From Elusimicrobiales bacterium (GTDB taxonomy: Bacteria > Elusimicrobiota > Elusimicrobia > Elusimicrobiales > UBA9959): a stretch of DNA of 64,000 bases. Positions within the stretch are counted from its first letter, which is position 1; every line of letters begins with the position of its first letter. Both the position numbers and the translations under genes were made by a program. This document shows, piece after piece, positions 1 to 64,000 of this stretch. The DNA is taken from contig JAQTOU010000003.1 in assembly GCA_028713125.1 (NCBI GenBank), positions 186,001 to 250,000 on the forward strand. Reading direction: 5' to 3'. The notes under the pieces are model-generated. The model had not been told where the DNA came from. It ran no database searches and saw only the letters and a program-made list of their open reading frames with translations.

Positions 1-384
1 CCGATGGTCCCGGTAAGGCAGAGCCTGAAAGGCGGCAAGGTGGAATTGTTCTGGCGCCCGGCCTATCTTTTTTACCTGCCGAAGAAAGATTGGGCCGTAG
101 TCTACTGGGATTACAGGGTGGCGGCCGTGGTGAGGCGCTCGGCGCTGCCCGCGGCCTGGGTCGCGGAGCGCGAGTACCGGTATCTCCGCCCGCTGGATAT
201 CCCCAACCTGGCGCAGCCGGTCCTGGCGGGCGAAGTTTCCCTGTCCGGCCTGGACCGGGAGCTCCGGCTTTTCCTCGATTCCCACCCGGGCGGAAAAAAA
301 GCTTCTTCCAATACGGCTCTCGTGAGTTTCTGCGAAAAAATAAAAGCGGCCTGCGCTGAAAAAGGCGCAAGGTGCCTGCTCTGA
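1..384 (+). CDS. C-terminal part of a gene cut by the window start
   Basis: The reading frame is open to base 1, so the first in-frame ATG at base 4 is probably internal and the true start lies outside the window. The visible 126 or so residues are soluble, with no membrane segment. The stretch DWAVVYWDYRVAAVVRR followed by a basic, Tyr-rich segment resembles the C-terminal soluble tails of some multi-pass GT-39-type glycosyltransferases, which often end in a similar W-D-x-V-R pattern. That resemblance is weak, so the product is left unnamed. The stop is 46 bases before the next gene. Confidence 0.5.
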   Translation, partial: PMVPVRQSLKGGKVELFWRPAYLFYLPKKDWAVVYWDYRVAAVVRRSALPAAWVAEREYRYLRPLDIPNLAQPVLAGEVSLSGLDRELRLFLDSHPGGKKASSNTALVSFCEKIKAACAEKGARCLL

Positions 385-418
385 TCTTTCGCGATACATG
401 CCCGGCCCAGTTGTTTGA

Positions 419-424
419 TAAAAT
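419..424 (+). promoter_or_regulatory. Extended -10 element of the MFS gene
   Basis: TAAAAT preceded by TGA forms an extended -10 (TGn plus hexamer). It ends 6 bases before the ATG at 431, which would place the transcription start at or next to the start codon. AAGGG directly abuts the ATG and is too close to act as a normal Shine-Dalgarno site. I see no convincing -35 box. Confidence 0.45.
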
Positions 425-430
425 TAAGGG

Positions 431-1639
431 ATGAACAACCTGCTTAACCGGTGGCGAAACGCCGACCCCGCTTTCAAGGCTTTTTTGCTCGGCGTATTTT
501 TCCTGGGCATAAACGCCGGCGTGCTCTCCGCGGCCTTCAACAATTACCTGAACGATTCTTTCAGCCTCAGCGCCAAGCAGCGCGGCTTCCTTGAATTCCC
601 GCGCGAGCTGCCGGGTTTCCTGGCTATTTTCATAACCGGCCTGCTGACCGCCCTTCCCGTCCGCAAATGGGCCGTGGTGACCAGCCTGCTCACCGCCGTC
701 GGGGTGGCCGGGCTGGGCTTCATGTCCCCTTCCTATGCCTGGATGATAGTCTGGATGCTTCTCTGGAGCGCCGGCAGCCATTTATTCATGACGGTGGAAA
801 GCGTGATGGGCCTGCGCTTCGCAAAAGAAGGCGGGCACGGCCGGCGGCTGGGGCAGATAAGCGGCATGACTAATTTCGCGGCCATCTCCGGCGCCGGCTT
901 CGTCTGGGCGGTGGCCAAGCTGGCCGGGCCCTCCATCTACAGGTGGTCGTTCTTCGCGGCCGCGGCGGCCTCGCTGGCTTCCGCTTTCCTTTTCGCGCGT
1001 ATGGAAAAAGGCGGGGAAGAGGCGGCGCCCGGCGGCACGCGCTTCGTTTTCAGGTGGAAGTATAAATGGTATTACCTGCTGAACCTCCTTTTCGGGGCGC
1101 GCAAGCAGATCTTCCTCACTTTCGCGCCCTGGGTGCTGGTGACGCAATACGGGGCCAGCCCGGCGCTGATGGCTTCGCTTGCCCTGTCGGCCGCGGCCTG
1201 CGGCGTGATCTTCAGGCAGACCTTCGGGGCGCTTGTGGACAGGATAGGCGAGAGAAAAATGTTCATAGCGGACGCGCTCATCCTCCTGGTGATCTGCGCC
1301 GGTTTCGCTTTCTCGACTTTCAGGCCGCTGCTCTATGTCCTTTACGTGCTGGACAATCTGATGTTCGCGACGCGGATAGCCCGCACCACCTACCTCAACA
1401 AGATAGCCCAGGAAAAAGCGGACATAGCGCCTACGGTTTCTTTGGGCGTCACTATAGACCACGCTCTCTCGATGAGCATACCGGCGGCCGGCGGCCTGCT
1501 CTGGGCGGCTTACGGTTATAAATCGGTGTTCATCGCCGCTTCGCTGGTCTCCGTCCTGGGTTTCTTCGCCGCGCTTGCCGTCGACGACGGCCGCCGCAAG
1601 GCCGCCGCGCCAGGGCTGGAGCCGGCTACGCCGGACTGA
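431..1639 (+). CDS. MFS-type transporter
   Basis: A 402-residue polytopic inner-membrane protein with about 12 hydrophobic segments and a central basic loop near residues 190-215, the usual 6+6 layout of the major facilitator superfamily. A conserved-loop-like stretch (GALVDRIGERKMF, residues 268-280) matches the G-x3-D-R-x-G-R-[KR] motif between helices. The substrate cannot be read from the sequence. The phytochelatin-synthase-like gene begins 10 bases downstream, so the two are probably cotranscribed, but a shared substrate would be speculation. The start at 431 gives a sensible N-terminus just before the first helix. Confidence 0.85.
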   Translation: MNNLLNRWRNADPAFKAFLLGVFFLGINAGVLSAAFNNYLNDSFSLSAKQRGFLEFPRELPGFLAIFITGLLTALPVRKWAVVTSLLTAVGVAGLGFMSPSYAWMIVWMLLWSAGSHLFMTVESVMGLRFAKEGGHGRRLGQISGMTNFAAISGAGFVWAVAKLAGPSIYRWSFFAAAAASLASAFLFARMEKGGEEAAPGGTRFVFRWKYKWYYLLNLLFGARKQIFLTFAPWVLVTQYGASPALMASLALSAAACGVIFRQTFGALVDRIGERKMFIADALILLVICAGFAFSTFRPLLYVLYVLDNLMFATRIARTTYLNKIAQEKADIAPTVSLGVTIDHALSMSIPAAGGLLWAAYGYKSVFIAASLVSVLGFFAALAVDDGRRKAAAPGLEPATPD

Positions 1640-1649
1640 ACCGGGCGCT

Positions 1650-2405
1650 ATGAAATTCATACTTCCTCTTCTTGTCCTTCTCGCGGCCGCCGCTTCGGCC
1701 GGAACACCGAAGTATTCCCCGGTTGGCGGCGCGCTTGCGGTGCCCGTATCGCAGGATAACGCTTATTTCAGGAACCCGGCCAATACGGCCTATGATTACT
1801 GGAACCTGTCCGGCTTCTACATTCCGCAGACCACCGGCGCTTCCTGCTCCGCCGCCTCGGTAGCGATGGCGCTTAACGCCCTCCTGAGCGCCCGCCGCGA
1901 GCGCGGCGACGAAGAAGAGAATATAACGGAGGGGAAGCTTGTGGAAAAAGTTTCCGGGATCCCGTGGAAGTCGCTGGTCAGCGAGGAAGGCGCTGACGGC
2001 AAACACGGCCTGACGCTGGCCCAGCTGGCCGCGGCTTCCAAAGAGGCGCTGGCCGCTTACGGGGCCGTTGAATTTTCCGTCAGCAGCGTTACGGTGAGCA
2101 GCCAGTCGGCGGCCGCGCTGGAAAGCTTCAGGCGCGCCCTGGCCGGGAGCGAGCGCAATCCGCAGGATATCATGCTTCTGCACTTCGCTCAGGACGCCCT
2201 GACCGGGGCGCCGGGCGGGCCCTTTCCGCATATTTCCCCCGTGGGAGCCTATGACGAAAAAACCCGCAGGGTGCTTATCTTCGACGTGGACCGGCAGTGG
2301 TACGAGCCCTACTGGGCGGCCGACGTGCAGGTGTTCAAGGCCATGGCCGTAAAAACGGAGGCCTTCGGCTGCGGCGGCTATGTGCTCATAAAGACCGGCA
2401 ACTAG
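1650..2405 (+). CDS. Exported phytochelatin-synthase-like cysteine peptidase
   Basis: A 251-residue protein with an N-terminal signal peptide (residues 1-17, cleavage near ASA-GT), so it should act outside the cytoplasm. It carries the papain-like triad of the phytochelatin synthase family: Cys66 in QTTGASCSAASVAMALNAL, His194 in GGPFPHISPVGAY, and Asp212 in LIFDVDRQWYEPYW, with the expected spacing and flanking residues. Bacterial members of this family mostly hydrolyse glutathione or related gamma-Glu-Cys peptides rather than polymerise them; which applies here is not shown. The ATG at 1650 is chosen because it opens the signal peptide. It lies 10 bases after the MFS gene. Confidence 0.8.
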   Translation: MKFILPLLVLLAAAASAGTPKYSPVGGALAVPVSQDNAYFRNPANTAYDYWNLSGFYIPQTTGASCSAASVAMALNALLSARRERGDEEENITEGKLVEKVSGIPWKSLVSEEGADGKHGLTLAQLAAASKEALAAYGAVEFSVSSVTVSSQSAAALESFRRALAGSERNPQDIMLLHFAQDALTGAPGGPFPHISPVGAYDEKTRRVLIFDVDRQWYEPYWAADVQVFKAMAVKTEAFGCGGYVLIKTGN

Positions 2406-2457
2406 GCCCTTTGTGCCCATAAAATAAAAGGGCTTTCGGCTCATTCGGAGGCTTCAG

Positions 2458-2478
2458 CTTTAAAGTTAAACTTTAAAG
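2458..2478 (+). promoter_or_regulatory. AT-rich near-palindrome upstream of protease start
   Basis: Two copies of the palindrome CTTTAAAG flank TTAAA, giving a near-symmetrical 21-base site that ends immediately before the ATG at 2479. It includes TAAACT (2467-2472) exactly 6 bases before the ATG, which could be a -10 box of a leaderless transcript. It could equally be a regulator site. Confidence 0.35.
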
Positions 2479-3336
2479 ATGAGAAAACACCTTCTGCTTT
2501 ACAGCCTGCTGTTCCCCGCCCTCCTATCTTTTTCCTCAATAGCTTTCGCGGCCAATAAGAGCATCTACGGCATAGACAACCGCAGGGATGTCGTAGAGAC
2601 CGATCCTTTCACCCGCAAGCTCGCCCGCTCGGTGGCCGCGGTCTTTAACGGCCTGGAAGCCGGGGCGGACGGGCTGGTAAGCCTGCCTCTCCTTGGTTTC
2701 GGAACCGGCTACAGCCTCTGCCCCGGCGAGCGTTTCGCCGACCAGCCTACCGGCTCTTTCTGCACGGCTTCCCTGGTAGCGCCCGACCTGGTCCTGACGG
2801 CCGGGCATTGCGCCCCTTCGCCTGCTTCCTGCCCCGGGAAGCAATTCGTTTTCGGTTTCGAGATGGGCGCCAAAGGCGAATGGCCTTCGAGGATCCCGGC
2901 TTCGGATGTTTATTCCTGCGCGGAAATAATCGGTTTTTCCAACGGCGAGACGCGCGATTTCGCCGTTATCCGCCTGGACAGGCCCGTTACGGACCGCGAA
3001 CCACTGGCTTTGAACAGGCAGGCCCCGCCGGAAGCCGGCGCAGGCGTTTTCGTCATCGGGACGCCGCTCGGTCTGCCCCTTAAAATGGCGGACGAAGCCC
3101 GCGTGCGCAGCGTGCAGGCTGACAGCTTCATGACGGACCTGGACACTTTCGGCGGCAATTCCGGCAGCCCTGTTTTCAATACCCGCACCGGCCTGATAGA
3201 AGGGATCATAATAGCCGGCGGCCAGGACCTCCAGCTCAGGGACGATGTCTGCGTGGTCAACTATGTGAACGCCCAGGACGAAGGCTCCGGCGAGCAGGTG
3301 GCCATGGCTTCGCAGTTCTCGTCTTTTATCCCATAA
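2479..3336 (+). CDS. Secreted trypsin-like serine protease
   Basis: A 285-residue protein with a signal peptide (residues 1-24, ending AFA). Chymotrypsin-fold catalytic residues are visible: His110 in VLTAGHC, Asp160 in RDFAVIRLD, Ser228 in FGGNSGSPVFN. The GNSGSPVF context resembles V8/glutamyl-endopeptidase-type enzymes. Several Cys residues suggest disulfides. It is paralogous to the protease at 29460-30578, sharing the post-signal YGIDNR/YGTDDR stretch, a GERF-x-x-QP-x-G block and LDTFGGNSGSPVFN. The near-palindrome at 2458-2478 abuts the ATG and there is no Shine-Dalgarno site. A terminator follows at 3391. Confidence 0.85.
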   Translation: MRKHLLLYSLLFPALLSFSSIAFAANKSIYGIDNRRDVVETDPFTRKLARSVAAVFNGLEAGADGLVSLPLLGFGTGYSLCPGERFADQPTGSFCTASLVAPDLVLTAGHCAPSPASCPGKQFVFGFEMGAKGEWPSRIPASDVYSCAEIIGFSNGETRDFAVIRLDRPVTDREPLALNRQAPPEAGAGVFVIGTPLGLPLKMADEARVRSVQADSFMTDLDTFGGNSGSPVFNTRTGLIEGIIIAGGQDLQLRDDVCVVNYVNAQDEGSGEQVAMASQFSSFIP

Positions 3337-3390
3337 AAACAATTCCGCAGAACTACAGGAAATATAGGATAATTTACCACTGATAATTAA

Positions 3391-3421
3391 GAGGGACCCG
3401 GGAATCGGGTCCCTCTTTTTG
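3391..3421 (+). terminator. Rho-independent terminator
   Basis: GAGGGACCC and GGGTCCCTC pair around a short loop and are followed by a T-run. It ends the plus-strand protease unit and sits between convergent genes, so it may also help the minus-strand kinase unit. Confidence 0.85.
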
Positions 3422-3433
3422 TTGCAGAGCCGC

Positions 3434-6280
<2,847 letters not shown>

Positions 6281-6333
6281 AAGTTATAGCGCTCCTTGAA
6301 TATTGAACAGTATAAGTCCCGAGGGAACAGCGG

Positions 6334-6885
6334 CTATGTGTACTCAGGGTAGAGTTTTTTCGCGCAGTCCGGGCAAAGGCCATGCGAGAACCTGATAGCG
6401 GAATGCCGGGCAAGATACGCTTCTATGCTCTCATAGGCCTGGTCGTCCCGCCGTACCTTCCGGCAGCCGGCGCAGACCGGGATCAGGTTCTTCAGATCGT
6501 TGATCTCCGTGTCCAGTTTCAGTATCCTGTTCGCTACCCGCAGCCGGACCCTGAGCAGCTCCCGGTCGAGCGGCTTCGACAAATAGTCGTCGGCCCCGGC
6601 GTCCATGGCCTCCATGAAATTTATATGCCCCAGCCTCGTGCCTGTCAGCACGATAAAATACACGTACGGCAGCAGCGGATCGGCCCGCAGCGCCCGAACC
6701 AGGTCCAGGCCCGAGAGCTCCGGCATTACCCAGTCGCTTATCACTATGCGTATCCCGGACTTCGCAATGGTTTTTATCGCCTCGCGGCTGTCGGAAACGC
6801 CTAACGTTTCATAACCGCAGCGCTCCGTGGCTCGGCGGGTCAGGGCGAGAGTGTCCTTATCATCGTCAATAACAAGAATTTCCAT
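6334..6885 (-). CDS. Response regulator with C-terminal four-Cys domain
   Basis: A 183-residue protein: CheY-like receiver at 1-120 with acidic pocket (Asp7-9), phosphoacceptor Asp51 and Lys104, then a short helix and a C-terminal module with Cys138, Cys141, Cys171 and Cys174 (CAGCRKV ... HGLCPDCAKKLYPE). This tail is common at the C-end of PAS and receiver proteins and looks like a zinc ribbon. There is no DNA-binding or enzymatic output domain, so it probably acts as a phosphorelay intermediate or through protein contacts. It lies between the HPt and hybrid-kinase genes, and GGGGAG precedes the start. Confidence 0.88.
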   Translation of the reverse strand: MEILVIDDDKDTLALTRRATERCGYETLGVSDSREAIKTIAKSGIRIVISDWVMPELSGLDLVRALRADPLLPYVYFIVLTGTRLGHINFMEAMDAGADDYLSKPLDRELLRVRLRVANRILKLDTEINDLKNLIPVCAGCRKVRRDDQAYESIEAYLARHSAIRFSHGLCPDCAKKLYPEYT

Positions 6886-6990
6886 AAAGCTCCCCTTTTC
6901 GGCATAATATACGATCTGCTGGTAATATAAGAGCAGTTATTGCATGTCGCCCCTGATCCGGAAAATACACAGGTTTCTCCTCATGGGAAG

Positions 6991-7296
6991 TCAGGGAATC
7001 GTAACGAACCGGACCTCCACGGTATCAAGGAAGTCCTTCAGCTCGGCGGCCTGCGCGCACAGCGCGGCCTTGTCGCAAGCCTTCGCGGACTTTTCCATGC
7101 GCTCGCCGAGTTCCGTTAAAAAGTTCAGGCCGAACCCTCCTCCGGAACCATGCAGCCTGTGGGCGATACCCCACAGCGCGGTAAAATCCCCGGCCTCGAG
7201 CAGCGCGTAGACCCGGGGCACCTCCTCCAGCCTGTTCCGCAGATAGGCAGGGATCAAGTCGGCCAGATCGGCGTCTACTTCTATTACTTTTTTCAT
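6991..7296 (-). CDS. Histidine phosphotransfer (HPt) protein
   Basis: A 102-residue, mostly helical protein with the HPt signature AHRLHGSGGGFG; His46 is the predicted phosphorylated residue. It would shuttle phosphate between the hybrid kinase receivers and the response regulator encoded next to it, completing a His-Asp-His-Asp relay. The start at 7296 is preferred over an ATG at 7347 because GGGGG sits at Shine-Dalgarno distance and the domain begins here. It is first in the three-gene minus-strand cluster, with 105 bases before the response regulator in which I see no gene. Confidence 0.85.
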   Translation of the reverse strand: MKKVIEVDADLADLIPAYLRNRLEEVPRVYALLEAGDFTALWGIAHRLHGSGGGFGLNFLTELGERMEKSAKACDKAALCAQAAELKDFLDTVEVRFVTIP

Positions 7297-7585
7297 AATA
7301 CCCCCGTACATTATAGGATATGCGCTGAAATTACGGAACACCTCCAAAAAAGTTCAGATCTTTCTCAGATCGCAGGTGATATCTTAGGGGCTTTAATGTG
7401 TCCGGCCTATTTCCGGAGTGATACAGCATGTTTAGGAGAAGCAACACCGTTAATTTTAGCGGTAGGCGCCGGTGCGACAGTCATCAGTTCCATAAAACAG
7501 CTCCCGCGCCGTTTTACGCCGGGGCTGTTTTCCGGGGCTTTGTTTATTTGGGATAATGGTTATAACCGGTTTAAAGGACAATACT
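7297..7585. other. Divergent intergenic region with nothing clear
   Basis: These 289 bases separate the divergent HPt and ettA genes. There is no convincing open frame, tRNA or strong repeat. GGATAAT at 7551-7557 could be the -10 region of ettA, but no good -35 matches it. Both promoters presumably lie here. Confidence 0.4.
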
Positions 7586-9280
7586 ATGGCTGAAAAAACA
7601 ACGGACGACAAAAAAGTTATTTTCTCGATGGTTAATGTCAGCAAGATCTACGACAAGAAATACGTACTGAAAGACATTTACCTCTCCTACTATTACGGCG
7701 CGAAGATCGGCGTGCTGGGCCTGAACGGCTCCGGCAAAAGTTCCCTGCTCCGCATCATGGCGGGCCTGGACGACGATATCCGCGGCGAGACCGTGCTTTC
7801 CCCCGGCTACACCGTGGGGATGCTCGAGCAGGAGCCCAAGCTGGACCCGGAAAAGACCATGCGCCAGATAGCCGAGGAAGGCCTGCCCGAGGCGATGGCC
7901 GCGCTGAAGGAATATAACGAGATCAGCGACAAGCTGGCCGAGCCGATGGACGACAAGAAGATGAACGCGCTGATCGACCGCCAGTCCAAGGTGCAGGAAA
8001 AGATCGACGCGCTGAACGCCTGGGACGTGGATTCCCGCCTGGAGCTGGCCATGGACGCGCTGGGCTGCCCGCCGCCCGACGCGCTGGTGAAGAACGTCTC
8101 CGGCGGAGAAAAGCGCCGCATCGCGCTGTGCCGCCTGCTCCTGCAGGAGCCGGATATCCTGCTTCTGGACGAGCCCACCAACCATTTGGACGCCGAGGCC
8201 GTGGCCTGGCTGGAACATCACCTTAAAGATTATAAAGGCACCATCATAGCCGTCACGCATGACCGCTATTTCCTGGATAATGTCGCCGGCTGGATCCTGG
8301 AGCTGGACCGCGGCCAGGGCATACCCTGGAAGGGCAATTACTCGTCATGGCTGGAGCAGAAGGGGGAGCGCCTTCGCCAGGAGGAGAAAAGCGAGAGCGA
8401 CCGCCAGAAAACGCTGAAGCGCGAGCTCGAGTGGATCCGCATGGGCGCCAAGGCCCGCCAGGCGAAGGGTAAAGCCCGCATCAGCGCCTACGAGAACCTG
8501 CTGAGCCAGGAGAACGAGAAGCTGTCCCGCGAGCTTGAAATTTACATCCCGCCGGGGCAGCGCCTCGGGAACCTCGTCATAGAGGCCAAGAACGTGACCA
8601 AGGCCTTCGGCGACAAAGTGCTGCTGGACAATGTCAGCTTCTCGCTGCCGCCCGGCGGCATAGTGGGCATCATCGGCCCGAACGGCGCCGGCAAGACCAC
8701 GCTGTTCAAGATGATCACCGGAGAGGAAAAGCCCGATTCCGGCGAGTTCAAGGTGGGCGACACCGTGCAGCTTTCCTATTCCGACCAGAGCCGCTCCACG
8801 CTTACTCCCGGCAAGAACGTCTGGGAAGTCATCTCCGGCGGGCTGGATATCGTTAAGCTCGGCAAGATGGAAGTGAATTCCCGCGCCTACGTGGCCCGTT
8901 TCAACTTCAGCGGGCAGGACCAGCAGAAGAAAGTGGAGAACCTCTCCGGCGGAGAGCGCAACCGCGTTCATCTGGCCGTGATGCTCAAAGAGGGGGGCAA
9001 TGTGCTTCTTCTCGACGAGCCCACCAATGACCTGGACGTTAATACGATGCGCGCGCTCGAAGAAGCCCTCGAGAACTTCGGCGGCTGCGCCGTGATCATC
9101 AGCCACGACCGCTGGTTCCTGGACCGCGTCGCCACGCATATCATGGCTTTCGAGGGCGACAGCAAGATCGCCTGGTTCGAAGGCAATTTCTCGGAATACG
9201 AGGCGGACAGGCATGCCAGGCTGGGCAATGCCGCGGATACGCCCCACAGGATAAAGTACAAGAAGCTTACAAGGCCTTAA
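7586..9280 (+). CDS. ettA: ABC-F translational factor, EttA type
   Basis: A 564-residue soluble protein with two ABC ATPase domains and no membrane segments. Domain 1 has the Walker A GLNGSGKSS, signature NVSGGEKRR and Walker B LLLDEPTNHLD; domain 2 has GPNGAGKTT, NLSGGERNR and LLLDEPTNDLD. The linker and arm region (about residues 240-325, Arg/Lys/Glu-rich) and overall length match EttA, which binds the ribosomal E site and gates the first steps of elongation by ADP/ATP ratio. The ATG at 7586 has AAAGGA at good spacing. A 23-bp perfect inverted repeat follows directly after the stop. Confidence 0.93.
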   Translation: MAEKTTDDKKVIFSMVNVSKIYDKKYVLKDIYLSYYYGAKIGVLGLNGSGKSSLLRIMAGLDDDIRGETVLSPGYTVGMLEQEPKLDPEKTMRQIAEEGLPEAMAALKEYNEISDKLAEPMDDKKMNALIDRQSKVQEKIDALNAWDVDSRLELAMDALGCPPPDALVKNVSGGEKRRIALCRLLLQEPDILLLDEPTNHLDAEAVAWLEHHLKDYKGTIIAVTHDRYFLDNVAGWILELDRGQGIPWKGNYSSWLEQKGERLRQEEKSESDRQKTLKRELEWIRMGAKARQAKGKARISAYENLLSQENEKLSRELEIYIPPGQRLGNLVIEAKNVTKAFGDKVLLDNVSFSLPPGGIVGIIGPNGAGKTTLFKMITGEEKPDSGEFKVGDTVQLSYSDQSRSTLTPGKNVWEVISGGLDIVKLGKMEVNSRAYVARFNFSGQDQQKKVENLSGGERNRVHLAVMLKEGGNVLLLDEPTNDLDVNTMRALEEALENFGGCAVIISHDRWFLDRVATHIMAFEGDSKIAWFEGNFSEYEADRHARLGNAADTPHRIKYKKLTRP

Positions 9281-9281
9281 G

Positions 9282-9330
9282 AAAAGGGGACAGGCTGCTT
9301 TATTTGGAATAAAGCAGCCTGTCCCCTTTT
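9282..9330. repeat. Long perfect inverted repeat (REP/MITE-like)
   Basis: Two 23-base arms (9282-9304 and 9308-9330) are exact reverse complements around a 3-base TGG loop. The arms begin AAAAGGGGACAGGCTGC. Outer ends of the form AAAAGGGGACAG are familiar from short palindromes scattered in many environmental bacterial genomes and often linked to REP-associated transposases. No transposase is present here. The T-run on each strand also allows terminator function for ettA. Confidence 0.8.
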
Positions 9331-9333
9331 AAA

Positions 9334-9364
9334 GAAAAACCGCCGGGAAGCCGGCGGTTTTTTA
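9334..9364. terminator. Bidirectional Rho-independent terminator
   Basis: AACCGCCGG pairs with CCGGCGGTT around GAAG, flanked by an A-run on the left and a T-run on the right, so it can stop transcription of ettA and of the convergent ACT-domain gene. Confidence 0.88.
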
Positions 9365-9378
9365 TTGCTCCGGGGGCT

Positions 9379-9786
9379 TTATACGCCCAGTTCGGTTTTG
9401 AGGACTTCCAGCGCTTTGTCGGTATCGGAGGCGTTCATCAGAAGCCTGCCGCTTGCGCCGCCGAAGGAGGTTCCGTAGACGGTGGTGATGTTTATATTGT
9501 TCTCGCTGAGCACCCTGGTCAGCCGCAGCAGCTGGCCCGGCTTGTCCTCGAGTTCCAGTGAGATCATGGAGGTCTCTATCGTGGTGAAGCCGGCTCCCGT
9601 GAGGATATGGCTTACTTTGCGGTCGCCGTCCACGGCTATGCGGACCACGCCGGAATCGTCGCGGATCTCCGAAGCCAGGCCTATTATATTTATGCCCTCG
9701 TTCGCGAATAGCTCCACGAACTTCGCGAGCGCGCCGGGGACGTTGGGAAGGAACACTGTATATTGCCTGATAAGTTTTACTGGCAT
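9379..9786 (-). CDS. Tandem ACT-domain protein
   Basis: A 135-residue protein made of two ACT modules, roughly residues 4-65 (TVFLPNVPGALAKFVELFANEGINI) and 70-132 (SLELEDKPGQLLRLTRVLSENNINITTVYG). ACT domains bind amino acids and regulate enzymes or transporters; there is no catalytic domain here, so it is a stand-alone sensor of unknown ligand. The start at 9786 is chosen because GGAG lies 5 bases upstream; an upstream in-frame ATG at 9840 would add an unrelated basic leader. Confidence 0.85.
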   Translation of the reverse strand: MPVKLIRQYTVFLPNVPGALAKFVELFANEGINIIGLASEIRDDSGVVRIAVDGDRKVSHILTGAGFTTIETSMISLELEDKPGQLLRLTRVLSENNINITTVYGTSFGGASGRLLMNASDTDKALEVLKTELGV

Positions 9787-9937
9787 AAGTACTCCGGACT
9801 CCAGTCTTTTGGATAATCTCAGCGGCGGGAAAATCGCCATACCACTATTTAATATTTTTTTGAGCCCGCGGTAAACCCCGCATTTCCCCGCGGGGCCGGG
9901 CGCGCAGAGCGCTGGGCCCTCCGCCCGCTTCGCGGGG

Positions 9938-9956
9938 AATCCTGCACAACAGGATT
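9938..9956. repeat. Inverted repeat upstream of the ACHx operon
   Basis: AATCCTG and CAGGATT form a 7-bp inverted repeat with a 5-base loop, 13 bases before a perfect TATAAT at 9970-9975 and 31 bases before the ATG at 9988. It could be an operator for the four-gene operon or the end of a structure from the preceding GC-rich stretch. No -35 box is obvious. Confidence 0.4.
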
Positions 9957-9987
9957 CAGATTAAAGTTATATAATCAAAACTATATT

Positions 9988-10545
9988 ATGAACCTGCTTC
10001 CTGAAGGAAAATCCCGGGGTCTTTCCGGGCTGGCGCTGGGGGCCGCGGCGCTTTGCGGCATAATGGCGGTTAAGGCCGCTTACGACCTTTTCACGCTGCT
10101 GGAAGTTTTTTCCACCCCGGCTTTTTACCTGGCCTTGGCAAAGGCTACGGTGCCTATGGAAATGCCGCCGCTGGCCGGCCTTATGATCCACAATATGCGC
10201 TCGGTTTTTGTCTTCTCGCTTTTTTTCTGGCTTTCCGGCTTCGTTCTGGCCCTAGGCGTCAGGGCCCGCAAGGACTGGGCGCGGAGCGGGGCCGTGGCCA
10301 TGCTGTACCTGCTGAGCGCGGCCGCCCTGCTGATGCTGCTTTACCCCTGGCTCGCTATACCGCGCCCGCTGTTTTACGGAGAGGTCTCGCTTGCGCCGGA
10401 ATTCAACGCTTCCGTAAAAGCGGCGGCTTACGTAGCCAGGATAATAGCGCTCCTGCTGGGCAGCCTTTGCCTGTGGTGGGCGCTGGCCCTGGACCGGGGC
10501 GACCTGAGAAAGGAATTTTTTAAAATACCGGGAGAAAGACGATGA
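9988..10545 (+). CDS. Four-helix membrane protein, first gene of ACHx operon
   Basis: A 185-residue protein with four hydrophobic segments (about 13-35, 70-92, 98-120, 143-168) and a short charged C-terminus. I do not recognise a family. Its stop overlaps the start of the DUF2207-like gene by ATGA, so the two are translationally coupled. There is no Shine-Dalgarno site; a perfect TATAAT ends 12 bases before the ATG, implying a very short or absent leader. Context suggests a membrane partner of the DUF2207-like protein. Confidence 0.75.
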   Translation: MNLLPEGKSRGLSGLALGAAALCGIMAVKAAYDLFTLLEVFSTPAFYLALAKATVPMEMPPLAGLMIHNMRSVFVFSLFFWLSGFVLALGVRARKDWARSGAVAMLYLLSAAALLMLLYPWLAIPRPLFYGEVSLAPEFNASVKAAAYVARIIALLLGSLCLWWALALDRGDLRKEFFKIPGERR

Positions 10546-12218
10546 AAAAGAATGTCCTGAAGGTCTTTGCGGCGCTGGCCCTGGTCCTCGCCTCGGGCGC
10601 GGCTTTCGCCGGCGGCTTTAAAATGAACTGGGTCGAGACCGAGGCCGTGCTGGACAAGGACGGCAAAGCGCAGATCTCCTATGTCGTAAGGTGGGCCGGC
10701 CAGGGCGGTCAGCTGCACGGTTTTTACTTCGAGGGCTTCCAGGAAAACCCGGTGTTCGACTATGAGCGCGCTTACGCGCTGGACGATACCGGCAAGCGCT
10801 ACGGGCTTGAGATAAAAAAGCTTAACGACAGGAAGTACGATATCGTCCTGGCCGGCGGCGAGGCCTTTGCCAGCGGCGAGATCACTTATTTCTTCCGCTA
10901 CGCAGCGGACCTGCAGGCCTCGGGCAACCTTACGCAGACCATGTCGGGCGACAAGCGCCTTGCGGTCTTCAACTGGTCGCCTGTGCAGTGGGACGATCCC
11001 CTTGAGCACGAGGCGCTGGTGGTTCGATTCCCCGCCGAGCTTTCCACCCCGGCCGTTGACGAGCAGGCCCTGGCGAAGCTGGGCTTCCTGACCGAGAAGT
11101 TCGTGAACGAGAGGTATTCGATAGACTACCCTACGGTCAAGAACGCCGCCGGGAAGGACATTTTCAGCGTCCGGTTCTTCCGCAAGGCCCTAGAGAGCCG
11201 GTATCATTTCCAGGTGCAGGTCTACCTGGACGCAGCGGCCTTTAACCTGAACACCATGGCCTACGGCAGCCTTACCAAAGCCGCGCCGACCCGCACTAAA
11301 TACCTGCCCGCGGAAGAGAAATATTATATGAACCGCTACTTCCCCGGCAGCATGATAGCCGGGCTGCCGGTAAGCAGGCGGGAGACCATGTTCCTTATTT
11401 TGGCCCTGGCCGCGGCTTTCGTCGTGATTCCTTTCTTTATCATGACCATAAAGCACAATGCGATGCTGACGGCGCAGGCCGGCATTTCCAATATCAACTG
11501 GGAGGCGGCGGACTGGACGCCGCCGAAAACCCAGGTCAGCAGTTTCCGCGTGCCCGGCAAGATAGCCAAGAACCTCAGCCCGCTGGAGGCGGGGGTGGTG
11601 ATGGGACTGCCGCTGGCCGAGATGCTCGGCCTCATGGTCGCGAATATGGAGCGCAAAGGCCTGCTTAAGGTCGTGAACTATTCCCCGCTGACCGTCGAGC
11701 GCCTCCCCGGGATAAGCTCGAGCAACGATCCCTATGAATCGGCCCTGCTTTCGGCGATGAAACCGGACGGGACCCTGGACCAGGCCGTCGCTGAATCAGC
11801 CCTGAAGACCCTGACCGCCGGGCTGGAGCAGAAGCTCTGGGACTGCGACCTGGAGGCTACAAAAAAATATTACAGGGACGAAGTAGAAAGCTACGGCCAC
11901 CGGGAGACGGACACCGACAGGGGCTATTACTGGGGCGGCTACCACCGGCATTATTACGGCAACCGGAACAGCCCGTACTACGACAATGCCGTCAAGGCCG
12001 GGGACGGGCTCACGGCTTCGCTGCCGAAAGACCTGAGCGCCGGGTTCGATTCTTTCCGCGGCTCGAAGTCCTGCTATGAAGGAGCCTTCGCGAATTCCGC
12101 CTGCCACGACGCCTGCCATTCGGCCTGCCACGACGCCTGCCATTCGGCTTGTCACTCGGCGTGTCATTCCGCCTGCCACGGGGCCTGCCATTCGGCCTGC
12201 GTGAGCAGCGGGCATTAA
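10542..12218 (+). CDS. DUF2207/YciQ-like membrane protein with C-terminal ACHx repeats
   Basis: A 558-residue protein. Signal peptide at 1-23 (ASGAAFA), extracytoplasmic beta-rich domain at about 24-278 like the N-terminal part of DUF2207 proteins, one membrane helix at 281-303, then a cytoplasmic region with LSPLEAGVVMGLPLAEMLGLMV, the helical module typical of that family. The tail is unusual: residues 520-551 are eight ACHx tetrapeptides (x = D, S or G), then ACVS and SGH. The topology puts the tail in the cytoplasm, where the radical SAM enzyme encoded 43 bases downstream could reach it. Metal binding is the main alternative. The start overlaps the upstream stop by ATGA. Confidence 0.8.
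   Translation: MKKNVLKVFAALALVLASGAAFAGGFKMNWVETEAVLDKDGKAQISYVVRWAGQGGQLHGFYFEGFQENPVFDYERAYALDDTGKRYGLEIKKLNDRKYDIVLAGGEAFASGEITYFFRYAADLQASGNLTQTMSGDKRLAVFNWSPVQWDDPLEHEALVVRFPAELSTPAVDEQALAKLGFLTEKFVNERYSIDYPTVKNAAGKDIFSVRFFRKALESRYHFQVQVYLDAAAFNLNTMAYGSLTKAAPTRTKYLPAEEKYYMNRYFPGSMIAGLPVSRRETMFLILALAAAFVVIPFFIMTIKHNAMLTAQAGISNINWEAADWTPPKTQVSSFRVPGKIAKNLSPLEAGVVMGLPLAEMLGLMVANMERKGLLKVVNYSPLTVERLPGISSSNDPYESALLSAMKPDGTLDQAVAESALKTLTAGLEQKLWDCDLEATKKYYRDEVESYGHRETDTDRGYYWGGYHRHYYGNRNSPYYDNAVKAGDGLTASLPKDLSAGFDSFRGSKSCYEGAFANSACHDACHSACHDACHSACHSACHSACHGACHSACVSSGH
12099..12206 (+). repeat. 12-base coding repeat array encoding ACHx units
   Basis: Nine in-frame 12-base units encode ACHD, ACHS, ACHD, ACHS, ACHS, ACHS, ACHG, ACHS and the diverged ACVS. 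Synonymous codons differ between units (GCC/GCT/GCG for Ala, TGC/TGT for Cys, CAC/CAT for His), so the peptide pattern is kept while the DNA has drifted. Confidence 0.9.
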
Positions 12219-12222
12219 TTAA

Positions 12223-12259
12223 GAAATCGGGAGTCGGGAATCGAAGATCAAGAGAAAAT
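12223..12259. repeat. GGGAATCG-type short iterations
   Basis: The gap before the radical SAM gene contains AATCGGGAGTCGGGAATCG followed by AAGATC, an imperfect iteration of a 7-8 base GGGAATC/GAATCGA unit. Related stretches occur at 33973-34067 and about 50552-50595, all intergenic. Confidence 0.5.
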
Positions 12260-12261
12260 AA

Positions 12262-13611
12262 ATGGATAAAAGAGAGTGGGTAAAGCGGGTGGACTGGATC
12301 GACGGTTATGCCGCGCGCATAAAGCCTTATGTGCGCGTGCGCCCCGCTGATTCTTTGCTGATAAAAATACCCAACCAGACCCATAAGCTAAACCCGCAGG
12401 GGCTTAAGCTGCTTAAATTCCTCTTCGACGGCGGCAAAGCCGTTTCGGTGGTGGAGAAATATCCCGAGGATCAGCGGGAGCAAATTTCTTTGGACATGTA
12501 TTATTTCTTCCGCGACCTGATGGCCCTGCTGAAGGGCTGCTACGATGAGCGGGAAGAGCGCCGCGCGGTGGAGACCAAAGAATTCGCACTGGGCCACAAT
12601 AGCCTGCCGGTGCTGAGCGAGATAGCCGTCACCTACCGCTGCAACCTGGCCTGCAAGTTCTGCTACGCCGGCTGCGGCTGCCGCAAGGACGAGGAGCACC
12701 CCGACCTCCCCGCCGGGGACCTTAAAAAGATATTGAGCATAATAAAAGAAGAGGCCGAGGTCCCGTCCGTCAGCTTTACCGGCGGGGAGCCGCTGCTCCG
12801 GCCGGAGATCCCGGAGCTGGTGGCCCACGCAAAGTCGCTCGGGATGTGGGCCAACCTTATAACGAACGGGACCCTCGCCACGGAAGAGACCGTGCAGAAA
12901 CTCAAGGCCGCCGGCCTGGATTCCTCGCAGGTCAGCGTCGAGGCCGGGAATGAGGCCGAGCACGACGCTATAGCCGCTTTCCCAGGCGCTTTTAAGCGAA
13001 CTGTGCGCGGTATAGAGAATCTGATGAAGGCAGGGCTGCGCGTGCACACCAACACGACTATTTCGGCCCTTAATAAAAATTCGCTCGAAGGCATTTTGGA
13101 CCTGGTAAAAAGCCTGGGCCTGAAAAAATTCTCGATGAACCTGCTGATGCCGGTGGGCTCCGCGGGGAAGAATTTCGACGAGACCTTCGTCTCCTATACC
13201 GAGGCGGGGCCGCTGGTAGAGAGGCTGAAAGAGCTGGCCGAAAAGCGCGGCCTTGAATTCATGTGGTATTCGCCCACGCCCGTCTGCATCTTCAACCCGA
13301 TAACCCGCGGGCTGGGCAATAAAGGCTGCGCCGCCTGCGACGGGCTCCTTAGCGTCGCTCCCAACGGCGACGTGCTGCCCTGCTCCAGCTACCCGAAGCC
13401 GCTTGGGAATATCCTTCATGAGCGCGGGAATTTTAAAAAGCTCTGGGCCCGCGAGGACTTCGCCTGGTTCAGGGGGAAAAGCTTCGCCCACGAAAAGTGC
13501 AAAGCCTGCCGGTACCTCGCGGTCTGCAACGGGGGCTGCCCGCTTTACTGGGAAAAGACGGGCTACGCCGAACTTCTGGCCGCCGAGGCCGCGATGGGGA
13601 GGATAGAATGA
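12262..13611 (+). CDS. Radical SAM/SPASM protein with PqqD-like N-terminal domain
   Basis: A 449-residue protein. Residues about 22-95 look like a PqqD-type winged helix (RiPP recognition element). The radical SAM core has the CX3CX2C cluster motif at Cys127, Cys131 and Cys134 and a GGEP motif at 174-177. The C-terminal SPASM region has Cys342, Cys356, Cys359, Cys374 and then CX2CX5CX3C at 413-426, enough for two auxiliary Fe-S clusters. Such enzymes (PqqE, AhbC/NirJ and RiPP maturases) modify peptides or tetrapyrroles. Lying just after the ACHx-tailed gene, it is the natural candidate to modify that tail; this is inference. Extra Cys138 and Cys140 follow the core motif. Confidence 0.9.
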   Translation: MDKREWVKRVDWIDGYAARIKPYVRVRPADSLLIKIPNQTHKLNPQGLKLLKFLFDGGKAVSVVEKYPEDQREQISLDMYYFFRDLMALLKGCYDEREERRAVETKEFALGHNSLPVLSEIAVTYRCNLACKFCYAGCGCRKDEEHPDLPAGDLKKILSIIKEEAEVPSVSFTGGEPLLRPEIPELVAHAKSLGMWANLITNGTLATEETVQKLKAAGLDSSQVSVEAGNEAEHDAIAAFPGAFKRTVRGIENLMKAGLRVHTNTTISALNKNSLEGILDLVKSLGLKKFSMNLLMPVGSAGKNFDETFVSYTEAGPLVERLKELAEKRGLEFMWYSPTPVCIFNPITRGLGNKGCAACDGLLSVAPNGDVLPCSSYPKPLGNILHERGNFKKLWAREDFAWFRGKSFAHEKCKACRYLAVCNGGCPLYWEKTGYAELLAAEAAMGRIE

Positions 13612-14645
13612 GCATATTGCCGCCGCCGCAAAAAGACGGGGAAATAAAATTCATGCTGGCCAAGGGCCTGCCGTACCGGTCGCGCATGACTTTGGTGGGG
13701 CTGCTTCTGACCCTGGGCCTGGGCCTGCAGCTTACAATCGGCTTCTGGCCCGGCCTGTGGGCCCTGGTCGCGGCGATGCTGATAGGGATAAATTCCGGCT
13801 ACGAGGCCGCTCCGAAGCTGACCGGCGAAGAGACCTGGGAGAAAGTCACCCCGGACGAGTACGCCAAAGTGCGGCTTAAGGCCGACCAGCTGAAAAAATG
13901 GGACGAGGACCTTTTCGACGGGAGCAGCATACGCGGGCTGGCGGGCTTCTTTGCCGCCGGAGTTGCCTGCCTCGCCGCTTATATCGCGGCCGCCGAAAGG
14001 TGGTCTTTCCCGGACGGCTCCTGGCTTTATTTCGGCCTGGACGCCGCTGTCCTGATCTTCCCGATGTGGTTCATAGGTACGCGCGACTATCTCAAAAAAG
14101 ACCGCCTGATCATAAAGATAAACATGCTCGAGAAGGTCATGGAGGCGCTGAAAGACCCAAGCGACGTGCAGGTGCAGCCGATGCTCGCCCTCGACGCCAC
14201 CGAGAAAGGCGGCAAAGTTCCGGAAGACGCAAGGCTGATGGTAAAACTCGTGGGCGCGCCCAAAGATTTCTACGGCCTGCAGGTGCAGCTCTCGGTGAAC
14301 AGCGTGCAGGGCAAGGACTACCCGTACCTCTACTGCGTGCTTATCGCCAAAGCCGGCTCCGGCCTGCTTGCGAAGTATGAAGAGTTCACCGTGCGGCCCG
14401 AAAGCTCCGGCGTCTCCGACTTCGTGAAAGCTTTGTTCGGGATGGACCGGACCGATATACTGTACGAGTCCAGCCGGTCCGGCGAAGTGGACATCATAGT
14501 GGTGCGCCAGCTCACCACGCGCACCAGCGGTTACTACACCTCTCCCGGCGCGGCCCTGGGCGTGGTGGACGCGGCGCTCAAGCTGGCCCGCGCGCTTGTG
14601 GCCGCTAACGCTAAGCCCGCTGTTGAAAAGAAGGGCGGGATTTAA
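13608..14645 (+). CDS. Membrane protein, last gene of ACHx operon
   Basis: A 345-residue protein of unrecognised family. Four hydrophobic segments lie at about 28-45, 48-63, 109-128 and 139-157; residues 160-345 form a soluble domain of mixed alpha/beta look. The start overlaps the radical SAM stop by ATGA (13608-13611) and has GGGAGG upstream, so it is translationally coupled to it. This start is preferred over upstream in-frame codons that lie inside the radical SAM gene. The coupling suggests a shared pathway, but no function can be read. Confidence 0.78.
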   Translation: MSILPPPQKDGEIKFMLAKGLPYRSRMTLVGLLLTLGLGLQLTIGFWPGLWALVAAMLIGINSGYEAAPKLTGEETWEKVTPDEYAKVRLKADQLKKWDEDLFDGSSIRGLAGFFAAGVACLAAYIAAAERWSFPDGSWLYFGLDAAVLIFPMWFIGTRDYLKKDRLIIKINMLEKVMEALKDPSDVQVQPMLALDATEKGGKVPEDARLMVKLVGAPKDFYGLQVQLSVNSVQGKDYPYLYCVLIAKAGSGLLAKYEEFTVRPESSGVSDFVKALFGMDRTDILYESSRSGEVDIIVVRQLTTRTSGYYTSPGAALGVVDAALKLARALVAANAKPAVEKKGGI

Positions 14646-14720
14646 TAAGATATATAGGTATCGCCACTCCAATTTCTTTGGACCGTGACTTTCTCACCGG
14701 CAAACGCCAACCGAGGTAAT

Positions 14721-15554
14721 ATGTGGAACTATACAGATAAAGTCTTCGAACATTTCAAGAACCCCAAGAACGTGGGGGAGATAGAGAACCCCGACGGCAT
14801 CGGAGAGATCGGCAGCATAGTCTGCGGCGACGCCCTCAAGCTCACCCTCCGCATAGACAAAGCCTCCGACAAGATCACCGACGCCAAGTTCAAGACCTTC
14901 GGCTGCGCCAGCGCCATCGCCTCCTCCTCCGCCCTCACCGAGATGGTGAAAGGCCTCACCCTGGACGAAGCCGCCAAGATCACCAACCAGCAGATAGCCG
15001 ACTACCTCGGCGGCCTCCCCGGCGAGAAGATGCACTGCTCCGTCATGGGCATGGAAGCCCTCGAAGCCGCAATAAAGAACTACCGCGGCGGCAAAGCCGA
15101 AAAAGTCATCATCGGCCAGGCCGAAAAGATAGTCTGCAAATGCTTCAGCGTCACCGATTCCGTCATCCTCAAAGCCATCAAGCTCAACAACCTCCACACC
15201 ATAGAAGAAGTCACCAACTTCACCAAAGCCGGCGGCGGCTGCCGCCAGTGCCACGGCGAAATAGAAAAACTCCTTAAAGACTACTGGGCCGAAGCCGAAC
15301 ATAAAAAATTCGACAAAATGACCGTAGTCGAGAAAATAAAAATAATAGAAAAAGTCCTCGCCGAAGAAATAAACCCCAAGCTCAAAGCCGACGGCGGCTG
15401 GATGGAGCTCGTCGACATCCAGGGCCAGAAAGTAAAACTCCGCTTCCTAGGCATGTGCCACGGCTGCCCCTCTTCGGGCGCCACCTTAAAGAACGTAGTG
15501 GAGAAAGAATTGCGCGAGAGAATCGACCCCGCGATAGAAATAGAGGCTGAATAA
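14721..15554 (+). CDS. nifU: Three-domain Fe-S scaffold protein NifU
   Basis: A 277-residue protein with the full NifU layout: IscU-like domain with Cys35, Cys62 and Cys106; a central [2Fe-2S] BFD-like domain with Cys139, Cys141, Cys174 and Cys177; and a C-terminal NifU domain with Cys246 and Cys249 (CHGCP). The positions nearly match the classical nitrogen-fixation NifU. It builds Fe-S clusters using sulfur from the NifS encoded downstream. No nitrogenase gene is present, so it is probably the general Fe-S assembly system, as in some anaerobes. GAGG precedes the ATG. Codon use is strongly C-ending (CTC, GCC), unlike the preceding operon. Confidence 0.95.
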   Translation: MWNYTDKVFEHFKNPKNVGEIENPDGIGEIGSIVCGDALKLTLRIDKASDKITDAKFKTFGCASAIASSSALTEMVKGLTLDEAAKITNQQIADYLGGLPGEKMHCSVMGMEALEAAIKNYRGGKAEKVIIGQAEKIVCKCFSVTDSVILKAIKLNNLHTIEEVTNFTKAGGGCRQCHGEIEKLLKDYWAEAEHKKFDKMTVVEKIKIIEKVLAEEINPKLKADGGWMELVDIQGQKVKLRFLGMCHGCPSSGATLKNVVEKELRERIDPAIEIEAE

Positions 15555-15566
15555 TCGCTTGCCGGA

Positions 15567-15702
15567 GGGGAGACCGCACGGGCCAGGTTAGCAAAAGCCC
15601 GTCGGAAGGCGAGGCTTGCGTAAGCGCCGAGCCTGAGACCGGCAGGCGCGCGCACGGTGTGCGCGACGCCGGTTTTGCGTTCTGGCCCGTGCGGTAGGCC
15701 CC
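15567..15702 (+). other. Structured intergenic element, copy A
   Basis: A region of about 136 bases between nifU and nifS bounded by GGGG/CCCC and a perfect 14-bp stem (15573-15586 with 15682-15695). Inside are GCAAAA/TTTTGC arms and a hairpin CGCGCAC-GGT-GTGCGCG. The reverse complement of 29212-29340 aligns to it with the same order of GGTTAGCAAAA, CCGTCG, GGCAGGCG, CACGGTGTG and GTTTTGCGT. It could be a mobile MITE-like element or a structured RNA; the conserved core and differing outer stem sequence suggest the fold matters. Confidence 0.65.
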
Positions 15703-15745
15703 GACTTCACATCTCGCGGTGCAGTTGCAGTTCTGAGGAAATCAT

Positions 15746-16945
15746 ATGGAAAAAGTCTATTATTTCGACAATAACGCCACCAGCCGCGTCGCCCCCGAAG
15801 TCGCCGCCGAGATGCAGCCCTTCTTCAACGACCTCTACGGCAACCCCTCCAGCATGCACTTCTTCGGCGGCGCCAACCAGAAATACCTCGACCTCGCCCG
15901 CCAGCGCGTCGCCGCCCTCCTCGGCGCCGCCCCCGAAGAAATAGTCTTCACCAGCTGCGGCACCGAATCCGACTCCACCGCCCTCTGGGCCGCCGTCCGC
16001 GCCTTCCCCGACAAAAAACACATCATAACCACCAAGGTCGAGCATCCCGCCGTCCTCAACGTCTGCAAATTCCTCGAAACCCAGGGCTACCGCGTAACCT
16101 ACCTCCCCGTAGACAGCACCGGCCAGCTCAACCTCGCCGACCTCCAGGCCGCCCTCACCCACGAAACAGCCATCGTCTCCATCATGTGGGCAAATAACGA
16201 GACCGGCGTGATCTTCCCCGTAGAAGAAGCAGCCCGCATTTCCCACGCCAAAGGCGCCCTGTTCCACACCGACGCCGTCCAGGCCGTAGGCAAGCTCCCG
16301 ATAAACCTCAAAGACACCAAGATCGATTTCCTCTCCCTTTCCGGCCATAAACTCCACGCCCCCAAAGGCATAGGCGTGCTCTACATAAAGAAAGGCTCCC
16401 GCTTCGCCCCTTTCATGATGGGCGGCCACCAGGAGCACGGCCGCCGCGCCGGAACCGAGAACGTCCCGTACATAGCCGGCCTCGGCAAAGCCGCCGAGCT
16501 CGCCGCCGCCAACCTCGAAAAAGAAAACACCTACGTAAAAGACCTTCGCGACCGCCTCGAAGCCGGCCTTTTAAAGATCCCCAATTCCCGCATCAACGGC
16601 GGCGGCGCTAACCGCCTCCCTAATACCACAAATATCAGTTTCGAATATATAGAAGGCGAGTCCATCCTCCTGATGATAAGCGAGAAAGGCATCTGCGCCT
16701 CCTCCGGCTCAGCCTGCACCTCCGGCTCCCTAGAGCCCTCCCACGTCCTCATGTCCATGGCCGTCCCCCAGACCTACGCCCACGGCTCGGTGCGCTTCTC
16801 CCTCAGCGTCTACAACACCGAGGAAGAAGTCGACTATATAATAAAGGAATTCCCGCCCATCATAGAGCGCCTGCGCTCCATCTCGCCCTTCGCCGACGGC
16901 AAGCCCCTGTTCGGCATGGAATCCTGCGAGCCGCATAAGCACTGA
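15746..16945 (+). CDS. nifS: Cysteine desulfurase NifS
   Basis: A 399-residue PLP-dependent class V aminotransferase-fold enzyme that takes sulfur from L-cysteine as a persulfide for Fe-S assembly on NifU. Visible: N-terminal YFDNNATS, PLP lysine Lys202 in SLSGHKLHAPKG, and catalytic Cys324 in ASSGSACTSGS, as in group I (NifS/IscS-type) enzymes. GAGG lies upstream of the ATG. The 191-base gap from nifU contains structured element A, which could set relative expression. It shares the C-rich codon use of nifU. A terminator follows. Confidence 0.95.
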   Translation: MEKVYYFDNNATSRVAPEVAAEMQPFFNDLYGNPSSMHFFGGANQKYLDLARQRVAALLGAAPEEIVFTSCGTESDSTALWAAVRAFPDKKHIITTKVEHPAVLNVCKFLETQGYRVTYLPVDSTGQLNLADLQAALTHETAIVSIMWANNETGVIFPVEEAARISHAKGALFHTDAVQAVGKLPINLKDTKIDFLSLSGHKLHAPKGIGVLYIKKGSRFAPFMMGGHQEHGRRAGTENVPYIAGLGKAAELAAANLEKENTYVKDLRDRLEAGLLKIPNSRINGGGANRLPNTTNISFEYIEGESILLMISEKGICASSGSACTSGSLEPSHVLMSMAVPQTYAHGSVRFSLSVYNTEEEVDYIIKEFPPIIERLRSISPFADGKPLFGMESCEPHKH

Positions 16946-16968
16946 AGAGTATTAGCCGTATTAAAGAG

Positions 16969-16996
16969 ACGGGCCCTTTTTGAGGCCCGTTTTCTT
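16969..16996 (+). terminator. Rho-independent terminator after nifS
   Basis: ACGGGCC and GGCCCGT pair around an 8-base loop, followed by TTTTCTTTT. It closes the nifU-nifS unit. Confidence 0.85.
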
Positions 16997-17095
16997 TTCA
17001 TTTGAAAAGAAATATTTGCGGATGAAAATAATCTGGAATGCTTGATGCTTTAAAACAGAGTTTGCCCGGGCAAGACTCCCGGTCTGCGTTCTTCT

Positions 17096-17124
17096 TTGCG
17101 CTGGCATATTTATTGCACTATAAT
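17096..17124 (+). promoter_or_regulatory. Sigma-70-type promoter of ABC exporter operon
   Basis: TTGCGC, 17-base spacer and a perfect TATAAT. The predicted transcription start near 17131 leaves about 50 bases of leader with AAGGAAG before the ATG at 17184. Confidence 0.75.
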
Positions 17125-17183
17125 TGTCATTGCGCTGCAAATTTGAACGATGGGGCAGGGATGAAGAGAATAAGGAAGAATAT

Positions 17184-17954
17184 ATGACAGCTGAAAATAT
17201 TGATAAAGCCGGAGCGGCCTTAACCGTGAAGGGCCTGGCCAAAAGCTTCGGCGCGAAGCGCGCGGTGGATAAATTAGAACTGGCCATACCGGCGGGAGAA
17301 TTCCACGCCCTGCTCGGGCCTAACGGCGCCGGGAAAACCACGACGCTGCGGATGGTCGCGGGCCTGCTGCGTTCGGACGCCGGCTCGGTGTCTATTTTCG
17401 GCCACGATATTTCAAAGAACGCCACCGCCGCGAAAAGCGTAACCGCTTTCCTGCCCGACGACCCGCTTCTTTACGGCAAGCTGACCCCGCTCGAATACCT
17501 CGAGTTCGTGGCCGGCCTCTGGGCGATACCCGCCGATCCGGCCGGGAAGCGCGCGAAAGAACTTCTCGAATGGCTGGAGCTTTGGGGGAACCGCGGCGAA
17601 TATGTGGAGGGTTTCTCCCGCGGAATGCGGCAGAAGCTTGCACTGGCCGGGGCGATGATCCATGAGCCGAAGCTGATGATCCTCGACGAGCCGCTTACCG
17701 GCCTGGACGCGCGCGCCGCGCGGTCGGTAAAAGACATGCTGGTGGCTTATGTCAAAAAGGGAAACACCGTGGTTCTTACCACGCATATCCTTGAAATAGC
17801 CGAGCGCCTGGCCGAGCGCATAAGCATCATCCTTAACGGGCGCATCGTCGCGCAGGGAACGCTGGACGAACTGCGCTCCCGGACCGGCGCGGCGATAGGC
17901 ACCGCGGGCGGCACGCTCGAGGACGTTTTCCTCGAGCTGACGGAGCCGGCATGA
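17184..17954 (+). CDS. ABC transporter ATP-binding protein
   Basis: A 256-residue ATPase with Walker A GPNGAGKTT, a signature-like motif GFSRGMRQK, Walker B LMILDEP and the switch His in TTHILE. It resembles the CcmA/ABC-2 exporter class. The start at 17184 has AAGGAAG at good spacing. Its stop overlaps the permease start by ATGA, so the two form one exporter unit. The substrate is unknown. Confidence 0.92.
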   Translation: MTAENIDKAGAALTVKGLAKSFGAKRAVDKLELAIPAGEFHALLGPNGAGKTTTLRMVAGLLRSDAGSVSIFGHDISKNATAAKSVTAFLPDDPLLYGKLTPLEYLEFVAGLWAIPADPAGKRAKELLEWLELWGNRGEYVEGFSRGMRQKLALAGAMIHEPKLMILDEPLTGLDARAARSVKDMLVAYVKKGNTVVLTTHILEIAERLAERISIILNGRIVAQGTLDELRSRTGAAIGTAGGTLEDVFLELTEPA

Positions 17955-19486
17955 AATTTAAACCCGGGAGCTGGCTCTGGCTGCTTGATAATGAAATGCG
18001 CCTGAGCTGGCGCGGCGTCAGCGGCAGCCATTTCCAGGTTATCGCCTGGGGCGGCGGGCTTTTATGGTTCTTTATGCACTGGGGCGCCTGGACGGCCTTG
18101 CCCGGCGGCTACGGCGTAGTGCGGGGCATGCTTCAGGTCCCTGTTTTCCTGGGAGGCATTTACTGGCTGTGCGTCTCGCTCCTGGTTTCGCAGACCATGG
18201 TGCACTCCGTGAACGCCCTGATAGTGCGCGGGGATCTCGACCTTCTTTTGTCCTCGCCGCTGTCGCAGCGCACTATCTTCCTGGTGCGCGGCCTAGGTAT
18301 CGCTGTAAGCGCGGCGCTGCTGCCGGCTTTCGCCGCGCTTCCGCTAGCGCATGCAGGGCTGCTGCGCGGGCATCCGGAGCTTATGGCGCTTTACCCGGTG
18401 GTGGCCGCCACCGCCCTGGGCTGCGCCGCGGCGGGCATACTTCTTACGATGACGCTGGTGCGCCTGCTTGGCGCGCGGCGGGCCAGGACGGCGGGGCAGA
18501 TCATTTCCGCCGTTATCGGCGTCATTTTTTTCCTGGCCTTCCAGCTCCCCAATATCCTGTCCGCCGGAGTTAAAAAAAATATCGCGGACTGGCTTAAGAG
18601 CCAGGTGCTGGACGCCGGTATCTTCGGGTCCGGCAGCGCGCTCTGGTGGCCGCTGCGCGCGATATTCGGCGAGGCGCTGCCGCTCCTCGCGGTAATTGCC
18701 GTCGGGGCCGGCGGGTTCTGGCTCGCTATCAGCCTTACTTATCGCCGCTTCATAACCGGCACGCAGGAAACTATTACCGGCGGGCGCGCCTCCGCCTCTG
18801 CGGATAAAAGCTCCGGGCATGTCTTCCGCTCCGGGCTGGTCCGCGTTCTGCTGCTCAAAGAGTGGAAACTGATCATGCGGGACATGCAGGTGATCTCCCA
18901 GGCTCTGGTGCAGATCCTGTATCTTATCCCGCTGATATTCGTGGGGCTCAAGTCGGGGCCGCTGAATCTGGTCATAATACCGGCGCTGGTGGCGGTCGCC
19001 TCCATGCTGGCCGGCAACCTTGCCTGGATCACTATCAACGCCGAGGACGCGCCGGAGCTGGTGGCTACCGCCCCGGTGCCGATATCGAAGGTGCTTGGAA
19101 TAAAAGCCGCCGCCGCCGTCCTGCCCGTGCTGGCTGTCCTGGTTCCCCTCGCAGCCTGGTGGGCGCCCCGCGGCCCGGCCGCGGCCGCCACGCTGCTCCT
19201 GTGCGGCGCCGGCGGGATGGTCTCAGCCGCCCTGATACAGATCTGGAGCCCGCGCCCAGGCAAGCGCGGCGACCTGAAGAGCAGGCAGAAGCAGGGCGGC
19301 CCCGCCGGGTACATAGAATTGCTGAGTACTATGGGCTGGATCGGGATGACCGTCTGCTTCAGCGGGCGCCTGAACTATCTGCCGGCCGCGATAGCGACAT
19401 GCTGCGTCGCCCTGGTAGTGGCCTGGGGCTCGGGAGAAAAAGCGCGGGAAGAAGTCTGGGGTATAAGGATCAGGGCCGAAGCTTGA
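17951..19486 (+). CDS. ABC exporter membrane subunit
   Basis: A 511-residue protein with about 10-12 hydrophobic segments, pairing with the ATPase encoded immediately upstream. The layout (two halves separated by a soluble stretch near residues 275-300) resembles the putative ABC exporter family rather than short ABC-2 permeases. ATGA overlap and GGAG upstream support coupling. No accessory or substrate gene sits nearby, since a tRNA follows. Confidence 0.85.
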   Translation: MKFKPGSWLWLLDNEMRLSWRGVSGSHFQVIAWGGGLLWFFMHWGAWTALPGGYGVVRGMLQVPVFLGGIYWLCVSLLVSQTMVHSVNALIVRGDLDLLLSSPLSQRTIFLVRGLGIAVSAALLPAFAALPLAHAGLLRGHPELMALYPVVAATALGCAAAGILLTMTLVRLLGARRARTAGQIISAVIGVIFFLAFQLPNILSAGVKKNIADWLKSQVLDAGIFGSGSALWWPLRAIFGEALPLLAVIAVGAGGFWLAISLTYRRFITGTQETITGGRASASADKSSGHVFRSGLVRVLLLKEWKLIMRDMQVISQALVQILYLIPLIFVGLKSGPLNLVIIPALVAVASMLAGNLAWITINAEDAPELVATAPVPISKVLGIKAAAAVLPVLAVLVPLAAWWAPRGPAAAATLLLCGAGGMVSAALIQIWSPRPGKRGDLKSRQKQGGPAGYIELLSTMGWIGMTVCFSGRLNYLPAAIATCCVALVVAWGSGEKAREEVWGIRIRAEA

Positions 19487-19546
19487 TTTCAGAGGGGCGC
19501 TAAAAATTTGCTAGAATGATTATTCAGTCGTCAATATAAGCTTTAA

Positions 19547-19620
19547 GGGCCCGTAGCTCAGTTGGTTAGAGCAAACGACTCATAATCGTTGGGTCGAAGG
19601 TTCAAGTCCTTCCGGGCCCA
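19547..19620 (+). tRNA. tRNA with CAU anticodon (elongator Met or Ile2)
   Basis: A complete cloverleaf: acceptor GGGCCCG/CGGGCCC, D arm GCTC-GAGC, anticodon stem AACGA/TCGTT with loop CTCATAA, T stem GAAGG/CCTTC with loop TTCAAGT, discriminator A, and no encoded CCA. G1-C72 is paired and the anticodon stem lacks the GGG/CCC pairs, so it is not initiator tRNA. Whether it is elongator Met or lysidine-modified Ile2 cannot be settled by eye. Confidence 0.95.
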
Positions 19621-19627
19621 GTAATTT

Positions 19628-19661
19628 AAAAGGCCGTCCTCATCAGGGGACGGCCTTTTTT
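19628..19661 (+). terminator. Terminator after CAU tRNA
   Basis: GGCCGTCC and GGACGGCC pair around an 8-base loop with flanking A- and T-runs. The A-run on the left lets it also serve the convergent minus-strand gene. Confidence 0.88.
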
Positions 19662-19679
19662 GCTTTAAGCGTGGGGGAA

Positions 19680-20783
19680 TTACGGCGCGGTTTTTTTTAC
19701 GGCTTCATTTTCCACGTAGGTATATTCCGCTTTCAGCGGGCCGCCGGGCTCATAGACGTTCAGCGTCTTGAGGACGTTCTTCAGATAAACGAATTCTTTC
19801 TGAAGCCTCCCGTCCTCCGTGTACGCTTTTATAGTGCCGTCCGGGATCTTGCCTTCCTGGCTTATCAGGTTGAATTCTTTGTCCAGGCGGACTTTCCCTA
19901 CGTACTTGCCGTTGAGCCTGAAAGTGAACAGCTCCCCGCGCGCCTGCCTGGCCACTTTAACAGTGATCCCGGACTCAGGTTCGGCGGGAACCGTTTTTGC
20001 CTCCGCCGCCGCTGCGGCAGCCGCGGGAACCGCCCTCGGGTCGGGGGGCCTGGCCAACTGGTCGTCTATGTAGTAAAACTCGGAAACAGTCTTGCCGTCG
20101 GGGCCGAACTCTTTCTTCCAGCCGTTGAGCCGGTCGTTCTTGTACGCGGCCTCCATAAGAAGCTTTCCGTCCTCCGTGAAGAACTTGAACGGGCCCTCTT
20201 TGCCGCCGGCCAGGTAATAAGCCTCTATCTGCAGCGCGCCGGAGGGGAAGAACGCTTTAAGTGTCCCGTTGGCTTTGCCGCTCATCATGGTCTTCACGGT
20301 TTTCAGGCCGCCTTCCGGGTAATATTCGGTATAGGTCCCGTCGCCTATCGAGCCCTCGGTCAGGGCAAGGACGCCGTTCGCGTCGAAAGTTTCGGTGGCT
20401 ATAGCCAAGCCGCTCTCGATGTAGACCAGCTGGCGCGTCATCGAGCTCGGGAATACGGTCTGGAAAGTCAATTTAGGGGCGGGGGCCACGGCAGCCTCGG
20501 GCAGGGCCGTAGAAATTTCTATGCCTGTTTCCGTTGAAACCGCTATCGCAGCGGGCAGGGCGGCCGTGAGCTCAGCGGGCGAGGCCGGGGCGGGATCGGA
20601 CTTCTGTTCCTGTATATCGGACTTGTTTATGGTGAGCGAGCCGTATTTTGTCTTGACCAGCAAGGCCCCGTCCATTTCGCCGGTGACTTCTCCCTCGAGT
20701 TTTGCCCCGTCCTTTAATATAAAAGTATCGGCCCGGCAAAAGCCCGGCAGCAGCAGTATAAAGGTATAGATCAGCAGTTTCAT
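19680..20783 (-). CDS. Exported MORN/YwqK-type repeat protein
   Basis: A 367-residue protein with a signal peptide (1-18, ending GFCRA). Residues 19-60 form a small beta domain (DTFILKDGAKLEGEVTGE...LTINKSDIQ). Residues about 115-365 contain several MORN-2-type repeats (YTEYYPEGGLKTVKTMMSGKANG and similar), with a Pro/Ala linker near 240-262. Such repeats occur in proteins loosely called YwqK-family antitoxins, but no toxin is near, so that name is not used. The role is probably envelope-associated. GGAGG precedes the start and TAGAAT lies about 20 bases further upstream. Confidence 0.75.
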   Translation of the reverse strand: MKLLIYTFILLLPGFCRADTFILKDGAKLEGEVTGEMDGALLVKTKYGSLTINKSDIQEQKSDPAPASPAELTAALPAAIAVSTETGIEISTALPEAAVAPAPKLTFQTVFPSSMTRQLVYIESGLAIATETFDANGVLALTEGSIGDGTYTEYYPEGGLKTVKTMMSGKANGTLKAFFPSGALQIEAYYLAGGKEGPFKFFTEDGKLLMEAAYKNDRLNGWKKEFGPDGKTVSEFYYIDDQLARPPDPRAVPAAAAAAAEAKTVPAEPESGITVKVARQARGELFTFRLNGKYVGKVRLDKEFNLISQEGKIPDGTIKAYTEDGRLQKEFVYLKNVLKTLNVYEPGGPLKAEYTYVENEAVKKTAP

Positions 20784-20851
20784 AAACCCTCCGATATCCT
20801 ATTCTACTAAAGAAAGGCGGGAAAACGAAAAATATGCGCGTATTCCAGGCC

Positions 20852-20880
20852 TTGACAGAATGATACCCGTCTGGTATCCT
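20852..20880 (+). promoter_or_regulatory. Promoter with palindromic operator for the rrf2-ferredoxin operon
   Basis: TTGACA, exactly 17 bases, then TATCCT. The palindrome GATACC-N5-GGTATC (20862-20878) fills the spacer and enters the -10 box, so a bound dimer would block RNA polymerase. The predicted start lies 4-5 bases before the ATG at 20891, leaving no room for a Shine-Dalgarno site. Confidence 0.75.
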
Positions 20881-20890
20881 ATTAATCTGA

Positions 20891-21286
20891 ATGAAACTTA
20901 TAAATAGAAATGTGGATTATGCGGCCAGGGCCCTTATCTTCATGGCCAGGGCTAATAAACCCACCGTTTCCGTCACCCAGATGCAGGAAGCGGTGAACGT
21001 TGCCAGGCCTTTCCTGCGCAAAATACTGCAAAAGCTCCACAGGACCGGAATACTGCAGGCCGTAAAAGGCAAAGGCGGCGGTTTCGCCCTGGCCCGGACC
21101 CCCGAAAATATCAGGCTGAGCGATCTTGTGGCCGCGCTGCAGGGCCCGCTGAAAATAAGCGAATGCGTCTTCGGTAAAAAAATCTGCCAGGACCACGACG
21201 CCTGTCTTCTTCGCCACAGGATAGAAGCGATAGAAGCGCGGATGCTCCTGGATATAGAAGGGATAACGATACAAGACCTGGTATGA
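20891..21286 (+). CDS. Rrf2-family transcriptional regulator
   Basis: A 131-residue winged-helix regulator. The N-terminal part (DYAARALIFMA, FLRKILQKLHRTGIL, GKGGGFALA) is the Rrf2 DNA-binding domain. Cys92, Cys99 and Cys105 lie where IscR and NsrR hold their Fe-S cluster, so it probably senses Fe-S status, oxygen or nitric oxide. The palindrome in its own promoter suggests autoregulation. Its stop overlaps the ferredoxin start by ATGA, so both are controlled together. Confidence 0.92.
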   Translation: MKLINRNVDYAARALIFMARANKPTVSVTQMQEAVNVARPFLRKILQKLHRTGILQAVKGKGGGFALARTPENIRLSDLVAALQGPLKISECVFGKKICQDHDACLLRHRIEAIEARMLLDIEGITIQDLV

Positions 21287-22170
21287 AAACAAAAAGACAA
21301 ATAATAAACATAGACGAAGCGAAATGCGACGGCTGCGGCAACTGCGTCACCGGCTGCCATGAGGGCGCCCTTCAGGTGATAGACGGCAAAGCCCGCCTGA
21401 TCAGCGATCTGCTCTGCGACGGGCTCGGCGCCTGCATCGGCGAATGCCCGCAGGGCGCGATCAAGATAGAAACGCGCGAAGCCGTTCCCTACGACGAGGT
21501 TAAAGTCATGGACGGCATGGTGAAGCAGGGGGCAAATACCATAAAAGCCCACCTTAAGCACCTTAAAGACCATGCCCAGAAAGCCTTCCTTAAGCAGGCT
21601 TACGATTATCTCGAAAAGCATAATATCCCGAACCCGCTGGAGGAAGAACTTATGGCGCACGATAAAGAGCACAAGCACGGCGAGCACCACCACGGAGGTC
21701 ACGCCCACGGCGGCTGCCCCGGCAGCCGGACCATGGACCTGCGGGGAGATGCCGGCGCCGAAGAGGCCGCCGAAGGCCAGGCCGCGAAATCGCAGCTGCG
21801 GCAGTGGCCCGTACAGCTGCACCTCGCTTCGCCTATGGCGCCGTATTTCCAGAAAGCCGACGTCGTGGTAGCCGCGGACTGCACCGCTTTCGCCTACGGT
21901 AATTTCCATAATGATTTCATAAAAGGCAAAGCCATAGTGATAGCCTGCCCCAAGCTGGACGACGGCCAGGAGATCTACGCGGAAAAAGTCCAGGCCCTGA
22001 TAGAGGATGCGAAGATCAACACGCTCACTGTGGTAACTATGGAAGTCCCCTGCTGCGGCGGGCTGCTTGCCATGGTTAAGCAGGCCGCCGCGGCCGCCAG
22101 CCGCAAAGTCCCGATAAAGAGCATAGTGATAGGCATCCAGGGCGGCATTAAAAGCGAAGACTGGGCCTGA
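21283..22170 (+). CDS. Ferredoxin-like Fe-S protein with His-rich linker
   Basis: A 295-residue protein. The first cluster motif is complete (Cys15, 18, 21, 25). The second is C-x5-C-x3-CP (Cys45, 51, 55), missing one ligand, which is usual for this family. Residues 126-142 are strikingly His-rich (HDKEHKHGEHHHGGHAH), followed by a GCPGSR motif. The C-terminal half (about 175-295) is a separate alpha/beta domain with ADCTAFAYG and EVPCCGG. It lies after, and overlaps, the Rrf2 gene, a pairing common in anaerobes. It is likely an electron carrier or Fe-S/metal stress protein. Confidence 0.85.
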   Translation: MKTKRQIINIDEAKCDGCGNCVTGCHEGALQVIDGKARLISDLLCDGLGACIGECPQGAIKIETREAVPYDEVKVMDGMVKQGANTIKAHLKHLKDHAQKAFLKQAYDYLEKHNIPNPLEEELMAHDKEHKHGEHHHGGHAHGGCPGSRTMDLRGDAGAEEAAEGQAAKSQLRQWPVQLHLASPMAPYFQKADVVVAADCTAFAYGNFHNDFIKGKAIVIACPKLDDGQEIYAEKVQALIEDAKINTLTVVTMEVPCCGGLLAMVKQAAAAASRKVPIKSIVIGIQGGIKSEDWA

Positions 22171-22182
22171 AAGGTCCGGCAG

Positions 22183-22223
22183 CGGGGCCGGCCTCTTCGA
22201 CCGGGCTGAATATGCCGGCCCCG
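22183..22223 (+). other. GC-rich hairpin after the ferredoxin gene
   Basis: A perfect 10-bp stem (22183-22192 with 22214-22223, CGGGGCCGGC and its complement) 12 bases after the stop. There is no T-run, so it is not a classic terminator; it may protect the mRNA 3-prime end. Confidence 0.45.
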
Positions 22224-22307
22224 AAACTCAAAAAACCGGATGACAGGGCGGGGCCGGATGTTGTATCTTTCCCTTAGGCGCTTAAGTTTTTTGGTTCAGA
22301 GGTTATT

Positions 22308-22994
22308 ATGAAAAAAGTACTTTTCCTTCTCCTTCTCGCCGCCGCGGGCGGCTACTGGCTGCTCCTGACCAAGCCCGGCCTGTATTACAATAAGACCATG
22401 GACTACAGGAACTTCACCGTGAACGCGCGCGGGGCCCTGCCGGAAAAAGTTGAACCCGTGCTGGACAAGGTTTACGATAAAATTTCGGTCTCCGAATTTT
22501 TCAGCCAGGATAAAAAGTTCAACATCTACCTGGCCGGCGGGCACGGCGATTTCCTTTTCTTCACCCCTTTCCTGCACGGCGATTATACCAGGCTGAATCC
22601 CCTGAAGGGCTACATTTTTATAGCCGCCGCGGACTTCGACAAGGACGAGGCGCGCGTCGCCCCCGGCGCGGCCGCGCACCGGGACCTCGACGTAGAAATA
22701 ACGAGGGCCGCCGCCCGTGAAATGGCGAGGGGCGTAGTGGAACCGCTCTCGTTCCTGCTTATGGACGAATGGAAATTGCGGGGCTTTTCGGAGCGCCTCT
22801 CCGGCGGAACGGGTGAATACCAGCCCCCCGACATCTGCAAGAGCGAAGATCCCGCCATGCTGGATTTAAAATACGGCATGGCGGTGGATTATGCCATCAA
22901 GGTGGACGGGCTGACCATGACGGAACTGCTGCGCAAAGACTATAAATATGAGAATGTGAGGGACGCGGTGAAGAAGCAGAACTGCGGCGGCTAG
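22308..22994 (+). CDS. Membrane-anchored peptidase-like protein lacking HExxH
   Basis: A 228-residue protein with an N-terminal anchor or signal (1-22). The order ITRAAAREMARGVVEPL ... LMDEWKLRGFSERLSGG ... LKYGMAVDYAIKVDGLTMTELLRK parallels gluzincin-like peptidases, in which HExxH is followed by a W-x-x-EG-x-AEY segment and a YG-x-x-V segment. Here the HExxH position reads AAREM, so the metal site appears lost. I infer a catalytically inactive relative; the similarity is by pattern only. AGAGG lies before the ATG. Confidence 0.55.
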   Translation: MKKVLFLLLLAAAGGYWLLLTKPGLYYNKTMDYRNFTVNARGALPEKVEPVLDKVYDKISVSEFFSQDKKFNIYLAGGHGDFLFFTPFLHGDYTRLNPLKGYIFIAAADFDKDEARVAPGAAAHRDLDVEITRAAAREMARGVVEPLSFLLMDEWKLRGFSERLSGGTGEYQPPDICKSEDPAMLDLKYGMAVDYAIKVDGLTMTELLRKDYKYENVRDAVKKQNCGG

Positions 22995-22996
22995 GC

Positions 22997-23581
22997 TCAG
23001 CGGGCTCCCGCCCGCTGGATGAACTCCTGGTATCGCTTGTTAAAATTCTCCATCGAGGCGGTCTCCACGGCCGCGAAGTTTTCGCACCATTTAGAGTAAG
23101 CGGGGTCTTTAGCTCCCTCGGCGGCGTTCGGGCAGCCGAGCGCGAGGGAGCCGATGCCGCTGGAATAATCCTCTTCGAGCTTGAATAATTTTTTAGTGTA
23201 CTGCCCCTGCAGGCTGAAGCCTTCGGGGTCTATCGGCGTTTTTGCTAATTCCCCCAACAGCTCCTCGCGCCCCGAGTTATAAGCGGCGAGCAGTTTGTCC
23301 GCGGCCAGTTCTTTTTCCTGCTGCCGGACGACTTCCAGGGCCGCCTGCTCTTTTACTCCCGCCGTAGAGGAAGCCCCGTAGAAATAAACTCCGGCGCCGG
23401 ACAGGATGCCGGCTATAAGCGCTATTGTAAGGAAAGGACTGGCTTCCGTTTTTTGCGGCCCGGTCTCGGCCTCCTCCGGCTGTGCCGGTTTAGCTATTTT
23501 TTTAAGCAGCTCATAGCAGAGCCCGCAGTAAAGCGCGTCTTCGCTATTATGCTCATAGCCGCATTTGGGACATTTGATCAT
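22997..23581 (-). CDS. Zinc-ribbon membrane protein
   Basis: A 194-residue protein with an N-terminal zinc ribbon (CPKCGYEH ... YCGLCYELL: Cys4, 7, 19, 22), a Glu/Pro-rich linker, one membrane helix (about 49-69) and an extracytoplasmic helical region of about 120 residues with several Cys. The function is unknown; zinc-ribbon single-helix proteins of this layout are common and poorly characterised. It converges with the peptidase-like gene with 2 bases between stop codons. Confidence 0.7.
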   Translation of the reverse strand: MIKCPKCGYEHNSEDALYCGLCYELLKKIAKPAQPEEAETGPQKTEASPFLTIALIAGILSGAGVYFYGASSTAGVKEQAALEVVRQQEKELAADKLLAAYNSGREELLGELAKTPIDPEGFSLQGQYTKKLFKLEEDYSSGIGSLALGCPNAAEGAKDPAYSKWCENFAAVETASMENFNKRYQEFIQRAGAR

Positions 23582-23638
23582 CGTTTTCCCCGCCAGATGC
23601 TAATAATACCAAAAAATAACCGCGCCGGGCCCGGCGGG

Positions 23639-23667
23639 TTTACACCCGTATCCGTATTGTATAGGAT
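23639..23667 (+). promoter_or_regulatory. Promoter of DUF1848 gene, leaderless type
   Basis: TTTACA, 17-base spacer, TAGGAT, then exactly 6 bases to the ATG at 23674. The predicted transcription start falls on the start codon and there is no Shine-Dalgarno sequence. Confidence 0.65.
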
Positions 23668-23673
23668 TGCCTT

Positions 23674-24612
23674 ATGCACATTATCAGCGCCTCCCGGCGT
23701 ACGGATATACCGCAGTATTACGCGGAATGGTTCAGGGCCAGGCGGAAGGCCGGTTTCGCCGAATACAGGACGGTCTACGGCGGGGGAGCCGCGGGTTATT
23801 TCAGGGCCTCGCTCGAGCCGGAAAAAGTGCTCGGCTATCTTTTTTGGACCAAGTACGCCGGCCCTTTTCACGCCGAGCTTAAAGCGCTGCGGGAAGAAAA
23901 GACCCCTTATGTTTTTCAATACACGATAACAGGCTACGGCAAAGAAACAGAGTCTGGCATCCCTGAGCGGGCGGCGGTAATAAAAGATTTCATTAAAGTC
24001 GCAAAATCGCTCCCCGGACCTGAAAGTATTCAATGGCGCTATGATCCGATATTAATTTCCACAAAAGTCTATACACACGCCTGGCACCGTAAAAACTTTA
24101 AGGAAATTGCGGCCAGGCTGTCGGGCCATACGCGCGTAGTGAACGTAAGTTTTACCGAACCTTATCAGAAAGCTATAGATAAAGTCCCTGAGGGTCATGA
24201 GATCACCTGGCGGCGGACCGATAAACAGCGGGCAGCGATCTATAAAAAATATCCCGGACTGCGGGCGGCAGGCGAGCTGGAAATAAAGCTGCTCGATGAC
24301 TTGGCGGCTATAGCCGGGGAATACGATATGCAGCTGCGCGTCTGCTGTAACTCCGAGTATACGGATAGATTCCCCGCCGCCCAATGCTGCGGCGCCGAAC
24401 TGTTCGCCCCGTACGGGCCGGTTATTAGCTGGCAGGTAGCCGCTTTGCCTCCCGGCCCTTCGCGCGAAAGCTGCCGCTGCGTGAAGACCGTGGATATAGG
24501 CATGGACAATACCTGCCCCGGCGGCTGTTTTTATTGTTATGTTATGACGACTCCGGATATGGTCGCGGAGAACTTTAAACACCACGATCCGAAGTCGCCG
24601 CATTTGCGGTGA
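23674..24612 (+). CDS. DUF1848-family protein with C-terminal radical-SAM-type cysteines
   Basis: A 312-residue protein. The N-terminus (IISASRRTDIPQYYAEWF) and later FWTK, WRYDPI and VVNVSF blocks match the DUF1848 family. Near the C-terminus Cys281, Cys285 and Cys288 form CX3CX2C (TCPGGCFYCYV), a 4Fe-4S radical-SAM-like motif placed at the opposite end from normal; Cys224, 225, 238, 239, 267 and 269 may bind a further cluster. The reaction is unknown. It has its own promoter and no Shine-Dalgarno site. Confidence 0.82.
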   Translation: MHIISASRRTDIPQYYAEWFRARRKAGFAEYRTVYGGGAAGYFRASLEPEKVLGYLFWTKYAGPFHAELKALREEKTPYVFQYTITGYGKETESGIPERAAVIKDFIKVAKSLPGPESIQWRYDPILISTKVYTHAWHRKNFKEIAARLSGHTRVVNVSFTEPYQKAIDKVPEGHEITWRRTDKQRAAIYKKYPGLRAAGELEIKLLDDLAAIAGEYDMQLRVCCNSEYTDRFPAAQCCGAELFAPYGPVISWQVAALPPGPSRESCRCVKTVDIGMDNTCPGGCFYCYVMTTPDMVAENFKHHDPKSPHLR

Positions 24613-24650
24613 GGCGGTAAAGTTTTGGTATCATAGCGAAAGAGCTTCTT

Positions 24651-25592
24651 ATGTCAAAAACAAATCCATATCAGTCAGCAGTGGACGCCGCGCATAAAAA
24701 ATACCGGGCGACCAGGGGAGGCAGGAACGCCGATTTCATCCCCGCCCTGGCCAAGATGGACCCGAAGCTGTTCGGCATCGCCCTCGTCGGGGTGGACGGC
24801 AAGCGCGCGAAAGCGGGGGACGCCGATACTCAGTTCAGCATCCAATCTATTTCCAAGGTTTTCACGCTGGCCTGCGCGCTGCAGGCGGTCGGGGACGAGG
24901 CCGTCCTTGAAATGGTCGGGGCCGACGCCACCGGCCAGGCTTTCAACTCTATCATGGCCATAGAGCAGACGAAAGGCAAGGAGATGAACGCTTTCGTCAA
25001 CCCGGGAGCCATCGCCGCCACAAGTTTGATAAAAGGGAAGACTAAAGCGGAGAAATGGGCCAGGATCCTGGGCATCCACGAGGACTTCGCCGGGCGGAAG
25101 CTGAAAGTGAACCAGGAAGTTTACAAGTCCGAAGCTGACACTAATGAGCGTAACCGCGCCATAGCCGTGCTGATGCACTCCTATAAGCGGCTCTATTCCG
25201 ACCCGCTCGTCACTACCGACCTTTACACGCGCCAATGTTCCCTTTCGGTCACCGCATCCGACCTGGCGGTCATGGCGGCCACGCTAGCTAACGGGGGTAA
25301 AAACCCGGTTACCGGCAAGCAGGTGATAAATCAGAAATACGTTCCGCGCATCCTGTCGGTCATGGCCACGGCCGGCCTCTACGACGACTCCGGCATCTGG
25401 CTCTACCGCGTCGGCCTCCCCGCCAAAAGCGGCGTCGGCGGCGGCATCATCGCCGTAGCCCCCGGCCGCTTCGGCATAGCGGCCTTCTCCCCGCCTGTAG
25501 ACCCGGCCGGCAACAGCGTCCGCGCCCAGAAAGCCATCGAACATATAGCCGCAGCCCTCAGCGCTAATCCCTACAATACCCGACCGCTGTGA
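24651..25592 (+). CDS. glsA: Glutaminase
   Basis: A 313-residue cytoplasmic enzyme of the serine-dependent beta-lactamase-like glutaminase family, hydrolysing L-glutamine to glutamate and ammonia. The catalytic SxxK is Ser66-Ile-Ser-Lys69 in FSIQSISKVF. Other family blocks: VNPGAIAATSL, NERNRAIAVLM, YTRQCSLSVTASDLAVMAATLANGGKNPVTGKQV and KSGVGGGI. The length matches bacterial GlsA. TATCAT at 24629-24634 is a possible -10. Its glutamate could feed the aminotransferase encoded downstream of the tRNA. Confidence 0.94.
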   Translation: MSKTNPYQSAVDAAHKKYRATRGGRNADFIPALAKMDPKLFGIALVGVDGKRAKAGDADTQFSIQSISKVFTLACALQAVGDEAVLEMVGADATGQAFNSIMAIEQTKGKEMNAFVNPGAIAATSLIKGKTKAEKWARILGIHEDFAGRKLKVNQEVYKSEADTNERNRAIAVLMHSYKRLYSDPLVTTDLYTRQCSLSVTASDLAVMAATLANGGKNPVTGKQVINQKYVPRILSVMATAGLYDDSGIWLYRVGLPAKSGVGGGIIAVAPGRFGIAAFSPPVDPAGNSVRAQKAIEHIAAALSANPYNTRPL

Positions 25593-25736
25593 TATGGAGT
25601 ACCTTTATAGCGGCGGCCGCGGCGCTTTTTTAGCGTTTATGACCAAAGTCTTTAGGAAAGCCGTGGAATTATCAAGCGGCCTGATGCCGGCCGGGGGTGT
25701 CTTTTTTCTTTAAGTTTGGTAATATATAAAGGTACT

Positions 25737-25808
25737 GGTGCGGTGGCCAAGTGGTAAGGCGAGAGTCTGCAAAACTCTTATTCGTGGGTTCGATTCCCAC
25801 CCGCACCT
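25737..25808 (+). tRNA. tRNA-Cys (GCA)
   Basis: Acceptor GGTGCGG/CCGCACC, anticodon loop CTGCAAA giving GCA, T arm GTGGG-TTCGATT-CCCAC, and discriminator T as expected for tRNA-Cys. CCA is not encoded. The upstream 144-base gap contains no gene; TAATATATAA just before it may be the promoter -10 region. Confidence 0.96.
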
Positions 25809-25863
25809 TAAAATTTCAGCGTTTAAGCAGCCCGGCGCAAGCCGGAACCGGGGAAATCTCCCT

Positions 25864-25880
25864 CCTGCCGCCCGGCAGGG
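25864..25880 (+). other. Short hairpin in leader of the aminotransferase gene
   Basis: CCTGCCG and CGGCAGG pair around a tight loop about 35 bases before the aminotransferase start. It is in the 103-base stretch between tRNA-Cys and the gene. I see no recognisable riboswitch fold and no T-run after it. Confidence 0.35.
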
Positions 25881-25911
25881 TAGAAAGAGGAGAGCCCCCA
25901 GGGGTTTAAAA

Positions 25912-27135
25912 ATGAAATCTCCGATCAGTCAGCTAGCGGAAGCGGTGCAGGAATCTCCCACTCTGGCCTTGAATGAAAAAGCCGCGCTCTTAAAAGAGCG
26001 GGGCGAAGCGGTAATTCATCTCGGTACCGGCGAGCCTAAATCCAAGACGCCCATCGACGCGATCATCGCGGCCGCGGGCAAGCTCACTTCGGCCGAAGTG
26101 AAATACACTCCGGTGGACGGCATACCTTCGCTCAAAAAAGCGATAGTTCGCTATACCGAAGAGAATTACGACAAGCGCGTCGGCGTGGAGAACGTAATGG
26201 TCTCCGCCGGTGCGAAGGCCGCGCTCTACTCTCTCCTGGTTTCTATACTCGATCCCCAGGACGAGGTCATCGTCCTCGCTCCTTACTGGGTGAGCTACCC
26301 GGAAATGGTCAGGCTCTGCTACGCCAAGCCGGTGATAGTGACGCCCGAGGACGGCCGCTTCGAGCCCAGCCTTAAAGAAATTAAGGCCGCCGTGGGCTCC
26401 GCCACCAAGGCGATAATAGTGAACAGCCCCAATAATCCCTCCGGCGTGGTTTACTCCGCGGACCTTATCAAAGGCCTGGTTGAATACTGCGAGAAGGCCG
26501 GTATCTACCTTATAATGGACGATATCTACCACAAACTTATGTTTGATGGTCTTAAACCCGTCTCCTGCTACAAATACGCCAAGAATTTCTCCGATTCCTC
26601 CCGCCTGGTGGTCATAAACGGAGTGTCGAAGCTTTACGCGATGACCGGCTTCCGCATCGGCTGGGCGGTAGCGAACAAAAAACTGATCTCGATAATGACG
26701 AACGTGCAGGCGCAGACCACTTCCTGCCCTTCCTCGCTGCTTCAGGCGGCCGCGGTAGGCGCTCTGAACGGGATACAGAGCTATGTGGACAGCCTGACGG
26801 CCACGCTGCAGAACAACCGCGACGTGATGGTCCGCGAGCTGGAGGCCATCAACGGCGTGAAAGTTATAAAGCCGCAGGGGACTTTCTACTGCCTGCCGGA
26901 TTTCCGCGCTTATTCCAAAGATTCAGTGGCCCTTTCCAAGAAGCTGCTTGAGCGGGCTATGGTAGTGACCGTGCCCGGCAAAGAATTCGGCATGGAAGGC
27001 CATCTCCGCCTGAGCTATTGCGGAAGCATGAAGGACACGATCGAAGGCGCGGCCCGCATCCGCTGGGCGCTGGACCCGGATTCGACCAAGGAAATTTATA
27101 TCGGAGACAGGAAGTGCGTGAGGGACTGGAAATGA
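25912..27135 (+). CDS. Class I aspartate-type aminotransferase
   Basis: A 407-residue PLP enzyme of fold type I. The PLP lysine is Lys240 in INGVSKLYAMTGFRIGW; NSPNNPSG and the distal SYCG region, supplying the substrate-carboxylate arginine, are also clear. It is closest in pattern to AspC-type (class Ib) enzymes that interconvert aspartate/2-oxoglutarate and oxaloacetate/glutamate. AGGGG lies before the ATG at 25912. Its stop overlaps the PEP carboxykinase start by ATGA, which fits aspartate to oxaloacetate to PEP. An aromatic or alanine substrate cannot be excluded. Confidence 0.9.
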   Translation: MKSPISQLAEAVQESPTLALNEKAALLKERGEAVIHLGTGEPKSKTPIDAIIAAAGKLTSAEVKYTPVDGIPSLKKAIVRYTEENYDKRVGVENVMVSAGAKAALYSLLVSILDPQDEVIVLAPYWVSYPEMVRLCYAKPVIVTPEDGRFEPSLKEIKAAVGSATKAIIVNSPNNPSGVVYSADLIKGLVEYCEKAGIYLIMDDIYHKLMFDGLKPVSCYKYAKNFSDSSRLVVINGVSKLYAMTGFRIGWAVANKKLISIMTNVQAQTTSCPSSLLQAAAVGALNGIQSYVDSLTATLQNNRDVMVRELEAINGVKVIKPQGTFYCLPDFRAYSKDSVALSKKLLERAMVVTVPGKEFGMEGHLRLSYCGSMKDTIEGAARIRWALDPDSTKEIYIGDRKCVRDWK

Positions 27136-28790
27136 ACGACTATTTAGGCATCAAAACCCCGGCGAACAAAGAAGCCAAGGCCCTGAAAAGCGAATACGGC
27201 CTTCAGAACCACGGTCTGACCAACCTGAACACCGAATACTGGAACCTTTCGGTGCCTTCCCTCTACGAAGAATCCGTTTTCAGGGGCGAGGGCCGGATCG
27301 GCCATATGGGCCCTTTCGTGGTGAACACCGGTAAGTTCACCGCCCGTTCCGCGAACGACAAGTTCGTGGTGAAAGGCGGGGACAGCGAGAAACATATCTG
27401 GTGGAGCGAATATAACCGCCCTTTCAATTCCGAGAAGTTCAGCGCTCTTTACAACCGCCTGCAGGGCTACCTCGAAGGCCGCGACGTTTTCGTGCAGGAC
27501 CTTTACGGCGGCGCCGATAAAGAGCACCGCCTGCCGGTGCGCGTGATCACCGAATACGCCTGGCACAGCCTTTTCGCGAAAACGATGTTCATAGAGCCGG
27601 AGACCCATGACGAACTCCGGAAATTCGCGCCCGACTTCACCATCGTCTGCGTGCCCGGCTTCAAAGCCGCGCCCGAGATAGACATGACCCAGTCGGGGAC
27701 CTTCATCATCATCAACTTCGAAGCCCGACTGGTCATAATCGGCAATACCAAGTACGCCGGCGAGATAAAGAAGTCCGTTTTCACGGTGATGAACTATCTG
27801 CTGCCGCTCAAAGGCGTGCTCTCAATGCATTGCTCGGCCAATATCGGCAAAAAAGGCGATACGGCGCTTTTCTTCGGCCTTTCCGGAACCGGCAAGACCA
27901 CGCTTTCGGCGGACCCTAACAGGAACCTGATCGGCGATGACCAGCATGGCTGGAGCGACGAAGGAATCTTCAATATCGAGAACGGCTGTTATGCGAAAGT
28001 CATCAACCTGTCCGAAAAAGCCGAGCCGGCCATCTACGCGGCCACCCGCCGCTTCGGCACGGTGCTCGAGAACGTGGTCTTCGACCCCGTCACGCGCCAG
28101 CTTGACCTTGACGACGCGGCCCTGACCGAGAATACCCGCGCGGCCTATCCTATAAGCTTCATAGACAATGCGGTGGAGTCAAAAATGGGCGGCCACCCGC
28201 TCAATATCGTCATGCTCACCTGCGACGCCACTGGGGTGATGCCGCCTATTTCCAGGCTCAGCGTGGAACAGGCGATGTACCACTTCATCTCCGGCTATAC
28301 CGCTAAGATAAGCGAGACCGAGCTGGACATGCGCAAAGAGCCCGAGACGACCTTCAGCGCCTGCTTCGGCGCGCCTTTCATGGTGCACCACCCGGCGGTC
28401 TATTCGGAGCTGCTCAGGAAGAAGATACTGCGCTACGGCGCGAAATGCTGGCTGCTTAACACCGGCTGGACCGGCGGCCAGTACGGCATCGGCAAGCGCA
28501 TCAGCATAAAATACACCCGCGCTTTGCTGAACGCCGCGCTCGAGGGCGGGCTGGACAATGTGAAGTACGTAAAAGACCCCGTTTTCGGCTTTGACGTTCC
28601 CACTAAATGCGCCGGTGTGCCCGACGAGGTTCTGAACCCGGCCAATTCCTGGGGCGACAAGAAGCTCTACATGTCCAAATACCAGCAGCTCGGCTCCCTG
28701 TTCGTGGAGAACTTCAAGAAGTTCCAGGCCAAATGCCCGCCCGAAGTCAGGGCCGCCGGCCCGAAACTCGCCAAAGCCGGGGTGCGGTAA
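27132..28790 (+). CDS. pckA: Phosphoenolpyruvate carboxykinase (ATP)
   Basis: A 552-residue ATP-type PEPCK interconverting oxaloacetate plus ATP and PEP plus CO2 plus ADP. The Walker-A-like loop is GLSGTGKTT at 249-257, followed by LIGDDQHGWSD with metal-binding Asp residues; NTGWTGG and the RISIKYTRA adenine-binding stretch are also present. The length is typical. ATGA overlap with the aminotransferase indicates translational coupling. It may run either toward gluconeogenesis or, as in some anaerobes, toward CO2 fixation onto PEP with ATP gain. Confidence 0.95.
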   Translation: MNDYLGIKTPANKEAKALKSEYGLQNHGLTNLNTEYWNLSVPSLYEESVFRGEGRIGHMGPFVVNTGKFTARSANDKFVVKGGDSEKHIWWSEYNRPFNSEKFSALYNRLQGYLEGRDVFVQDLYGGADKEHRLPVRVITEYAWHSLFAKTMFIEPETHDELRKFAPDFTIVCVPGFKAAPEIDMTQSGTFIIINFEARLVIIGNTKYAGEIKKSVFTVMNYLLPLKGVLSMHCSANIGKKGDTALFFGLSGTGKTTLSADPNRNLIGDDQHGWSDEGIFNIENGCYAKVINLSEKAEPAIYAATRRFGTVLENVVFDPVTRQLDLDDAALTENTRAAYPISFIDNAVESKMGGHPLNIVMLTCDATGVMPPISRLSVEQAMYHFISGYTAKISETELDMRKEPETTFSACFGAPFMVHHPAVYSELLRKKILRYGAKCWLLNTGWTGGQYGIGKRISIKYTRALLNAALEGGLDNVKYVKDPVFGFDVPTKCAGVPDEVLNPANSWGDKKLYMSKYQQLGSLFVENFKKFQAKCPPEVRAAGPKLAKAGVR

Positions 28791-28805
28791 GTACTATCAT
28801 TTACC

Positions 28806-28836
28806 TTGACATTCTCATTGGAAAATAGGTTAATAT
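28806..28836 (+). promoter_or_regulatory. Promoter of SWIB gene
   Basis: TTGACA followed after 18-19 bases by TTAATAT as -10 region. A leader of roughly 35 bases with a perfect AAGGAGG precedes the ATG at 28877, suggesting strong expression. Confidence 0.7.
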
Positions 28837-28876
28837 GTGTATCTGAGAAGTACATCCTTAAGGAGGACGTAAAACA

Positions 28877-29140
28877 ATGCCCGCTGCAAAAACAAACTCG
28901 AAGTTCATGGCCCCCGTTACCCCTAACGACACTCTTGCCGAGCTGGTTGGCGCGAAGCCCCTTCCCCGCACCGAGATCGTGAAGAAACTCTGGGTCTACA
29001 TCAAGAAGAACAACCTGCAGGACAAGAAGAACAAGCGCAACATCAATGCCGATGCCAAGCTTCTTCCTCTCTTCGCGAACAAGAAACAGGTTACCATGTT
29101 CGACCTGGCCACCATCATCAGCAAGAACATAAAGAAATAA
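28877..29140 (+). CDS. SWIB/MDM2-domain protein
   Basis: An 87-residue basic protein consisting almost entirely of a SWIB domain (ELVGAKPLPRTEIVKKLWVYIKKNNLQDKKNKRNINADAKL... then TMFDLATIISKNI). SWIB domains are best known from eukaryotic SWI/SNF and MDM2 proteins, but small stand-alone or topoisomerase-fused forms occur in several bacteria, including Chlamydiae. The Lys-rich N-terminus suggests nucleoid or DNA association; this is inference. It has its own strong promoter, AAGGAGG and terminator, so it is monocistronic and probably abundant. Confidence 0.9.
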   Translation: MPAAKTNSKFMAPVTPNDTLAELVGAKPLPRTEIVKKLWVYIKKNNLQDKKNKRNINADAKLLPLFANKKQVTMFDLATIISKNIKK

Positions 29141-29159
29141 TCAGTTATTTCTGAAACCT

Positions 29160-29195
29160 AACGCCGCCCGCGTCAAACCGGGCGGCGTTTTTTTT
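29160..29195 (+). terminator. Rho-independent terminator after SWIB gene
   Basis: AACGCCGCCC and GGGCGGCGTT pair around a 10-base loop and are followed by an 8-base T-run. Confidence 0.92.
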
Positions 29196-29211
29196 CACCC
29201 GTTACTCCTCC

Positions 29212-29340
29212 GGGGCGCCACAGGGACCGGTACGCAAAACACGTTCGGCCACACCGTGGCCTCACTCGGTATTCGCCTGCCGGGCTATGCAACCGGCAGG
29301 CTCAACGACGGTTTTGCTAAACCGGTCCCTGCGTCGCCCC
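29212..29340 (-). other. Structured intergenic element, copy B
   Basis: The 319-base gap between the SWIB gene and the protease holds this element. Outer stem: GGGGCG/CGCCCC and an 11-bp perfect CAGGGACCGGT/ACCGGTCCCTG. Inside are GCAAAAC/GTTTTGC arms, a 9-bp hairpin (29275-29283 with 29293-29301) and GGCCAC-ACC-GTGGCC (29247-29261). Read on the minus strand it aligns with copy A at 15567-15702, keeping loop and core bases while the outer stem sequence differs. No open frame lies inside. Confidence 0.65.
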
Positions 29341-29424
29341 TGAACCAGCCCCGGGCCCCCTGTTTTACTTGAAGTTAATTTTATAGGCCCAAAGGGCCCA
29401 GGTCACTTGTGGGCCCAATGGGGA

Positions 29425-29453
29425 TTGACTTTAGTCAACTCATGCCTCATAAT
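29425..29453 (+). promoter_or_regulatory. Promoter of second protease gene, leaderless type
   Basis: TTGACT, 17-base spacer, CATAAT, then exactly 6 bases to the ATG at 29460. The predicted start site coincides with the start codon, and no Shine-Dalgarno site is present. Confidence 0.7.
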
Positions 29454-29459
29454 ATAAAT

Positions 29460-30578
29460 ATGAAACGCAGGATGATGACTTTAGCCTTGCTCGCGGCCGC
29501 CCTCCTTAACGGGGGCGCCCTCCTGAGCGCCGGCGGCAATGGCCGCGGCAATCCCAATATCATCCCCGTTTCCATCTACGGAACCGACGACAGGGTGGAT
29601 TATTACGCCGCCGACAAAGTAATGCGCAAGTTCGCCGAGTCCACCGTAGCCATGTTCGCCGAAGCCGCCCTCCCCAGGGACGAAGCCTCCGGCGGCTATA
29701 AACTTAAGAACCTTAATCTTAGAGGCAAATACAATCTCCAGGAAGGCGAGCGCTTCGGCGAGCAGCCCGTAGGGGCTTATTGCTCGGGCGTCCTGGTAGG
29801 CGAGGACACCGTCCTCACCGCCGGCCACTGTTTCAGGCCCGATCCCCGCGGCGGACCCTGCGAGAAAGTAAAAATGGTCTTCGGCTATGCCGTGACCGCC
29901 GCCGGCCAGATGCCTTCCACTTTCCCCGCCGAGAATGTTTATTCCTGCAAATCAATAGTGGCCCAGAAAGTTGACGACAATGGCGCGGATTACGCCATAG
30001 TGAAACTGGACCGCAAAGTAAACGGCCGCTATCCCCTCGCCCTGAACCGCGGCGAGATCAGCAGGAGCGCAAAACTCGCGGTCATAGGCTATCCCAGCGG
30101 CTTGCCGGTAAAAGTCGCGACCAATGGCAGCGTGCGCAGTATAGGAGAAGGGTTCTTCGTGGCCGACCTCGACACTTTCGGCGGCAATTCCGGCAGCCCG
30201 GTCTTCAATGCCCAGACTTTTAAGATAGAGGGGATCCTGGTACGCGGCGGAGTGGACTATGTCTACAATTCAGGCGAAACTAAAGTGGAGGACCCCAGCC
30301 GCCCTTATGCCCACACTCCCGGCCGGGCCAATGTCTATTCCCAGGAAGGCGGCCGCGGCGAGGATATCACGATGATAAAGGAAGTGGCTTCCCTTATCCC
30401 GCAGAGCGAGATGGAGAAATACCTGGACGAGGCCCAGCGCCAGAAGGCGGTGCAGCAGCAGAGCCCCGCGAAGGTCGTGCCGGCTATCTACAATCCCGGG
30501 CAGGGGAATGGCCCGCAGATACAGCCCGCCGTCTATTACGGGCCGGAGGTTCCTGCTCCCCAGCCGATAGAGATTTGA
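29460..30578 (+). CDS. Secreted trypsin-like serine protease
   Basis: A 372-residue protein with a signal peptide (about 1-24). Catalytic triad: His123 in VLTAGHC, Asp177 in GADYAIVKLD, Ser244 in FGGNSGSPVFN. It is a paralogue of the protease at 2479-3336 with a longer Pro/Gln-rich C-terminal tail (about residues 300-372). Four or more Cys suggest disulfides. The ATG at 29460 is chosen because it opens the signal peptide and sits 6 bases after a -10 box; earlier in-frame starts would run through the promoter. Confidence 0.86.
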   Translation: MKRRMMTLALLAAALLNGGALLSAGGNGRGNPNIIPVSIYGTDDRVDYYAADKVMRKFAESTVAMFAEAALPRDEASGGYKLKNLNLRGKYNLQEGERFGEQPVGAYCSGVLVGEDTVLTAGHCFRPDPRGGPCEKVKMVFGYAVTAAGQMPSTFPAENVYSCKSIVAQKVDDNGADYAIVKLDRKVNGRYPLALNRGEISRSAKLAVIGYPSGLPVKVATNGSVRSIGEGFFVADLDTFGGNSGSPVFNAQTFKIEGILVRGGVDYVYNSGETKVEDPSRPYAHTPGRANVYSQEGGRGEDITMIKEVASLIPQSEMEKYLDEAQRQKAVQQQSPAKVVPAIYNPGQGNGPQIQPAVYYGPEVPAPQPIEI

Positions 30579-30653
30579 CGCCGCGCCAATAAGCGGCCAA
30601 GCAGTAAGGGGCGTCCCCAACGGGCCGCCCCCTTCATTTTATGGAGTTTCTGG

Positions 30654-32360
30654 TCAGTCCCTGCGGCGGTCGACAGTGTAGTGGCTCTTGTTCGCGGCTT
30701 TGGCCACTTTTTTCAGCTCGGTTCCGATATTGCTGACCTGGGCGAAAGAATGGAGCGGGCGGGTATGGTTATGCACTATGCCGATGGAAATTGAAAGCAG
30801 CGCGAATTTCTTGATATTGCCCTGCCGGTCCGTGGAAACTATGCAGCCGCGCTCCCTGTCCGATTTGCTGTAAAAGGAGGGGGAGATCTCGTCGAAAGCG
30901 CTGGTGATCCGCTTTGCCAGCTCTTCCGACTTGTCGAAGGCCGTTATCACTATGAAATCGTCCCCGCCGATATGGCCGATGAAATCCTGCGACTGCTCGT
31001 TCTGTATGGTCAGCTTCACCAGCAGGTTGGCCGTGGCTTTTATCACGCGGTCGCCGGCCTCGAAGCCGTAATTGTCGTTATAGGCCTTAAAATTGTCCAG
31101 GTCCAGGTAAAGCACCGCGAACTCGCCGCCCTTCTGGATCTCGCGCTCCACGCGCGCCTGTATCGAGGGGTTGCCGGGCAGCTTTGAAAGCGGGTTGGTG
31201 TCCAGGACCTGCTTGTTGCGCTTGAGTATCATCCTTATGCGGGCGATAAGCTCGTCCGTATCCACCGGCTTTATAAGGTAATCGTCGATGCCCATGCTGA
31301 GGCCCTTCAGCTTGGTGCTTTTCTCTCCGGCGCCGGTAACTATGATGATGGGGATGTGAGCGAAGACCGGGTTGTTCTTAAGGTCCTGCGCCACCTCCAG
31401 GCCCATCTTGCGGGGCATATTGTTATCCAGGACGATGATGTCGGGGTTCGTCTCGAAAACCGCGGTCATAGCCTCGGCCCCGTCATTGGCCGTGACCACT
31501 TCGAAGCCCGCGAACTCCACCATTTCTTTCATAAGGAGCAGCAGCTCGGTCTGGTCGTCCGCGATCAGCACGCGCGGGCGGGCCGCTTTCTCCGGCGCGG
31601 CGGCCGCGCCGTCCGGGGAGGTCTGCTCCTCTATAAGCTTTAAAAGCAAATCGCCCGGTATCTCGCGCGACACTATTTCGGGGAGGCCCGTAAGGATGCC
31701 GCGCTCCTGGTAATTTTCCAGGCGCAGGGCGCTGAGGACTATCACCGGGATCTCCGAGGTGTCGGCCGAGTCCTGCATCTCCTGCATGATCGCGAAACCG
31801 TCCTTGCCGGGCATCATGATGTCCAGCAGCAGGGCGTCCGGCTTGCCGGAGCGCAGGCGCTCCATGACCTGCAGCGGGTCGCCTACGATCAGCGCTTTGT
31901 AGTTATTGGCCTCCAGGAACATTTTAAGGAGGTCGGAAAATTCAGCGTCGTCGTCGGCCACCATAACGGTCCGCTGCCGCCCCTGCTGCGGCGCGCATTT
32001 GTTCAGCATGGCCTTGAGGGCTTCGAAGTCCACCGGTTTGGTAAGGTAGCCGCAGACCTTCGGCGAGGGGCCGGTGACGATGCCGGCGTCGGGCGTCTGC
32101 GAGAAGACGATTATTTTCTGGGAGGCCGTGAAGGGGCTGTTCTTGAGCTCGCTGATGAAATCAAGGGTGTTGAAGGCCTGGATAAGGATGTTTATTATCA
32201 CCAGGTCCGGCTTCCAGTTCTGGACGGCGGTCAGGGCCTGGAACTGGTCGGCCACGGTCTGGGTGAGGTAGCCGTGGCCCTGCAGGAAAAGGGTCAGCCC
32301 GAGCGCGGAAGCTTCGTCGGTGTCCACGAGGAGTATTTTTTTTCCCGGGCTGTCAGCCAT
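30654..32360 (-). CDS. Triple-receiver GGDEF-domain response regulator
   Basis: A 568-residue protein: three receiver domains (about 8-120, 130-245, 262-380) and a C-terminal GGDEF domain (about 395-565). The first receiver has Asn57 where the phosphoacceptor Asp should be, so it is probably a pseudo-receiver; the second and third keep Asp180 and Asp312. The signature reads GGDDF (465-469), a variant of GGDEF, so cyclic-di-GMP synthesis is likely but not certain; no RxxD inhibitory site is obvious. The ATG at 32360 is preferred to upstream in-frame codons, which run into the divergent atp operon. TAGAAT ends 7 bases before it. Confidence 0.88.
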   Translation of the reverse strand: MADSPGKKILLVDTDEASALGLTLFLQGHGYLTQTVADQFQALTAVQNWKPDLVIINILIQAFNTLDFISELKNSPFTASQKIIVFSQTPDAGIVTGPSPKVCGYLTKPVDFEALKAMLNKCAPQQGRQRTVMVADDDAEFSDLLKMFLEANNYKALIVGDPLQVMERLRSGKPDALLLDIMMPGKDGFAIMQEMQDSADTSEIPVIVLSALRLENYQERGILTGLPEIVSREIPGDLLLKLIEEQTSPDGAAAAPEKAARPRVLIADDQTELLLLMKEMVEFAGFEVVTANDGAEAMTAVFETNPDIIVLDNNMPRKMGLEVAQDLKNNPVFAHIPIIIVTGAGEKSTKLKGLSMGIDDYLIKPVDTDELIARIRMILKRNKQVLDTNPLSKLPGNPSIQARVEREIQKGGEFAVLYLDLDNFKAYNDNYGFEAGDRVIKATANLLVKLTIQNEQSQDFIGHIGGDDFIVITAFDKSEELAKRITSAFDEISPSFYSKSDRERGCIVSTDRQGNIKKFALLSISIGIVHNHTRPLHSFAQVSNIGTELKKVAKAANKSHYTVDRRRD

Positions 32361-32387
32361 GTTAGTGATTCTAACATTTTTAAATAG

Positions 32388-32393
32388 TAGAAT
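32388..32393 (+). promoter_or_regulatory. -10 element of the F-ATPase operon, leaderless type
   Basis: TAGAAT ends 6 bases before the GTG start at 32400, with no Shine-Dalgarno site. A mirror TAGAAT on the minus strand (32368-32373) serves the divergent GGDEF gene. I see no clear -35 box for either. Confidence 0.45.
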
Positions 32394-32399
32394 TCCTTT

Positions 32400-32615
32400 G
32401 TGGAAGATAAAGACAATTACTGGAAATACGCCCAGATAGGGCTGGAGCTGGCCGTCTCGGTGATGGCCGGTTTCTGGGGCGGCTATTGGCTGGATAAAAA
32501 GTTCGGGACTTCGCCCTGGCTGATGCTGGGCGGCGCGGCGGCCGGCATGGCCGGCGGTTTTTACCTGGTGGTCCGCGAGCTTTTCGAGAAAAACGGGGGA
32601 GGAATTGATAAATAA
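32400..32615 (+). CDS. atpZ: AtpZ/AtpI-type F-ATPase accessory protein
   Basis: A 71-residue protein with two membrane helices (about 12-30 and 38-58) and the pattern GLELAVSVMAGFWGGYWLDKKFGTSPW...GGAAAG, typical of AtpZ, a small protein at the head of many atp operons that is thought to assist c-ring assembly or Mg/Ca handling. It starts with GTG. It is the first gene of the F-ATPase operon and overlaps the next gene by 11 bases. Confidence 0.82.
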   Translation: MEDKDNYWKYAQIGLELAVSVMAGFWGGYWLDKKFGTSPWLMLGGAAAGMAGGFYLVVRELFEKNGGGIDK

Positions 32616-32895
32616 CATCCCCGCGGTTATCCTTAGTGGCGCCGCGCTCGGAACTTTGAGCGGCTGGGGTTCGCGGCTGGCCATGAAGAGGGTGCTGAAC
32701 TCCTCCGATAAAATTTTTTATCTCGTTTTCACGACGGGCTTTTTTCTGCGCTTCGCGCTTCTTTTGGGCGGAATTTGCATGCTCCGCCATCAAAAAGTTA
32801 TACTAATAGTCTCGTTTACGGTTTCCTTTATCCTGGTTCAGATGGCTTTCGAGGCGTTTCCGCTGAAAAAAAATGGGATTAAAAGAAATACTTGA
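32605..32895 (+). CDS. AtpI/AtpR-like small membrane protein
   Basis: A 96-residue protein with three to four hydrophobic segments, placed where ATP synthase subunit I lies. The sequence is not distinctive, so the name rests mainly on position and size. The start is probably TTG at 32605, overlapping the previous stop; GGGGGAGG lies very close upstream (2 bases), so the exact start is uncertain. Its end overlaps atpB by 23 bases. Confidence 0.65.
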   Translation: MINNIPAVILSGAALGTLSGWGSRLAMKRVLNSSDKIFYLVFTTGFFLRFALLLGGICMLRHQKVILIVSFTVSFILVQMAFEAFPLKKNGIKRNT

Positions 32896-33634
32896 GCACC
32901 ACATCGTCGACCATGTCTGGTCCTGGGTAAACCTGGGGCCCCTCCGCCTCCCGATCTCGAAACATCTGCTGATGATGGGCATAGCCTCGCTCATCATGCT
33001 GGTCGGCCTGCCCCTCCTGATCCGAAGCCGCGCCAAGGCGCTCGCCCCTTTCCGCTCCATCATAGAGATCATCGTGCTCTTCCTGCGCGACGAAGTCGTG
33101 TACCCGAACCTCGGCCATAAGGGCGATGGCTACATGGGGTATTTCTCAACGCTCTTCTTCTTCATCCTTACCCTTAATCTTATAGGCCTGGTCCCGTTCG
33201 GGGCCACCGCCACCGGGAACCTCGCTGTCACCGCGGGGCTCGCGCTTACCACTTTCGTGCTGATAAATTTCGCCGGCATCAGGGAGCAGGGCGTGATCGG
33301 CTACTTCAGCCACATCGTTCCCAAGGGCGTTCCGGGCTGGCTCTACCCTCTTCTTTTCCCGATAGAGCTGATCGGCATGGTCACCAAAGCCTTCGCGCTC
33401 TGCATCCGTCTTTTCGCCAATATGATAGCCGGTCACATCGTTATTTTGGCCTTTATCAGCTTTATCTTCATCTTCGGCTCGCTCAGCGCGATAGTCGGCT
33501 TCGGCGTGGCGCCGATCTCGGTCGGCCTGGTGCTGTTCACGCTGATGCTCGAGCTGTTCGTGGCTTTCCTGCAGGCTTACGTTTTCGTGTTCCTGACCGC
33601 GATCTTCACCGGCGCGGCGATGCACCCCCATTAA
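32873..33634 (+). CDS. atpB: F-ATPase subunit a
   Basis: A 253-residue membrane protein of the Fo stator. The key helix ELIGMVTKAFALCIRLFANMIAGHIVILAF contains the essential arginine (in ALCIRLFANM) that faces the c-ring carboxylate; the last helices (FVAFLQAYVFVFLTAIFTGAAMHPH) are also typical. It starts inside the previous gene and is followed after 41 bases by atpE with a strong Shine-Dalgarno. Confidence 0.95.
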   Translation: MGLKEILEHHIVDHVWSWVNLGPLRLPISKHLLMMGIASLIMLVGLPLLIRSRAKALAPFRSIIEIIVLFLRDEVVYPNLGHKGDGYMGYFSTLFFFILTLNLIGLVPFGATATGNLAVTAGLALTTFVLINFAGIREQGVIGYFSHIVPKGVPGWLYPLLFPIELIGMVTKAFALCIRLFANMIAGHIVILAFISFIFIFGSLSAIVGFGVAPISVGLVLFTLMLELFVAFLQAYVFVFLTAIFTGAAMHPH

Positions 33635-33675
33635 GATTTGCGACGGTTTTTAATATTACACGGAGGTAGTAAAAA

Positions 33676-33972
33676 ATGAACGACATGACATTCCTCGGAC
33701 TCGGCTACATCGGCGCAGGTTTAGGCGCGGGCCTGGTGCTTATCGGCGCCGCCCTCGGTATCGGCAAGCTCGCCGCCGCCGCCCTTGACGGGACCGCCCG
33801 CCAGCCCGAAGCCGGCCCCGCGCTCCGCACGACCATGATCATCGCCGCCGCCCTCATAGAAGGTCTCGCCTTCTTCGGCCTGGTCATCTGTCTGCTGGCC
33901 GTGATGAACTTCGCGATGCCCAAGTCCGAAGCCGGCCCTGCCGCCGCCGCTCAGACCGAAGCGCACAAATAA
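33676..33972 (+). CDS. atpE: F-ATPase subunit c
   Basis: A 98-residue two-helix proteolipid forming the c-ring. Glu62 in AAALIEGLAFFGLV is the ion-carrying carboxylate; the polar loop RQPEAGPALR (42-51) is conserved. The usual Na-binding partners (Gln in helix 1, Ser or Thr after the Glu) are absent, so proton coupling is more likely. CGGAGGTAG precedes the start. An extra Ala-rich, charged C-terminus of about 18 residues follows helix 2. The hairpin downstream may protect this mRNA segment, since c is needed in many copies. Confidence 0.95.
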   Translation: MNDMTFLGLGYIGAGLGAGLVLIGAALGIGKLAAAALDGTARQPEAGPALRTTMIIAAALIEGLAFFGLVICLLAVMNFAMPKSEAGPAAAAQTEAHK

Positions 33973-34067
33973 AGAATCGAGAATCAGGGATCGAGAATCG
34001 GGGATCGCGGAAGATGATCCGCTCCCGGTTCTTAGTCCCGGATTCATGATTCCCGATTCTCGATTCT
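33973..34067 (+). repeat. Inverted GAATCG repeat between atpE and atpF
   Basis: A perfect 13-bp stem (33973-33985 with 34055-34067) built of GAATCGA units, with further imperfect GGGATCG/GATTCCC pairing inside. It starts at the atpE stop and ends 16 bases before atpF. It lacks a T-run and the operon must continue through it, so it is more likely an mRNA-stability or partial-attenuation element than a terminator. Confidence 0.65.
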
Positions 34068-34083
34068 CGACTGGAGTAATTAT

Positions 34084-34602
34084 ATGGAAGCATTGATTAG
34101 GCCCGAATTCGGCCTGACTTTCTGGACGATACTCTGTTTCGGCCTCCTGGTGCTGCTGCTGTCGCGGACGGCCTGGAAGCCGCTGATGGACTCGGTCAAC
34201 GAGCGCGAGCGCGCCCTGAAGCACGACCGCACCACCGCGGAGACGGCCCGCGCCGACGCCGAGAAGCTCAAAGCCGAGCTGGACGCCAAGCTCGCCGACC
34301 TGAAGTCGGAGATAGGGCGCCGCATGGACGAGGCCCGGGTCACGGCCGAGAAAGAGAAGGACCTCCTTATAGAAGAGGCCCGCAGCGCCGCCGCTGTCAT
34401 CGTCGAGTCCTCCCGGAAAGAGATCGAGGCCCAGAAGATCGAGGCCGCCCGCGAGCTCCGTCACAAAGTGGCCGAGCTTTCCGTGATGGCCGCCGAGCAT
34501 ATACTTGTAAAGCAGCTGGACCACCGGGCCAATACGGACCTGGCGTCAAAATACCTGGCCGAGCTCGAGAAAGAAAGGCCCGACCTGAAGCTGGAGTGCT
34601 GA
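34084..34602 (+). CDS. atpF: F-ATPase subunit b
   Basis: A 172-residue protein with one N-terminal membrane helix (about 11-30, FWTILCFGLLVLLLSRTAW) followed by a long charged helix, the peripheral-stalk coiled coil joining Fo to subunit delta and F1. GGAG lies upstream of the ATG. Its stop directly abuts the atpH start. Only one b gene is present, so the stalk is probably a b2 homodimer. Confidence 0.93.
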   Translation: MEALIRPEFGLTFWTILCFGLLVLLLSRTAWKPLMDSVNERERALKHDRTTAETARADAEKLKAELDAKLADLKSEIGRRMDEARVTAEKEKDLLIEEARSAAAVIVESSRKEIEAQKIEAARELRHKVAELSVMAAEHILVKQLDHRANTDLASKYLAELEKERPDLKLEC

Positions 34603-35157
34603 ATGGATTCTAGCGCCAAGATACTCGCCAAACGCTACGCCAGGGCCTATATGGACCTGGACGGCAAGGCTTACAGCGCGGCCGCGCAGACGGCGTCCCT
34701 CGCCAAGCTCGAGGCCCTGCGCGTGGTCTTCTCGGCGGCGAAGCCCCACCTTAAAATACTTATCCACCCGGCGATCAACAGCGGCGTAAAGCTGGAGGTG
34801 CTGGGTAAGGTGCTCGGCGCCGGGATCACCGGGCCGGCCGCCGATTTCGCCGGCCTGCTGGTGCGGCAGGGCCGCTTCGGGCTGTTCGAAGAAGTGATGC
34901 GGCAGTGCCTGGCCCTCAACGATATTTTCTGCGGCGTGGTGCAGGCCGAGGTCAGCAGCCGCTACGCCCTTTCCGAGGGCGAAGTGGCGAGGATAGACAA
35001 GATGATAGGCTGCGTCACGGGCAAGAAAGTGAGCCTCAGCCAGATAATTTCAGAGCGGGTCATCGGCGGTTTCGAGATAAAAGTGGGCGACGCGCTGATA
35101 GACGCCACGGTGCGCGGCAGGCTGGACGCCCTGCGCGCCGGACTGTTGAAAGGTTAA
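34603..35157 (+). CDS. atpH: F-ATPase subunit delta
   Basis: A 184-residue soluble protein. The N-terminal helical bundle ([13 protein letters not shown], residues 6-18) and C-terminal [33 protein letters not shown] are hallmarks of AtpH, which caps F1 and binds the b stalk. It begins directly after the atpF stop, using GGAG inside the end of atpF. Confidence 0.94.
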
Positions 35158-35179
35158 ACTCTCTCCCTATAAGGATCTT

Positions 35180-36694
<1,515 letters not shown>

Positions 36695-36700
36695 GACTGA

Positions 36701-37627
36701 ATGAAAAGATATCTCGTCACCGGCGGAGCGGGCTTCATAGGCTCCAATTTGGCTTTCGCGCTTGAGAAAGAGCGGAAGGCCAAGGTCACGGTGCTGGATA
36801 ATTTCTCCTCCGGCAATTATAAGAACCTTATCGGGTTCGGCGGGGACGTCATCGCGGACGATATCCAGTCCCGTAACTGGTTCGAAAAGGCCGGCAAGAT
36901 GGACGCCGTCTTCCACCAGGCCGCGATCGTGGACACGACCGAGGCCGACCAGCGCCGGATGATGGAAGTGAACGTCGACGCCTTCCGCAATGTCCTGGAT
37001 TACGCGCTTAAATACGGCGTGAAGCGCGTCGTCTACGCCTCCTCCGCCGCCGTCTACGGGAATTCGAAGTGCCCGATGCACGAAGGGCAGGAGACCACGC
37101 CCGAGAACGTCTACGGCTTCTCCAAAGCCATCATGGACAATGTCGCGCGGGACTTCGCGGCCGACCACAAGGACATGACGCTGGTGGGGCTGCGCTATTT
37201 CAACGTCTACGGCCCCCGCGAATATTACAAGGGAAAGATGGCCAGCATGATGTTCCAGCTCTACAACCAGATGAAAGCCGGCAAGCGGCCGCGCATCTTC
37301 AAGTTCGGAGAGCAGATGCGGGACTTCGTCTACGTGAAGGATATCGTGCGCGGGAACCTTAACGCTTTGGACGCGGAAAAATCCTGCGTCTGCAACCTGG
37401 CCAGCGGCAAGCCCGGGAATTTCAACGAGGTCATAGAGGCCCTTAACAAGGCGATGAAACTGGACCTGGCGCCGGATTATTTCGATAACCCTTACTCCTT
37501 CTACCAGAACAAGACGCAGGCCGACCTGCGCCTGGCCAAGGCCCACCTGAACTACAGGCCGGAATGGAGCCTGGAGGACGGGATCGCCGACTACGTTAAA
37601 ATTTTAGAAAAAGCCGGGAAACTTTAA
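36701..37627 (+). CDS. HldD-like ADP-heptose epimerase inside the atp operon
   Basis: A 308-residue extended short-chain dehydrogenase. NAD(P) loop GGAGFIG (8-14), Ser114/115 in VYASSAAVYG, catalytic Tyr138 and Lys142 in NVYGFSK, and GLRYFNVYGPRE-x-YKGKMASMMFQ plus RDFVYVKD, which closely resemble ADP-glyceromanno-heptose 6-epimerase. That enzyme makes the ADP-L-heptose used in LPS inner core. It sits between atpA and atpG with gaps of 6 and 3 bases, so it must be cotranscribed with the ATP synthase. Another sugar-nucleotide epimerase is possible. No heptose kinase or transferase gene is near. Confidence 0.82.
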   Translation: MKRYLVTGGAGFIGSNLAFALEKERKAKVTVLDNFSSGNYKNLIGFGGDVIADDIQSRNWFEKAGKMDAVFHQAAIVDTTEADQRRMMEVNVDAFRNVLDYALKYGVKRVVYASSAAVYGNSKCPMHEGQETTPENVYGFSKAIMDNVARDFAADHKDMTLVGLRYFNVYGPREYYKGKMASMMFQLYNQMKAGKRPRIFKFGEQMRDFVYVKDIVRGNLNALDAEKSCVCNLASGKPGNFNEVIEALNKAMKLDLAPDYFDNPYSFYQNKTQADLRLAKAHLNYRPEWSLEDGIADYVKILEKAGKL

Positions 37628-37630
37628 TTT

Positions 37631-38533
37631 ATGGCCTCATTAAGGGACATCAAAAAGAACATCTCTTCGGTCAAGAGCATCAAGCAGATCACCTACGCCA
37701 TGAAGATGGTGGCGGCGGCGCGCATCAAGCGCGCCCAGAACTCCATCCTGTCCGCCCGGCCTTTCGCGCTCAAGATGGAGAGCCTGATAGACGACCTTTA
37801 CCACGAGCTGGGCGAAGAGGACCTTTCCGGAACCGTGGTCAGCCAGCTATTCGAGGAGCGCCCCGCCGGAGGCACGCTCTGCCTGCTCCTCGTCACCGCG
37901 GACAAAGGGCTTTGCGGCTCTTTCAATACCAATCTGCTCAAGGCGGCTACCGCCTGGCTGAAAGAGAACCGCGGCCGGAAGATCTGCGTGGTGGCGGTCG
38001 GGCGCAAGGGCAGGGATTTCATGCACCGCCTGAAGGGCCTTGACCTGGAGATCGCCCACGAGATGGTCGGGATCTTCCCCAAGGCCGGCTACGTGCACGC
38101 CCAGATGCTGTCGGACGCCATATTGAAGCTTTACCGGGAGCGCCCTATCGAGAGCGTCACCTTCATCTACAATGAGTTCAAGTCGATGATGACGCAGAAT
38201 ATCGTCAGGGGCCAGCTGCTTCCGCTCAAGCGCAGCATACAGAACGACAGGCAGGCGCCGCAGCTCACCAGCGGCCTGTTCTCTTTCGAGCCCGGCAAGG
38301 CCGCCCTGCTCGGCGAGCTGATCCCCCGCAATCTCGGCGCCCAGCTTTACAGGACGCTGCTCGAGTCGCAGGCGGCCGAGCTGGCCGCGCGCATGAACGC
38401 GATGGAATCGGCCTCCAAGAACGCGACGGAGCTGATAGAAGGCCTCACTTTGAAGATGAACAAGACGCGCCAGGCGATGATCACCACCGAGCTGAACGAG
38501 ATCGTCAGCGGCTCGGAAGCGCTCAGCAATTGA
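37631..38533 (+). CDS. atpG: F-ATPase subunit gamma
   Basis: A 300-residue rotor subunit. N-terminus SLRDIKKNISSVKSIKQITYAMKMVAAARIKRAQ and C-terminus ESASKNATELIEGLTLKMNKTRQAMITTELNEIVSGSEAL are the two long helices of the coiled coil; LLVTADKGLCGSFNTN is the conserved central motif. It begins 3 bases after the epimerase stop, with GGGAAA weakly positioned as ribosome site. Confidence 0.95.
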   Translation: MASLRDIKKNISSVKSIKQITYAMKMVAAARIKRAQNSILSARPFALKMESLIDDLYHELGEEDLSGTVVSQLFEERPAGGTLCLLLVTADKGLCGSFNTNLLKAATAWLKENRGRKICVVAVGRKGRDFMHRLKGLDLEIAHEMVGIFPKAGYVHAQMLSDAILKLYRERPIESVTFIYNEFKSMMTQNIVRGQLLPLKRSIQNDRQAPQLTSGLFSFEPGKAALLGELIPRNLGAQLYRTLLESQAAELAARMNAMESASKNATELIEGLTLKMNKTRQAMITTELNEIVSGSEALSN

Positions 38534-38559
38534 TTTGGTTTGCATTATATTCTGCGTAA

Positions 38560-39993
<1,434 letters not shown>

Positions 39994-40011
39994 GCCGGCA
40001 CAGCTGGGCAT

Positions 40012-40440
40012 ATGGAAAAAAAGCAACTCCTACTCACCATCGTAACCCCCGAGAAGACAGTCGTCTCGCAGAAGCCGGTAGATTCCGTCACGATCCCGGC
40101 TTTCGGGGGTGAGATGGGGGTGCTGCCCGGTCACGCTTCCTTCGTGGTGCAGTTGGTGGAAGGCATCCTGCATTATAAGGACGGCCAGCATAAAGAGTTC
40201 TTCGCCGTGCTGAACGGCTTCGCCGAGATCCACAAGGACAAGGTGATGGTTCTGGCGGAATCGGCCGAGCTCTCCAAGGAAGTGGACGAGGAGCGCGCGC
40301 GGCAGGCTTACCAGAAGGCTAAAGAGATGCTTGTCCTGCGCCACGGCGACCTGGACCTGGACGAGGCTAATGCGGCCCTGCGGAGAGCCGCGGTCCGTAT
40401 GAAAGTGGCCGAGTTCAGGCGCAAGCACAAACCGCAGTAA
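40012..40440 (+). CDS. atpC: F-ATPase subunit epsilon
   Basis: A 142-residue protein with an N-terminal beta-sandwich (TIPAFGGEMGVLPGHASFV, hallmark PAFGGEMGVLPGH) and a C-terminal helical hairpin (about 88-140), the part that can inhibit ATP hydrolysis. It is the last gene of the F-type operon; a strong terminator follows. Confidence 0.94.
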   Translation: MEKKQLLLTIVTPEKTVVSQKPVDSVTIPAFGGEMGVLPGHASFVVQLVEGILHYKDGQHKEFFAVLNGFAEIHKDKVMVLAESAELSKEVDEERARQAYQKAKEMLVLRHGDLDLDEANAALRRAAVRMKVAEFRRKHKPQ

Positions 40441-40457
40441 GGCCGCCTCCAGCCCTT

Positions 40458-40490
40458 AAAATACCCCGCCCCCGCGGGGTATTTTTTTTT
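40458..40490 (+). terminator. Rho-independent terminator of the F-ATPase operon
   Basis: AATACCCCGC pairs with GCGGGGTATT around a C-rich loop and is followed by a T-run. It separates the F-type and V-type operons. Confidence 0.92.
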
Positions 40491-40491
40491 A

Positions 40492-40521
40492 TTGCTTTTT
40501 TCGCTTTTGTTTTGCTAATCT
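40492..40521 (+). promoter_or_regulatory. Probable promoter of the V-ATPase operon
   Basis: TTGCTT with TAATCT after 18 bases (or GCTAAT after 16) between the F-ATPase terminator and the first V-ATPase gene. The match is moderate. Confidence 0.45.
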
Positions 40522-40560
40522 GACCTTGGGGGAACATCATCATAACTTAATGCAAGCAGG

Positions 40561-40582
40561 GCCCGGACCTTGCCGGGCTTTT
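40561..40582 (+). terminator. Attenuator-like hairpin before the V-ATPase operon
   Basis: GCCCGG and CCGGGC pair around a 6-base loop and are followed by TTTT, ending only 4 bases before the ATG at 40587. In this position it would either attenuate the V-ATPase operon or hide its start. Confidence 0.55.
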
Positions 40583-40586
40583 ATCC

Positions 40587-40898
40587 ATGCGCGCCGTAAT
40601 AGCCGAAATACTCGCCGCAGAGGCGGAAGGCAGCCGTTTGACGGCCGCCGCGCGGGCGCGCGCCCCGGAAATAGTCCTAGCGGCTAAAAAGCGGGCCGCG
40701 GAACTGGGCGCCGCCGCGCTGGAAGAAGCCCGGGCGGAGGCAGAAAGAGCCTCGGCCGCGGCGTTGGAGTCGGCCGCGCGGGAAAAAGCCGCTCTCCTCG
40801 AAGCAGCGGCGGGAGAAATAGAGAGGACCTGCGGGCTGGACGAAGCGGCCCGCCGCCGCGCGTCCCTTGAAGTGGCGCGGCTTTTGCTCGGGCTGTAA
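40587..40898 (+). CDS. V-type ATPase subunit H/G-like stalk protein
   Basis: A 103-residue Ala/Glu/Arg-rich, fully helical protein that looks like the AhaH/subunit G partner of subunit E in the peripheral stalk. The assignment rests on composition, length and first position in the operon. There is no Shine-Dalgarno site, and an attenuator-like hairpin ends just before the ATG, so the start codon is a little uncertain. Confidence 0.7.
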   Translation: MRAVIAEILAAEAEGSRLTAAARARAPEIVLAAKKRAAELGAAALEEARAEAERASAAALESAAREKAALLEAAAGEIERTCGLDEAARRRASLEVARLLLGL

Positions 40899-40907
40899 AG
40901 GGGGCTT

Positions 40908-41930
40908 ATGATAGTGGCGGGGGACCTCGATAATCTGTCCGCAAGGCTGCACGGCCGGCGCGCCCGGCTTGCCGCCGGCGAGCGGTTGTGGTCGCTCTGC
41001 GCCCTGGAGACGACCGGGGCCCTCGCCGCGGCTTTATTCCCCGGTCCCGCCGTTCCCGGACCGGCGCGCCTCCAGAACAGGCTCGCTGAAAATTTCGTTC
41101 ATGAGGCGCGGGAGCTCGCCGACGTCCTGGGCGGCGCTCGCGCCAGGTTCGTTGAATGGGCCGCGGCGCGGCTGCAGGTGGAAAACCTGAAGGTCCTGGT
41201 CCGGGCCCTGGCGGCCGGTTTTCCTCCGGCGGCCGCGCGGCCGCTTCTTATCCCGCTGCCGGGCTGGCCGGAAGTCTACGGGCCTGCGGCGGAAGCCGAA
41301 ACTCCGGACGCCCTCGTGGAGGCCCTCCCGCGGGGAGTTCTTCGCGACAGCCTCAGGCGGGCCTACGAAGTTTATCCCGACAGGAGCCGTTCGTTTTTTT
41401 ACGAAGCCGCGCTCGACCGGGATTACCTCGGAGAGCTTAAGGTCAGGCTGGCCGGGCTTTCCGCCGCGGACCGGGAATATACCTCCGCGCTTGCGCGCCA
41501 GGAAACGGCCGTCTTCGACCTGATGCTCGCGGCCCGGGGCAGGTTCTTTTACGGCATAGAAAAAGAAAAATTAGCCGGCTTGTTCGCCCCGGGTTCCGGC
41601 ATAGACGGCAGGAGATTCTCGAAAATGCTCGATTCCGGCGGCGTGGCCGCGCTGCGCTCCCTGGCTTCCGGGCTGGCCTTGGAGGCCGGCCCGCCCGAGC
41701 CAAACCCCTCGGCGCTGGAGGCGCTGGCCTGGGGGCGCTACGCGCGCCTGGCCGCGCGCGGTTTCAGGGGAACGCAGACCGGTTTCGGGGCGGTGGCCGG
41801 CTATCTTGCGCTTCGCCGCCTGGAGGTCTCTAATCTTACGACAGTATCGGAAGGCCTGCGGCTGGGAGCGCCGGCGGAGGAGCTGCGGGGAAGGATGCTT
41901 CCGCACGGCGGGGGGCCGAATAATGTTTAG
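40908..41930 (+). CDS. V-type ATPase subunit C (d-like)
   Basis: A 340-residue soluble, mostly helical protein of the V-ATPase C/AC39 family that links the central stalk to the membrane ring. Recognisable features are the ENFVHEARELADVL and QVENLKVLVRALAAG helices, a repeat-like RRAYEVYPDRSRSFFYEAALDRDYLGEL segment and the C-terminal GYLALRRLEVSNLTTVSEGLRLG, including the typical LRRLEVxNL. GGGGG lies before the ATG. The end overlaps the subunit I gene by 8 bases. Confidence 0.87.
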   Translation: MIVAGDLDNLSARLHGRRARLAAGERLWSLCALETTGALAAALFPGPAVPGPARLQNRLAENFVHEARELADVLGGARARFVEWAAARLQVENLKVLVRALAAGFPPAAARPLLIPLPGWPEVYGPAAEAETPDALVEALPRGVLRDSLRRAYEVYPDRSRSFFYEAALDRDYLGELKVRLAGLSAADREYTSALARQETAVFDLMLAARGRFFYGIEKEKLAGLFAPGSGIDGRRFSKMLDSGGVAALRSLASGLALEAGPPEPNPSALEALAWGRYARLAARGFRGTQTGFGAVAGYLALRRLEVSNLTTVSEGLRLGAPAEELRGRMLPHGGGPNNV

Positions 41931-43839
41931 CCCCGTGAAAATGTCCAGGCTCGAGGCCGTTCTGCTTCAAAAGGACGCACGGGCCGTCCTGCGCGGGCTC
42001 GGCGCGGCCGGGGCGCTGGAACTCGCGGCCCCGGCGCCCGGTCGGGAGACGGCCCCGTCCGCCCCGGCGGATAATCGCCGGGCGCTGGCCGCCTGCGCCG
42101 GGCTGATAGCGCGGGTGGAGGCCCTCCGCAGGGAGCTCGGCGTCGCCGGGCGTGCCGGGGCTCCCGGGCTGGAGCTGGATTATAAGTCGGCCTCCGCCGC
42201 GGTAGCGGAGTGGGAGCTGCGGGCTTCGGCCCCGCTGGGAAAAAGGAGGAACCTGGCCGCGGAAGCCGCCCGCCTTTCGGCGGAAAAAGAAAGGCTGGCG
42301 GTTTACTCCGGGCTGCCGCTCCCGGCGGAGAGCTCCGGTTTCTCCTATCTTTTTTGCTCCGTCGGGATCGTTCCGGCGGGCAGCCTGCCGGCGCTTGGCT
42401 CTAAAATATCCGGCAATGCCGTGCTGCTCCCGCTGGCCGGAAATGGGAACTGCTTGCGTCTGGCCGCGCTGGCCGGCAGGTCCTCCGGCGCGGCCCTGGC
42501 GGCCGAACTGAAAGCAGCCGGCTTCCGGCATGAGGAGGCGCCAGCGGGAGCCGTTCTCGGGGAACTCGCGGCTTTCTATTCGGCCGAGGCGGGGCGCGCG
42601 GAGCGGGCCCTGAAACTGGCCGGGCGGGAAATAGCTTCGCTCGCGGCCCGGGCCGCCGGGCCGCTGGCCGCCGCGGAGCGCGCCCTGATAACGGAGTCCC
42701 GTCTTCTCGAGGCCGAACAGAATTTACCCCGTACCGAAGCCGCCGTGTTTTTTTCCGGCTGGACGCCGTCCGGGGACGCGCTCCGGGTAAGCCGGGCGCT
42801 CGGCAAGGCTTCCAGCGGGCGCTGCGCCGTGGAAACGGAAGAGGCGGCGCCCGGCGGCGGGGCGCCGGTGCTTCTGCGGCCTCCGCGGCTGCTGCGGCCC
42901 TTCGCGGCGCTGGTAAGCGGCTACGGCCTGCCCCGCTACGGCGAGGCCGACCCAACGGCTTTCGCCGCGCTCAGCTTTCTTATGATGTTCGGCATGATGT
43001 TCGGAGACCTGGGGCACGGGGCGGCGCTCTGCCTGGCCGGCGGCTGGCTGGCGCGCCGGCGCGGAGTTAAAGAGAGGGAGGCCGGGCGCGCTGTCTTCGG
43101 CTGCGGGCTCTCGGCGGCTTTTTTCGGACTGGTCTACGGGAGCTTTTTCGGCCTGGAGAGTTTTAAAAAGTACGCGCTCTGGAGGGATCCTCTGGCGGGG
43201 GACCCTCTGGCGCTCCTGTCCGCAGCGGTAGCGGCGGGGGGCGCCGTGATCAGCCTGGGGGTAATTCTGAATATTTTCAACCGCGCGCGGCTCGGCGACA
43301 GGCTGGGCGCCGCGCTGGACCGGTTCGGGGCCGCCGGGCTGGTTTTTTACTGGGCGGCGCTGCTTCTGGTTTCGGGCAGGGCCGGGACCGGCGCGCTTTT
43401 CTTTATGGGCGCGGCAGCTGCCTGCTGGGTCTTGAAAGAACCTCTTCTTTATCTGTTCGGGCCGCTCGGAGCGGCTAAAGACGGGAATGACGGCTTTGCC
43501 GCCGTCGCCGCCGGAGCTGCGGTCGGGGCTTTCGAGGGGGCGCTTCTTTATCTTGCAAATACCGTCAGTTTCGTCCGTCTCGCGGCTTACGCGATCAGCC
43601 ACGCCGCGCTCCTAGCCTCGGCCTGGGCGCTCAAAGAAGCGGCCGACAGGGCCTGGGGAACGAACAGTTTCGCGGGTATACTCGCCCTTATCGCAGGCAA
43701 TGCGGGCGCCCTTGGGCTGGAAGGCCTGGTGGCGGCAGTTCAGGCGCTGCGCCTGGAGTATTATGAATTCTTCGGGAAATTCTTCGAAGGCGGCGGCCGG
43801 CCTTTCAGGCCGTTCGTCCTGGGAAATAAAGGGGGCTAG
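41923..43839 (+). CDS. V-type ATPase subunit I (a-like)
   Basis: A 638-residue protein: a soluble N-terminal half (about 1-315) with coiled coil, then seven to eight membrane helices. LSFLMMFGMMFGDLGHGAAL is the conserved first-helix motif, and NTVSFVRLAAYAISHAAL contains the essential arginine (in FVRLAAYAISHA) facing the proteolipid ring. The start at 41923 is chosen over an upstream in-frame ATG because it has a G-rich ribosome site and begins MFSPVKMSRLEAVLLQ, as in other I subunits. Confidence 0.92.
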   Translation: MFSPVKMSRLEAVLLQKDARAVLRGLGAAGALELAAPAPGRETAPSAPADNRRALAACAGLIARVEALRRELGVAGRAGAPGLELDYKSASAAVAEWELRASAPLGKRRNLAAEAARLSAEKERLAVYSGLPLPAESSGFSYLFCSVGIVPAGSLPALGSKISGNAVLLPLAGNGNCLRLAALAGRSSGAALAAELKAAGFRHEEAPAGAVLGELAAFYSAEAGRAERALKLAGREIASLAARAAGPLAAAERALITESRLLEAEQNLPRTEAAVFFSGWTPSGDALRVSRALGKASSGRCAVETEEAAPGGGAPVLLRPPRLLRPFAALVSGYGLPRYGEADPTAFAALSFLMMFGMMFGDLGHGAALCLAGGWLARRRGVKEREAGRAVFGCGLSAAFFGLVYGSFFGLESFKKYALWRDPLAGDPLALLSAAVAAGGAVISLGVILNIFNRARLGDRLGAALDRFGAAGLVFYWAALLLVSGRAGTGALFFMGAAAACWVLKEPLLYLFGPLGAAKDGNDGFAAVAAGAAVGAFEGALLYLANTVSFVRLAAYAISHAALLASAWALKEAADRAWGTNSFAGILALIAGNAGALGLEGLVAAVQALRLEYYEFFGKFFEGGGRPFRPFVLGNKGG

Positions 43840-43840
43840 G

Positions 43841-44173
43841 ATGAGAAAAGAATACGCGCTGTTGTTCTCCGTTTCGGCGGCGGGGCTATGGTTCTGCCAG
43901 CAGGCCCTGGCGGCCGCGCCCGGCGGGGCTGAGGCTGCCGCCGGGCTGATAAGCGATTACAGGGCCGTGAGGATAGGCTTCGCCGCGGCGATTACCATGA
44001 CCGTCTGCGTGCTCGGCTCGGCCTACGCCGTGGCGAGGATAGGTTCGGCGGCGATGGGCGCGGCGGCGGAAAAGCCGGAACTGCTGATACGCAGCCTGCT
44101 CTTCGTGGCGCTGGCCGAGGGCCTGGCCGTGCTGGGCTTCGTGATCTCTATGATGCTGCTCGGGAAGATATAG
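43841..44173 (+). CDS. V-type ATPase subunit K (proteolipid)
   Basis: A 110-residue protein with a signal-like N-terminal helix (about 5-26) and then a two-helix hairpin. Glu93 in LFVALAEGLAVLGFVI is the ion-binding carboxylate. It is a single-hairpin c subunit rather than the duplicated form of some V-ATPases. Ion specificity is not clear; the classical Na-type Thr/Gln ligands are not evident. It starts 1 base after the subunit I stop. Confidence 0.88.
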   Translation: MRKEYALLFSVSAAGLWFCQQALAAAPGGAEAAAGLISDYRAVRIGFAAAITMTVCVLGSAYAVARIGSAAMGAAAEKPELLIRSLLFVALAEGLAVLGFVISMMLLGKI

Positions 44174-44412
44174 TGGAAGGGCTGCGGTTCTATTGTATCG
44201 GCGACGAAGATACGGCGCGCGGGTTCCGCCTGGCGGGGGTGGAGGGCAGCGCCGTGTCCGGAGCCGAAGAAACGGCGGCCGCGCTCGAAGCGGCGGCCGC
44301 GCGGGCCGACTGCGGCGTGATAATAATGACGAGGGCGGCGGCGGAACTGGCGCGGGAGAAGGTTGAGGAAATAAAACATGAGAGGGCGAGGCCGCTGATC
44401 GTGGAGATATGA
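44173..44412 (+). CDS. V-type ATPase subunit F
   Basis: A 79-residue protein with the subunit F pattern: FYCIGDEDTARGFRLAGV at the N-terminus, then CGVIIMTRAAAEL and a C-terminal RPLIVEI. It is the small rotor subunit on the central stalk and is slightly shorter than many relatives (about 100). It starts with GTG sharing one base with the previous stop, and overlaps subunit E by ATGA. Confidence 0.86.
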   Translation: MEGLRFYCIGDEDTARGFRLAGVEGSAVSGAEETAAALEAAAARADCGVIIMTRAAAELAREKVEEIKHERARPLIVEI

Positions 44413-45035
44413 TGGAAATTATCGGGAACGCCAAGGGTCTGGCCAGGGAGATAGAGGAGATGGCCCGGCGGGAGAGCGCCGGGATCATATCCGCCGCCGA
44501 GGAGGAGGCGGCAAGGATCCTCGCCGACGCCGGGGCAGCCGCGGCGGAGGCGAAGCGCGAACTGCTCGCTTCGGCGCTCGCGGCTGCGGCGCGGCGGCGG
44601 GAGGTGATGCTTGCGGCAGTGCCCGGAGAGGCGGGGCGGCTCAGGGCGGATTTCCGGGAGGCCGTTCTGGATTCTATAAAGAGCCGCGCCCTGGAGCTGG
44701 CCGGGGCGGAGGCTGAGCGGGCGGGTAAGGCCGCGGTGCTGGCGGGGCTGGCGGCGCAGGCGGTAAGCCGGATGGAGGGAGAAAATTTCGTGGTCGTGGT
44801 GGCGGCATCGGACGGCGGCGCGGCGGCGGGGCTGGCGGCCGGGATCGAGCGGCTCGCCGGGCGCGGGCCGCTGAAAATTAAGATCGAGGAAGACCAGGGG
44901 CTGGGCGGAGGAGTTGTCGTGCGGGACGGCGAAGGGCGGCAGCGCTGGGACAATAGTTTCAGGGCCAGGCTGGAGCGGCTCTGGCCGGAGCTGCGCGGCA
45001 GGCTAATCCGCGGCGCGGAAGGGGAGGAAAAGTGA
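44409..45035 (+). CDS. V-type ATPase subunit E
   Basis: A 208-residue protein: a long N-terminal helix rich in Ala, Glu and Arg (about 1-110), then a compact alpha/beta domain ending DQGLGGGVVVRDGEGRQRWDNSFRARLERLWPELR, typical of subunit E of the peripheral stalk. It starts at an ATGA overlap with subunit F (a second ATG follows immediately) and its stop overlaps the subunit A GTG. Confidence 0.88.
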   Translation: MMEIIGNAKGLAREIEEMARRESAGIISAAEEEAARILADAGAAAAEAKRELLASALAAAARRREVMLAAVPGEAGRLRADFREAVLDSIKSRALELAGAEAERAGKAAVLAGLAAQAVSRMEGENFVVVVAASDGGAAAGLAAGIERLAGRGPLKIKIEEDQGLGGGVVVRDGEGRQRWDNSFRARLERLWPELRGRLIRGAEGEEK

Positions 45036-46807
45036 GTTCTGCGGACGGGGGAAAAACGGTGGTGACACTGGTCAGCGGGCCGGTGGTCACCGTCAAAGGC
45101 ATGGGCGGCTCCGCCATGTACGAGGTCGTGCGCGTCGGAGAGCTCGGCCTGGTGGGGGAGGTGGTCTGCCAGCGCGGGGACAGCGCGACGGTGCAGGTTT
45201 ACGAGGACACCTCGATGCTCAAGCCGGGCGCGCCGGTGGAGCGCACCGGGGCCCCGCTCTCGCTGTGGCTGGGGCCCGGCCTGATCGGGAATATTTACGA
45301 CGGGGTACAGCGACCGCTGCCCGCGCTGCAGGCGCTGAGCGGGACCTGGATAAAACGCGGGGAAAAAGCGGACCCGCTGGATACCGTCCGCCGCTGGGAA
45401 TTCAAGCCGCTGCTCAGGGCCGGGCAGGAGGTCTCGGCGGGGCAGGCGGCGGGCCTGGTTCCCGAAACGCCGCTGGTAGAGCACAAGGTGATGATACCTC
45501 CCGGCTTAAGCGGGAAAGTTCTCTCGGCGGTTCCAGCCGGCAGTTATACTATAAACGACGCCCTCGCCGTGGTGGAAACAGCTTCCGGCCCGGCGGAGAT
45601 CAAAATGCTGCAGAAGTGGCCCGTGCGGAAGCCCCGGCCCGCGCGGGAGCGCCGGCGGGTGGAAGGGCCGCTGGTGACCGGCCAGCGGATAATAGACACT
45701 TTTTTCCCGATAGGCAAGGGGGGCTGCGCCTGCATCCCGGGCGGGTTCGGCACCGGCAAGACCATAACGCAGCACCAGCTGGCGAAGTGGTCGGACGCCG
45801 GGATAATAATCTTTATCGGCTGCGGCGAGCGCGGCAACGAGATGACCGAGGTCCTGCGGGAATTCCCGCGGCTGAAGGACCCGCGCACCGGGCGGCCGCT
45901 GATGGAGCGCACGATCCTGATCGCCAATACCTCGAACATGCCGGTGGCCGCGCGCGAGGTCTCAATTTACACCGGGATAACCATGGCCGAGTATTACCGC
46001 GACATGGGGCTCGACGTGGCGGTGTTCGCAGATTCCACCAGCAGGTGGGCGGAGGCCCTGAGGGAGATGGCCGCGCGCCTGGAGGAAATGCCCGCCGAGG
46101 AGGGTTTCCCGGCCAGCCTGCCTTCGCGGCTCGCCAAGTTCTACGAGCGGGGCGGCGCGGTCACTACGCTTGGCGGGGAAAGAGGCTCGATCAGCATCGT
46201 CGGGGCGGTGAGCCCCCCGGGCGGGGATTTTTCCGAGCCGGTGACCCAGCATACCCGCCGGTTCACCCGCGTGTTCTGGTCGCTGGACACGGAGCTGGCC
46301 AATGCCAGGCATTATCCGGCCATCAACTGGCTGCGTTCCTATTCCGACTATCTCGACGAGGTCGAGCCGGCCTGGGAGAAGCTTTCCCCCGGCTGGCGCG
46401 AGCTGCGCGCCGAGGCGATGGCGGTGATGCAGAGGGAGGAGCACTGCCGGCAGATAGCCCGCCTGATAGGCCCGGACGCCCTGCCGGACAGCCAGAAACT
46501 TTTCCTTTTTATCGGCGGCGTGATGAGGGACGGCTTCCTGGCGCAGAGCGCTTACGACGAGAACGATATGTTCTGCCCGCCCGCAAAGCAGGCCGCGCTG
46601 CTGGGCCTGATAATGGCGCTCTACCGCGGCGGCAGGGACCTGGTGAAGGCCGGCGTGCCGCTTTCGGCGGTTTCGGCCCTGCCCTGCGTGCCGGAAATAC
46701 TCCGCGCCAGGACCGGCTACGCCGGGGACGACCTGCCGGGCCTGGCGAAGCTGGCCGCCAGGCTGGCTGAAGAGCTCGGCGCGGCCGCGAAAAAGGGGGG
46801 GGCATGA
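45032..46807 (+). CDS. V-type ATPase catalytic subunit A
   Basis: A 591-residue catalytic subunit. Walker A is GGFGTGKT (237-244), a variant of the usual GPFGSGKT; GCGERGNEMTEVL carries the catalytic glutamate, and VFADSTSRWAEALREMAARLEEMPAEEGFPA is the diagnostic A-subunit block. The non-homologous region (about 110-200) that distinguishes A from F-type beta is present. The GTG start at 45032 overlaps the subunit E stop as GTGA; the end overlaps subunit B as ATGA. Confidence 0.96.
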   Translation: MSSADGGKTVVTLVSGPVVTVKGMGGSAMYEVVRVGELGLVGEVVCQRGDSATVQVYEDTSMLKPGAPVERTGAPLSLWLGPGLIGNIYDGVQRPLPALQALSGTWIKRGEKADPLDTVRRWEFKPLLRAGQEVSAGQAAGLVPETPLVEHKVMIPPGLSGKVLSAVPAGSYTINDALAVVETASGPAEIKMLQKWPVRKPRPARERRRVEGPLVTGQRIIDTFFPIGKGGCACIPGGFGTGKTITQHQLAKWSDAGIIIFIGCGERGNEMTEVLREFPRLKDPRTGRPLMERTILIANTSNMPVAAREVSIYTGITMAEYYRDMGLDVAVFADSTSRWAEALREMAARLEEMPAEEGFPASLPSRLAKFYERGGAVTTLGGERGSISIVGAVSPPGGDFSEPVTQHTRRFTRVFWSLDTELANARHYPAINWLRSYSDYLDEVEPAWEKLSPGWRELRAEAMAVMQREEHCRQIARLIGPDALPDSQKLFLFIGGVMRDGFLAQSAYDENDMFCPPAKQAALLGLIMALYRGGRDLVKAGVPLSAVSALPCVPEILRARTGYAGDDLPGLAKLAARLAEELGAAAKKGGA

Positions 46808-48240
46808 GCGAGATCTCCGGCCGCCCCCCGGACCGGGGGCTGGAATATATAGGGGCCTCGCGCATAGAAGGGCTCCTGGTGGTCGTGGAGCGCGTGCGCG
46901 ATGTGGGTTTCGACGAGCTGGTGGAGATCACCGGGCCCGGCGGGAGGCCCCGCCTGGGCCGCGTGCTGGAAGTCTCCGACAAGTGCGCGCTGGTCCAGGT
47001 GCTGGAAGGCACGGACGGCCTGTCCGGCCGCACGGTGAGCGCGCGCTTCCTGGGAGAAAGCCTCAGGCTGCCGGTCTCAAGGAGCATGCTCGGGCGGGTT
47101 TTCGACGGGCTGGGCCGCCCCGCCGACGGCGGGCCTCCGCCGCTTTCGGGCGACAGGCGGGACGTGAACGGCTCGCCCATCAACCCCGTGGCCCGGCGCT
47201 ACCCGCGCGAATTCATACAGACCGGGATCTCGGCCATAGACGGGATGAACGCGCTGGTGCGGGGGCAGAAGCTGCCGATCTTCTCCGGCAACGGCCTGCC
47301 CCACGACAGGGTCTGCGCCCAGCTGATAAGGCAGGCCCGCCTGCCGGGCGAGAAGGACGGCTTCTCCATAGTTTTCGCCGCGATGGGCGTGAAGCGCGAC
47401 GTGGCCGATTACTTCATGCGCGACTTCGCGGCGTCGGGGGCGCTCTCCCGCGTGGCGATGTTCCTGTCGCTGGCCGACGCGCCCGGCGTGGAGCGCCTGC
47501 TTACGCCGCGCGCCGCCCTGACGCTGGCCGAGCACCTGGCCTTCGACTGCGGCCAGCATGTGCTGGTGGTCCTGACCGACATGACCAATTACTGCGAGAG
47601 CCTGCGCGAGGTTGGCAGCGCGAGGGGGGAAATACCGGGCCGCAAGGGCTATCCCGGCTACCTCTATTCGGACCTCGCCTCGCTTTACGAGCGCGCCGGG
47701 CGCGTGGACGGTTCGCCGGGCTCGATTACGCAGACCGCCATCCTGACGATGCCCTCCGACGATATCAGCCACCCGGTGCCGGACCTGACCGGCTACATAA
47801 CCGAGGGCCAGATAGTGCTGGACCGGGAGCTTTCCCAGCGCGGGATCTACCCGCCCATCGCCGGGCTGCCCAGCCTTTCGCGGCTGATGAAGGACGGCGT
47901 GGGGAAAGGCTATACGCGCGAAGACCATCCGGCGCTGGCCAGCCAGCTTTTCGCCTGCTACGCCTACGTCAAGCGGGTGAGGGCGCTGGCCGACATTATC
48001 GGCGAGGAGGAGCTCGGCGCCGGGGATAAGCTGTACCTGAAGTTCGGGGAAGCTTTCGAGAACAGGTTCATCAGCCAGGGCGAGCGCGAGGACCGGCCCA
48101 TAGAGCTTACGCTCGACCTCGGCTGGGAGATCCTGTCGATGCTTCCGCGCGAGGAGCTGCGCCGGGTCAGCGAGAAAATGCTGGAAGAGCATTATAAAAA
48201 AGGATCGATGACCGGAAATCCGGGGGATCGGGAAGGGTAG
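46804..48240 (+). CDS. V-type ATPase subunit B
   Basis: A 478-residue regulatory subunit. It lacks a true Walker A; the equivalent reads FSGNGLPHDRVCAQL, the family signature. Other marks are FIQTGISAIDGMNALVRGQKLPIFS, VLTDMTNYCESLREV and GRKGYPGYLYSDLASLYERAG. ATGA overlap with subunit A implies matched translation of the 3:3 head. Subunit D begins 4 bases after the stop. Confidence 0.96.
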   Translation: MSEISGRPPDRGLEYIGASRIEGLLVVVERVRDVGFDELVEITGPGGRPRLGRVLEVSDKCALVQVLEGTDGLSGRTVSARFLGESLRLPVSRSMLGRVFDGLGRPADGGPPPLSGDRRDVNGSPINPVARRYPREFIQTGISAIDGMNALVRGQKLPIFSGNGLPHDRVCAQLIRQARLPGEKDGFSIVFAAMGVKRDVADYFMRDFAASGALSRVAMFLSLADAPGVERLLTPRAALTLAEHLAFDCGQHVLVVLTDMTNYCESLREVGSARGEIPGRKGYPGYLYSDLASLYERAGRVDGSPGSITQTAILTMPSDDISHPVPDLTGYITEGQIVLDRELSQRGIYPPIAGLPSLSRLMKDGVGKGYTREDHPALASQLFACYAYVKRVRALADIIGEEELGAGDKLYLKFGEAFENRFISQGEREDRPIELTLDLGWEILSMLPREELRRVSEKMLEEHYKKGSMTGNPGDREG

Positions 48241-48244
48241 GCGT

Positions 48245-48874
48245 ATGGCTTTATTGAACGTGCCCGCGACCAAGTCGGCGCTGCTTGCGCTGAGGCGGCA
48301 GCTCGAGCTGGCGGAAGAGGGCTACAGCCTGCTGGACCGGAAGCGGGAGCTTCTGCTGCTTGAACTCGGTGTCCTGGCCGGGCGCGCCGCCAAGGCGCGC
48401 GGCGCGGCGCGTGAGGCACTGGCCCGCGCTCTCTCGGAACTGCGGGAGGCCGAGCTTGACGCGGGTTCCGCCGCCGTGGACAGGGCGGCGCTGGGCGTCA
48501 GGCACGGGCACAGGGTGGAGATCCGGGAGCGGCGGTTCATGGGCGTCAGGCTTCCTGAAGCCTCGGCGGCAGCGGAACCGCCGGGCGCCCGCTTCGGCCC
48601 GGGCGGCACGCCGGCCGGGGCGGACGCGGCCATGCTGGCCTTCAGGGAGACGCTGCCGGGGCTGGGCGTGCTCGCCGGTCTTGAGACCTCCGCGGCGCGC
48701 CTCGCCCGCGAGCTTAAAAAAACGCAGCGGCGCTGCAACGCGCTTTCAAAAAAACTGATCCCGGACTGCAGGGAGACGATAGCCTACCTGGGCGGGTCGC
48801 TCGAGGAGCGGGAAAGGGATTCTTTCGTTATTCTCGCTATGATCCGGGACAGGCTGCGCGCCGGGCGCGGCTGA
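48245..48874 (+). CDS. V-type ATPase subunit D
   Basis: A 209-residue rotor-shaft protein with long N- and C-terminal helices: NVPATKSALLALRRQLELAEEGYSLLDRKRELLLLEL at the start and RLARELKKTQRRCNALSKKLIPDCRETIAYL near the end, both hallmarks of subunit D. It is the last gene of the V-type operon; its stop directly abuts the stop of the convergent methyltransferase, leaving no room for a terminator between them. Confidence 0.94.
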   Translation: MALLNVPATKSALLALRRQLELAEEGYSLLDRKRELLLLELGVLAGRAAKARGAAREALARALSELREAELDAGSAAVDRAALGVRHGHRVEIRERRFMGVRLPEASAAAEPPGARFGPGGTPAGADAAMLAFRETLPGLGVLAGLETSAARLARELKKTQRRCNALSKKLIPDCRETIAYLGGSLEERERDSFVILAMIRDRLRAGRG

Positions 48875-49579
48875 TCATTTGCGCGCGGTATGGGCGGCGA
48901 CGGCGCCGGGGAAGAGGATCTTGTGCGAGGTCCCGGAGAAGCCGGCCTCGGAGAGCAGCGCGGAAAATTCGTCAGCTCCGTAAAAACCGAGTATAGTGTC
49001 CTTAAGGAAGGAATAGGAATCGCGGCTTTTCGGGGACAGCAGGTTCAGTGCCCCTATGAGCGTCTTTACGTAGAGCCGCATCAGGAACCAGACGGCGGGG
49101 TTCCGGGGGCGGGTGGTCTCCAGGTTCAGGAAAAGCCCGCCGGGCTTGAGCACGCGGCGGAATTCCCTGAGCGCGGCCAGAAGTTTTTCTTTGTCGATGT
49201 CCAGGTTGCGCGTGGCGAAGGCGATAGTGAGAAGATCGAAGCTGCCGTCGGGGAAAGGCAGTTCCTTCATCTCCGCCCGGACGAAATCCACGCCGGGGAG
49301 CTTCGCCTTGGCGGCGGAAAGCATGGCTTCGCTCAGGTCGGCGCCGGTCAGCCGCAGGCGCGGGCCGAAGGCTTTTTTCAGGGAGAGGGAGAAGTCGCCG
49401 GTGCCGCAGCAGGCGTCCAGCGCCGAGACCGGGCCGGGCGCCGAGGCCGCGGCGAGCTTCGCGGCGGCGGCCCGCCAGTAAAGGTCGAGGCCGAAAGTCA
49501 GGAAGGAGTTGGCCTTGCTGTAAAAAAGGTAAATGCCGTCATAAAACCCGGCGATAGCCAGTTCTTTGTTAGACGGCAT
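48875..49579 (-). CDS. UbiE/MenG-type quinone methyltransferase
   Basis: A 234-residue SAM-dependent methyltransferase. Motif I is ALDACCGTGDFS; DLLTIAFATRNLDIDKEKLLAALREFRRVLKPGGLFLNLET is the UbiE signature stretch. It most likely methylates demethylmenaquinone (menG) in an anaerobe, or a ubiquinone precursor (ubiE); the sequence does not separate these. No other quinone gene lies in the window. Confidence 0.88.
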   Translation of the reverse strand: MPSNKELAIAGFYDGIYLFYSKANSFLTFGLDLYWRAAAAKLAAASAPGPVSALDACCGTGDFSLSLKKAFGPRLRLTGADLSEAMLSAAKAKLPGVDFVRAEMKELPFPDGSFDLLTIAFATRNLDIDKEKLLAALREFRRVLKPGGLFLNLETTRPRNPAVWFLMRLYVKTLIGALNLLSPKSRDSYSFLKDTILGFYGADEFSALLSEAGFSGTSHKILFPGAVAAHTARK

Positions 49580-49605
49580 TTATCTTCCGAAAGAAAGAAG
49601 AAAAA

Positions 49606-49779
49606 CTATTTCTTCTCTTCTTTGTTGTCGTTTTCCGCCACGAATTTCTTTATTTCTTCGAAGCCCTCTATGATGAGGCGGGCTTTGGAGAGGCCGAAGG
49701 AGAACGGGTATTTGTCGTTCTCGTTCCGCTTGAGTATGAGTACGGGCTGGCCTTTGTATTCTGTTCTTTCAACTATCAT
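49606..49779 (-). CDS. Small conserved-looking protein of unknown function
   Basis: A 57-residue protein (MIVERTEYKGQPVLILKRN..., ending in Lys/Glu-rich residues), without membrane segment or signal. The start at 49779 has GGAGGAAG 8 bases upstream; a GTG 15 bases earlier would overlap that site. The pattern resembles short single-domain proteins seen beside DNA-binding or metabolic genes, but I do not recognise it. It has its own promoter at 49829-49858. Confidence 0.65.
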   Translation of the reverse strand: MIVERTEYKGQPVLILKRNENDKYPFSFGLSKARLIIEGFEEIKKFVAENDNKEEKK

Positions 49780-49828
49780 GGTTTCTTCCTCCACTGCGAT
49801 TGGCCCCCTTGGGGCGGCTTAAGCCCCT

Positions 49829-49858
49829 ATACTAGCACAAAAAAGGCGGGCTTATCAA
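49829..49858 (-). promoter_or_regulatory. Promoter of the small minus-strand gene
   Basis: On the minus strand, TTGATA (49853-49858), 18-base spacer, TAGTAT (49829-49834), about 50 bases before the start codon at 49779. Confidence 0.55.
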
Positions 49859-49957
49859 TAATATATTATTTATTCATATATATAAGCGGCGGCGGAGCTG
49901 ACCGCGGGGCCGCTCCCGGGGTTTGCGCCCGGCGGGTCATATTTGTTAAATTTCAGT

Positions 49958-50509
49958 ATGGGGAAAAAAGAACTTCTGTGGGACCTGCTGATAAAAGCCG
50001 TCAAGACCCTGGTGGCGCTGTTCACGCTGTTCGCCATCGGGTTCTTCGTCGAAAGCCTGCCTTACGCCCGGTCGCTGCCTTTCCTGAGCCTGAAACTCTC
50101 CGTCAGCGTTTTTCTGAACGCGGTCGTTTCCCTGCTCAGCGTGATCGTCTTCGTGAAATTCGGGGCCGAGGCCTCCCCGGCGGCCGACGGGATACTCGAC
50201 TTTATTCCCGGCGCGGGCAGGCTGGTACGCAGCCTGATAAAAATAATGGCGCTGCTTTTCGCCTATTACGCTTTCCAGGCCGCGATCTTCCCTTTTATCG
50301 AGAATTACGAGTGGGCCTACCAGACCGTTTTCCTCGGCTTCACCCTTTTCTTCCTCGTGAGGGCGGGGCTGCAGGTCTATGAATCGAGCGAGGAGATAAG
50401 CAAGTTCCTCGTCGCCGGCCTGCGCCCTTATAAAACCGCCGCGGCGCCGCAGAAAGCGGAGCCTGAAAAAAAACAGGCGGCTCAAAGCGAGCCGCCCGTT
50501 ATCCCCTGA
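49958..50509 (+). CDS. Membrane protein with four helices, unknown function
   Basis: A 183-residue protein with hydrophobic segments at about 14-32, 42-64, 88-108 and 118-138, then a cytoplasmic tail rich in Ala, Lys, Glu and Pro. I do not recognise a family. The ATG at 49958 is preferred to an upstream TTG; TTAAAT ends 6 bases before it and no Shine-Dalgarno site is present. The gap after it (50510-50594) contains GATTTC/GATCCCCGATT iterations. Confidence 0.72.
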   Translation: MGKKELLWDLLIKAVKTLVALFTLFAIGFFVESLPYARSLPFLSLKLSVSVFLNAVVSLLSVIVFVKFGAEASPAADGILDFIPGAGRLVRSLIKIMALLFAYYAFQAAIFPFIENYEWAYQTVFLGFTLFFLVRAGLQVYESSEEISKFLVAGLRPYKTAAAPQKAEPEKKQAAQSEPPVIP

Positions 50510-50551
50510 CTCCCGGCAAGCACGGTCCCGCCGCGCTCACCCCGACCCTTA

Positions 50552-50595
50552 ATCCGCGATCTTTGATTTCCTGCTTTCGATCCCCGATTTCTTTT
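50552..50595. repeat. GATC/GATTTC short iterations
   Basis: On the minus strand this stretch reads as AAATCGGGGATCGAAAG, then GAAATCAAAGATCGCGGATT, imperfect iterations of the same GGGATCG/GAATCGA units found at 12223-12259 and 33973-34067. It separates two convergent genes. Confidence 0.45.
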
Positions 50596-51527
50596 TACAA
50601 CGGTATCGCGGCGGACTTCACCGACGCCGAGTACGAGGCGTTCCTGAGCAGCTTGACGCAGTAGCGTGAATTGCGCAGCCCGGAGCCGCGTTCCCTGCTT
50701 CCCTCTATTTCTTTCTTGAAATCCGAAAGCTCGGCGGCCAGCCACTCCGGGAGACAGACCCCGGGAACCAGTTCGTGCCGCAGTTCCACCGTCTCCGGCG
50801 CCATGTCCTTTATGTCCAGGCGCAGCAGGTTCCCGTCCAGCTCTATCCGTCCTTTATCCCCGGCGACCGCCGCCCGCAGGCGCGGGGCGTGGGCGCCGCA
50901 GGCCAGGTGCAGGAAACCGTCGGCGCCTCCGAAATGGACGTGGCAGGCCGCGGCGGCCCCGGAGTCCAGCCTGGCCTCAATGGCGGAAGGGGGGCGGCGC
51001 ACCATGGCCAGCAGCATCGAAGCGGCCTGCCAGCCCAGGGCCGCGACGGCGCCGCCTTCCGGCTCCGGGCCGGGGAGCAGCGCCTGCACTTCGGCGTAAT
51101 TTATTTCGCCGGCCAGGCCGCGGGTCAGCGCCTTGCTCAGCGCGAGCCAGGGCGCGGCGTGCTCCCAGGGCTGGACGATAAAGATGACCTTTCCCGCTTT
51201 TTCCGCGGCCCCCCGCAGCGTTTCGAATTCCGTGGTGGAAAGGCAGGGCGGGGCGGAGCAGATCACGTGCAGGCCCCGCTCGAGGGCCGGAAGCAGGGCG
51301 CCGAAAGTTTCGCCCGGCGGCAGGCTTATGGCGGCGAAATCCAGCTGCAGTTCCGCCGCTATCAGGCTTTTGATGGTCGGGTACTCCTGGGCTTCGCGGG
51401 GAAAAGCCGGCCTTTCCCTCCGGGCCCCGGGAGCCGCGAAAGCCGTGATCCTGAAATCGCCGCCGGCAAAAGAGGAGGGGCTGAAGCCGAAGGCTCCGGG
51501 ACCACCGATAAAGGCGCCTTTTAACAT
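50595..51527 (-). CDS. Gfo/Idh/MocA-like oxidoreductase
   Basis: A 310-residue protein with an N-terminal Rossmann fold (LKGAFIGGPGAFGFS, then DFAAISLPPGETFGALLPALERGLHVICSAPPCLS, where the family usually has EKP) and a C-terminal domain (about 115-300). The catalytic Lys of the usual EKP motif is replaced by SAPP, so it may be inactive or use another mechanism. No substrate clue comes from neighbours. TTAAAT ends 6 bases before its ATG (extended by TGC) and no Shine-Dalgarno site is visible. Confidence 0.72.
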   Translation of the reverse strand: MLKGAFIGGPGAFGFSPSSFAGGDFRITAFAAPGARRERPAFPREAQEYPTIKSLIAAELQLDFAAISLPPGETFGALLPALERGLHVICSAPPCLSTTEFETLRGAAEKAGKVIFIVQPWEHAAPWLALSKALTRGLAGEINYAEVQALLPGPEPEGGAVAALGWQAASMLLAMVRRPPSAIEARLDSGAAAACHVHFGGADGFLHLACGAHAPRLRAAVAGDKGRIELDGNLLRLDIKDMAPETVELRHELVPGVCLPEWLAAELSDFKKEIEGSRERGSGLRNSRYCVKLLRNASYSASVKSAAIPL

Positions 51528-51568
51528 AGTTATATTTAAGCAAATAGAAGGGGAGCGAAAGAAATTGC

Positions 51569-51596
51569 TTTACATGTAATAATTAGTTAATATAAT
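51569..51596 (+). promoter_or_regulatory. Promoter of the pilMNOPQ operon
   Basis: TTTACA, 16-base spacer and a perfect TATAAT. About 70 bases of leader follow before the pilM start at 51673. Confidence 0.7.
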
Positions 51597-51672
51597 TGTT
51601 CTATACTGGCTAATAGAGAAACGGGGCGGCAGAGGCTTTTTCAGGGATGGCGGCGGGGCAGAAAATAAATAG

Positions 51673-52782
51673 ATGCTTTCAAATATCTTCAAACATATGT
51701 TCCCGGTCAAGGACGTAATAGGCGTCGACATCGGCAACTACGCCGTGAAGCTGGTCTGCATCGGCGAGGTGAAAAAAGTCCTGACGCTCAAGGATTGGGG
51801 CTATATCCCCCTCTCTATAAAGCCGGATACCCCGCCCGAGGAAAAGAAGGCCATAATCTCCGAGGAGATAAAGACCTACCTCAAGAAGAAGAACATCCAG
51901 GCCAAGAACGCCGTCGCTTCCATCTCCGGCAACGCCGTGATCGTGCGCTACGTCAAGCTGCCCAAGCTGTCCAAAAAAGAGCTCGACCTCACCATCAGCG
52001 TCGAGGCCGAGCCGTTCATCCCCTTCGACATAAAAGACGTCAACCTGACCTACAGCATCCTCAACGACACCTCCGAGGACGGCGACCCGAAGATAGACAC
52101 GGTGCTGGTGGCCGCCAAGCGCGACGCCGTGCAGGACAAGCTGGACATAATTACCGGCGCCGGCCTGGACCCGCTGATCATCGACGTGGATTCTTTCGCC
52201 CTGGAGACGCTCTACGAGCGCATAGGGCCCAAGGACGATAAAAGTTCCATCCTGATCCTGAACATAGGGCAGAAGGTCACGAACCTCTCCATAATCTCGC
52301 AGGGCGTGACGCGCGTGGTCCGCGACATATTCATCGCCGGCTCCACTTTCGACAAAGCCATCTCCAAGGTCCTGAAGACGGACACCGCCGGGTCCGACGC
52401 GGTGAAGAAGACCCGCTCCGTGCTGGTTTCCGACGAGGACAAGGAAGCCGCGATAGAGAGCTTCGACCGCGACGGCATAGCGGTTTCCAAGGCCGCCGCC
52501 GGGGTGCTGAGGGACCTGTACACGGAGGTCTCGCGCTCCATAGATTTCTACCTCTCCCAGGGCGTCGACCATTCGGTCTCCAGGATAATGCTTTCCGGCG
52601 GGATAGCCAACCTCGGCAATATCAATAAGTTCCTGTCCGCGGAATTCAAGGTTCCGGTGGAGATCGTCAACCCGCTCTCCTTCCTGCCCGAGATCCCCAA
52701 GAACATGCCCAAGGACGTGCTGCCGGCCCTCGCCGTTGCGACCGGCCTCGCGCTGCGCAAGATGAAGGACTGGGAAGAATGA
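51673..52782 (+). CDS. pilM: Type IV pilus inner-membrane complex protein PilM
   Basis: A 369-residue actin-like ATPase-fold protein. Phosphate-1 motif DVIGVDIGNYAVKLV near residues 14-28 and a later SILILNIGQKVTNLSII, typical of PilM/FtsA-like proteins. It binds the cytoplasmic tail of PilN at the inner face of the membrane. It heads the pilMNOPQ operon; the stop overlaps pilN by ATGA. Confidence 0.94.
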   Translation: MLSNIFKHMFPVKDVIGVDIGNYAVKLVCIGEVKKVLTLKDWGYIPLSIKPDTPPEEKKAIISEEIKTYLKKKNIQAKNAVASISGNAVIVRYVKLPKLSKKELDLTISVEAEPFIPFDIKDVNLTYSILNDTSEDGDPKIDTVLVAAKRDAVQDKLDIITGAGLDPLIIDVDSFALETLYERIGPKDDKSSILILNIGQKVTNLSIISQGVTRVVRDIFIAGSTFDKAISKVLKTDTAGSDAVKKTRSVLVSDEDKEAAIESFDRDGIAVSKAAAGVLRDLYTEVSRSIDFYLSQGVDHSVSRIMLSGGIANLGNINKFLSAEFKVPVEIVNPLSFLPEIPKNMPKDVLPALAVATGLALRKMKDWEE

Positions 52783-53330
52783 TAAAGATAAACCTCATTC
52801 CGCCCGAATACATAGCGAGGATAAACCGCAAGGTCCTCATCGCCAAGGCCGTGCTGGCCGGCGTCCTGGTGACCGCGGTGGTCGTAGTGGCTTCCCTCTG
52901 GCACATCGGCACCGCCAAGACCATAGAGGCCTCCCTGGCCAAGTGCGAGGCGGAAATGGTGATCCTGCAGAAGGACGTGGACCAGGTGAAGGCCATCGAG
53001 GCCCAGATCGCCGAAGTCCAGAAATACCTGAATTCCATAAACAGCATAAACAAGGGCCGCTTTATCTACACGCGCTTCCTGCAGGACCTGACCAGCGACC
53101 TGCCCTCCACTATCTGGTTCAACAACGTGACCACCTCCCTGTCCGGCAACACCGTAAGCGTGTCGATGGGCGTGAATTCCAACTCCGCCTACGACCTGGC
53201 TTACTGGATAAATTCGCTGGAGACCTCCGGCCCTTACTCCGACGTCGGCATCGGGGGCATCTCGGTGAGCGACGTGGATACCGGCAAAAGGCTGACCGTG
53301 GCCATCACGGTGAAGTACAACTATAAATAA
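52779..53330 (+). CDS. pilN: Type IV pilus assembly protein PilN
   Basis: A 183-residue bitopic protein starting with MIKINLIPPEY, the conserved cytoplasmic peptide that docks into PilM, then a membrane helix (about 22-42), a coiled coil (about 47-85) and a periplasmic ferredoxin-like domain. It pairs with PilO to form the inner-membrane alignment complex. Confidence 0.93.
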   Translation: MIKINLIPPEYIARINRKVLIAKAVLAGVLVTAVVVVASLWHIGTAKTIEASLAKCEAEMVILQKDVDQVKAIEAQIAEVQKYLNSINSINKGRFIYTRFLQDLTSDLPSTIWFNNVTTSLSGNTVSVSMGVNSNSAYDLAYWINSLETSGPYSDVGIGGISVSDVDTGKRLTVAITVKYNYK

Positions 53331-53333
53331 ACT

Positions 53334-53885
53334 ATGGGCAAGATACAGCTGACTAAAGAGCAGATTGGCCAGATCGCCGGCGGGGTGCTTTTCGGCGGGC
53401 TGTTCATTTTCCTCTACCTGCAGTACTTCTGGCTGCCGACCTCCAGGCAGATCGAGGAGAATTCGCAGAAGGTCGCCTCGATAGAGGCCGACATCAAGAA
53501 GGCCAAGCAGCAGAAGGCCAAATACCAGGACCTGGAGGCCAAGCTGGTCAGCCTGAAGCTGGAGAAAGAGGCGGCCGTTAAAAAGCTGCCCAATGAGCGC
53601 AGGATCCCGGACCTGATCCGCACCGTGACCACCCTCAGCAAAAAGTACAAGGTGAGCGTCACCGCGATAAATCCCTCCGGCCAGTCCAAGGTGGAGTACT
53701 TCACCAAGGTCAGCTACAGCATCTCTTTAAAGGGTAATTACCACGACGTGGGACGCTTCCTGACGGCGCTCGGCCTGGAGGAGCGCATCCTTACTTCTGA
53801 GAACCTGACCATGAGCGGCACCGGCTCTTCCGACTCTTCCGTGACCGCGAGCTTTACGCTGGTCGCCTACCAGTATAACGGCTAA
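53334..53885 (+). CDS. pilO: Type IV pilus assembly protein PilO
   Basis: A 183-residue protein with a membrane helix at about 12-30, a charged coiled coil (35-85, Lys/Glu/Gln-rich) and a periplasmic domain containing ISLKGNYHDVGRFLTAL, the PilO signature. It begins 3 bases after pilN. Confidence 0.92.
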   Translation: MGKIQLTKEQIGQIAGGVLFGGLFIFLYLQYFWLPTSRQIEENSQKVASIEADIKKAKQQKAKYQDLEAKLVSLKLEKEAAVKKLPNERRIPDLIRTVTTLSKKYKVSVTAINPSGQSKVEYFTKVSYSISLKGNYHDVGRFLTALGLEERILTSENLTMSGTGSSDSSVTASFTLVAYQYNG

Positions 53886-53888
53886 ATT

Positions 53889-54335
53889 ATGAGCCTTACC
53901 CTGATCCTCCTTTCCGTTCTCAGCGCCGCCCCGGCCGCGGCCCAGGTGGCGGTGTCCACGCCGGTCCTGACCGTGGACCAGGCTTACGCGCCTGTCAACC
54001 CCCGCGACCCGCTCGTCGCTTCCACCGTTTACAGCGACCAGAAGGGGACTACGGCCAAGCCCAAGGATAAAAGCGGCGCGGCGGCTTCAGCCGTGGCGAA
54101 GGGAACCTTCTCGGTTTACGGCCTCACGCTGACCGGCATCATGGAGGACTCCAGCGGCCGGCAGGCCCTGCTTAAGGACGCCTCCGGGGCGGTGTATACT
54201 CTTAAGGCCGGGCGCCTGACCGACGCGAAGAAGAAGCAGGTGCCCGGGATTTCCGGCGTAGTAAAGGGTAAACAGGTAGTGCTGATGACCGAGGACAAGA
54301 AGGTCCAGCAGCTTAACCTGCACGAGAAAGAATGA
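53889..54335 (+). CDS. pilP: Pilus lipoprotein/secretin partner PilP
   Basis: A 148-residue exported protein with a signal peptide (about 1-19). It contains the beta-domain pattern FSVYGLTLTGIMEDSSGRQALLKDASGAVYTLKAGRL typical of PilP, which links PilNO to the secretin. No lipobox cysteine is seen, unlike many PilP proteins, so it may be a soluble periplasmic form. It begins 3 bases after pilO. Confidence 0.82.
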   Translation: MSLTLILLSVLSAAPAAAQVAVSTPVLTVDQAYAPVNPRDPLVASTVYSDQKGTTAKPKDKSGAAASAVAKGTFSVYGLTLTGIMEDSSGRQALLKDASGAVYTLKAGRLTDAKKKQVPGISGVVKGKQVVLMTEDKKVQQLNLHEKE

Positions 54336-54401
54336 ACGGTGGCCGTCTGATGAGCATAGCTCTTGATACGGCATGACCAGAGGTCTAAACAGGTGAAAAA
54401 A

Positions 54402-56156
54402 ATGAAAAAATTCATAGCGACCGCCCTGACGGGGCTTTTGCTCGGACAGAACCCGCTGGTGCTTTTTGCCGTGGAGAACGCCACGGTAAAGTCCGTCCGG
54501 GTCTCCGCGGAAAGCGTCTATATCGACACCGACAAGCCGGTGCAGTACAAAGCCTTTACCACGGAGAACCCTTCCAGGCTGGTGCTGGAACTGATGGACT
54601 CGAAGCTCAAGACCCTCCAGGAGATCCCCGTTAACGGCCGCTCGCTGACCAAGGTGCGGACCGGCCAGTTCAAGGACACCCCGGTGAGCATTTCCCGCGT
54701 GGTGATGGACCTTACTCAGAAGACCGTCTACGAGATCTCCCGCAAGGGCACCGAGCTCGTGGTCATGTTCGGCGCGCGCTCCCAGAATCCCGCCCGGCCT
54801 TCGATAAAAGATTCCCCGGCCGCGGTCCCCGCCGGCGTCAAGGTCATCGCCCCCGAAACCGTTTCCGAGAAGCCGCTGGAACTGACGCTCGAGGCCGCCA
54901 AGCCCGCCGACCTTCTCCGCGAGAAAGCGCCGGTAATTTCTCCCAAAAAAACCTACGCCGCCCCCACCTCGCGCAATATCATGGACAATCTGTCCCGCGA
55001 CCCTATCACTTTCGATTACAGCGAGGCCGAGGTGCGGGAAGTGATAGACATGATGGCCGCCAAGGCCAACCTCAACGTCATCTACAGCGACGACGTCACC
55101 GGCACCGTCACGATCAGCCTGTCGAAAGTTCCTTTCGAAGAGGCCTTCAAGACCCTGCTTAACGTGAAAGGCCTGGCCGCGCAGCAGGTCGGCGACAACA
55201 TAATCCGCATCGCCACGCCCTCCACTTTCATCTCGGAGCAGAAGAAAGGCCTGCAGCAGACGCGCGTTTTCTTCCTTAACTACTTCAAGGCGGCGGAAAT
55301 GAAGACGCAGATAGACGCCGTCGCCATGGCCGAGGGCCGGAGCTCCAAGTCCACCCCCGACGAGAACAACAACGCCCTGATAGTCACCGACACTTCCCTC
55401 GGGCTGGACGCCACGGCCAGGCTGATACGCAGCCTGGACCGCGTGCCCAAGCAGGTGATGATAGAGGTGAAGCTGGTGGAAGTGGCGCTGGACAACTCTT
55501 TCGACCTGGGCGTGAACTGGAACTTCAAGAACGCCATGGGCACCACGGTCGGCGAGACCAATTTGCCCGGGCCTACGCCCGGCGGAAGCACTTTCGGCGG
55601 CGCCTTGACCTTCTTCGGCAAGATCAACGACTTTACCTTTAATACCGTGATAGCCGCCGCGGTCAAAAAAGGAAAGCTTAAAGTGCTTTCCGACCCCAAG
55701 GTAGCGACCCTCAATAATAAAGAGGCCACTATCGACATCACGGACCAGGTTCCCTACACCACCACGGATTCCGCCGTCGGTTCCGGCGGCGCCACCGTCA
55801 CCACGCAGAAAGTGACCTACGTGCCTTCCGGGATAACCCTTAAGGTGACGCCCACCATCAATTCCGACGGCCGCATCGCCATGCATCTCGCCCCCCAGGT
55901 GAGCCAGGCTTCAGGCGGCAGCGCCACCACGCCCCCCAACACCAATACCCGCAGCACGGATACCAGCGTTATAGTCAAGGACGGGGAGACAGTCGTGATA
56001 GGCGGCCTTATCCGCGACAGCCAGTCCGACGACGTTTACAAAGTGCCCATACTTGGTGACATCCCGCTGCTCGGCCTGCTTTTCAGGAAGAAGTCCGTGG
56101 CGAGAAAGCGCCTGGAGCTGCTGATCTTCGTGACCCCGAGGATAATAGCGGACTGA
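54402..56156 (+). CDS. pilQ: Type IV pilus secretin PilQ
   Basis: A 584-residue outer-membrane secretin. Order: signal peptide (about 1-24), one AMIN domain (about 26-110), linker, N0/STN-like domain (ITFDYSEAEVREVIDMMAAKANLNVIYSDDVTGTVTISL), N1 domain, and the C-terminal secretin core ending VPILGDIPLLGLLFRKKSVARKRLELLIFVTPRII. It is shorter than the roughly 710 residues of pseudomonad PilQ, having a single AMIN domain. The start at 54402 has AGGTG at good spacing. Confidence 0.95.
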   Translation: MKKFIATALTGLLLGQNPLVLFAVENATVKSVRVSAESVYIDTDKPVQYKAFTTENPSRLVLELMDSKLKTLQEIPVNGRSLTKVRTGQFKDTPVSISRVVMDLTQKTVYEISRKGTELVVMFGARSQNPARPSIKDSPAAVPAGVKVIAPETVSEKPLELTLEAAKPADLLREKAPVISPKKTYAAPTSRNIMDNLSRDPITFDYSEAEVREVIDMMAAKANLNVIYSDDVTGTVTISLSKVPFEEAFKTLLNVKGLAAQQVGDNIIRIATPSTFISEQKKGLQQTRVFFLNYFKAAEMKTQIDAVAMAEGRSSKSTPDENNNALIVTDTSLGLDATARLIRSLDRVPKQVMIEVKLVEVALDNSFDLGVNWNFKNAMGTTVGETNLPGPTPGGSTFGGALTFFGKINDFTFNTVIAAAVKKGKLKVLSDPKVATLNNKEATIDITDQVPYTTTDSAVGSGGATVTTQKVTYVPSGITLKVTPTINSDGRIAMHLAPQVSQASGGSATTPPNTNTRSTDTSVIVKDGETVVIGGLIRDSQSDDVYKVPILGDIPLLGLLFRKKSVARKRLELLIFVTPRIIAD

Positions 56157-56179
56157 CCGGGCCGCGGTTCGGTTACAAT

Positions 56180-56217
56180 AAGGACCAGGGCCGCAGAGGA
56201 CCTGGTCCTTGTTTTTT
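56180..56217 (+). terminator. Terminator after pilQ
   Basis: AAGGACCAGG and CCTGGTCCTT pair around an 11-base loop, followed by GTTTTTT. The T-run ends about 7 bases before the next start codon (56224), so the downstream gene either has an unseen promoter or depends on readthrough. Confidence 0.85.
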
Positions 56218-56223
56218 ACGATA

Positions 56224-57663
56224 ATGCTGTCATATATATTTATTTTCGTGCTGGGCCTTTCCCCGGCGCTCCAGGCGGTCTTCGACCTGCCGCTTCAGCT
56301 CGCCCTCCAGCGGGCCGTGCTGCTCGGCTGCCTGGCCTGGCTCTTTGTCGGCGCCTACGGCGCCGGTCTCCCGCGCGGCCTGACTGAAAAAAGATTTTAT
56401 CCGCTCTGGGCCGCCGCGGCTCTCTCTTTTATCTCGCTGCTGGCCAGCCCGTTCCGGGGGTATGTTTTCAACGAGTGGGGCAATTACGCCGCCGGCCTGC
56501 TTATTTATTTCTCCGCCTCTTTCCTTAATAAGGAAGAGCGCGGCCGGGCGGAGGCCGCCGTGGCCTGGGGCGCCTGGCTGGTTTTCGCGGTATGCCTGCT
56601 CCAGGCTTTCGCTTTCGGGAACTTTATCGAAAGGCCGCCGCTCACCAACCTGAACGCGCTCGCGCTTTACGCGGTCATGGTCATACCGCTAGCGCTGGAC
56701 CGGAAGAGCTGGGCGCTGGCCGCGGCCATGGTGGTGCTGGTGGTCTGGACGCAGTCGCTGGGCGCCGTGCTGGCCGGCCTGGCCGCCGCCGGCTTTTACG
56801 CCGCTTCGCGCTTAAAGGGACGGGAATTTAAAGAAAATATCTGGCTGCTGGCCGGCCTGGCCGTTGTGGCCGTGCCGGTGTTTTACCTGCTGCAGGCGGA
56901 TTCAGTGGCGGGGCGGCTGGCCTGGTGGCGCAGCGCCTGGGAGATGTTCTCGCTCCGGCCGCTGGCGGGTTTCGGGCACGCTTCTTTCACCTGGGCGCAG
57001 GCGGCTTTCCAGCCGGAGGGCGCTTTCAGGGAGCACGCGATTTACGCGCACAATTATTACCTTGAATTCCTGGCCGAGAACGGCCTGCCCGCGGCGCTCG
57101 CCTGGTTCTGGCTGCTCTTCTCAGCCGCGCGGGCCAAAAAAGGGCTGTTGAAATACTCGGTCATAGCGGCCCTCGTCCACTCGACGGTGGATTTCGGCCT
57201 CTCCGTGCCGGCGAATTTCTGGGTCTTCTGCCTGCTGCTCTCCTCTCCGTCGGAAGAGGCCGGTTCCCGGCTCCCTTCCAGGCGCGCCGCCGGCGGCGCT
57301 CTCGCTCTCGCCTGCCTGCTCCTGGTCTCCCTGGCGGCGCTGGATCTCCGCAGCCTGGCCTTCGAAAAAGCCAGGGCCCGGGCGGCGGCCTGCCGGGACC
57401 TCCCGGCCGCCGAAGCGGAACTGCGCCCGGCGCTTGAAACAAAGCTTTTCAGGGCTCCGGCGCTGGAGCTGCTGGGGCGCCTCGGTATCGCCGATACGGC
57501 CGGCGGCCCGGGTTTCCGCTCTTCGGTATATCTGGAAATGGCCCTGCTTGAAAACCGGTACAGCGCTTCGGCCTGGGGCGCGCTTAAGCGGATTTACTCC
57601 CAGCCGGGCCAGGAAGCCCGGGCGGCCGGCCTGGAGAGGCGGCGGCGGGAGGTCTTTAAATGA
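56224..57663 (+). CDS. O-antigen-ligase/Wzy-like membrane protein
   Basis: A 479-residue protein with about 10-12 membrane helices and a C-terminal soluble part (about 375-479). GFGHASFTWAQAAFQPEGAF...YAHNYYLEFLAENGLPAALAWFWLL is the periplasmic-loop signature of the O-antigen ligase/polymerase (WaaL/Wzy) family, with the usual HN-Y-L-x2-x-AE-x-G pattern. It probably transfers or polymerises surface glycans, or glycosylates pilins given the upstream pil genes. ATGA overlap with the next, similar gene. Confidence 0.82.
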   Translation: MLSYIFIFVLGLSPALQAVFDLPLQLALQRAVLLGCLAWLFVGAYGAGLPRGLTEKRFYPLWAAAALSFISLLASPFRGYVFNEWGNYAAGLLIYFSASFLNKEERGRAEAAVAWGAWLVFAVCLLQAFAFGNFIERPPLTNLNALALYAVMVIPLALDRKSWALAAAMVVLVVWTQSLGAVLAGLAAAGFYAASRLKGREFKENIWLLAGLAVVAVPVFYLLQADSVAGRLAWWRSAWEMFSLRPLAGFGHASFTWAQAAFQPEGAFREHAIYAHNYYLEFLAENGLPAALAWFWLLFSAARAKKGLLKYSVIAALVHSTVDFGLSVPANFWVFCLLLSSPSEEAGSRLPSRRAAGGALALACLLLVSLAALDLRSLAFEKARARAAACRDLPAAEAELRPALETKLFRAPALELLGRLGIADTAGGPGFRSSVYLEMALLENRYSASAWGALKRIYSQPGQEARAAGLERRRREVFK

Positions 57664-59330
57664 TCTTGCCGAGGCTTCGCCTCGCCATAGAAGCGGCGGG
57701 CCCCTGGGCCCCGGCCTTCTTCCTTGTGCTGGCGGTGGCGGCGGGCGGGTTGCGCTCGCCCGAAACCTGGCTGCTTTTCGGCGCTGTTTTCCTGCCGTGG
57801 GCGGCCCTGTCCATACGGGGCCTAGCCGGGGCCGGCCTGACGGCGCCGCTGCTGTTTTTTTTCTGGGTCGCCGTGGCGGCTCTGTTTTCCCCCGGGCCTC
57901 TCGTCTCTCTCGGCGCTTCCTCCAGGTACGCCGTTTTCGGGCTGCTCTTTTTCTACGCGGCCTCTTCCGAAGAGGGGGATAAGCGCTGGCTGGCCGCGGT
58001 CTACGGCCTGGGCCTGGCCGCGGCCGCGGTTTTCATCCTGCAGCGGATCATGGGGCAGTACCTCACCGGGCTCATAGGCGCGAATCCTAATTATTCCACC
58101 GTCTTCTGCGCGGCGGGCTTTCCCGCCGCCGTCCTCGCCCTGTCCGGGACGGAAGAGAAAAAAGAAAAGTTCCTGTATTCCGCCCTTGCCCTGCTTCTTG
58201 CGGCCGGCATTGCCGCGGCCGCCTCGAGGGGCGCGGCACTGGCGGCTTTCCTGAGCGCCGCCGCCGGCCTCGGCTTCGCGCGCCGCTGGAAATGGCTGGC
58301 CGGGCTTTTCGCGGCGGGGCTGGCCGCTGCGGCTTTCCTTCCGGCCTCGGGCCTGGAGATCCTGTTCAAGTTCCACGATCCGCGCGCTTTCGCGCGCCCC
58401 CGCCTGTGGGGCGCCGCGCTGGACGCCGCCGCCGCCAGCCCCCTGCTCGGCTGGGGGCCCGGCCGCTTCGGTGAAATTTTCGAAGCTTTCAAGTTCCCGT
58501 ATTTCGACGGGCTCTCTTTTTACGGGCACAGCACCCTGCACGCGCACAGCGAGATCCTGAATCTCGCGGCCGAAGCCGGCTTTCCCGCGGCTGCCCTCTT
58601 CCTTCTTACGGCCGGCGCGGCGCTGTATCGCGGCGGCAGGGAAAAATTCCCGCTGAAGCTTTGCGCCCTCGCGGCTTTCATCCAGGGCGGCGCGGATATG
58701 ATATTTTATTCAGGGGCCGCAGCGCTGCTCTTCTGGGGCTCGCTCGGCTTCTCGGCGGGCGGCGCGCCGGCCGTGGGCGCGGCAGCTCCCCGCGGCGGCG
58801 CGGCTGTTCCTGTCGGAGGAAAATTAATCGCGGCCCTGTGCGCTCTTTGCTTTTTCGGGCTGGCCCTCGGTCCTGTTGCCGGGCTTTTCAGCGCGCGGCA
58901 GGAATTCATCTCCAGCGCTTACAGGGAGGCCTCTCTGGCCCGGAACCCGGCGCTCGATCTGGCGCTCGCCCGCTCGGCCGCTCTTGAGAGCCCTAAGGAC
59001 GTTTTCGCGGCCGCCGTTGAAGGCGGGGCTTTCGCCGCCGTTGGCGACGCCGCGGGGGCGGAAGCCGCTTTCGGACGCGCCCTGTCCCTTGAGCCAGGTT
59101 TCGCGGGAGCGCGGCTGGGCCTGGCCGTGGTTTACGCCGCTTCCGGGCGCGGCGGCGAGGCCTGCGCCGAACTAGCCATTCTCGGGAGAGCGCCGGCCGC
59201 CGTCCCTGCCGATCCTTATGGCCGCGGGCTTGTCCGCTTCGACCGCCGCGCGGCGGAAAAACTGGAAAAAGAACTATGCAGGAAAAAGAAAAATGGAGCC
59301 GCTACTGCGTCTCGACGCATGACGCGATAG
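57660..59330 (+). CDS. O-antigen-ligase-like membrane protein with C-terminal TPR-like region
   Basis: A 556-residue relative of the preceding protein: about 11 membrane helices, the signature LLGWGPGRFGEIFEAFKFPYFDGLSFYGHSTLHAHSEILNLAAEAGFPAAALFLL, and a C-terminal TPR-like region (about 415-530). TPR tails are common in the O-antigen ligase/pilin glycosylase class. It starts in ATGA overlap with its neighbour and overlaps the next gene by 55 bases. Confidence 0.82.
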   Translation: MILPRLRLAIEAAGPWAPAFFLVLAVAAGGLRSPETWLLFGAVFLPWAALSIRGLAGAGLTAPLLFFFWVAVAALFSPGPLVSLGASSRYAVFGLLFFYAASSEEGDKRWLAAVYGLGLAAAAVFILQRIMGQYLTGLIGANPNYSTVFCAAGFPAAVLALSGTEEKKEKFLYSALALLLAAGIAAAASRGAALAAFLSAAAGLGFARRWKWLAGLFAAGLAAAAFLPASGLEILFKFHDPRAFARPRLWGAALDAAAASPLLGWGPGRFGEIFEAFKFPYFDGLSFYGHSTLHAHSEILNLAAEAGFPAAALFLLTAGAALYRGGREKFPLKLCALAAFIQGGADMIFYSGAAALLFWGSLGFSAGGAPAVGAAAPRGGAAVPVGGKLIAALCALCFFGLALGPVAGLFSARQEFISSAYREASLARNPALDLALARSAALESPKDVFAAAVEGGAFAAVGDAAGAEAAFGRALSLEPGFAGARLGLAVVYAASGRGGEACAELAILGRAPAAVPADPYGRGLVRFDRRAAEKLEKELCRKKKNGAATASRRMTR

Positions 59331-60430
59331 CCGGCAACGAAATTACGCTGCTGCGGAACGGGGACGAAGCCTTCCCCGCGCTGCTGTCGGCCATCGGCGG
59401 GGCGCGCGAATTCGTGCTGCTTGAATTTTACGCTTTCGCCGACGATTCGATAGGCAGGACCCTCGGCGACCTGCTGCGCGAGAAAGCCCGCCACGGGGTG
59501 GCGGTGTACCTGATCTACGATTCGGTCGGCTCCATCCTCACTCACCGGGATTTTTTCGCCGGCCTGGCGGCGGCGGGGGTAAAGGTGGCTGAGTACCGCC
59601 CGGTCATTTACTGGAAGCCCTACTGGAACTGGATAAAGCGCGACCACAGGAAGACCGTCTGCGTCGACGGGCGCTGCGCTTTCGTGGGCGGCTTCAACAT
59701 AACCGAGAGCGACGCGCCGAAGTCCATGGGCGGGCGCGGCTGGAAAGCGACGCTGACCTGCGCCAGCGGCCCGGTAGTCGCCGGCATAGAAAAGATCTTC
59801 TGGGAGGCCTGGGCCGCCTCCACGCCCCTGAGCGGGCCGGCCGAGCCCTGCCTGCCCCTCTCCGAGCCGGAGAAGGCCGGGGACAAGCGCGTCGCGGTGG
59901 TTTACGCCGGCGGCATCCGGAATGTGCGCTCCATCCGGCGCAGCTACCGCTGCGCAATAGACCGCGCGGTGGAATACATCTATATCACCAACGCCTATTT
60001 CCTGCCCGACCGCCTTGTTTACCGCCGGCTGGTAAAAGCCGCGCGGCGGGGCGTCGACGTCAGGATCATAGCCCCGAGGGATACCGATTATCCCTATGTG
60101 CGTCTGGCCTCCTGGGCCATGTACGCGCACCTTATAAAGAACGGGGTCAAGATCTACGAGTGGCAGGGGTCCATCCTGCATTCGAAGACGGCGGTGATCG
60201 ACGGGATGTGGTCGTCGGTGGGGAGCCATAACCTGGACCACCGCAGCCTCCATTACAACCTGGAGCTGAACCTGAACGTCTACGACGGGGCTTTTGGGGG
60301 CGTCATGGCGCGCGCTTTCAGGGAAGACCTGAAAAGGTCCAGGTTGATAACTCTGGAAGAAGTCAGGAGCAGGCCGTTCATCTCCAAGGCGGTTTCCAAG
60401 TTCCTCTATCTTTTCCGCTCATGGCTGTAA
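59276..60430 (+). CDS. Phospholipase-D-type cardiolipin synthase
   Basis: A 384-residue protein with two HKD motifs: HRKTVCVD (His124, Lys126, Asp131) followed by GGFNI, and HSKTAVID (His302, Lys304, Asp309) followed by GSHNLDHRS. That order and GGFNI/GSxNLDxRS pattern fit bacterial cardiolipin synthases of the ClsB type, which lack long N-terminal membrane helices. It would join phosphatidylglycerol molecules. The ATG at 59276 lies inside the end of the preceding gene with GGAAAAAG upstream. Confidence 0.9.
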   Translation: MQEKEKWSRYCVSTHDAIAGNEITLLRNGDEAFPALLSAIGGAREFVLLEFYAFADDSIGRTLGDLLREKARHGVAVYLIYDSVGSILTHRDFFAGLAAAGVKVAEYRPVIYWKPYWNWIKRDHRKTVCVDGRCAFVGGFNITESDAPKSMGGRGWKATLTCASGPVVAGIEKIFWEAWAASTPLSGPAEPCLPLSEPEKAGDKRVAVVYAGGIRNVRSIRRSYRCAIDRAVEYIYITNAYFLPDRLVYRRLVKAARRGVDVRIIAPRDTDYPYVRLASWAMYAHLIKNGVKIYEWQGSILHSKTAVIDGMWSSVGSHNLDHRSLHYNLELNLNVYDGAFGGVMARAFREDLKRSRLITLEEVRSRPFISKAVSKFLYLFRSWL

Positions 60431-61842
60431 AAAAAATATTCCTTTCCGCCTTGCTCCTCGCTCTGTCGGTCCAGGGCGCGGCCCTCCGCGCCGAGCCGGG
60501 GATCGATCCGCAGAACGCCCAGGCGGAGGAGCTTTCTTCGGTAAAGGACAGGCTGCTGACCAGCCTCTTTTTCCGCGGGGAGCTGGCGGACAAGATAATG
60601 GAGGCCGGCATGGCCGGGCGTTTCGTGAACCTGGACGGCGTAGAGACCAATGCCGGGGCGAGAAGCGCTCTCCTTGCCTGGATCCATAAAAACCCCGCCA
60701 AGGCCGCCGAGGTCTACCTGAACATGAAAGGCGCGGGGGGGCAGCTGCACGACAGGATCGAGACCCGGGAGATGGACTGGAAATTCAACGCTAAATTCCT
60801 GGAAGTGATAAAAGCGCTTAACTCCGCCGCCGGCAATTCTTCCGTGTCGCGGGAGGCGCTTGAGCTGTCGGCGCGCCGGCTTTATGAGGGGGAGCAGTCG
60901 GAAGCCGGGGGGGCGCCGGAAGTGAGGGCGGGAGGCGCGGGTCCCGCGGGCAATAATTTCTTTTCGGTAAACTACGCGGCTTACCGGCTTGACAAGGCCG
61001 GGCTGCAGAGGGAAATACTGCTGGCCGGGGCGTATCTGGAGGCCGCCCGCGGCGTCGGGCCGCGGCTCGAGATCGAGGGGGCGTATTCCGCCGCTTTCTC
61101 CCTCTACAGCGACTTTATCGTCGCGGCTTCCGCCCTTAAAGGGAGGGACGCCGTAACGGAGCAGGAGTCGGCGCGGCTGGAGGCCCTGCGCGCGAAGCTG
61201 CGCTCGGCCCTGGCGGCGCTGGCTCTGCGCTCGCGCATCTCGGCCCTGGCCGCCGCGGCCGCCTCGCTGGAAAAACTCGGCGCGGAGCCCGGCGCCAAAG
61301 AGCTGCTGGCTTCCGTAGTCCGGCTGAAGGACAGGCTGGAGGTTTCGGCCGCCAGGATCGAGGGCGGCGCCGAGGGGCTGGGGGGACTGGGGCGGCTGGT
61401 GAACGCTTCGGAGAAAGATTTCGCCGGGCTCTATCTGAGGTACTCCGCCTACGAAGGGCTGCTCGGCCTTAAACGCAGGGCCGCGGGCTCCGGCTTTTCC
61501 TGCGTTTATGATTACGCCTTTTACAGCTACCTGGCTTCCTTTTTCCCCGATACGCCCTACCCCAGGGCGCGCGCGGAGCTGGCCGCCGCGGCCGCGGCGC
61601 TGGATGCCGCGCTCCTGAAAGCGGGATCGGGCGACCTTGCGGAGGCGCTATCGGGGGTGGAGACGGCGCAGGTGGAGGCCGCCGCCGGAGCGGCGCGCTC
61701 CGCGTCCAGATTCAACCGCGGCGCGCAGTTCTTTTTGTGGGGCCTGGCTTTCAGGCCGGTGGAATATAAAATTTCAGTCAGGGGGGGCCGCGCTTTTTTC
61801 TTCCCGGCCTTCACTTTCTACGAGGTAGCGGGGAGGAACTGA
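60421..61842 (+). CDS. Secreted Ala-rich helical protein, unknown function
   Basis: A 473-residue protein with a signal peptide (about 1-22, ending LRA-E) and a long, mainly helical, Ala/Leu/Glu/Arg-rich body. I recognise no family or catalytic motif. It overlaps the cardiolipin-synthase-like gene by 10 bases, so it belongs to the same operon and is likely an envelope protein. Confidence 0.7.
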   Translation: MAVKKIFLSALLLALSVQGAALRAEPGIDPQNAQAEELSSVKDRLLTSLFFRGELADKIMEAGMAGRFVNLDGVETNAGARSALLAWIHKNPAKAAEVYLNMKGAGGQLHDRIETREMDWKFNAKFLEVIKALNSAAGNSSVSREALELSARRLYEGEQSEAGGAPEVRAGGAGPAGNNFFSVNYAAYRLDKAGLQREILLAGAYLEAARGVGPRLEIEGAYSAAFSLYSDFIVAASALKGRDAVTEQESARLEALRAKLRSALAALALRSRISALAAAAASLEKLGAEPGAKELLASVVRLKDRLEVSAARIEGGAEGLGGLGRLVNASEKDFAGLYLRYSAYEGLLGLKRRAAGSGFSCVYDYAFYSYLASFFPDTPYPRARAELAAAAAALDAALLKAGSGDLAEALSGVETAQVEAAAGAARSASRFNRGAQFFLWGLAFRPVEYKISVRGGRAFFFPAFTFYEVAGRN

Positions 61843-61864
61843 AGCGGTTCCCGCGCGGCTTTCT

Positions 61865-62272
61865 TTACAACTTCTTCAGCAGGTCTATCAGGTCCAGATC
61901 GCTTTTGTATACGAGCTCGCTTTCGGCTTCCGCGAGCGGGAGCCATTTCATATCCAGGATCTCGTCAGGGGTCCTGGGCAGGCCGTCGCCGCCGACGCGC
62001 TTGACCAGGAACCAGTGCACTTCCTTGTCCACCAGCATCTCGCCGCGCATGAAAGAGTATTCCGCCTTATAAAGGGGGGAGGTGATCTCGCAGTCCCAGC
62101 CGGTTTCCTCGGCTACTTCGCGCAGGGCCGCCGCCTCGGGGGTTTCGCCCGGCTCCAGGTGGCCTTTGGGAAAGGTCCAGACCTGGTCGCCCTTGAGGTT
62201 CTTCACGAGTATCAGGAGCACGGTTCCGTCTTCCAGGATCACGCCGCCCGCGGAATGTTCTTTGTTAGACAT
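61865..62272 (-). CDS. Nudix hydrolase
   Basis: A 135-residue enzyme with a complete Nudix box GX5EX7REVAEETGW at 37-59 (Gly37, Glu43, Arg51, Glu52, Glu55, Glu56). The preceding VWTFPKGHLE pattern resembles diadenosine tetraphosphate (Ap4A) hydrolases, but the substrate is uncertain. GGAGC lies upstream. It starts 12 bases after the helicase stop on the same strand, so both are cotranscribed. Confidence 0.9.
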   Translation of the reverse strand: MSNKEHSAGGVILEDGTVLLILVKNLKGDQVWTFPKGHLEPGETPEAAALREVAEETGWDCEITSPLYKAEYSFMRGEMLVDKEVHWFLVKRVGGDGLPRTPDEILDMKWLPLAEAESELVYKSDLDLIDLLKKL

Positions 62273-62284
62273 GAGCTGGCTCCT

Positions 62285-64000
62285 TTACATCGGCTGCAGC
62301 GGCGCGTATTTGAGCATAAAGGTCTGCCGCACGCCGCTGTCGAAAACCACGGTCACCTTGGCGAATTCGCCGGCGCCTATCTGGTCCACTACGCGGCCCG
62401 GGCCGTGCACCGGGTGCATGACGCGCCTGCCCCTGCCTATGCGCGGCATGGAGGCCGGCGGCTGGTAGGAAGTGAGCACCTGCACGTCCTCCTCGCCGGG
62501 GCGCACCGCTGTTTCGCGCGCCACCCTGCTTTCGAAGATGAACCGCGAGGCCAGGTTGGGATAGGTAGTTCCGTAAAGCCTGCGGGTGGCGGCCCAGGTC
62601 AGGAAGAGCCGCTCCCTGGCGCGGGTCATGCCCACATAGGCCAGGCGGCGTTCCTCCTCCAGGTCCTCCTCGTCGGAATTAGCGGCGTTGATAGGGAAAA
62701 GATTCTCTTCCAGCCCCGTCAGGAAGACCGCCGGGAATTCGAGGCCCTTGGCGAGGTGCACCGTCATCAGGGTGATGGCGTGGGTGTCGGTGTTAAGCTT
62801 GTCCACCTGGGAGGACAGCATCACTTCCTCCAGGTATTTGTGCAGCGTGGGGACGGTCCCCTCTTTCACGCAGTGATCCTCGAACTCTTTCACGGCGTTC
62901 ACGAGTTCCTGCAGATTGCCGAGGCGGGCCAGGGATTCCTGGGGCTCTTTCTCCGCCAGGTCCTCCGTCATCTTCCAGTAGCCGGAATTAGTCAGGACCT
63001 TTTCCAGCATCAGGGTAGGAGTTCCGGAGAACAGGTCCGATTTTACGCCTTCGAGCAGGTCTAAAAATTCTTTTATCCCGCGCCGCGCCGTATTTGTGAT
63101 GTCGGGCACCTGGTCGGCGCTGAGCAGCGCGTCGTAAAGCGGCATCTCTTTCTGCCGGGAGTGCGCCATCACGCGGTCCAGGGCGGTCTTGCCCACGCCC
63201 CGGGCCGGGAGGTTTATCACGCGCAGCAGGCTGATAGTGTCGCCCGGGTTCACCAGCAGCTTCAGGTAGGCCAGGACGTCCTTCACTTCTTTGCGGTCGT
63301 AGAAGCGCACCGAGCCTATGAGCCTGTAAGGAATGCGGTAGCGCCGGCAGGCTTCTTCGAAAGAGCGGCTCTGGGCGTTAGTGCGGTAGAAAACGGCTAT
63401 ATCGTTGTAGGTGAGGGGGCCGCGGGAGGTGAGCTGCTTGACCTGGTCGCAGATCCCGCGCGCTTCGTCGTTCTCGTTGGCGTATTCCTGCACCTGCGGC
63501 GCCTCGCCCTCCTCGGCCTTGGTCCAGAGGTTCTTCGCGCGGCGGTTCTTATTGTGCTTGATGACCTCGTTCGCTGCGTGCAAAATGCGGGAGGTGGAGC
63601 GATAATTTTCCTCCAGCACCACGGTGAAAGCGTCGGGGAAATCCTTCTCGAACTCCATGATATTGCGGATGTCGGCGCCGCGCCAGCCGTACACGCTCTG
63701 GTCCGGGTCGCCCACGACGCAGAGGTTCTTGTGCTTGGCCGAAAGGGTCTTCACCAGGACGTACTGCGCGTGGTTGGTGTCCTGGTACTCGTCGACGAGG
63801 ATGTACTGGAAATTCTCCTGGAAATAGCCGCGGATCTCCTCGTTCTGGGTCAGCAGCTCCACGGTGCGCACGATCAGGTCGCCGAAGTCCATCGCGCCGG
63901 CTTCCTGGAGCTTCTTCTGGTAGCGGTGGTAGATCTGGGCGGCTTTCAGGCGGGCGGGGTCGTTCACGGCCTGCGCGTTGATCAGGTAGGACTGCGAATC
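62285..64000 (-). CDS. UvrD/PcrA-type DNA helicase, N-terminus beyond the window
   Basis: The frame is open to base 64000, so the N-terminus with Walker A lies outside. The visible 571 or so residues carry SF1A motifs: VDEYQDTN (II), VVGDPDQSVYGWRGAD (III), LEENYRSTSRIL (IV), TVHLAKGLEFPAVFLTGLEENLFP (V) and EERRLAYVGMTRARERLFL (VI). The C-terminal end RRVMHPVHGPGRVVDQIG resembles the PcrA RNA-polymerase-binding Tudor domain. It unwinds DNA 3-prime to 5-prime in repair and replication-restart. A GTG at 63967 is internal, not the start. Confidence 0.93.
   Translation of the reverse strand, partial: DSQSYLINAQAVNDPARLKAAQIYHRYQKKLQEAGAMDFGDLIVRTVELLTQNEEIRGYFQENFQYILVDEYQDTNHAQYVLVKTLSAKHKNLCVVGDPDQSVYGWRGADIRNIMEFEKDFPDAFTVVLEENYRSTSRILHAANEVIKHNKNRRAKNLWTKAEEGEAPQVQEYANENDEARGICDQVKQLTSRGPLTYNDIAVFYRTNAQSRSFEEACRRYRIPYRLIGSVRFYDRKEVKDVLAYLKLLVNPGDTISLLRVINLPARGVGKTALDRVMAHSRQKEMPLYDALLSADQVPDITNTARRGIKEFLDLLEGVKSDLFSGTPTLMLEKVLTNSGYWKMTEDLAEKEPQESLARLGNLQELVNAVKEFEDHCVKEGTVPTLHKYLEEVMLSSQVDKLNTDTHAITLMTVHLAKGLEFPAVFLTGLEENLFPINAANSDEEDLEEERRLAYVGMTRARERLFLTWAATRRLYGTTYPNLASRFIFESRVARETAVRPGEEDVQVLTSYQPPASMPRIGRGRRVMHPVHGPGRVVDQIGAGEFAKVTVVFDSGVRQTFMLKYAPLQPM

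Follow-up and report, generated by a model that had tools for sequence, protein, structure and literature searches.

A candidate radical SAM maturation system for the Cys-His tail of a DUF2207-like membrane protein, encoded by a cassette found in many bacterial groups

Judged from its sequences, the same gene cassette is carried by many distantly related bacterial groups, and its radical enzyme very probably rebuilds a Cys-His protein tail chemically. The explanation that we favor as a whole, with reasonable but far from complete confidence, is that g3 (Table 1) is a peptide-modifying radical SAM/SPASM enzyme that acts on the tail of the protein encoded by its upstream neighbor, g2; that the (CHxA)n tail would be the g3 substrate is, taken by itself, considerably more likely. 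The maturation system seems to be undescribed. The first-pass annotation had described a four-gene operon here, and its open reading frames, gene order, 4-base ATGA overlaps (g1/g2 and g3/g4) and 43-base gap between g2 and g3 were all recovered, but the conserved unit is not one of four genes. Gene g1 is present in 17 of 27 Elusimicrobia rows, its flank cluster is made up of Elusimicrobia loci only, and it has no Pfam or NCBIfam match; because it is lineage-restricted, the conserved cassette is reduced to g2, g3 and g4. Some Elusimicrobia loci have nifU- and nifS-like genes immediately after the cassette; since these adjoin it in Elusimicrobia loci only, they were rejected as a general part of the system.

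Table 1. Features of the locus. Coordinates are positions within the window, i.e., the whole 64,000-nt stretch of DNA analyzed; all four genes lie on the + strand.
Feature	Position	Strand	Description
g1	9988..10545	+	185-aa membrane protein, 4 hydrophobic segments; accessory, Elusimicrobia loci only
g2	10542..12218	+	558-aa DUF2207-like protein with Cys-His tail
(CHxA)8 tail of g2	12102..12215	+	CHDACHSACHDACHSACHSACHSACHGACHSACVSSGH; proposed substrate
g3	12262..13611	+	449-aa radical SAM/SPASM enzyme; proposed tail maturase
RRE/PqqD-like domain of g3	12331..12531	+	residues 24-90, three strands and three helices
Radical SAM core motif of g3	12640..12663	+	C127-x3-C131-x2-C134 (CNLACKFC)
SPASM region of g3	13285..13539	+	linker C342 plus C356, C374, C413, C416, C422, C426
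g4	13608..14645	+	345-aa membrane protein, predicted cytosolic alpha/beta domain at residues 165-337

The g2 protein consists of an N-terminal signal/anchor, an extracytoplasmic domain, a single strong transmembrane (TM) segment at residues 283-301, a cytosolic winged-helix-like region and the Cys-His tail. In its family, DUF2207 is matched at E<=1 by 30 of 56 proteins, the best at 1e-8; the window protein itself is below the PF09972 cut-off (E 0.11; 13.1 bits against 24.4). Ordinary DUF2207 proteins end in a Gly-rich tail or in nothing special, and are not known to have a radical SAM partner. The tail pattern TGYCAYNNNGCNTGYCAYNNNGCNTGYCAY has its sole match in the 3.48-Mb genome at the g2 tail, the reversed control gives 0 matches, and codon comparisons of the tail with those of 12 relatives show 6-18 synonymous but only 0-2 non-synonymous differences; the tail is thus not a chance arrangement. 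Judging by these counts, its residues are under strong purifying selection while the codons vary. The pattern occurs at a single place per genome in 27 of 27 genomes, and across more than 20 phylum-level groups the 30-40-residue tail is more constant than the rest of g2. It was recovered from 105 of 108 rows (two, L121 and L201, are cut by contig ends, and L203 belongs to a sister family). All CHxA residues but x are fixed, in counts made with a regular expression that requires C, H and A, so the acceptor residue of a modification is not readable from variation. K+R averages 2.38 before and 3.02 after the TM segment (53 of 56 rows), a weak positive-inside signal, and hence the predicted cytosolic side of the tail rests mainly on the signal/anchor and the one TM segment. 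As the predicted topology leaves the tail in the cytosol, the earlier idea that the membrane partners might export the product is not suggested.

The g3 protein matches the Pfam models Radical_SAM (1.1e-27) and SPASM (3.2e-9), and the three cysteines of its CX3CX2C core are invariant in 54 of 54 g3 sequences. SPASM domains carry the pattern C-x9-15-G-x4-C, C-x2-C-x5-C-x3-C and one more ligand; g3 has six cysteines in this arrangement that are likewise invariant in all 54, and the linker cysteine C342, conserved in at least 90%, is taken to be the seventh ligand. PqqD (PF05402) is matched by 13 of 21 N-termini of the g3 family (best 7e-5), while a Pfam search of the window protein's own N-terminus gave no PqqD match; in its AlphaFold2 model (pLDDT 93) this N-terminal domain has an RRE-like fold. 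The nearest folds to the model in a PDB search are SkfB (VIA Z 27.4, rmsd 3.7, 338 residues aligned) and SuiB (Z 26.9, rmsd 3.8, 376 aligned), and the RRE is included in both alignments; anSME (Z 24.9) and PqqE (Z 22.9) follow, with the RRE not aligned. The first-pass reading of g3 as an enzyme with the features of a peptide maturase is supported. In the curated model search g3 reaches no equivalog model (on that of PqqE it scores 123.5 bits against a cut-off of 381). A viperin or other defense identity was rejected; the PADLOC match (4.2e-25) is a generic radical SAM likeness that covers the core only.

The link between enzyme and tail, which had been drawn from adjacency only, is now carried as well by co-occurrence, by the RRE and the SPASM cluster ligands of g3 and by the extreme conservation of the tail. 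The co-occurrence check that the first-pass annotation had called for supports its reading. Among 150 related genomes, g3 and g4 have exactly the same 25 carriers and are missing from the other 125, and g2 occurs in those 25 and as one fragment besides. With g2 as the query, 398 relatives were found, the best 80 of which span more than 20 phylum-level names (labels from record titles, mostly of binned genomes, some perhaps misassigned); among these best 80, g3 lies directly downstream of g2 in 78, and g4 is present in the order g2-g3-g4 in 75. The 80 loci were picked by the patterns VFNW[SA]PVQ and ACHSACHS and their tails are not independent evidence, so separate searches were run with g3 alone. 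In four other groups these gave 36 members, including the 4 seed genomes of the four samples and counted after five sister-family enzymes scoring 284-307 bits (L203, L205-L208) had been left out; a tail adjoins g3 in 35 of the 36, and the 36th is cut by a contig end. An enzyme family occurring mostly without the tail would have told against the first-pass reading; this is not what these counts show. The genomes examined have one g3 and one tail each. One genome, G352, has g3 located apart from g2, which counts against the pairing. Distances between g2 proteins and between g3 proteins are correlated, with r 0.92 over the 70 of the 80 loci that have complete genes and r 0.81 over the 49 non-Elusimicrobia loci; this fits co-inheritance of the two, but common ancestry alone would also give it. 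The alignments A4, A5 and A6 held 54, 51 and 56 rows, respectively, out of up to 81, and A4 was built without L164, where the enzyme is frameshifted in the draft.

A sister enzyme, also with an RRE, adjoins a membrane protein that is homologous to g2 and ends in a different Cys tail, (CA)n or "CACA". The sister enzymes score 284-307 bits on the g3 profile, full-length members of the g3 family 484-685 and generic enzymes at most 176. Across these two lineages, as far as their sequences tell, a change of enzyme goes with a change of tail. The ACHx and CACA enzymes stay apart in a tree that includes the full set of 16 paralogues; when ten of the 16 were removed the two were joined, but the ACHx enzymes did not form one clade in the best tree. 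Both tail types share a single reactive residue, cysteine, and this points at sulfur chemistry.

We propose that the TM segment of g2 anchors the tail to the inner membrane on its cytosolic side, that the RRE of g3 would bind the cytosolic part of g2, and that the enzyme would then move along the repeats. As the best guess, each Cys sulfur would be joined to a carbon of a nearby residue in a sactionine- or ranthipeptide-like thioether, which would give a chain of small rings; from the sequences at hand, thioethers and other radical chemistry are about evenly balanced. The g4 protein, whose TM helices are accompanied by a predicted cytosolic domain that may resemble chaperones, may hold or present the tail or use the finished product. 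The best VIA matches of that domain are SycT (Z 7.9, rmsd 3.4, 113 aligned), Spa15 (Z 7.4, rmsd 3.4, 119 aligned) and YbjN (Z 6.5, rmsd 3.5, 115 aligned); all of these type III chaperone/YbjN-like rows have Z <8 and none is a firm fold match, and Foldseek found no match to residues 165-337 at E<=0.001. The tail would not be cut, and would serve on g2 as a permanent element with a structural, metal-binding or redox role; that the modified tail stays attached is likely.

Other accounts of the cassette keep some of these elements. Rather unlikely, but the strongest of them, is that g3 acts on the tail by a different radical reaction, such as epimerization, dehydrogenation, His- or Ala-centered C-C crosslinking or Cys oxidation. 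SPASM enzymes with an RRE are chemically varied (SuiB, ranked with SkfB as a fold of g3, is described as cross-linking two amino-acid side chains; PMC6231123), iterative C-C bond formation is described on a repeated TVGG peptide (PMC9062424), and the His and Ala of the tail are as fixed as its Cys; against this, Cys is the sole reactive residue that the two tail types share. It is improbable that the tail acts chiefly as a binding strip (metal, cluster or thiol-rich), with g3 helping to load or finish it or else acting on a different target. The Cys/His composition would suit metal binding, and so would the nifU- and nifS-like neighbors, but outside Elusimicrobia these are not clustered with the cassette, a plain metal tail would need no dedicated radical enzyme, and the RRE and SkfB/SuiB-like fold of g3 point to a peptide substrate.

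We give an equally low probability to the tail being a RiPP core that is modified and then cleaved from g2, to act after its release as a signal or toxin, even though a repeated core-like peptide at a C-terminus and a dedicated RRE enzyme are what such a system would have. The tail is predicted to be cytosolic, and no protease or exporter family is prominent among the widely shared flank clusters, which were clustered and not annotated gene by gene. The tail also hardly varies between phyla, whereas most known signals or toxins do. Very improbable is an enzyme of haem or another tetrapyrrole (of the AhbC/AhbD/NirJ kind), with the tail a coincidental neighbor or a CX3CH haem-attachment strip. 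AhbD (157.7 bits, cut-off 500) and NirJ2 (153.6, cut-off 500) are indeed the best curated models for g3, but both scores are about 350 bits below the cut-off, both matches begin at residue 122-123, past the RRE, and the pairing of g3 with the tail is too regular. With NirJ (116 bits, cut-off 515) and AhbC (111.5, cut-off 650) also under their cut-offs, a haem-enzyme identity was rejected, and the AhbC/NirJ membership that would have undone the original proposal is not found at the level of curated models. It counts against the favored reading, modification of the g2 tail by g3, that a substrate in the form of a full-length membrane protein would be unusual and that a short precursor and a defined leader are both absent.

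Tentatively, and with somewhat less than even confidence, we suggest an old and widespread class of protein modification in anaerobes, in which a radical SAM enzyme would convert a membrane protein's own, nearly constant (CHxA)n tail into linked thioether rings. These would remain embedded in the protein, on the cytosolic face, as a metal- or redox-active element; (CA)n may be treated likewise in a second lineage, and the two would then make one family of modified Cys tails on DUF2207-like proteins. The constancy of the tail across more than 20 phylum-level groups points to a shared, so far unnamed physiological need. Radical SAM peptide chemistry would reach beyond small precursors to a tail on a full-length membrane protein, DUF2207-like proteins, whose function is otherwise unassigned, would gain a testable activity, and the g2 tail would offer a repeated, simple substrate for work on iterative enzymes; cultured carriers exist (Acetivibrio, such as Acetivibrio alkalicellulosi).

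Among known systems, the NCBIfam families ACGX (TIGR04340) and Cys-Xaa-Xaa-Xaa repeat target (TIGR04117) pair, by their model names, a Cys repeat of short period with a radical SAM enzyme, but g3 reaches 93.2 bits on the ACGX enzyme model, where the cut-off is 400, and g2 reaches 11 bits on the repeat-target model, where it is 50. In the open-licence PMC literature, ACGX together with radical SAM, a joint mention of DUF2207 and radical SAM, and Elusimicrobi- with radical SAM and SPASM are all absent, and the tail strings have one unrelated match. The N-terminal DUF2207 domain matched at E<=1 by those 30 of the 56 g2 family members is that of proteins such as SMU.243 of Streptococcus mutans, loss of which is described as affecting acid and oxidative stress tolerance and biofilm (PMC10457818). 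The proposed g2 tail would resemble the product of QhpD, described as forming thioethers within a subunit of a working protein, and that of the freyrasin maturase, a ranthipeptide enzyme whose product is described as having many Cys with one bridge each (PMC8326336); however, no quinohaem proteins are reported near the g3 locus, and a member of the g3 family scores 80.9 bits on the PapB model, against 340. Another close parallel is with SkfB, SuiB and CteB, RiPP maturases of the RRE-radical SAM-SPASM/Twitch type whose domain order is the same as in g3, and SuiB is also described as having, like g3, a Cys in the linker ahead of the SPASM domain (PMC6231123); g3 would differ from them in its substrate, for which we propose, in place of a short precursor, the tail of a 558-aa membrane protein.

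The three-gene unit of g2 (a DUF2207-like membrane protein with a C-terminal CHxA repeat tail, x being variable), g3 (a radical SAM/SPASM enzyme) and g4 (a second membrane protein) is real and conserved, a probable maturation system that is undescribed within the literature and database searches made. The four reading frames, two ATGA overlaps and 43-base gap that the first-pass annotation had read at this locus are all borne out on the window sequence. The 3.48 Mb genome (39 contigs) has 70 Pfam radical SAM matches, 27 of them on one 100-kb stretch (see table). A g3 search of this genome finds 27 places at E≤0.001; g3 itself reaches 1041 bits against 96 for the runner-up, so it has no close paralogue there. 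NifU-like and NifS-like genes directly downstream of the cassette recur near it in about ten Elusimicrobia loci, and flank clustering did not find them elsewhere.

Coordinates of features discussed in the text
Feature	Location	Description
Sister pair	L211, 3220-6281	DUF2207-like membrane protein and RRE-radical SAM/SPASM enzyme
NifU-like and NifS-like genes	window 14721-16945	names read from sequence
Radical SAM-rich stretch	G000:C7:14781-114317	27 of the genome's 70 radical SAM matches

The proposed co-occurrence of these families holds among 150 related genomes (the cassette's own counted in), in which g2 is present in 26, g3 (E≤1e-60) in 25 and g4 in 25; the lists name the identical 25 genomes. 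The extra g2 is a 50-residue fragment (L078, G039:C259) in a genome with neither g3 nor g4, perhaps the remnant of a lost cassette. Fisher's exact test of g3 against g4 presence gives 5e-29, uncorrected for kinship. A phylum-wide g2-profile search (29 of 340) adds just three marginal tail-region matches (E 2.5e-5 to 1.2e-4).

Scanning 84,980 species genomes with g2 yielded 465 pattern matches, 398 of which are relatives; the named closest ones are Elusimicrobia. In the best 80 of these 398 loci, g3 lies on the same strand in 78 and g4 in 75. The g3 exceptions are L121, which stops inside the tail, and L169, whose genome has g3 on a different contig; for g4 they are L169 again, L121, L142 and L174, which run out at contig edges, and L130, where none was found at E≤1e-4. 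With script-chosen starts, the g2-g3 gap is at most 57 bases in 52 of 70 complete loci, and g3 and g4 overlap in 52 of the 70. Twenty genomes from 20 loci each have a single g3 at 577-685 bits, all else there scoring at most 164. Record titles of carriers include Omnitrophota, Aminicenantes, Nitrospirota, Planctomycetota, Kiritimatiellae, Lentisphaerae, Verrucomicrobia, Spirochaetes, Armatimonadota, Acidobacteria, Hydrogenedentota, WOR-3, Bacteroidetes, Anaerolineae, Cloacimonetes, Desulfovibrionales and others, and the cultured Acetivibrio straminisolvens and A. alkalicellulosi. Flank clustering found no gene beyond the cassette common to many loci. Eight loci, most of them WOR-3/Stahlbacteria (L149, L151, L155, L157, L159, L160, L162, L168), have a family of about 130-180 amino acids upstream of g2.

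Because the best 80 loci had been found partly through the tail, a g3 profile was searched around four seeds. It was found in 11 of 291 genomes in the class of the Acetivibrio genome, 14 of 294 Planctomycetota, and 5 of 297 and 11 of 247 in the phyla of the Desulfovibrionales and Spirochaetales genomes, respectively. Five of these 41 finds (284-307 bits) belong to a sister family, CACA. The tail adjoins the enzyme in 35 of the remaining 36 (ACHx family); in the one left, L201, the contig starts within the enzyme and the tail position is unreadable.

All five sister enzymes adjoin a DUF2207-like partner (L209, L210, L211, L212, L213), in the order partner-enzyme in four loci and enzyme-partner in the fifth. 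Four of the partners have a Gly run followed by the tail CACACACAGCACACAGGGR; the tail of the fifth reads CACAGCACACACAGGGR. Three aligned sister partners match g2 over 358 columns (hhalign E 6.9e-21), and PqqD is matched by all four sister enzymes tested, two above the gathering cut-off. With all 16 paralogues in the tree, CACA stands apart from ACHx; with ten removed, the two group together against the other six (support 100/99). Between the two systems, enzyme kind and tail kind change together.

Of 105 readable tails, 101 have 7-9 unbroken CHxA units. Over the 105 tails, x is S 615 times, D 118, G 48, N 11, A 7, and Q and H once each; most end in CVSGG(A/S/G)(H/R), CVSSGH or CHSGGSF. Among 56 diverse g2 proteins (mean column identity 39%), 24 of the 40 invariant columns lie in the tail (residues 521-555). 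Because tail codons vary while the residues stay fixed, recent expansion at the DNA level does not account for the repeat. Each of 27 genomes has the tail pattern at one place, and none of them has a match to the reversed control. In six Spirochaete tails (L232-L237) ACV closes each block of three CHSA units in a super-repeat, which suggests that in ordinary tails, too, the final ACV terminates a block. With three CHxA units, the tail of L125/L075 (G038) is the shortest, in a locus where the g2-g3-g4 cassette is kept.

There is strong support for the tail as the substrate of g3; thioether crosslinks are a candidate for the chemistry. The core cysteines and six SPASM cysteines are invariant across 54 diverse g3 sequences, and linker C342 is conserved in at least 90% of them. 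The g3 model (mean pLDDT 93.3) has an N-terminal unit of three strands and three helices; of 21 family N-termini, 13 match PqqD, that of the window g3 not among them. Foldseek places SkfB first (6.4e-17) and SuiB next, and the VIA fold ranking agrees. The g4 model (pLDDT 91.8) combines TM helices with an alpha/beta domain, which would be cytosolic because the TM helix count is even. Its closest structural matches are to type III secretion chaperones and YbjN (Z 5-7.9, weak); if this likeness is right, it would suggest a domain for holding an unfolded tail. Neither the window nor the Acetivibrio versions of g2, g3 and g4 reach an NCBIfam cut-off, and one Armatimonadota g3 and one sister pair fall short as well.

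Loss of a DUF2207 protein in Streptococcus mutans alters tolerance of acid and oxidative stress as well as biofilm (PMC10457818); what ties this protein to the DUF2207-like g2 is the domain, not a demonstrated tail. A linker Cys ligand comparable to C342 is described for SuiB (PMC6231123). As precedents, QhpD is reported to form thioethers within a protein subunit and freyrasin to have six bridged Cys (PMC8326336), and TvgB is reported to act along a repeated motif (PMC9062424).

Follow-up and report, generated by a model that had tools for sequence, protein, structure and literature searches.

A conserved ACHx-repeat tail on a DUF2207-type membrane protein as the probable substrate of its paired radical SAM/SPASM enzyme

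Why does a bacterial membrane protein end in a strict array of Ala-Cys-His-x tetrapeptides, and is the radical SAM gene that directly follows it concerned with that array? The question is raised by a stretch of 64,000 nucleotides from an Elusimicrobiales bacterium (the window), in which a 558-aa membrane protein (hereafter mem) is followed by a gene for a radical SAM/SPASM enzyme (rSAM) and by a third gene (dn; Table 1). The initial annotation had described the array as eight tandem units, called it very unusual, and suggested that it might be a substrate for modification or a strand that binds metal or haem. Translation agrees with that description: residues 520-551 are eight ACHx units in which x is, in order, Asp, Ser, Asp, Ser, Ser, Ser, Gly, and Ser, followed by ACVS and a terminal SGH, with the stop codon at 12216-12218. 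Comparative analysis of the array, its neighbors, and their distribution leads us to regard the mem tail as the probable built-in substrate of the paired rSAM.

Table 1 Features of the tail-bearing locus (positions in the window)
Feature	Position	Strand	Basis
Upstream gene, 185 aa, four hydrophobic segments, close relatives only	9988..10545	+	overlaps mem start, ATGA
mem, tail-bearing DUF2207-type membrane protein, 558 aa	10542..12218	+	ORF translation
mem signal-peptide-like N-terminus, residues 1-24	10542..10613	+	hydrophobic peak 5-23; model helix 2-17, ectodomain from 25
mem predicted extracytoplasmic beta domain, residues 25-235	10614..11246	+	VIA-align fold matches
mem transmembrane helix, residues 283-301	11388..11444	+	hydropathy; model helix 279-315
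mem cytoplasmic motif WDCDLEATK, residues 433-441, candidate recognition site	11838..11864	+	conservation
mem C-terminal tail (ACHx)8-ACVS-SGH, residues 520-558	12099..12215	+	translation
rSAM, radical SAM/SPASM enzyme, 449 aa, proposed tail maturase	12262..13611	+	Pfam; 35 homologues
PqqD-like (RiPP recognition element) N-terminal domain of rSAM, residues about 12-105	12295..12576	+	PF05402 matches in homologues
rSAM cluster motif CNLACKFC (C127, C131, C134)	12640..12663	+	invariant, 35 sequences
rSAM SPASM cysteines C342, C356, C374, C413, C416, C422, C426	13285..13539	+	invariant, 35 sequences
dn, third core gene, 345 aa membrane protein, cytoplasmic C-terminal domain	13608..14645	+	start overlaps rSAM stop, ATGA

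The array is well past what chance would give, as a DNA pattern for three consecutive CHxx units was found nowhere else in the bacterium's own genome nor in 45 relatives without the gene, while the reversed pattern, used as a control, gave 0 matches across all 61 genomes. Each of the 16 carrier genomes had six overlapping matches, and all listed positions lay inside the mem gene. The annotation had further noted that synonymous codons differ among units and had taken this as a sign of selection on the peptide. Codons do vary between units (GCC/GCT/GCG, TGC/TGT, CAC/CAT, and TCG/TCC), and among 14 close homologues the tail differed by 1405 synonymous versus 95 amino-acid codon differences, compared with 12293 versus 15188 in mem outside the tail; these counts are summed over all pairs, whose lack of independence makes the contrast a descriptive one, though large. 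The few amino-acid differences mainly concern the choice of Ser or Gly in late units and the terminus. Recent DNA duplication as the origin of the array is rejected on these codon counts. The order of x (Asp, Ser, Asp, Ser, Ser, Ser, Gly, then Ser or Gly) stays the same even in genomes that share 56% protein identity. Across 36 aligned tail proteins, whose mean column identity is 41%, Ala, Cys, and His of most units are invariant and the others are at least 90% conserved in aligned columns, with Cys and His invariant in the last units and largely conserved in earlier ones. The 52 distinct tails collected have 3 to 10 units, with x being Ser (301 times), Asp (70), Gly (30), or another residue (8); unit number changes in frame, an example being the three units in one genome of genus g16.

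The protein that carries this tail was annotated initially as DUF2207-like, with a signal peptide and one membrane helix that would place the tail in the cytoplasm. Hydropathy and the predicted structure both fit the signal peptide and single helix, and the tail is accordingly predicted on the cytoplasmic side. As to the family assignment, 16 of 36 aligned homologues match PF09972 (best 6.7e-9), and mem itself reaches 13.1 bits against a Pfam cut-off of 24.4. In the structure model (mean pLDDT 82.7), the beta ectodomain is predicted confidently, the cytoplasmic part is mostly helical, and the tail is helical with low confidence. The modeled ectodomain resembles ribophorin I/Ost1 (VIA-align Z 16.0, rmsd 2.6 over 179 residues) as well as the N-domain found in M1 aminopeptidases (Z about 13), a likeness that gives a predicted fold for mem, not a function. 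Within the motif WDCDLEATK, in the predicted cytoplasmic part ahead of the tail, W433, D436, A439, and T440 are invariant and D434 nearly so among the 36 aligned homologues, which span several phyla.

By the terms of the initial annotation, its reading would have been refuted had homologues of mem regularly lacked the tail; the tail is present in every intact homologue found. Among 61 genomes (own genome plus 60 relatives, with rSAM counted at E below 1e-60), mem, rSAM, and the CHxx array are all present in the same 16 and all absent from the other 45 (Fisher's exact test, p 5e-15, on genomes that are related and not independent). A phylum-wide search matched mem in 26 of 341 genomes, with the tail in all homologues that have a readable C-terminus. 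One genome (G139, locus L183) retains only a short remnant of the mem ectodomain between an ACT-domain gene and a NifU-type gene, the same flanking genes as those of the window module, which suggests that the module was lost at the same chromosomal place.

Beyond the phylum, a scan of genome contigs for four CHxx units returned at least 118 loci, but on translation many of these turned out to be short frames of no relation or simple DNA repeats. The likewise short (CHAE)n or (CHTE)n frames on Parabeggiatoa and Thioploca contigs (L145 and L072) are probably simple DNA repeats as well. Among the matches listed, at least 21 loci form a clear class in which (ACH[SDN])n leads into a C-terminal ACVSGGxH or ACHSGGSF, including forms such as (ACHS)7-10-ACVSGGxH outside the own phylum; these come from Myxococcales, Acidobacteria, Kiritimatiellae, Chloroflexi, Planctomycetota, Abditibacteriota, Proteobacteria and Gammaproteobacteria, Spirochaetales, Aminicenantes, and Deltaproteobacteria. 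The Chloroflexi locus, on a contig of only 3.2 kb, is doubtful, while several others are on contigs of considerable length (514 kb, 415 kb, and 113 kb), which makes mis-binned scraps an unlikely source. Inspection of gene neighbors, which the initial annotation had proposed, placed rSAM beside repeat-bearing proteins across lineages together with a third conserved gene, and the complete order mem-rSAM-third gene was seen, among the matches listed, in Planctomycetota, Spirochaetota, Myxococcota, Kiritimatiellae, Abditibacteriota, Aminicenantes, Acidobacteria, and Proteobacteria. The cross-phylum tail proteins are homologous to mem along their length, their adjoining rSAM enzymes share 37-50% identity with that of the window, and the third gene comes next in most.

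The linkage to the enzyme is strict in these lineages too. One rSAM orthologue is present in 19 of 20 tail-bearing genomes picked by DNA pattern alone, the contig of the twentieth ending inside rSAM, and every rSAM relative at or above about 37% identity has an ACHx tail adjoining unless a contig end intervenes. Sampling of Planctomycetota found rSAM in 13 of 294 genomes, with the tail alongside wherever the contig reaches, apart from one divergent case described below; in a sample of one gammaproteobacterial carrier's phylum, that genome was the only positive (1 of 249). Distance matrices of mem (without the tail) and rSAM correlate at r = 0.946, or 0.829 outside the own phylum, and those of rSAM and the third gene at r = 0.875, or 0.724 outside the own phylum, in each case above every permutation.

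What kind of enzyme accompanies the tail so consistently? Pfam assigns Radical_SAM (97.7 bits; cut-off 29.5) and SPASM (37.4 bits; cut-off 21.5) to rSAM, and its cluster and SPASM cysteines are intact throughout the homologues. The best solved relatives by profile are the sactipeptide maturase SkfB (2.9e-33) and PqqE (1e-28). NCBIfam returned no equivalog above cut-off among the 25 best-scoring models, and the haem-pathway models AhbD (157.7 bits; cut-off 500) and NirJ (116; cut-off 515) were far from being reached; among the best matches, no NCBIfam or Pfam model describes mem and rSAM as a pair. The first 110 residues of rSAM are of interest for substrate recognition: 12 of 25 homologue N-termini match PF05402 (PqqD) weakly (best 3e-4), while each other family was matched by one member only. 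The window rSAM alone gave no match, and a sequence and profile search of the PDB with this region found nothing useful. The PqqD-like matches support a recognition domain in rSAM, short of proving it. Elsewhere in the same genome (G000), about a dozen more radical SAM genes related to rSAM lie on contig C7 at 14-82 kb.

The rSAM gene starts 43 bases past the mem stop. The dn product is predicted with high confidence (pLDDT 90.7) as two hydrophobic hairpins plus a C-terminal domain. Type III secretion chaperones and YbjN-like proteins make up most of the top structural matches, at VIA-align Z no higher than 7.8 and so just below the safe level; Foldseek gave nothing under E 0.001. That fold, if right, would be a peptide-binding one and would suit a tail-binding role. 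As a lead, dn may be a membrane-anchored tail-binding chaperone. A conserved core of more than three genes was considered and rejected, as clustering of flanking genes gave none common across phyla with one exception, a membrane gene that lies upstream both in Spirochaetota and at one myxobacterial locus; a LemA gene lies upstream of one module. In the window, NifU-type and NifS-type genes lie directly 3' of the module (14685-16945), a neighborhood that may be incidental given that the remnant in G139 has the NifU-type gene next to it as well. Farther along, the window (32873-48874) apparently holds both F-type and V/A-type ATP synthase clusters.

The one divergent Planctomycetota case bears on whether the tail is what the enzyme acts on. 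At this locus (G642, L231:2911-5919), a radical SAM/SPASM enzyme with 34% identity to the window rSAM has as its neighbor a DUF2207-type protein whose Cys-rich tail is of another type, GGGGCACAGCACACACAGGGR; the enzyme gene comes first, followed by that for the 579-aa DUF2207-like protein, whose tail is GGGGGGCACAGCACACACAGGGR. This protein is related to mem in its cytoplasmic part (hmmsearch 8.9e-21, that domain versus a single sequence). The nearest relatives of its enzyme in the sample are ACHx-type enzymes, and a search for further relatives of this enzyme with its CACA tail found ACHx-type enzymes only. Enzyme subfamily and tail type therefore switch together in this single case, which fits the tail as substrate, and the locus may represent a system of the same kind that has a second type of tail. 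Two other loci carry extra tail proteins without an rSAM of their own: a proteobacterial one (L235:4575-11484) with a tail protein, rSAM, third gene, second tail protein, and second third gene but a single rSAM, and a myxobacterial one (L069:449-3136) with a tail protein and third gene but no adjacent rSAM, the genome's only rSAM of the family belonging to a separate module, L084. One enzyme may thus serve two substrates.

Taken together, we hold it likely, if by no means certain, that these genes form a three-gene maturation module in which rSAM iteratively modifies the mem tail, dn binds or presents that tail, and the tail becomes a metal or redox element. Cytosolic rSAM would recognize mem through its PqqD-like N-terminal domain and dock on the cytoplasmic part of mem, for which WDCDLEATK is a candidate motif, and the tail would then be modified unit after unit. 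The conserved Cys and His, together with the relation of rSAM to SkfB-type maturases, point to Cys as the most likely site of change, through a thioether link or another Cys-centered change, with the invariant neighboring His as a partner or part of the finished site. The cytoplasmic domain of dn would bind or present the tail during this process. Since the conserved core encodes neither peptidase nor exporter, the product would stay on mem, and the finished tail would remain at the inner membrane face, where it would probably bind metal or act as a redox element within an envelope complex. A bolder version, which we consider speculative and rather unlikely, is that rSAM makes a ladder of Cys-His or Cys-backbone cross-links, giving a membrane-anchored strand that carries metal or electrons on the cytoplasmic face. 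If true, this would be a genetically encoded, protein-embedded cofactor built from eight or more units, and we know of no earlier description of a cross-linked cofactor of this kind.

Maturation by rSAM has to be weighed against readings in which the tail is left alone or put to another use. An unmodified tail could serve as a metal-binding strand, a store or sensor for Cu, Zn, Ni, or Fe, with rSAM making or modifying another molecule of the pathway: Cys and His in alternation form a classic set of soft-metal ligands, variation between 3 and 10 units with Cys and His fixed is as for binding capacity, and Streptococcus mutans that has lost DUF2207 is affected in its tolerance to acid and oxidative stress, with biofilm effects too (PMC10457818). 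Such a strand leaves unexplained the constant adjacency and co-evolution of an rSAM with a PqqD-like domain, as well as an Ala and a mostly Ser or Asp position kept nearly as strictly as the ligands, and we judge it a serious but unlikely reading. The typical architecture of peptide maturases would also be compatible with a modified tail that is cleaved from mem and leaves the cell as a free peptide, a classical exported natural product, mem being only its carrier; we find this improbable, given a conserved core without the genes for cleavage or export and domains of mem that are themselves conserved and co-evolving with rSAM.

Attachment of haem is a further use to consider, as the haem c motif has CX3CH variants, each pair of units (C-H-x-A-C-H) contains overlapping CX3CH, and rSAM is related to haem-pathway radical SAM enzymes. 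Overlapping motifs are not all usable at once, however, haem c attachment occurs outside the cytoplasm whereas the mem tail is predicted inside, and rSAM falls under the AhbD and NirJ cut-offs, all of which makes a covalent haem strand very improbable. We give next to no credence to a tail that has no special function and arose by expansion of a low-complexity DNA repeat: in-frame changes in unit number, such as the three units in the g16 genome, are as expected, but the order of x has been kept despite codon turnover, and Ala, Cys, and His are invariant in most units over many lineages.

Maturation of the tail by rSAM, if correct, would add an apparently undescribed radical SAM module that spans about a dozen bacterial lineages. 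Its probable substrate would differ from a small precursor peptide in being a tail that stays permanently on a large membrane protein. As each unit has a conserved Cys-His pair, any chemistry there would be repeated about 7-10 times per chain and should be easy to detect. The module thereby makes radical SAM action on structural, non-secreted proteins testable and provides a functional lead for the DUF2207 family.

How does this module compare with systems already described? DUF2207 proteins, often beside LemA, share with mem the predicted layout of signal peptide, ectodomain, membrane helix, and cytoplasmic domain; mem differs in bearing an ACHx tail at its C-terminus and in having rSAM as its partner. 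A link to 5-thiohistidine through a DUF2207/OvoA neighborhood was rejected by the authors of the paper concerned (PMC12631010). Searches of the mainly non-subscription literature found nothing relevant on ACHSACHS or on TIGR04117/ACGX with radical SAM, and no pairing of DUF2207 with radical SAM. Known candidates for modification also include the TIGR04222 membrane proteins beside MNIO (DUF692) enzymes, in which a Cys-rich, low-complexity C-terminus likewise accompanies a putative modifying metalloenzyme (PMC12452194). Their tails are Gly/Ser-rich with scattered Cys and predicted to be periplasmic, whereas that of mem is a strict ACHx array predicted to be cytoplasmic, and MNIO belongs to another enzyme superfamily than rSAM; in NCBIfam, mem had no TIGR04222 match, its sole match being a weak one to TIGR04117.

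Pairing of repeat-bearing targets with radical SAM enzymes is itself known from several systems. Repeated action of a radical SAM enzyme has been described for TvgB/TvgA, in which TVGG is the repeat and the formation of cyclopropylglycine is proven (PMC9062424), although this system has a small precursor peptide, dioxygenase and transporter genes, and modification at Val, not Cys or His. The ACGX (TIGR04340) and Cxxx (TIGR04117) systems resemble the module in combining a radical SAM/SPASM enzyme with a target that has four-residue Cys repeats; rSAM scores 93.2 bits against the TIGR04340 cut-off of 400, and mem 11 bits (E 0.35) against the TIGR04117 cut-off of 50, that model spanning only 98 residues while mem is a 558-aa membrane protein with ACHx repeats. 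For the Cys-every-fifth system, rSAM reaches 80.1 bits against the NF038107 CefB cut-off of 600. The Hxs systems share a repeat target with His and Ser and radical SAM maturation, but use an HxsB/HxsC pair where the module has a single rSAM and an ACHx repeat, and the best model for rSAM is HxsC4 (97.7 bits versus 500), with no other Hxs model among the 25 best-scoring. Falling below the cut-offs of the named families tested, the module is therefore filed with none of them, though in outline it appears to work like them.
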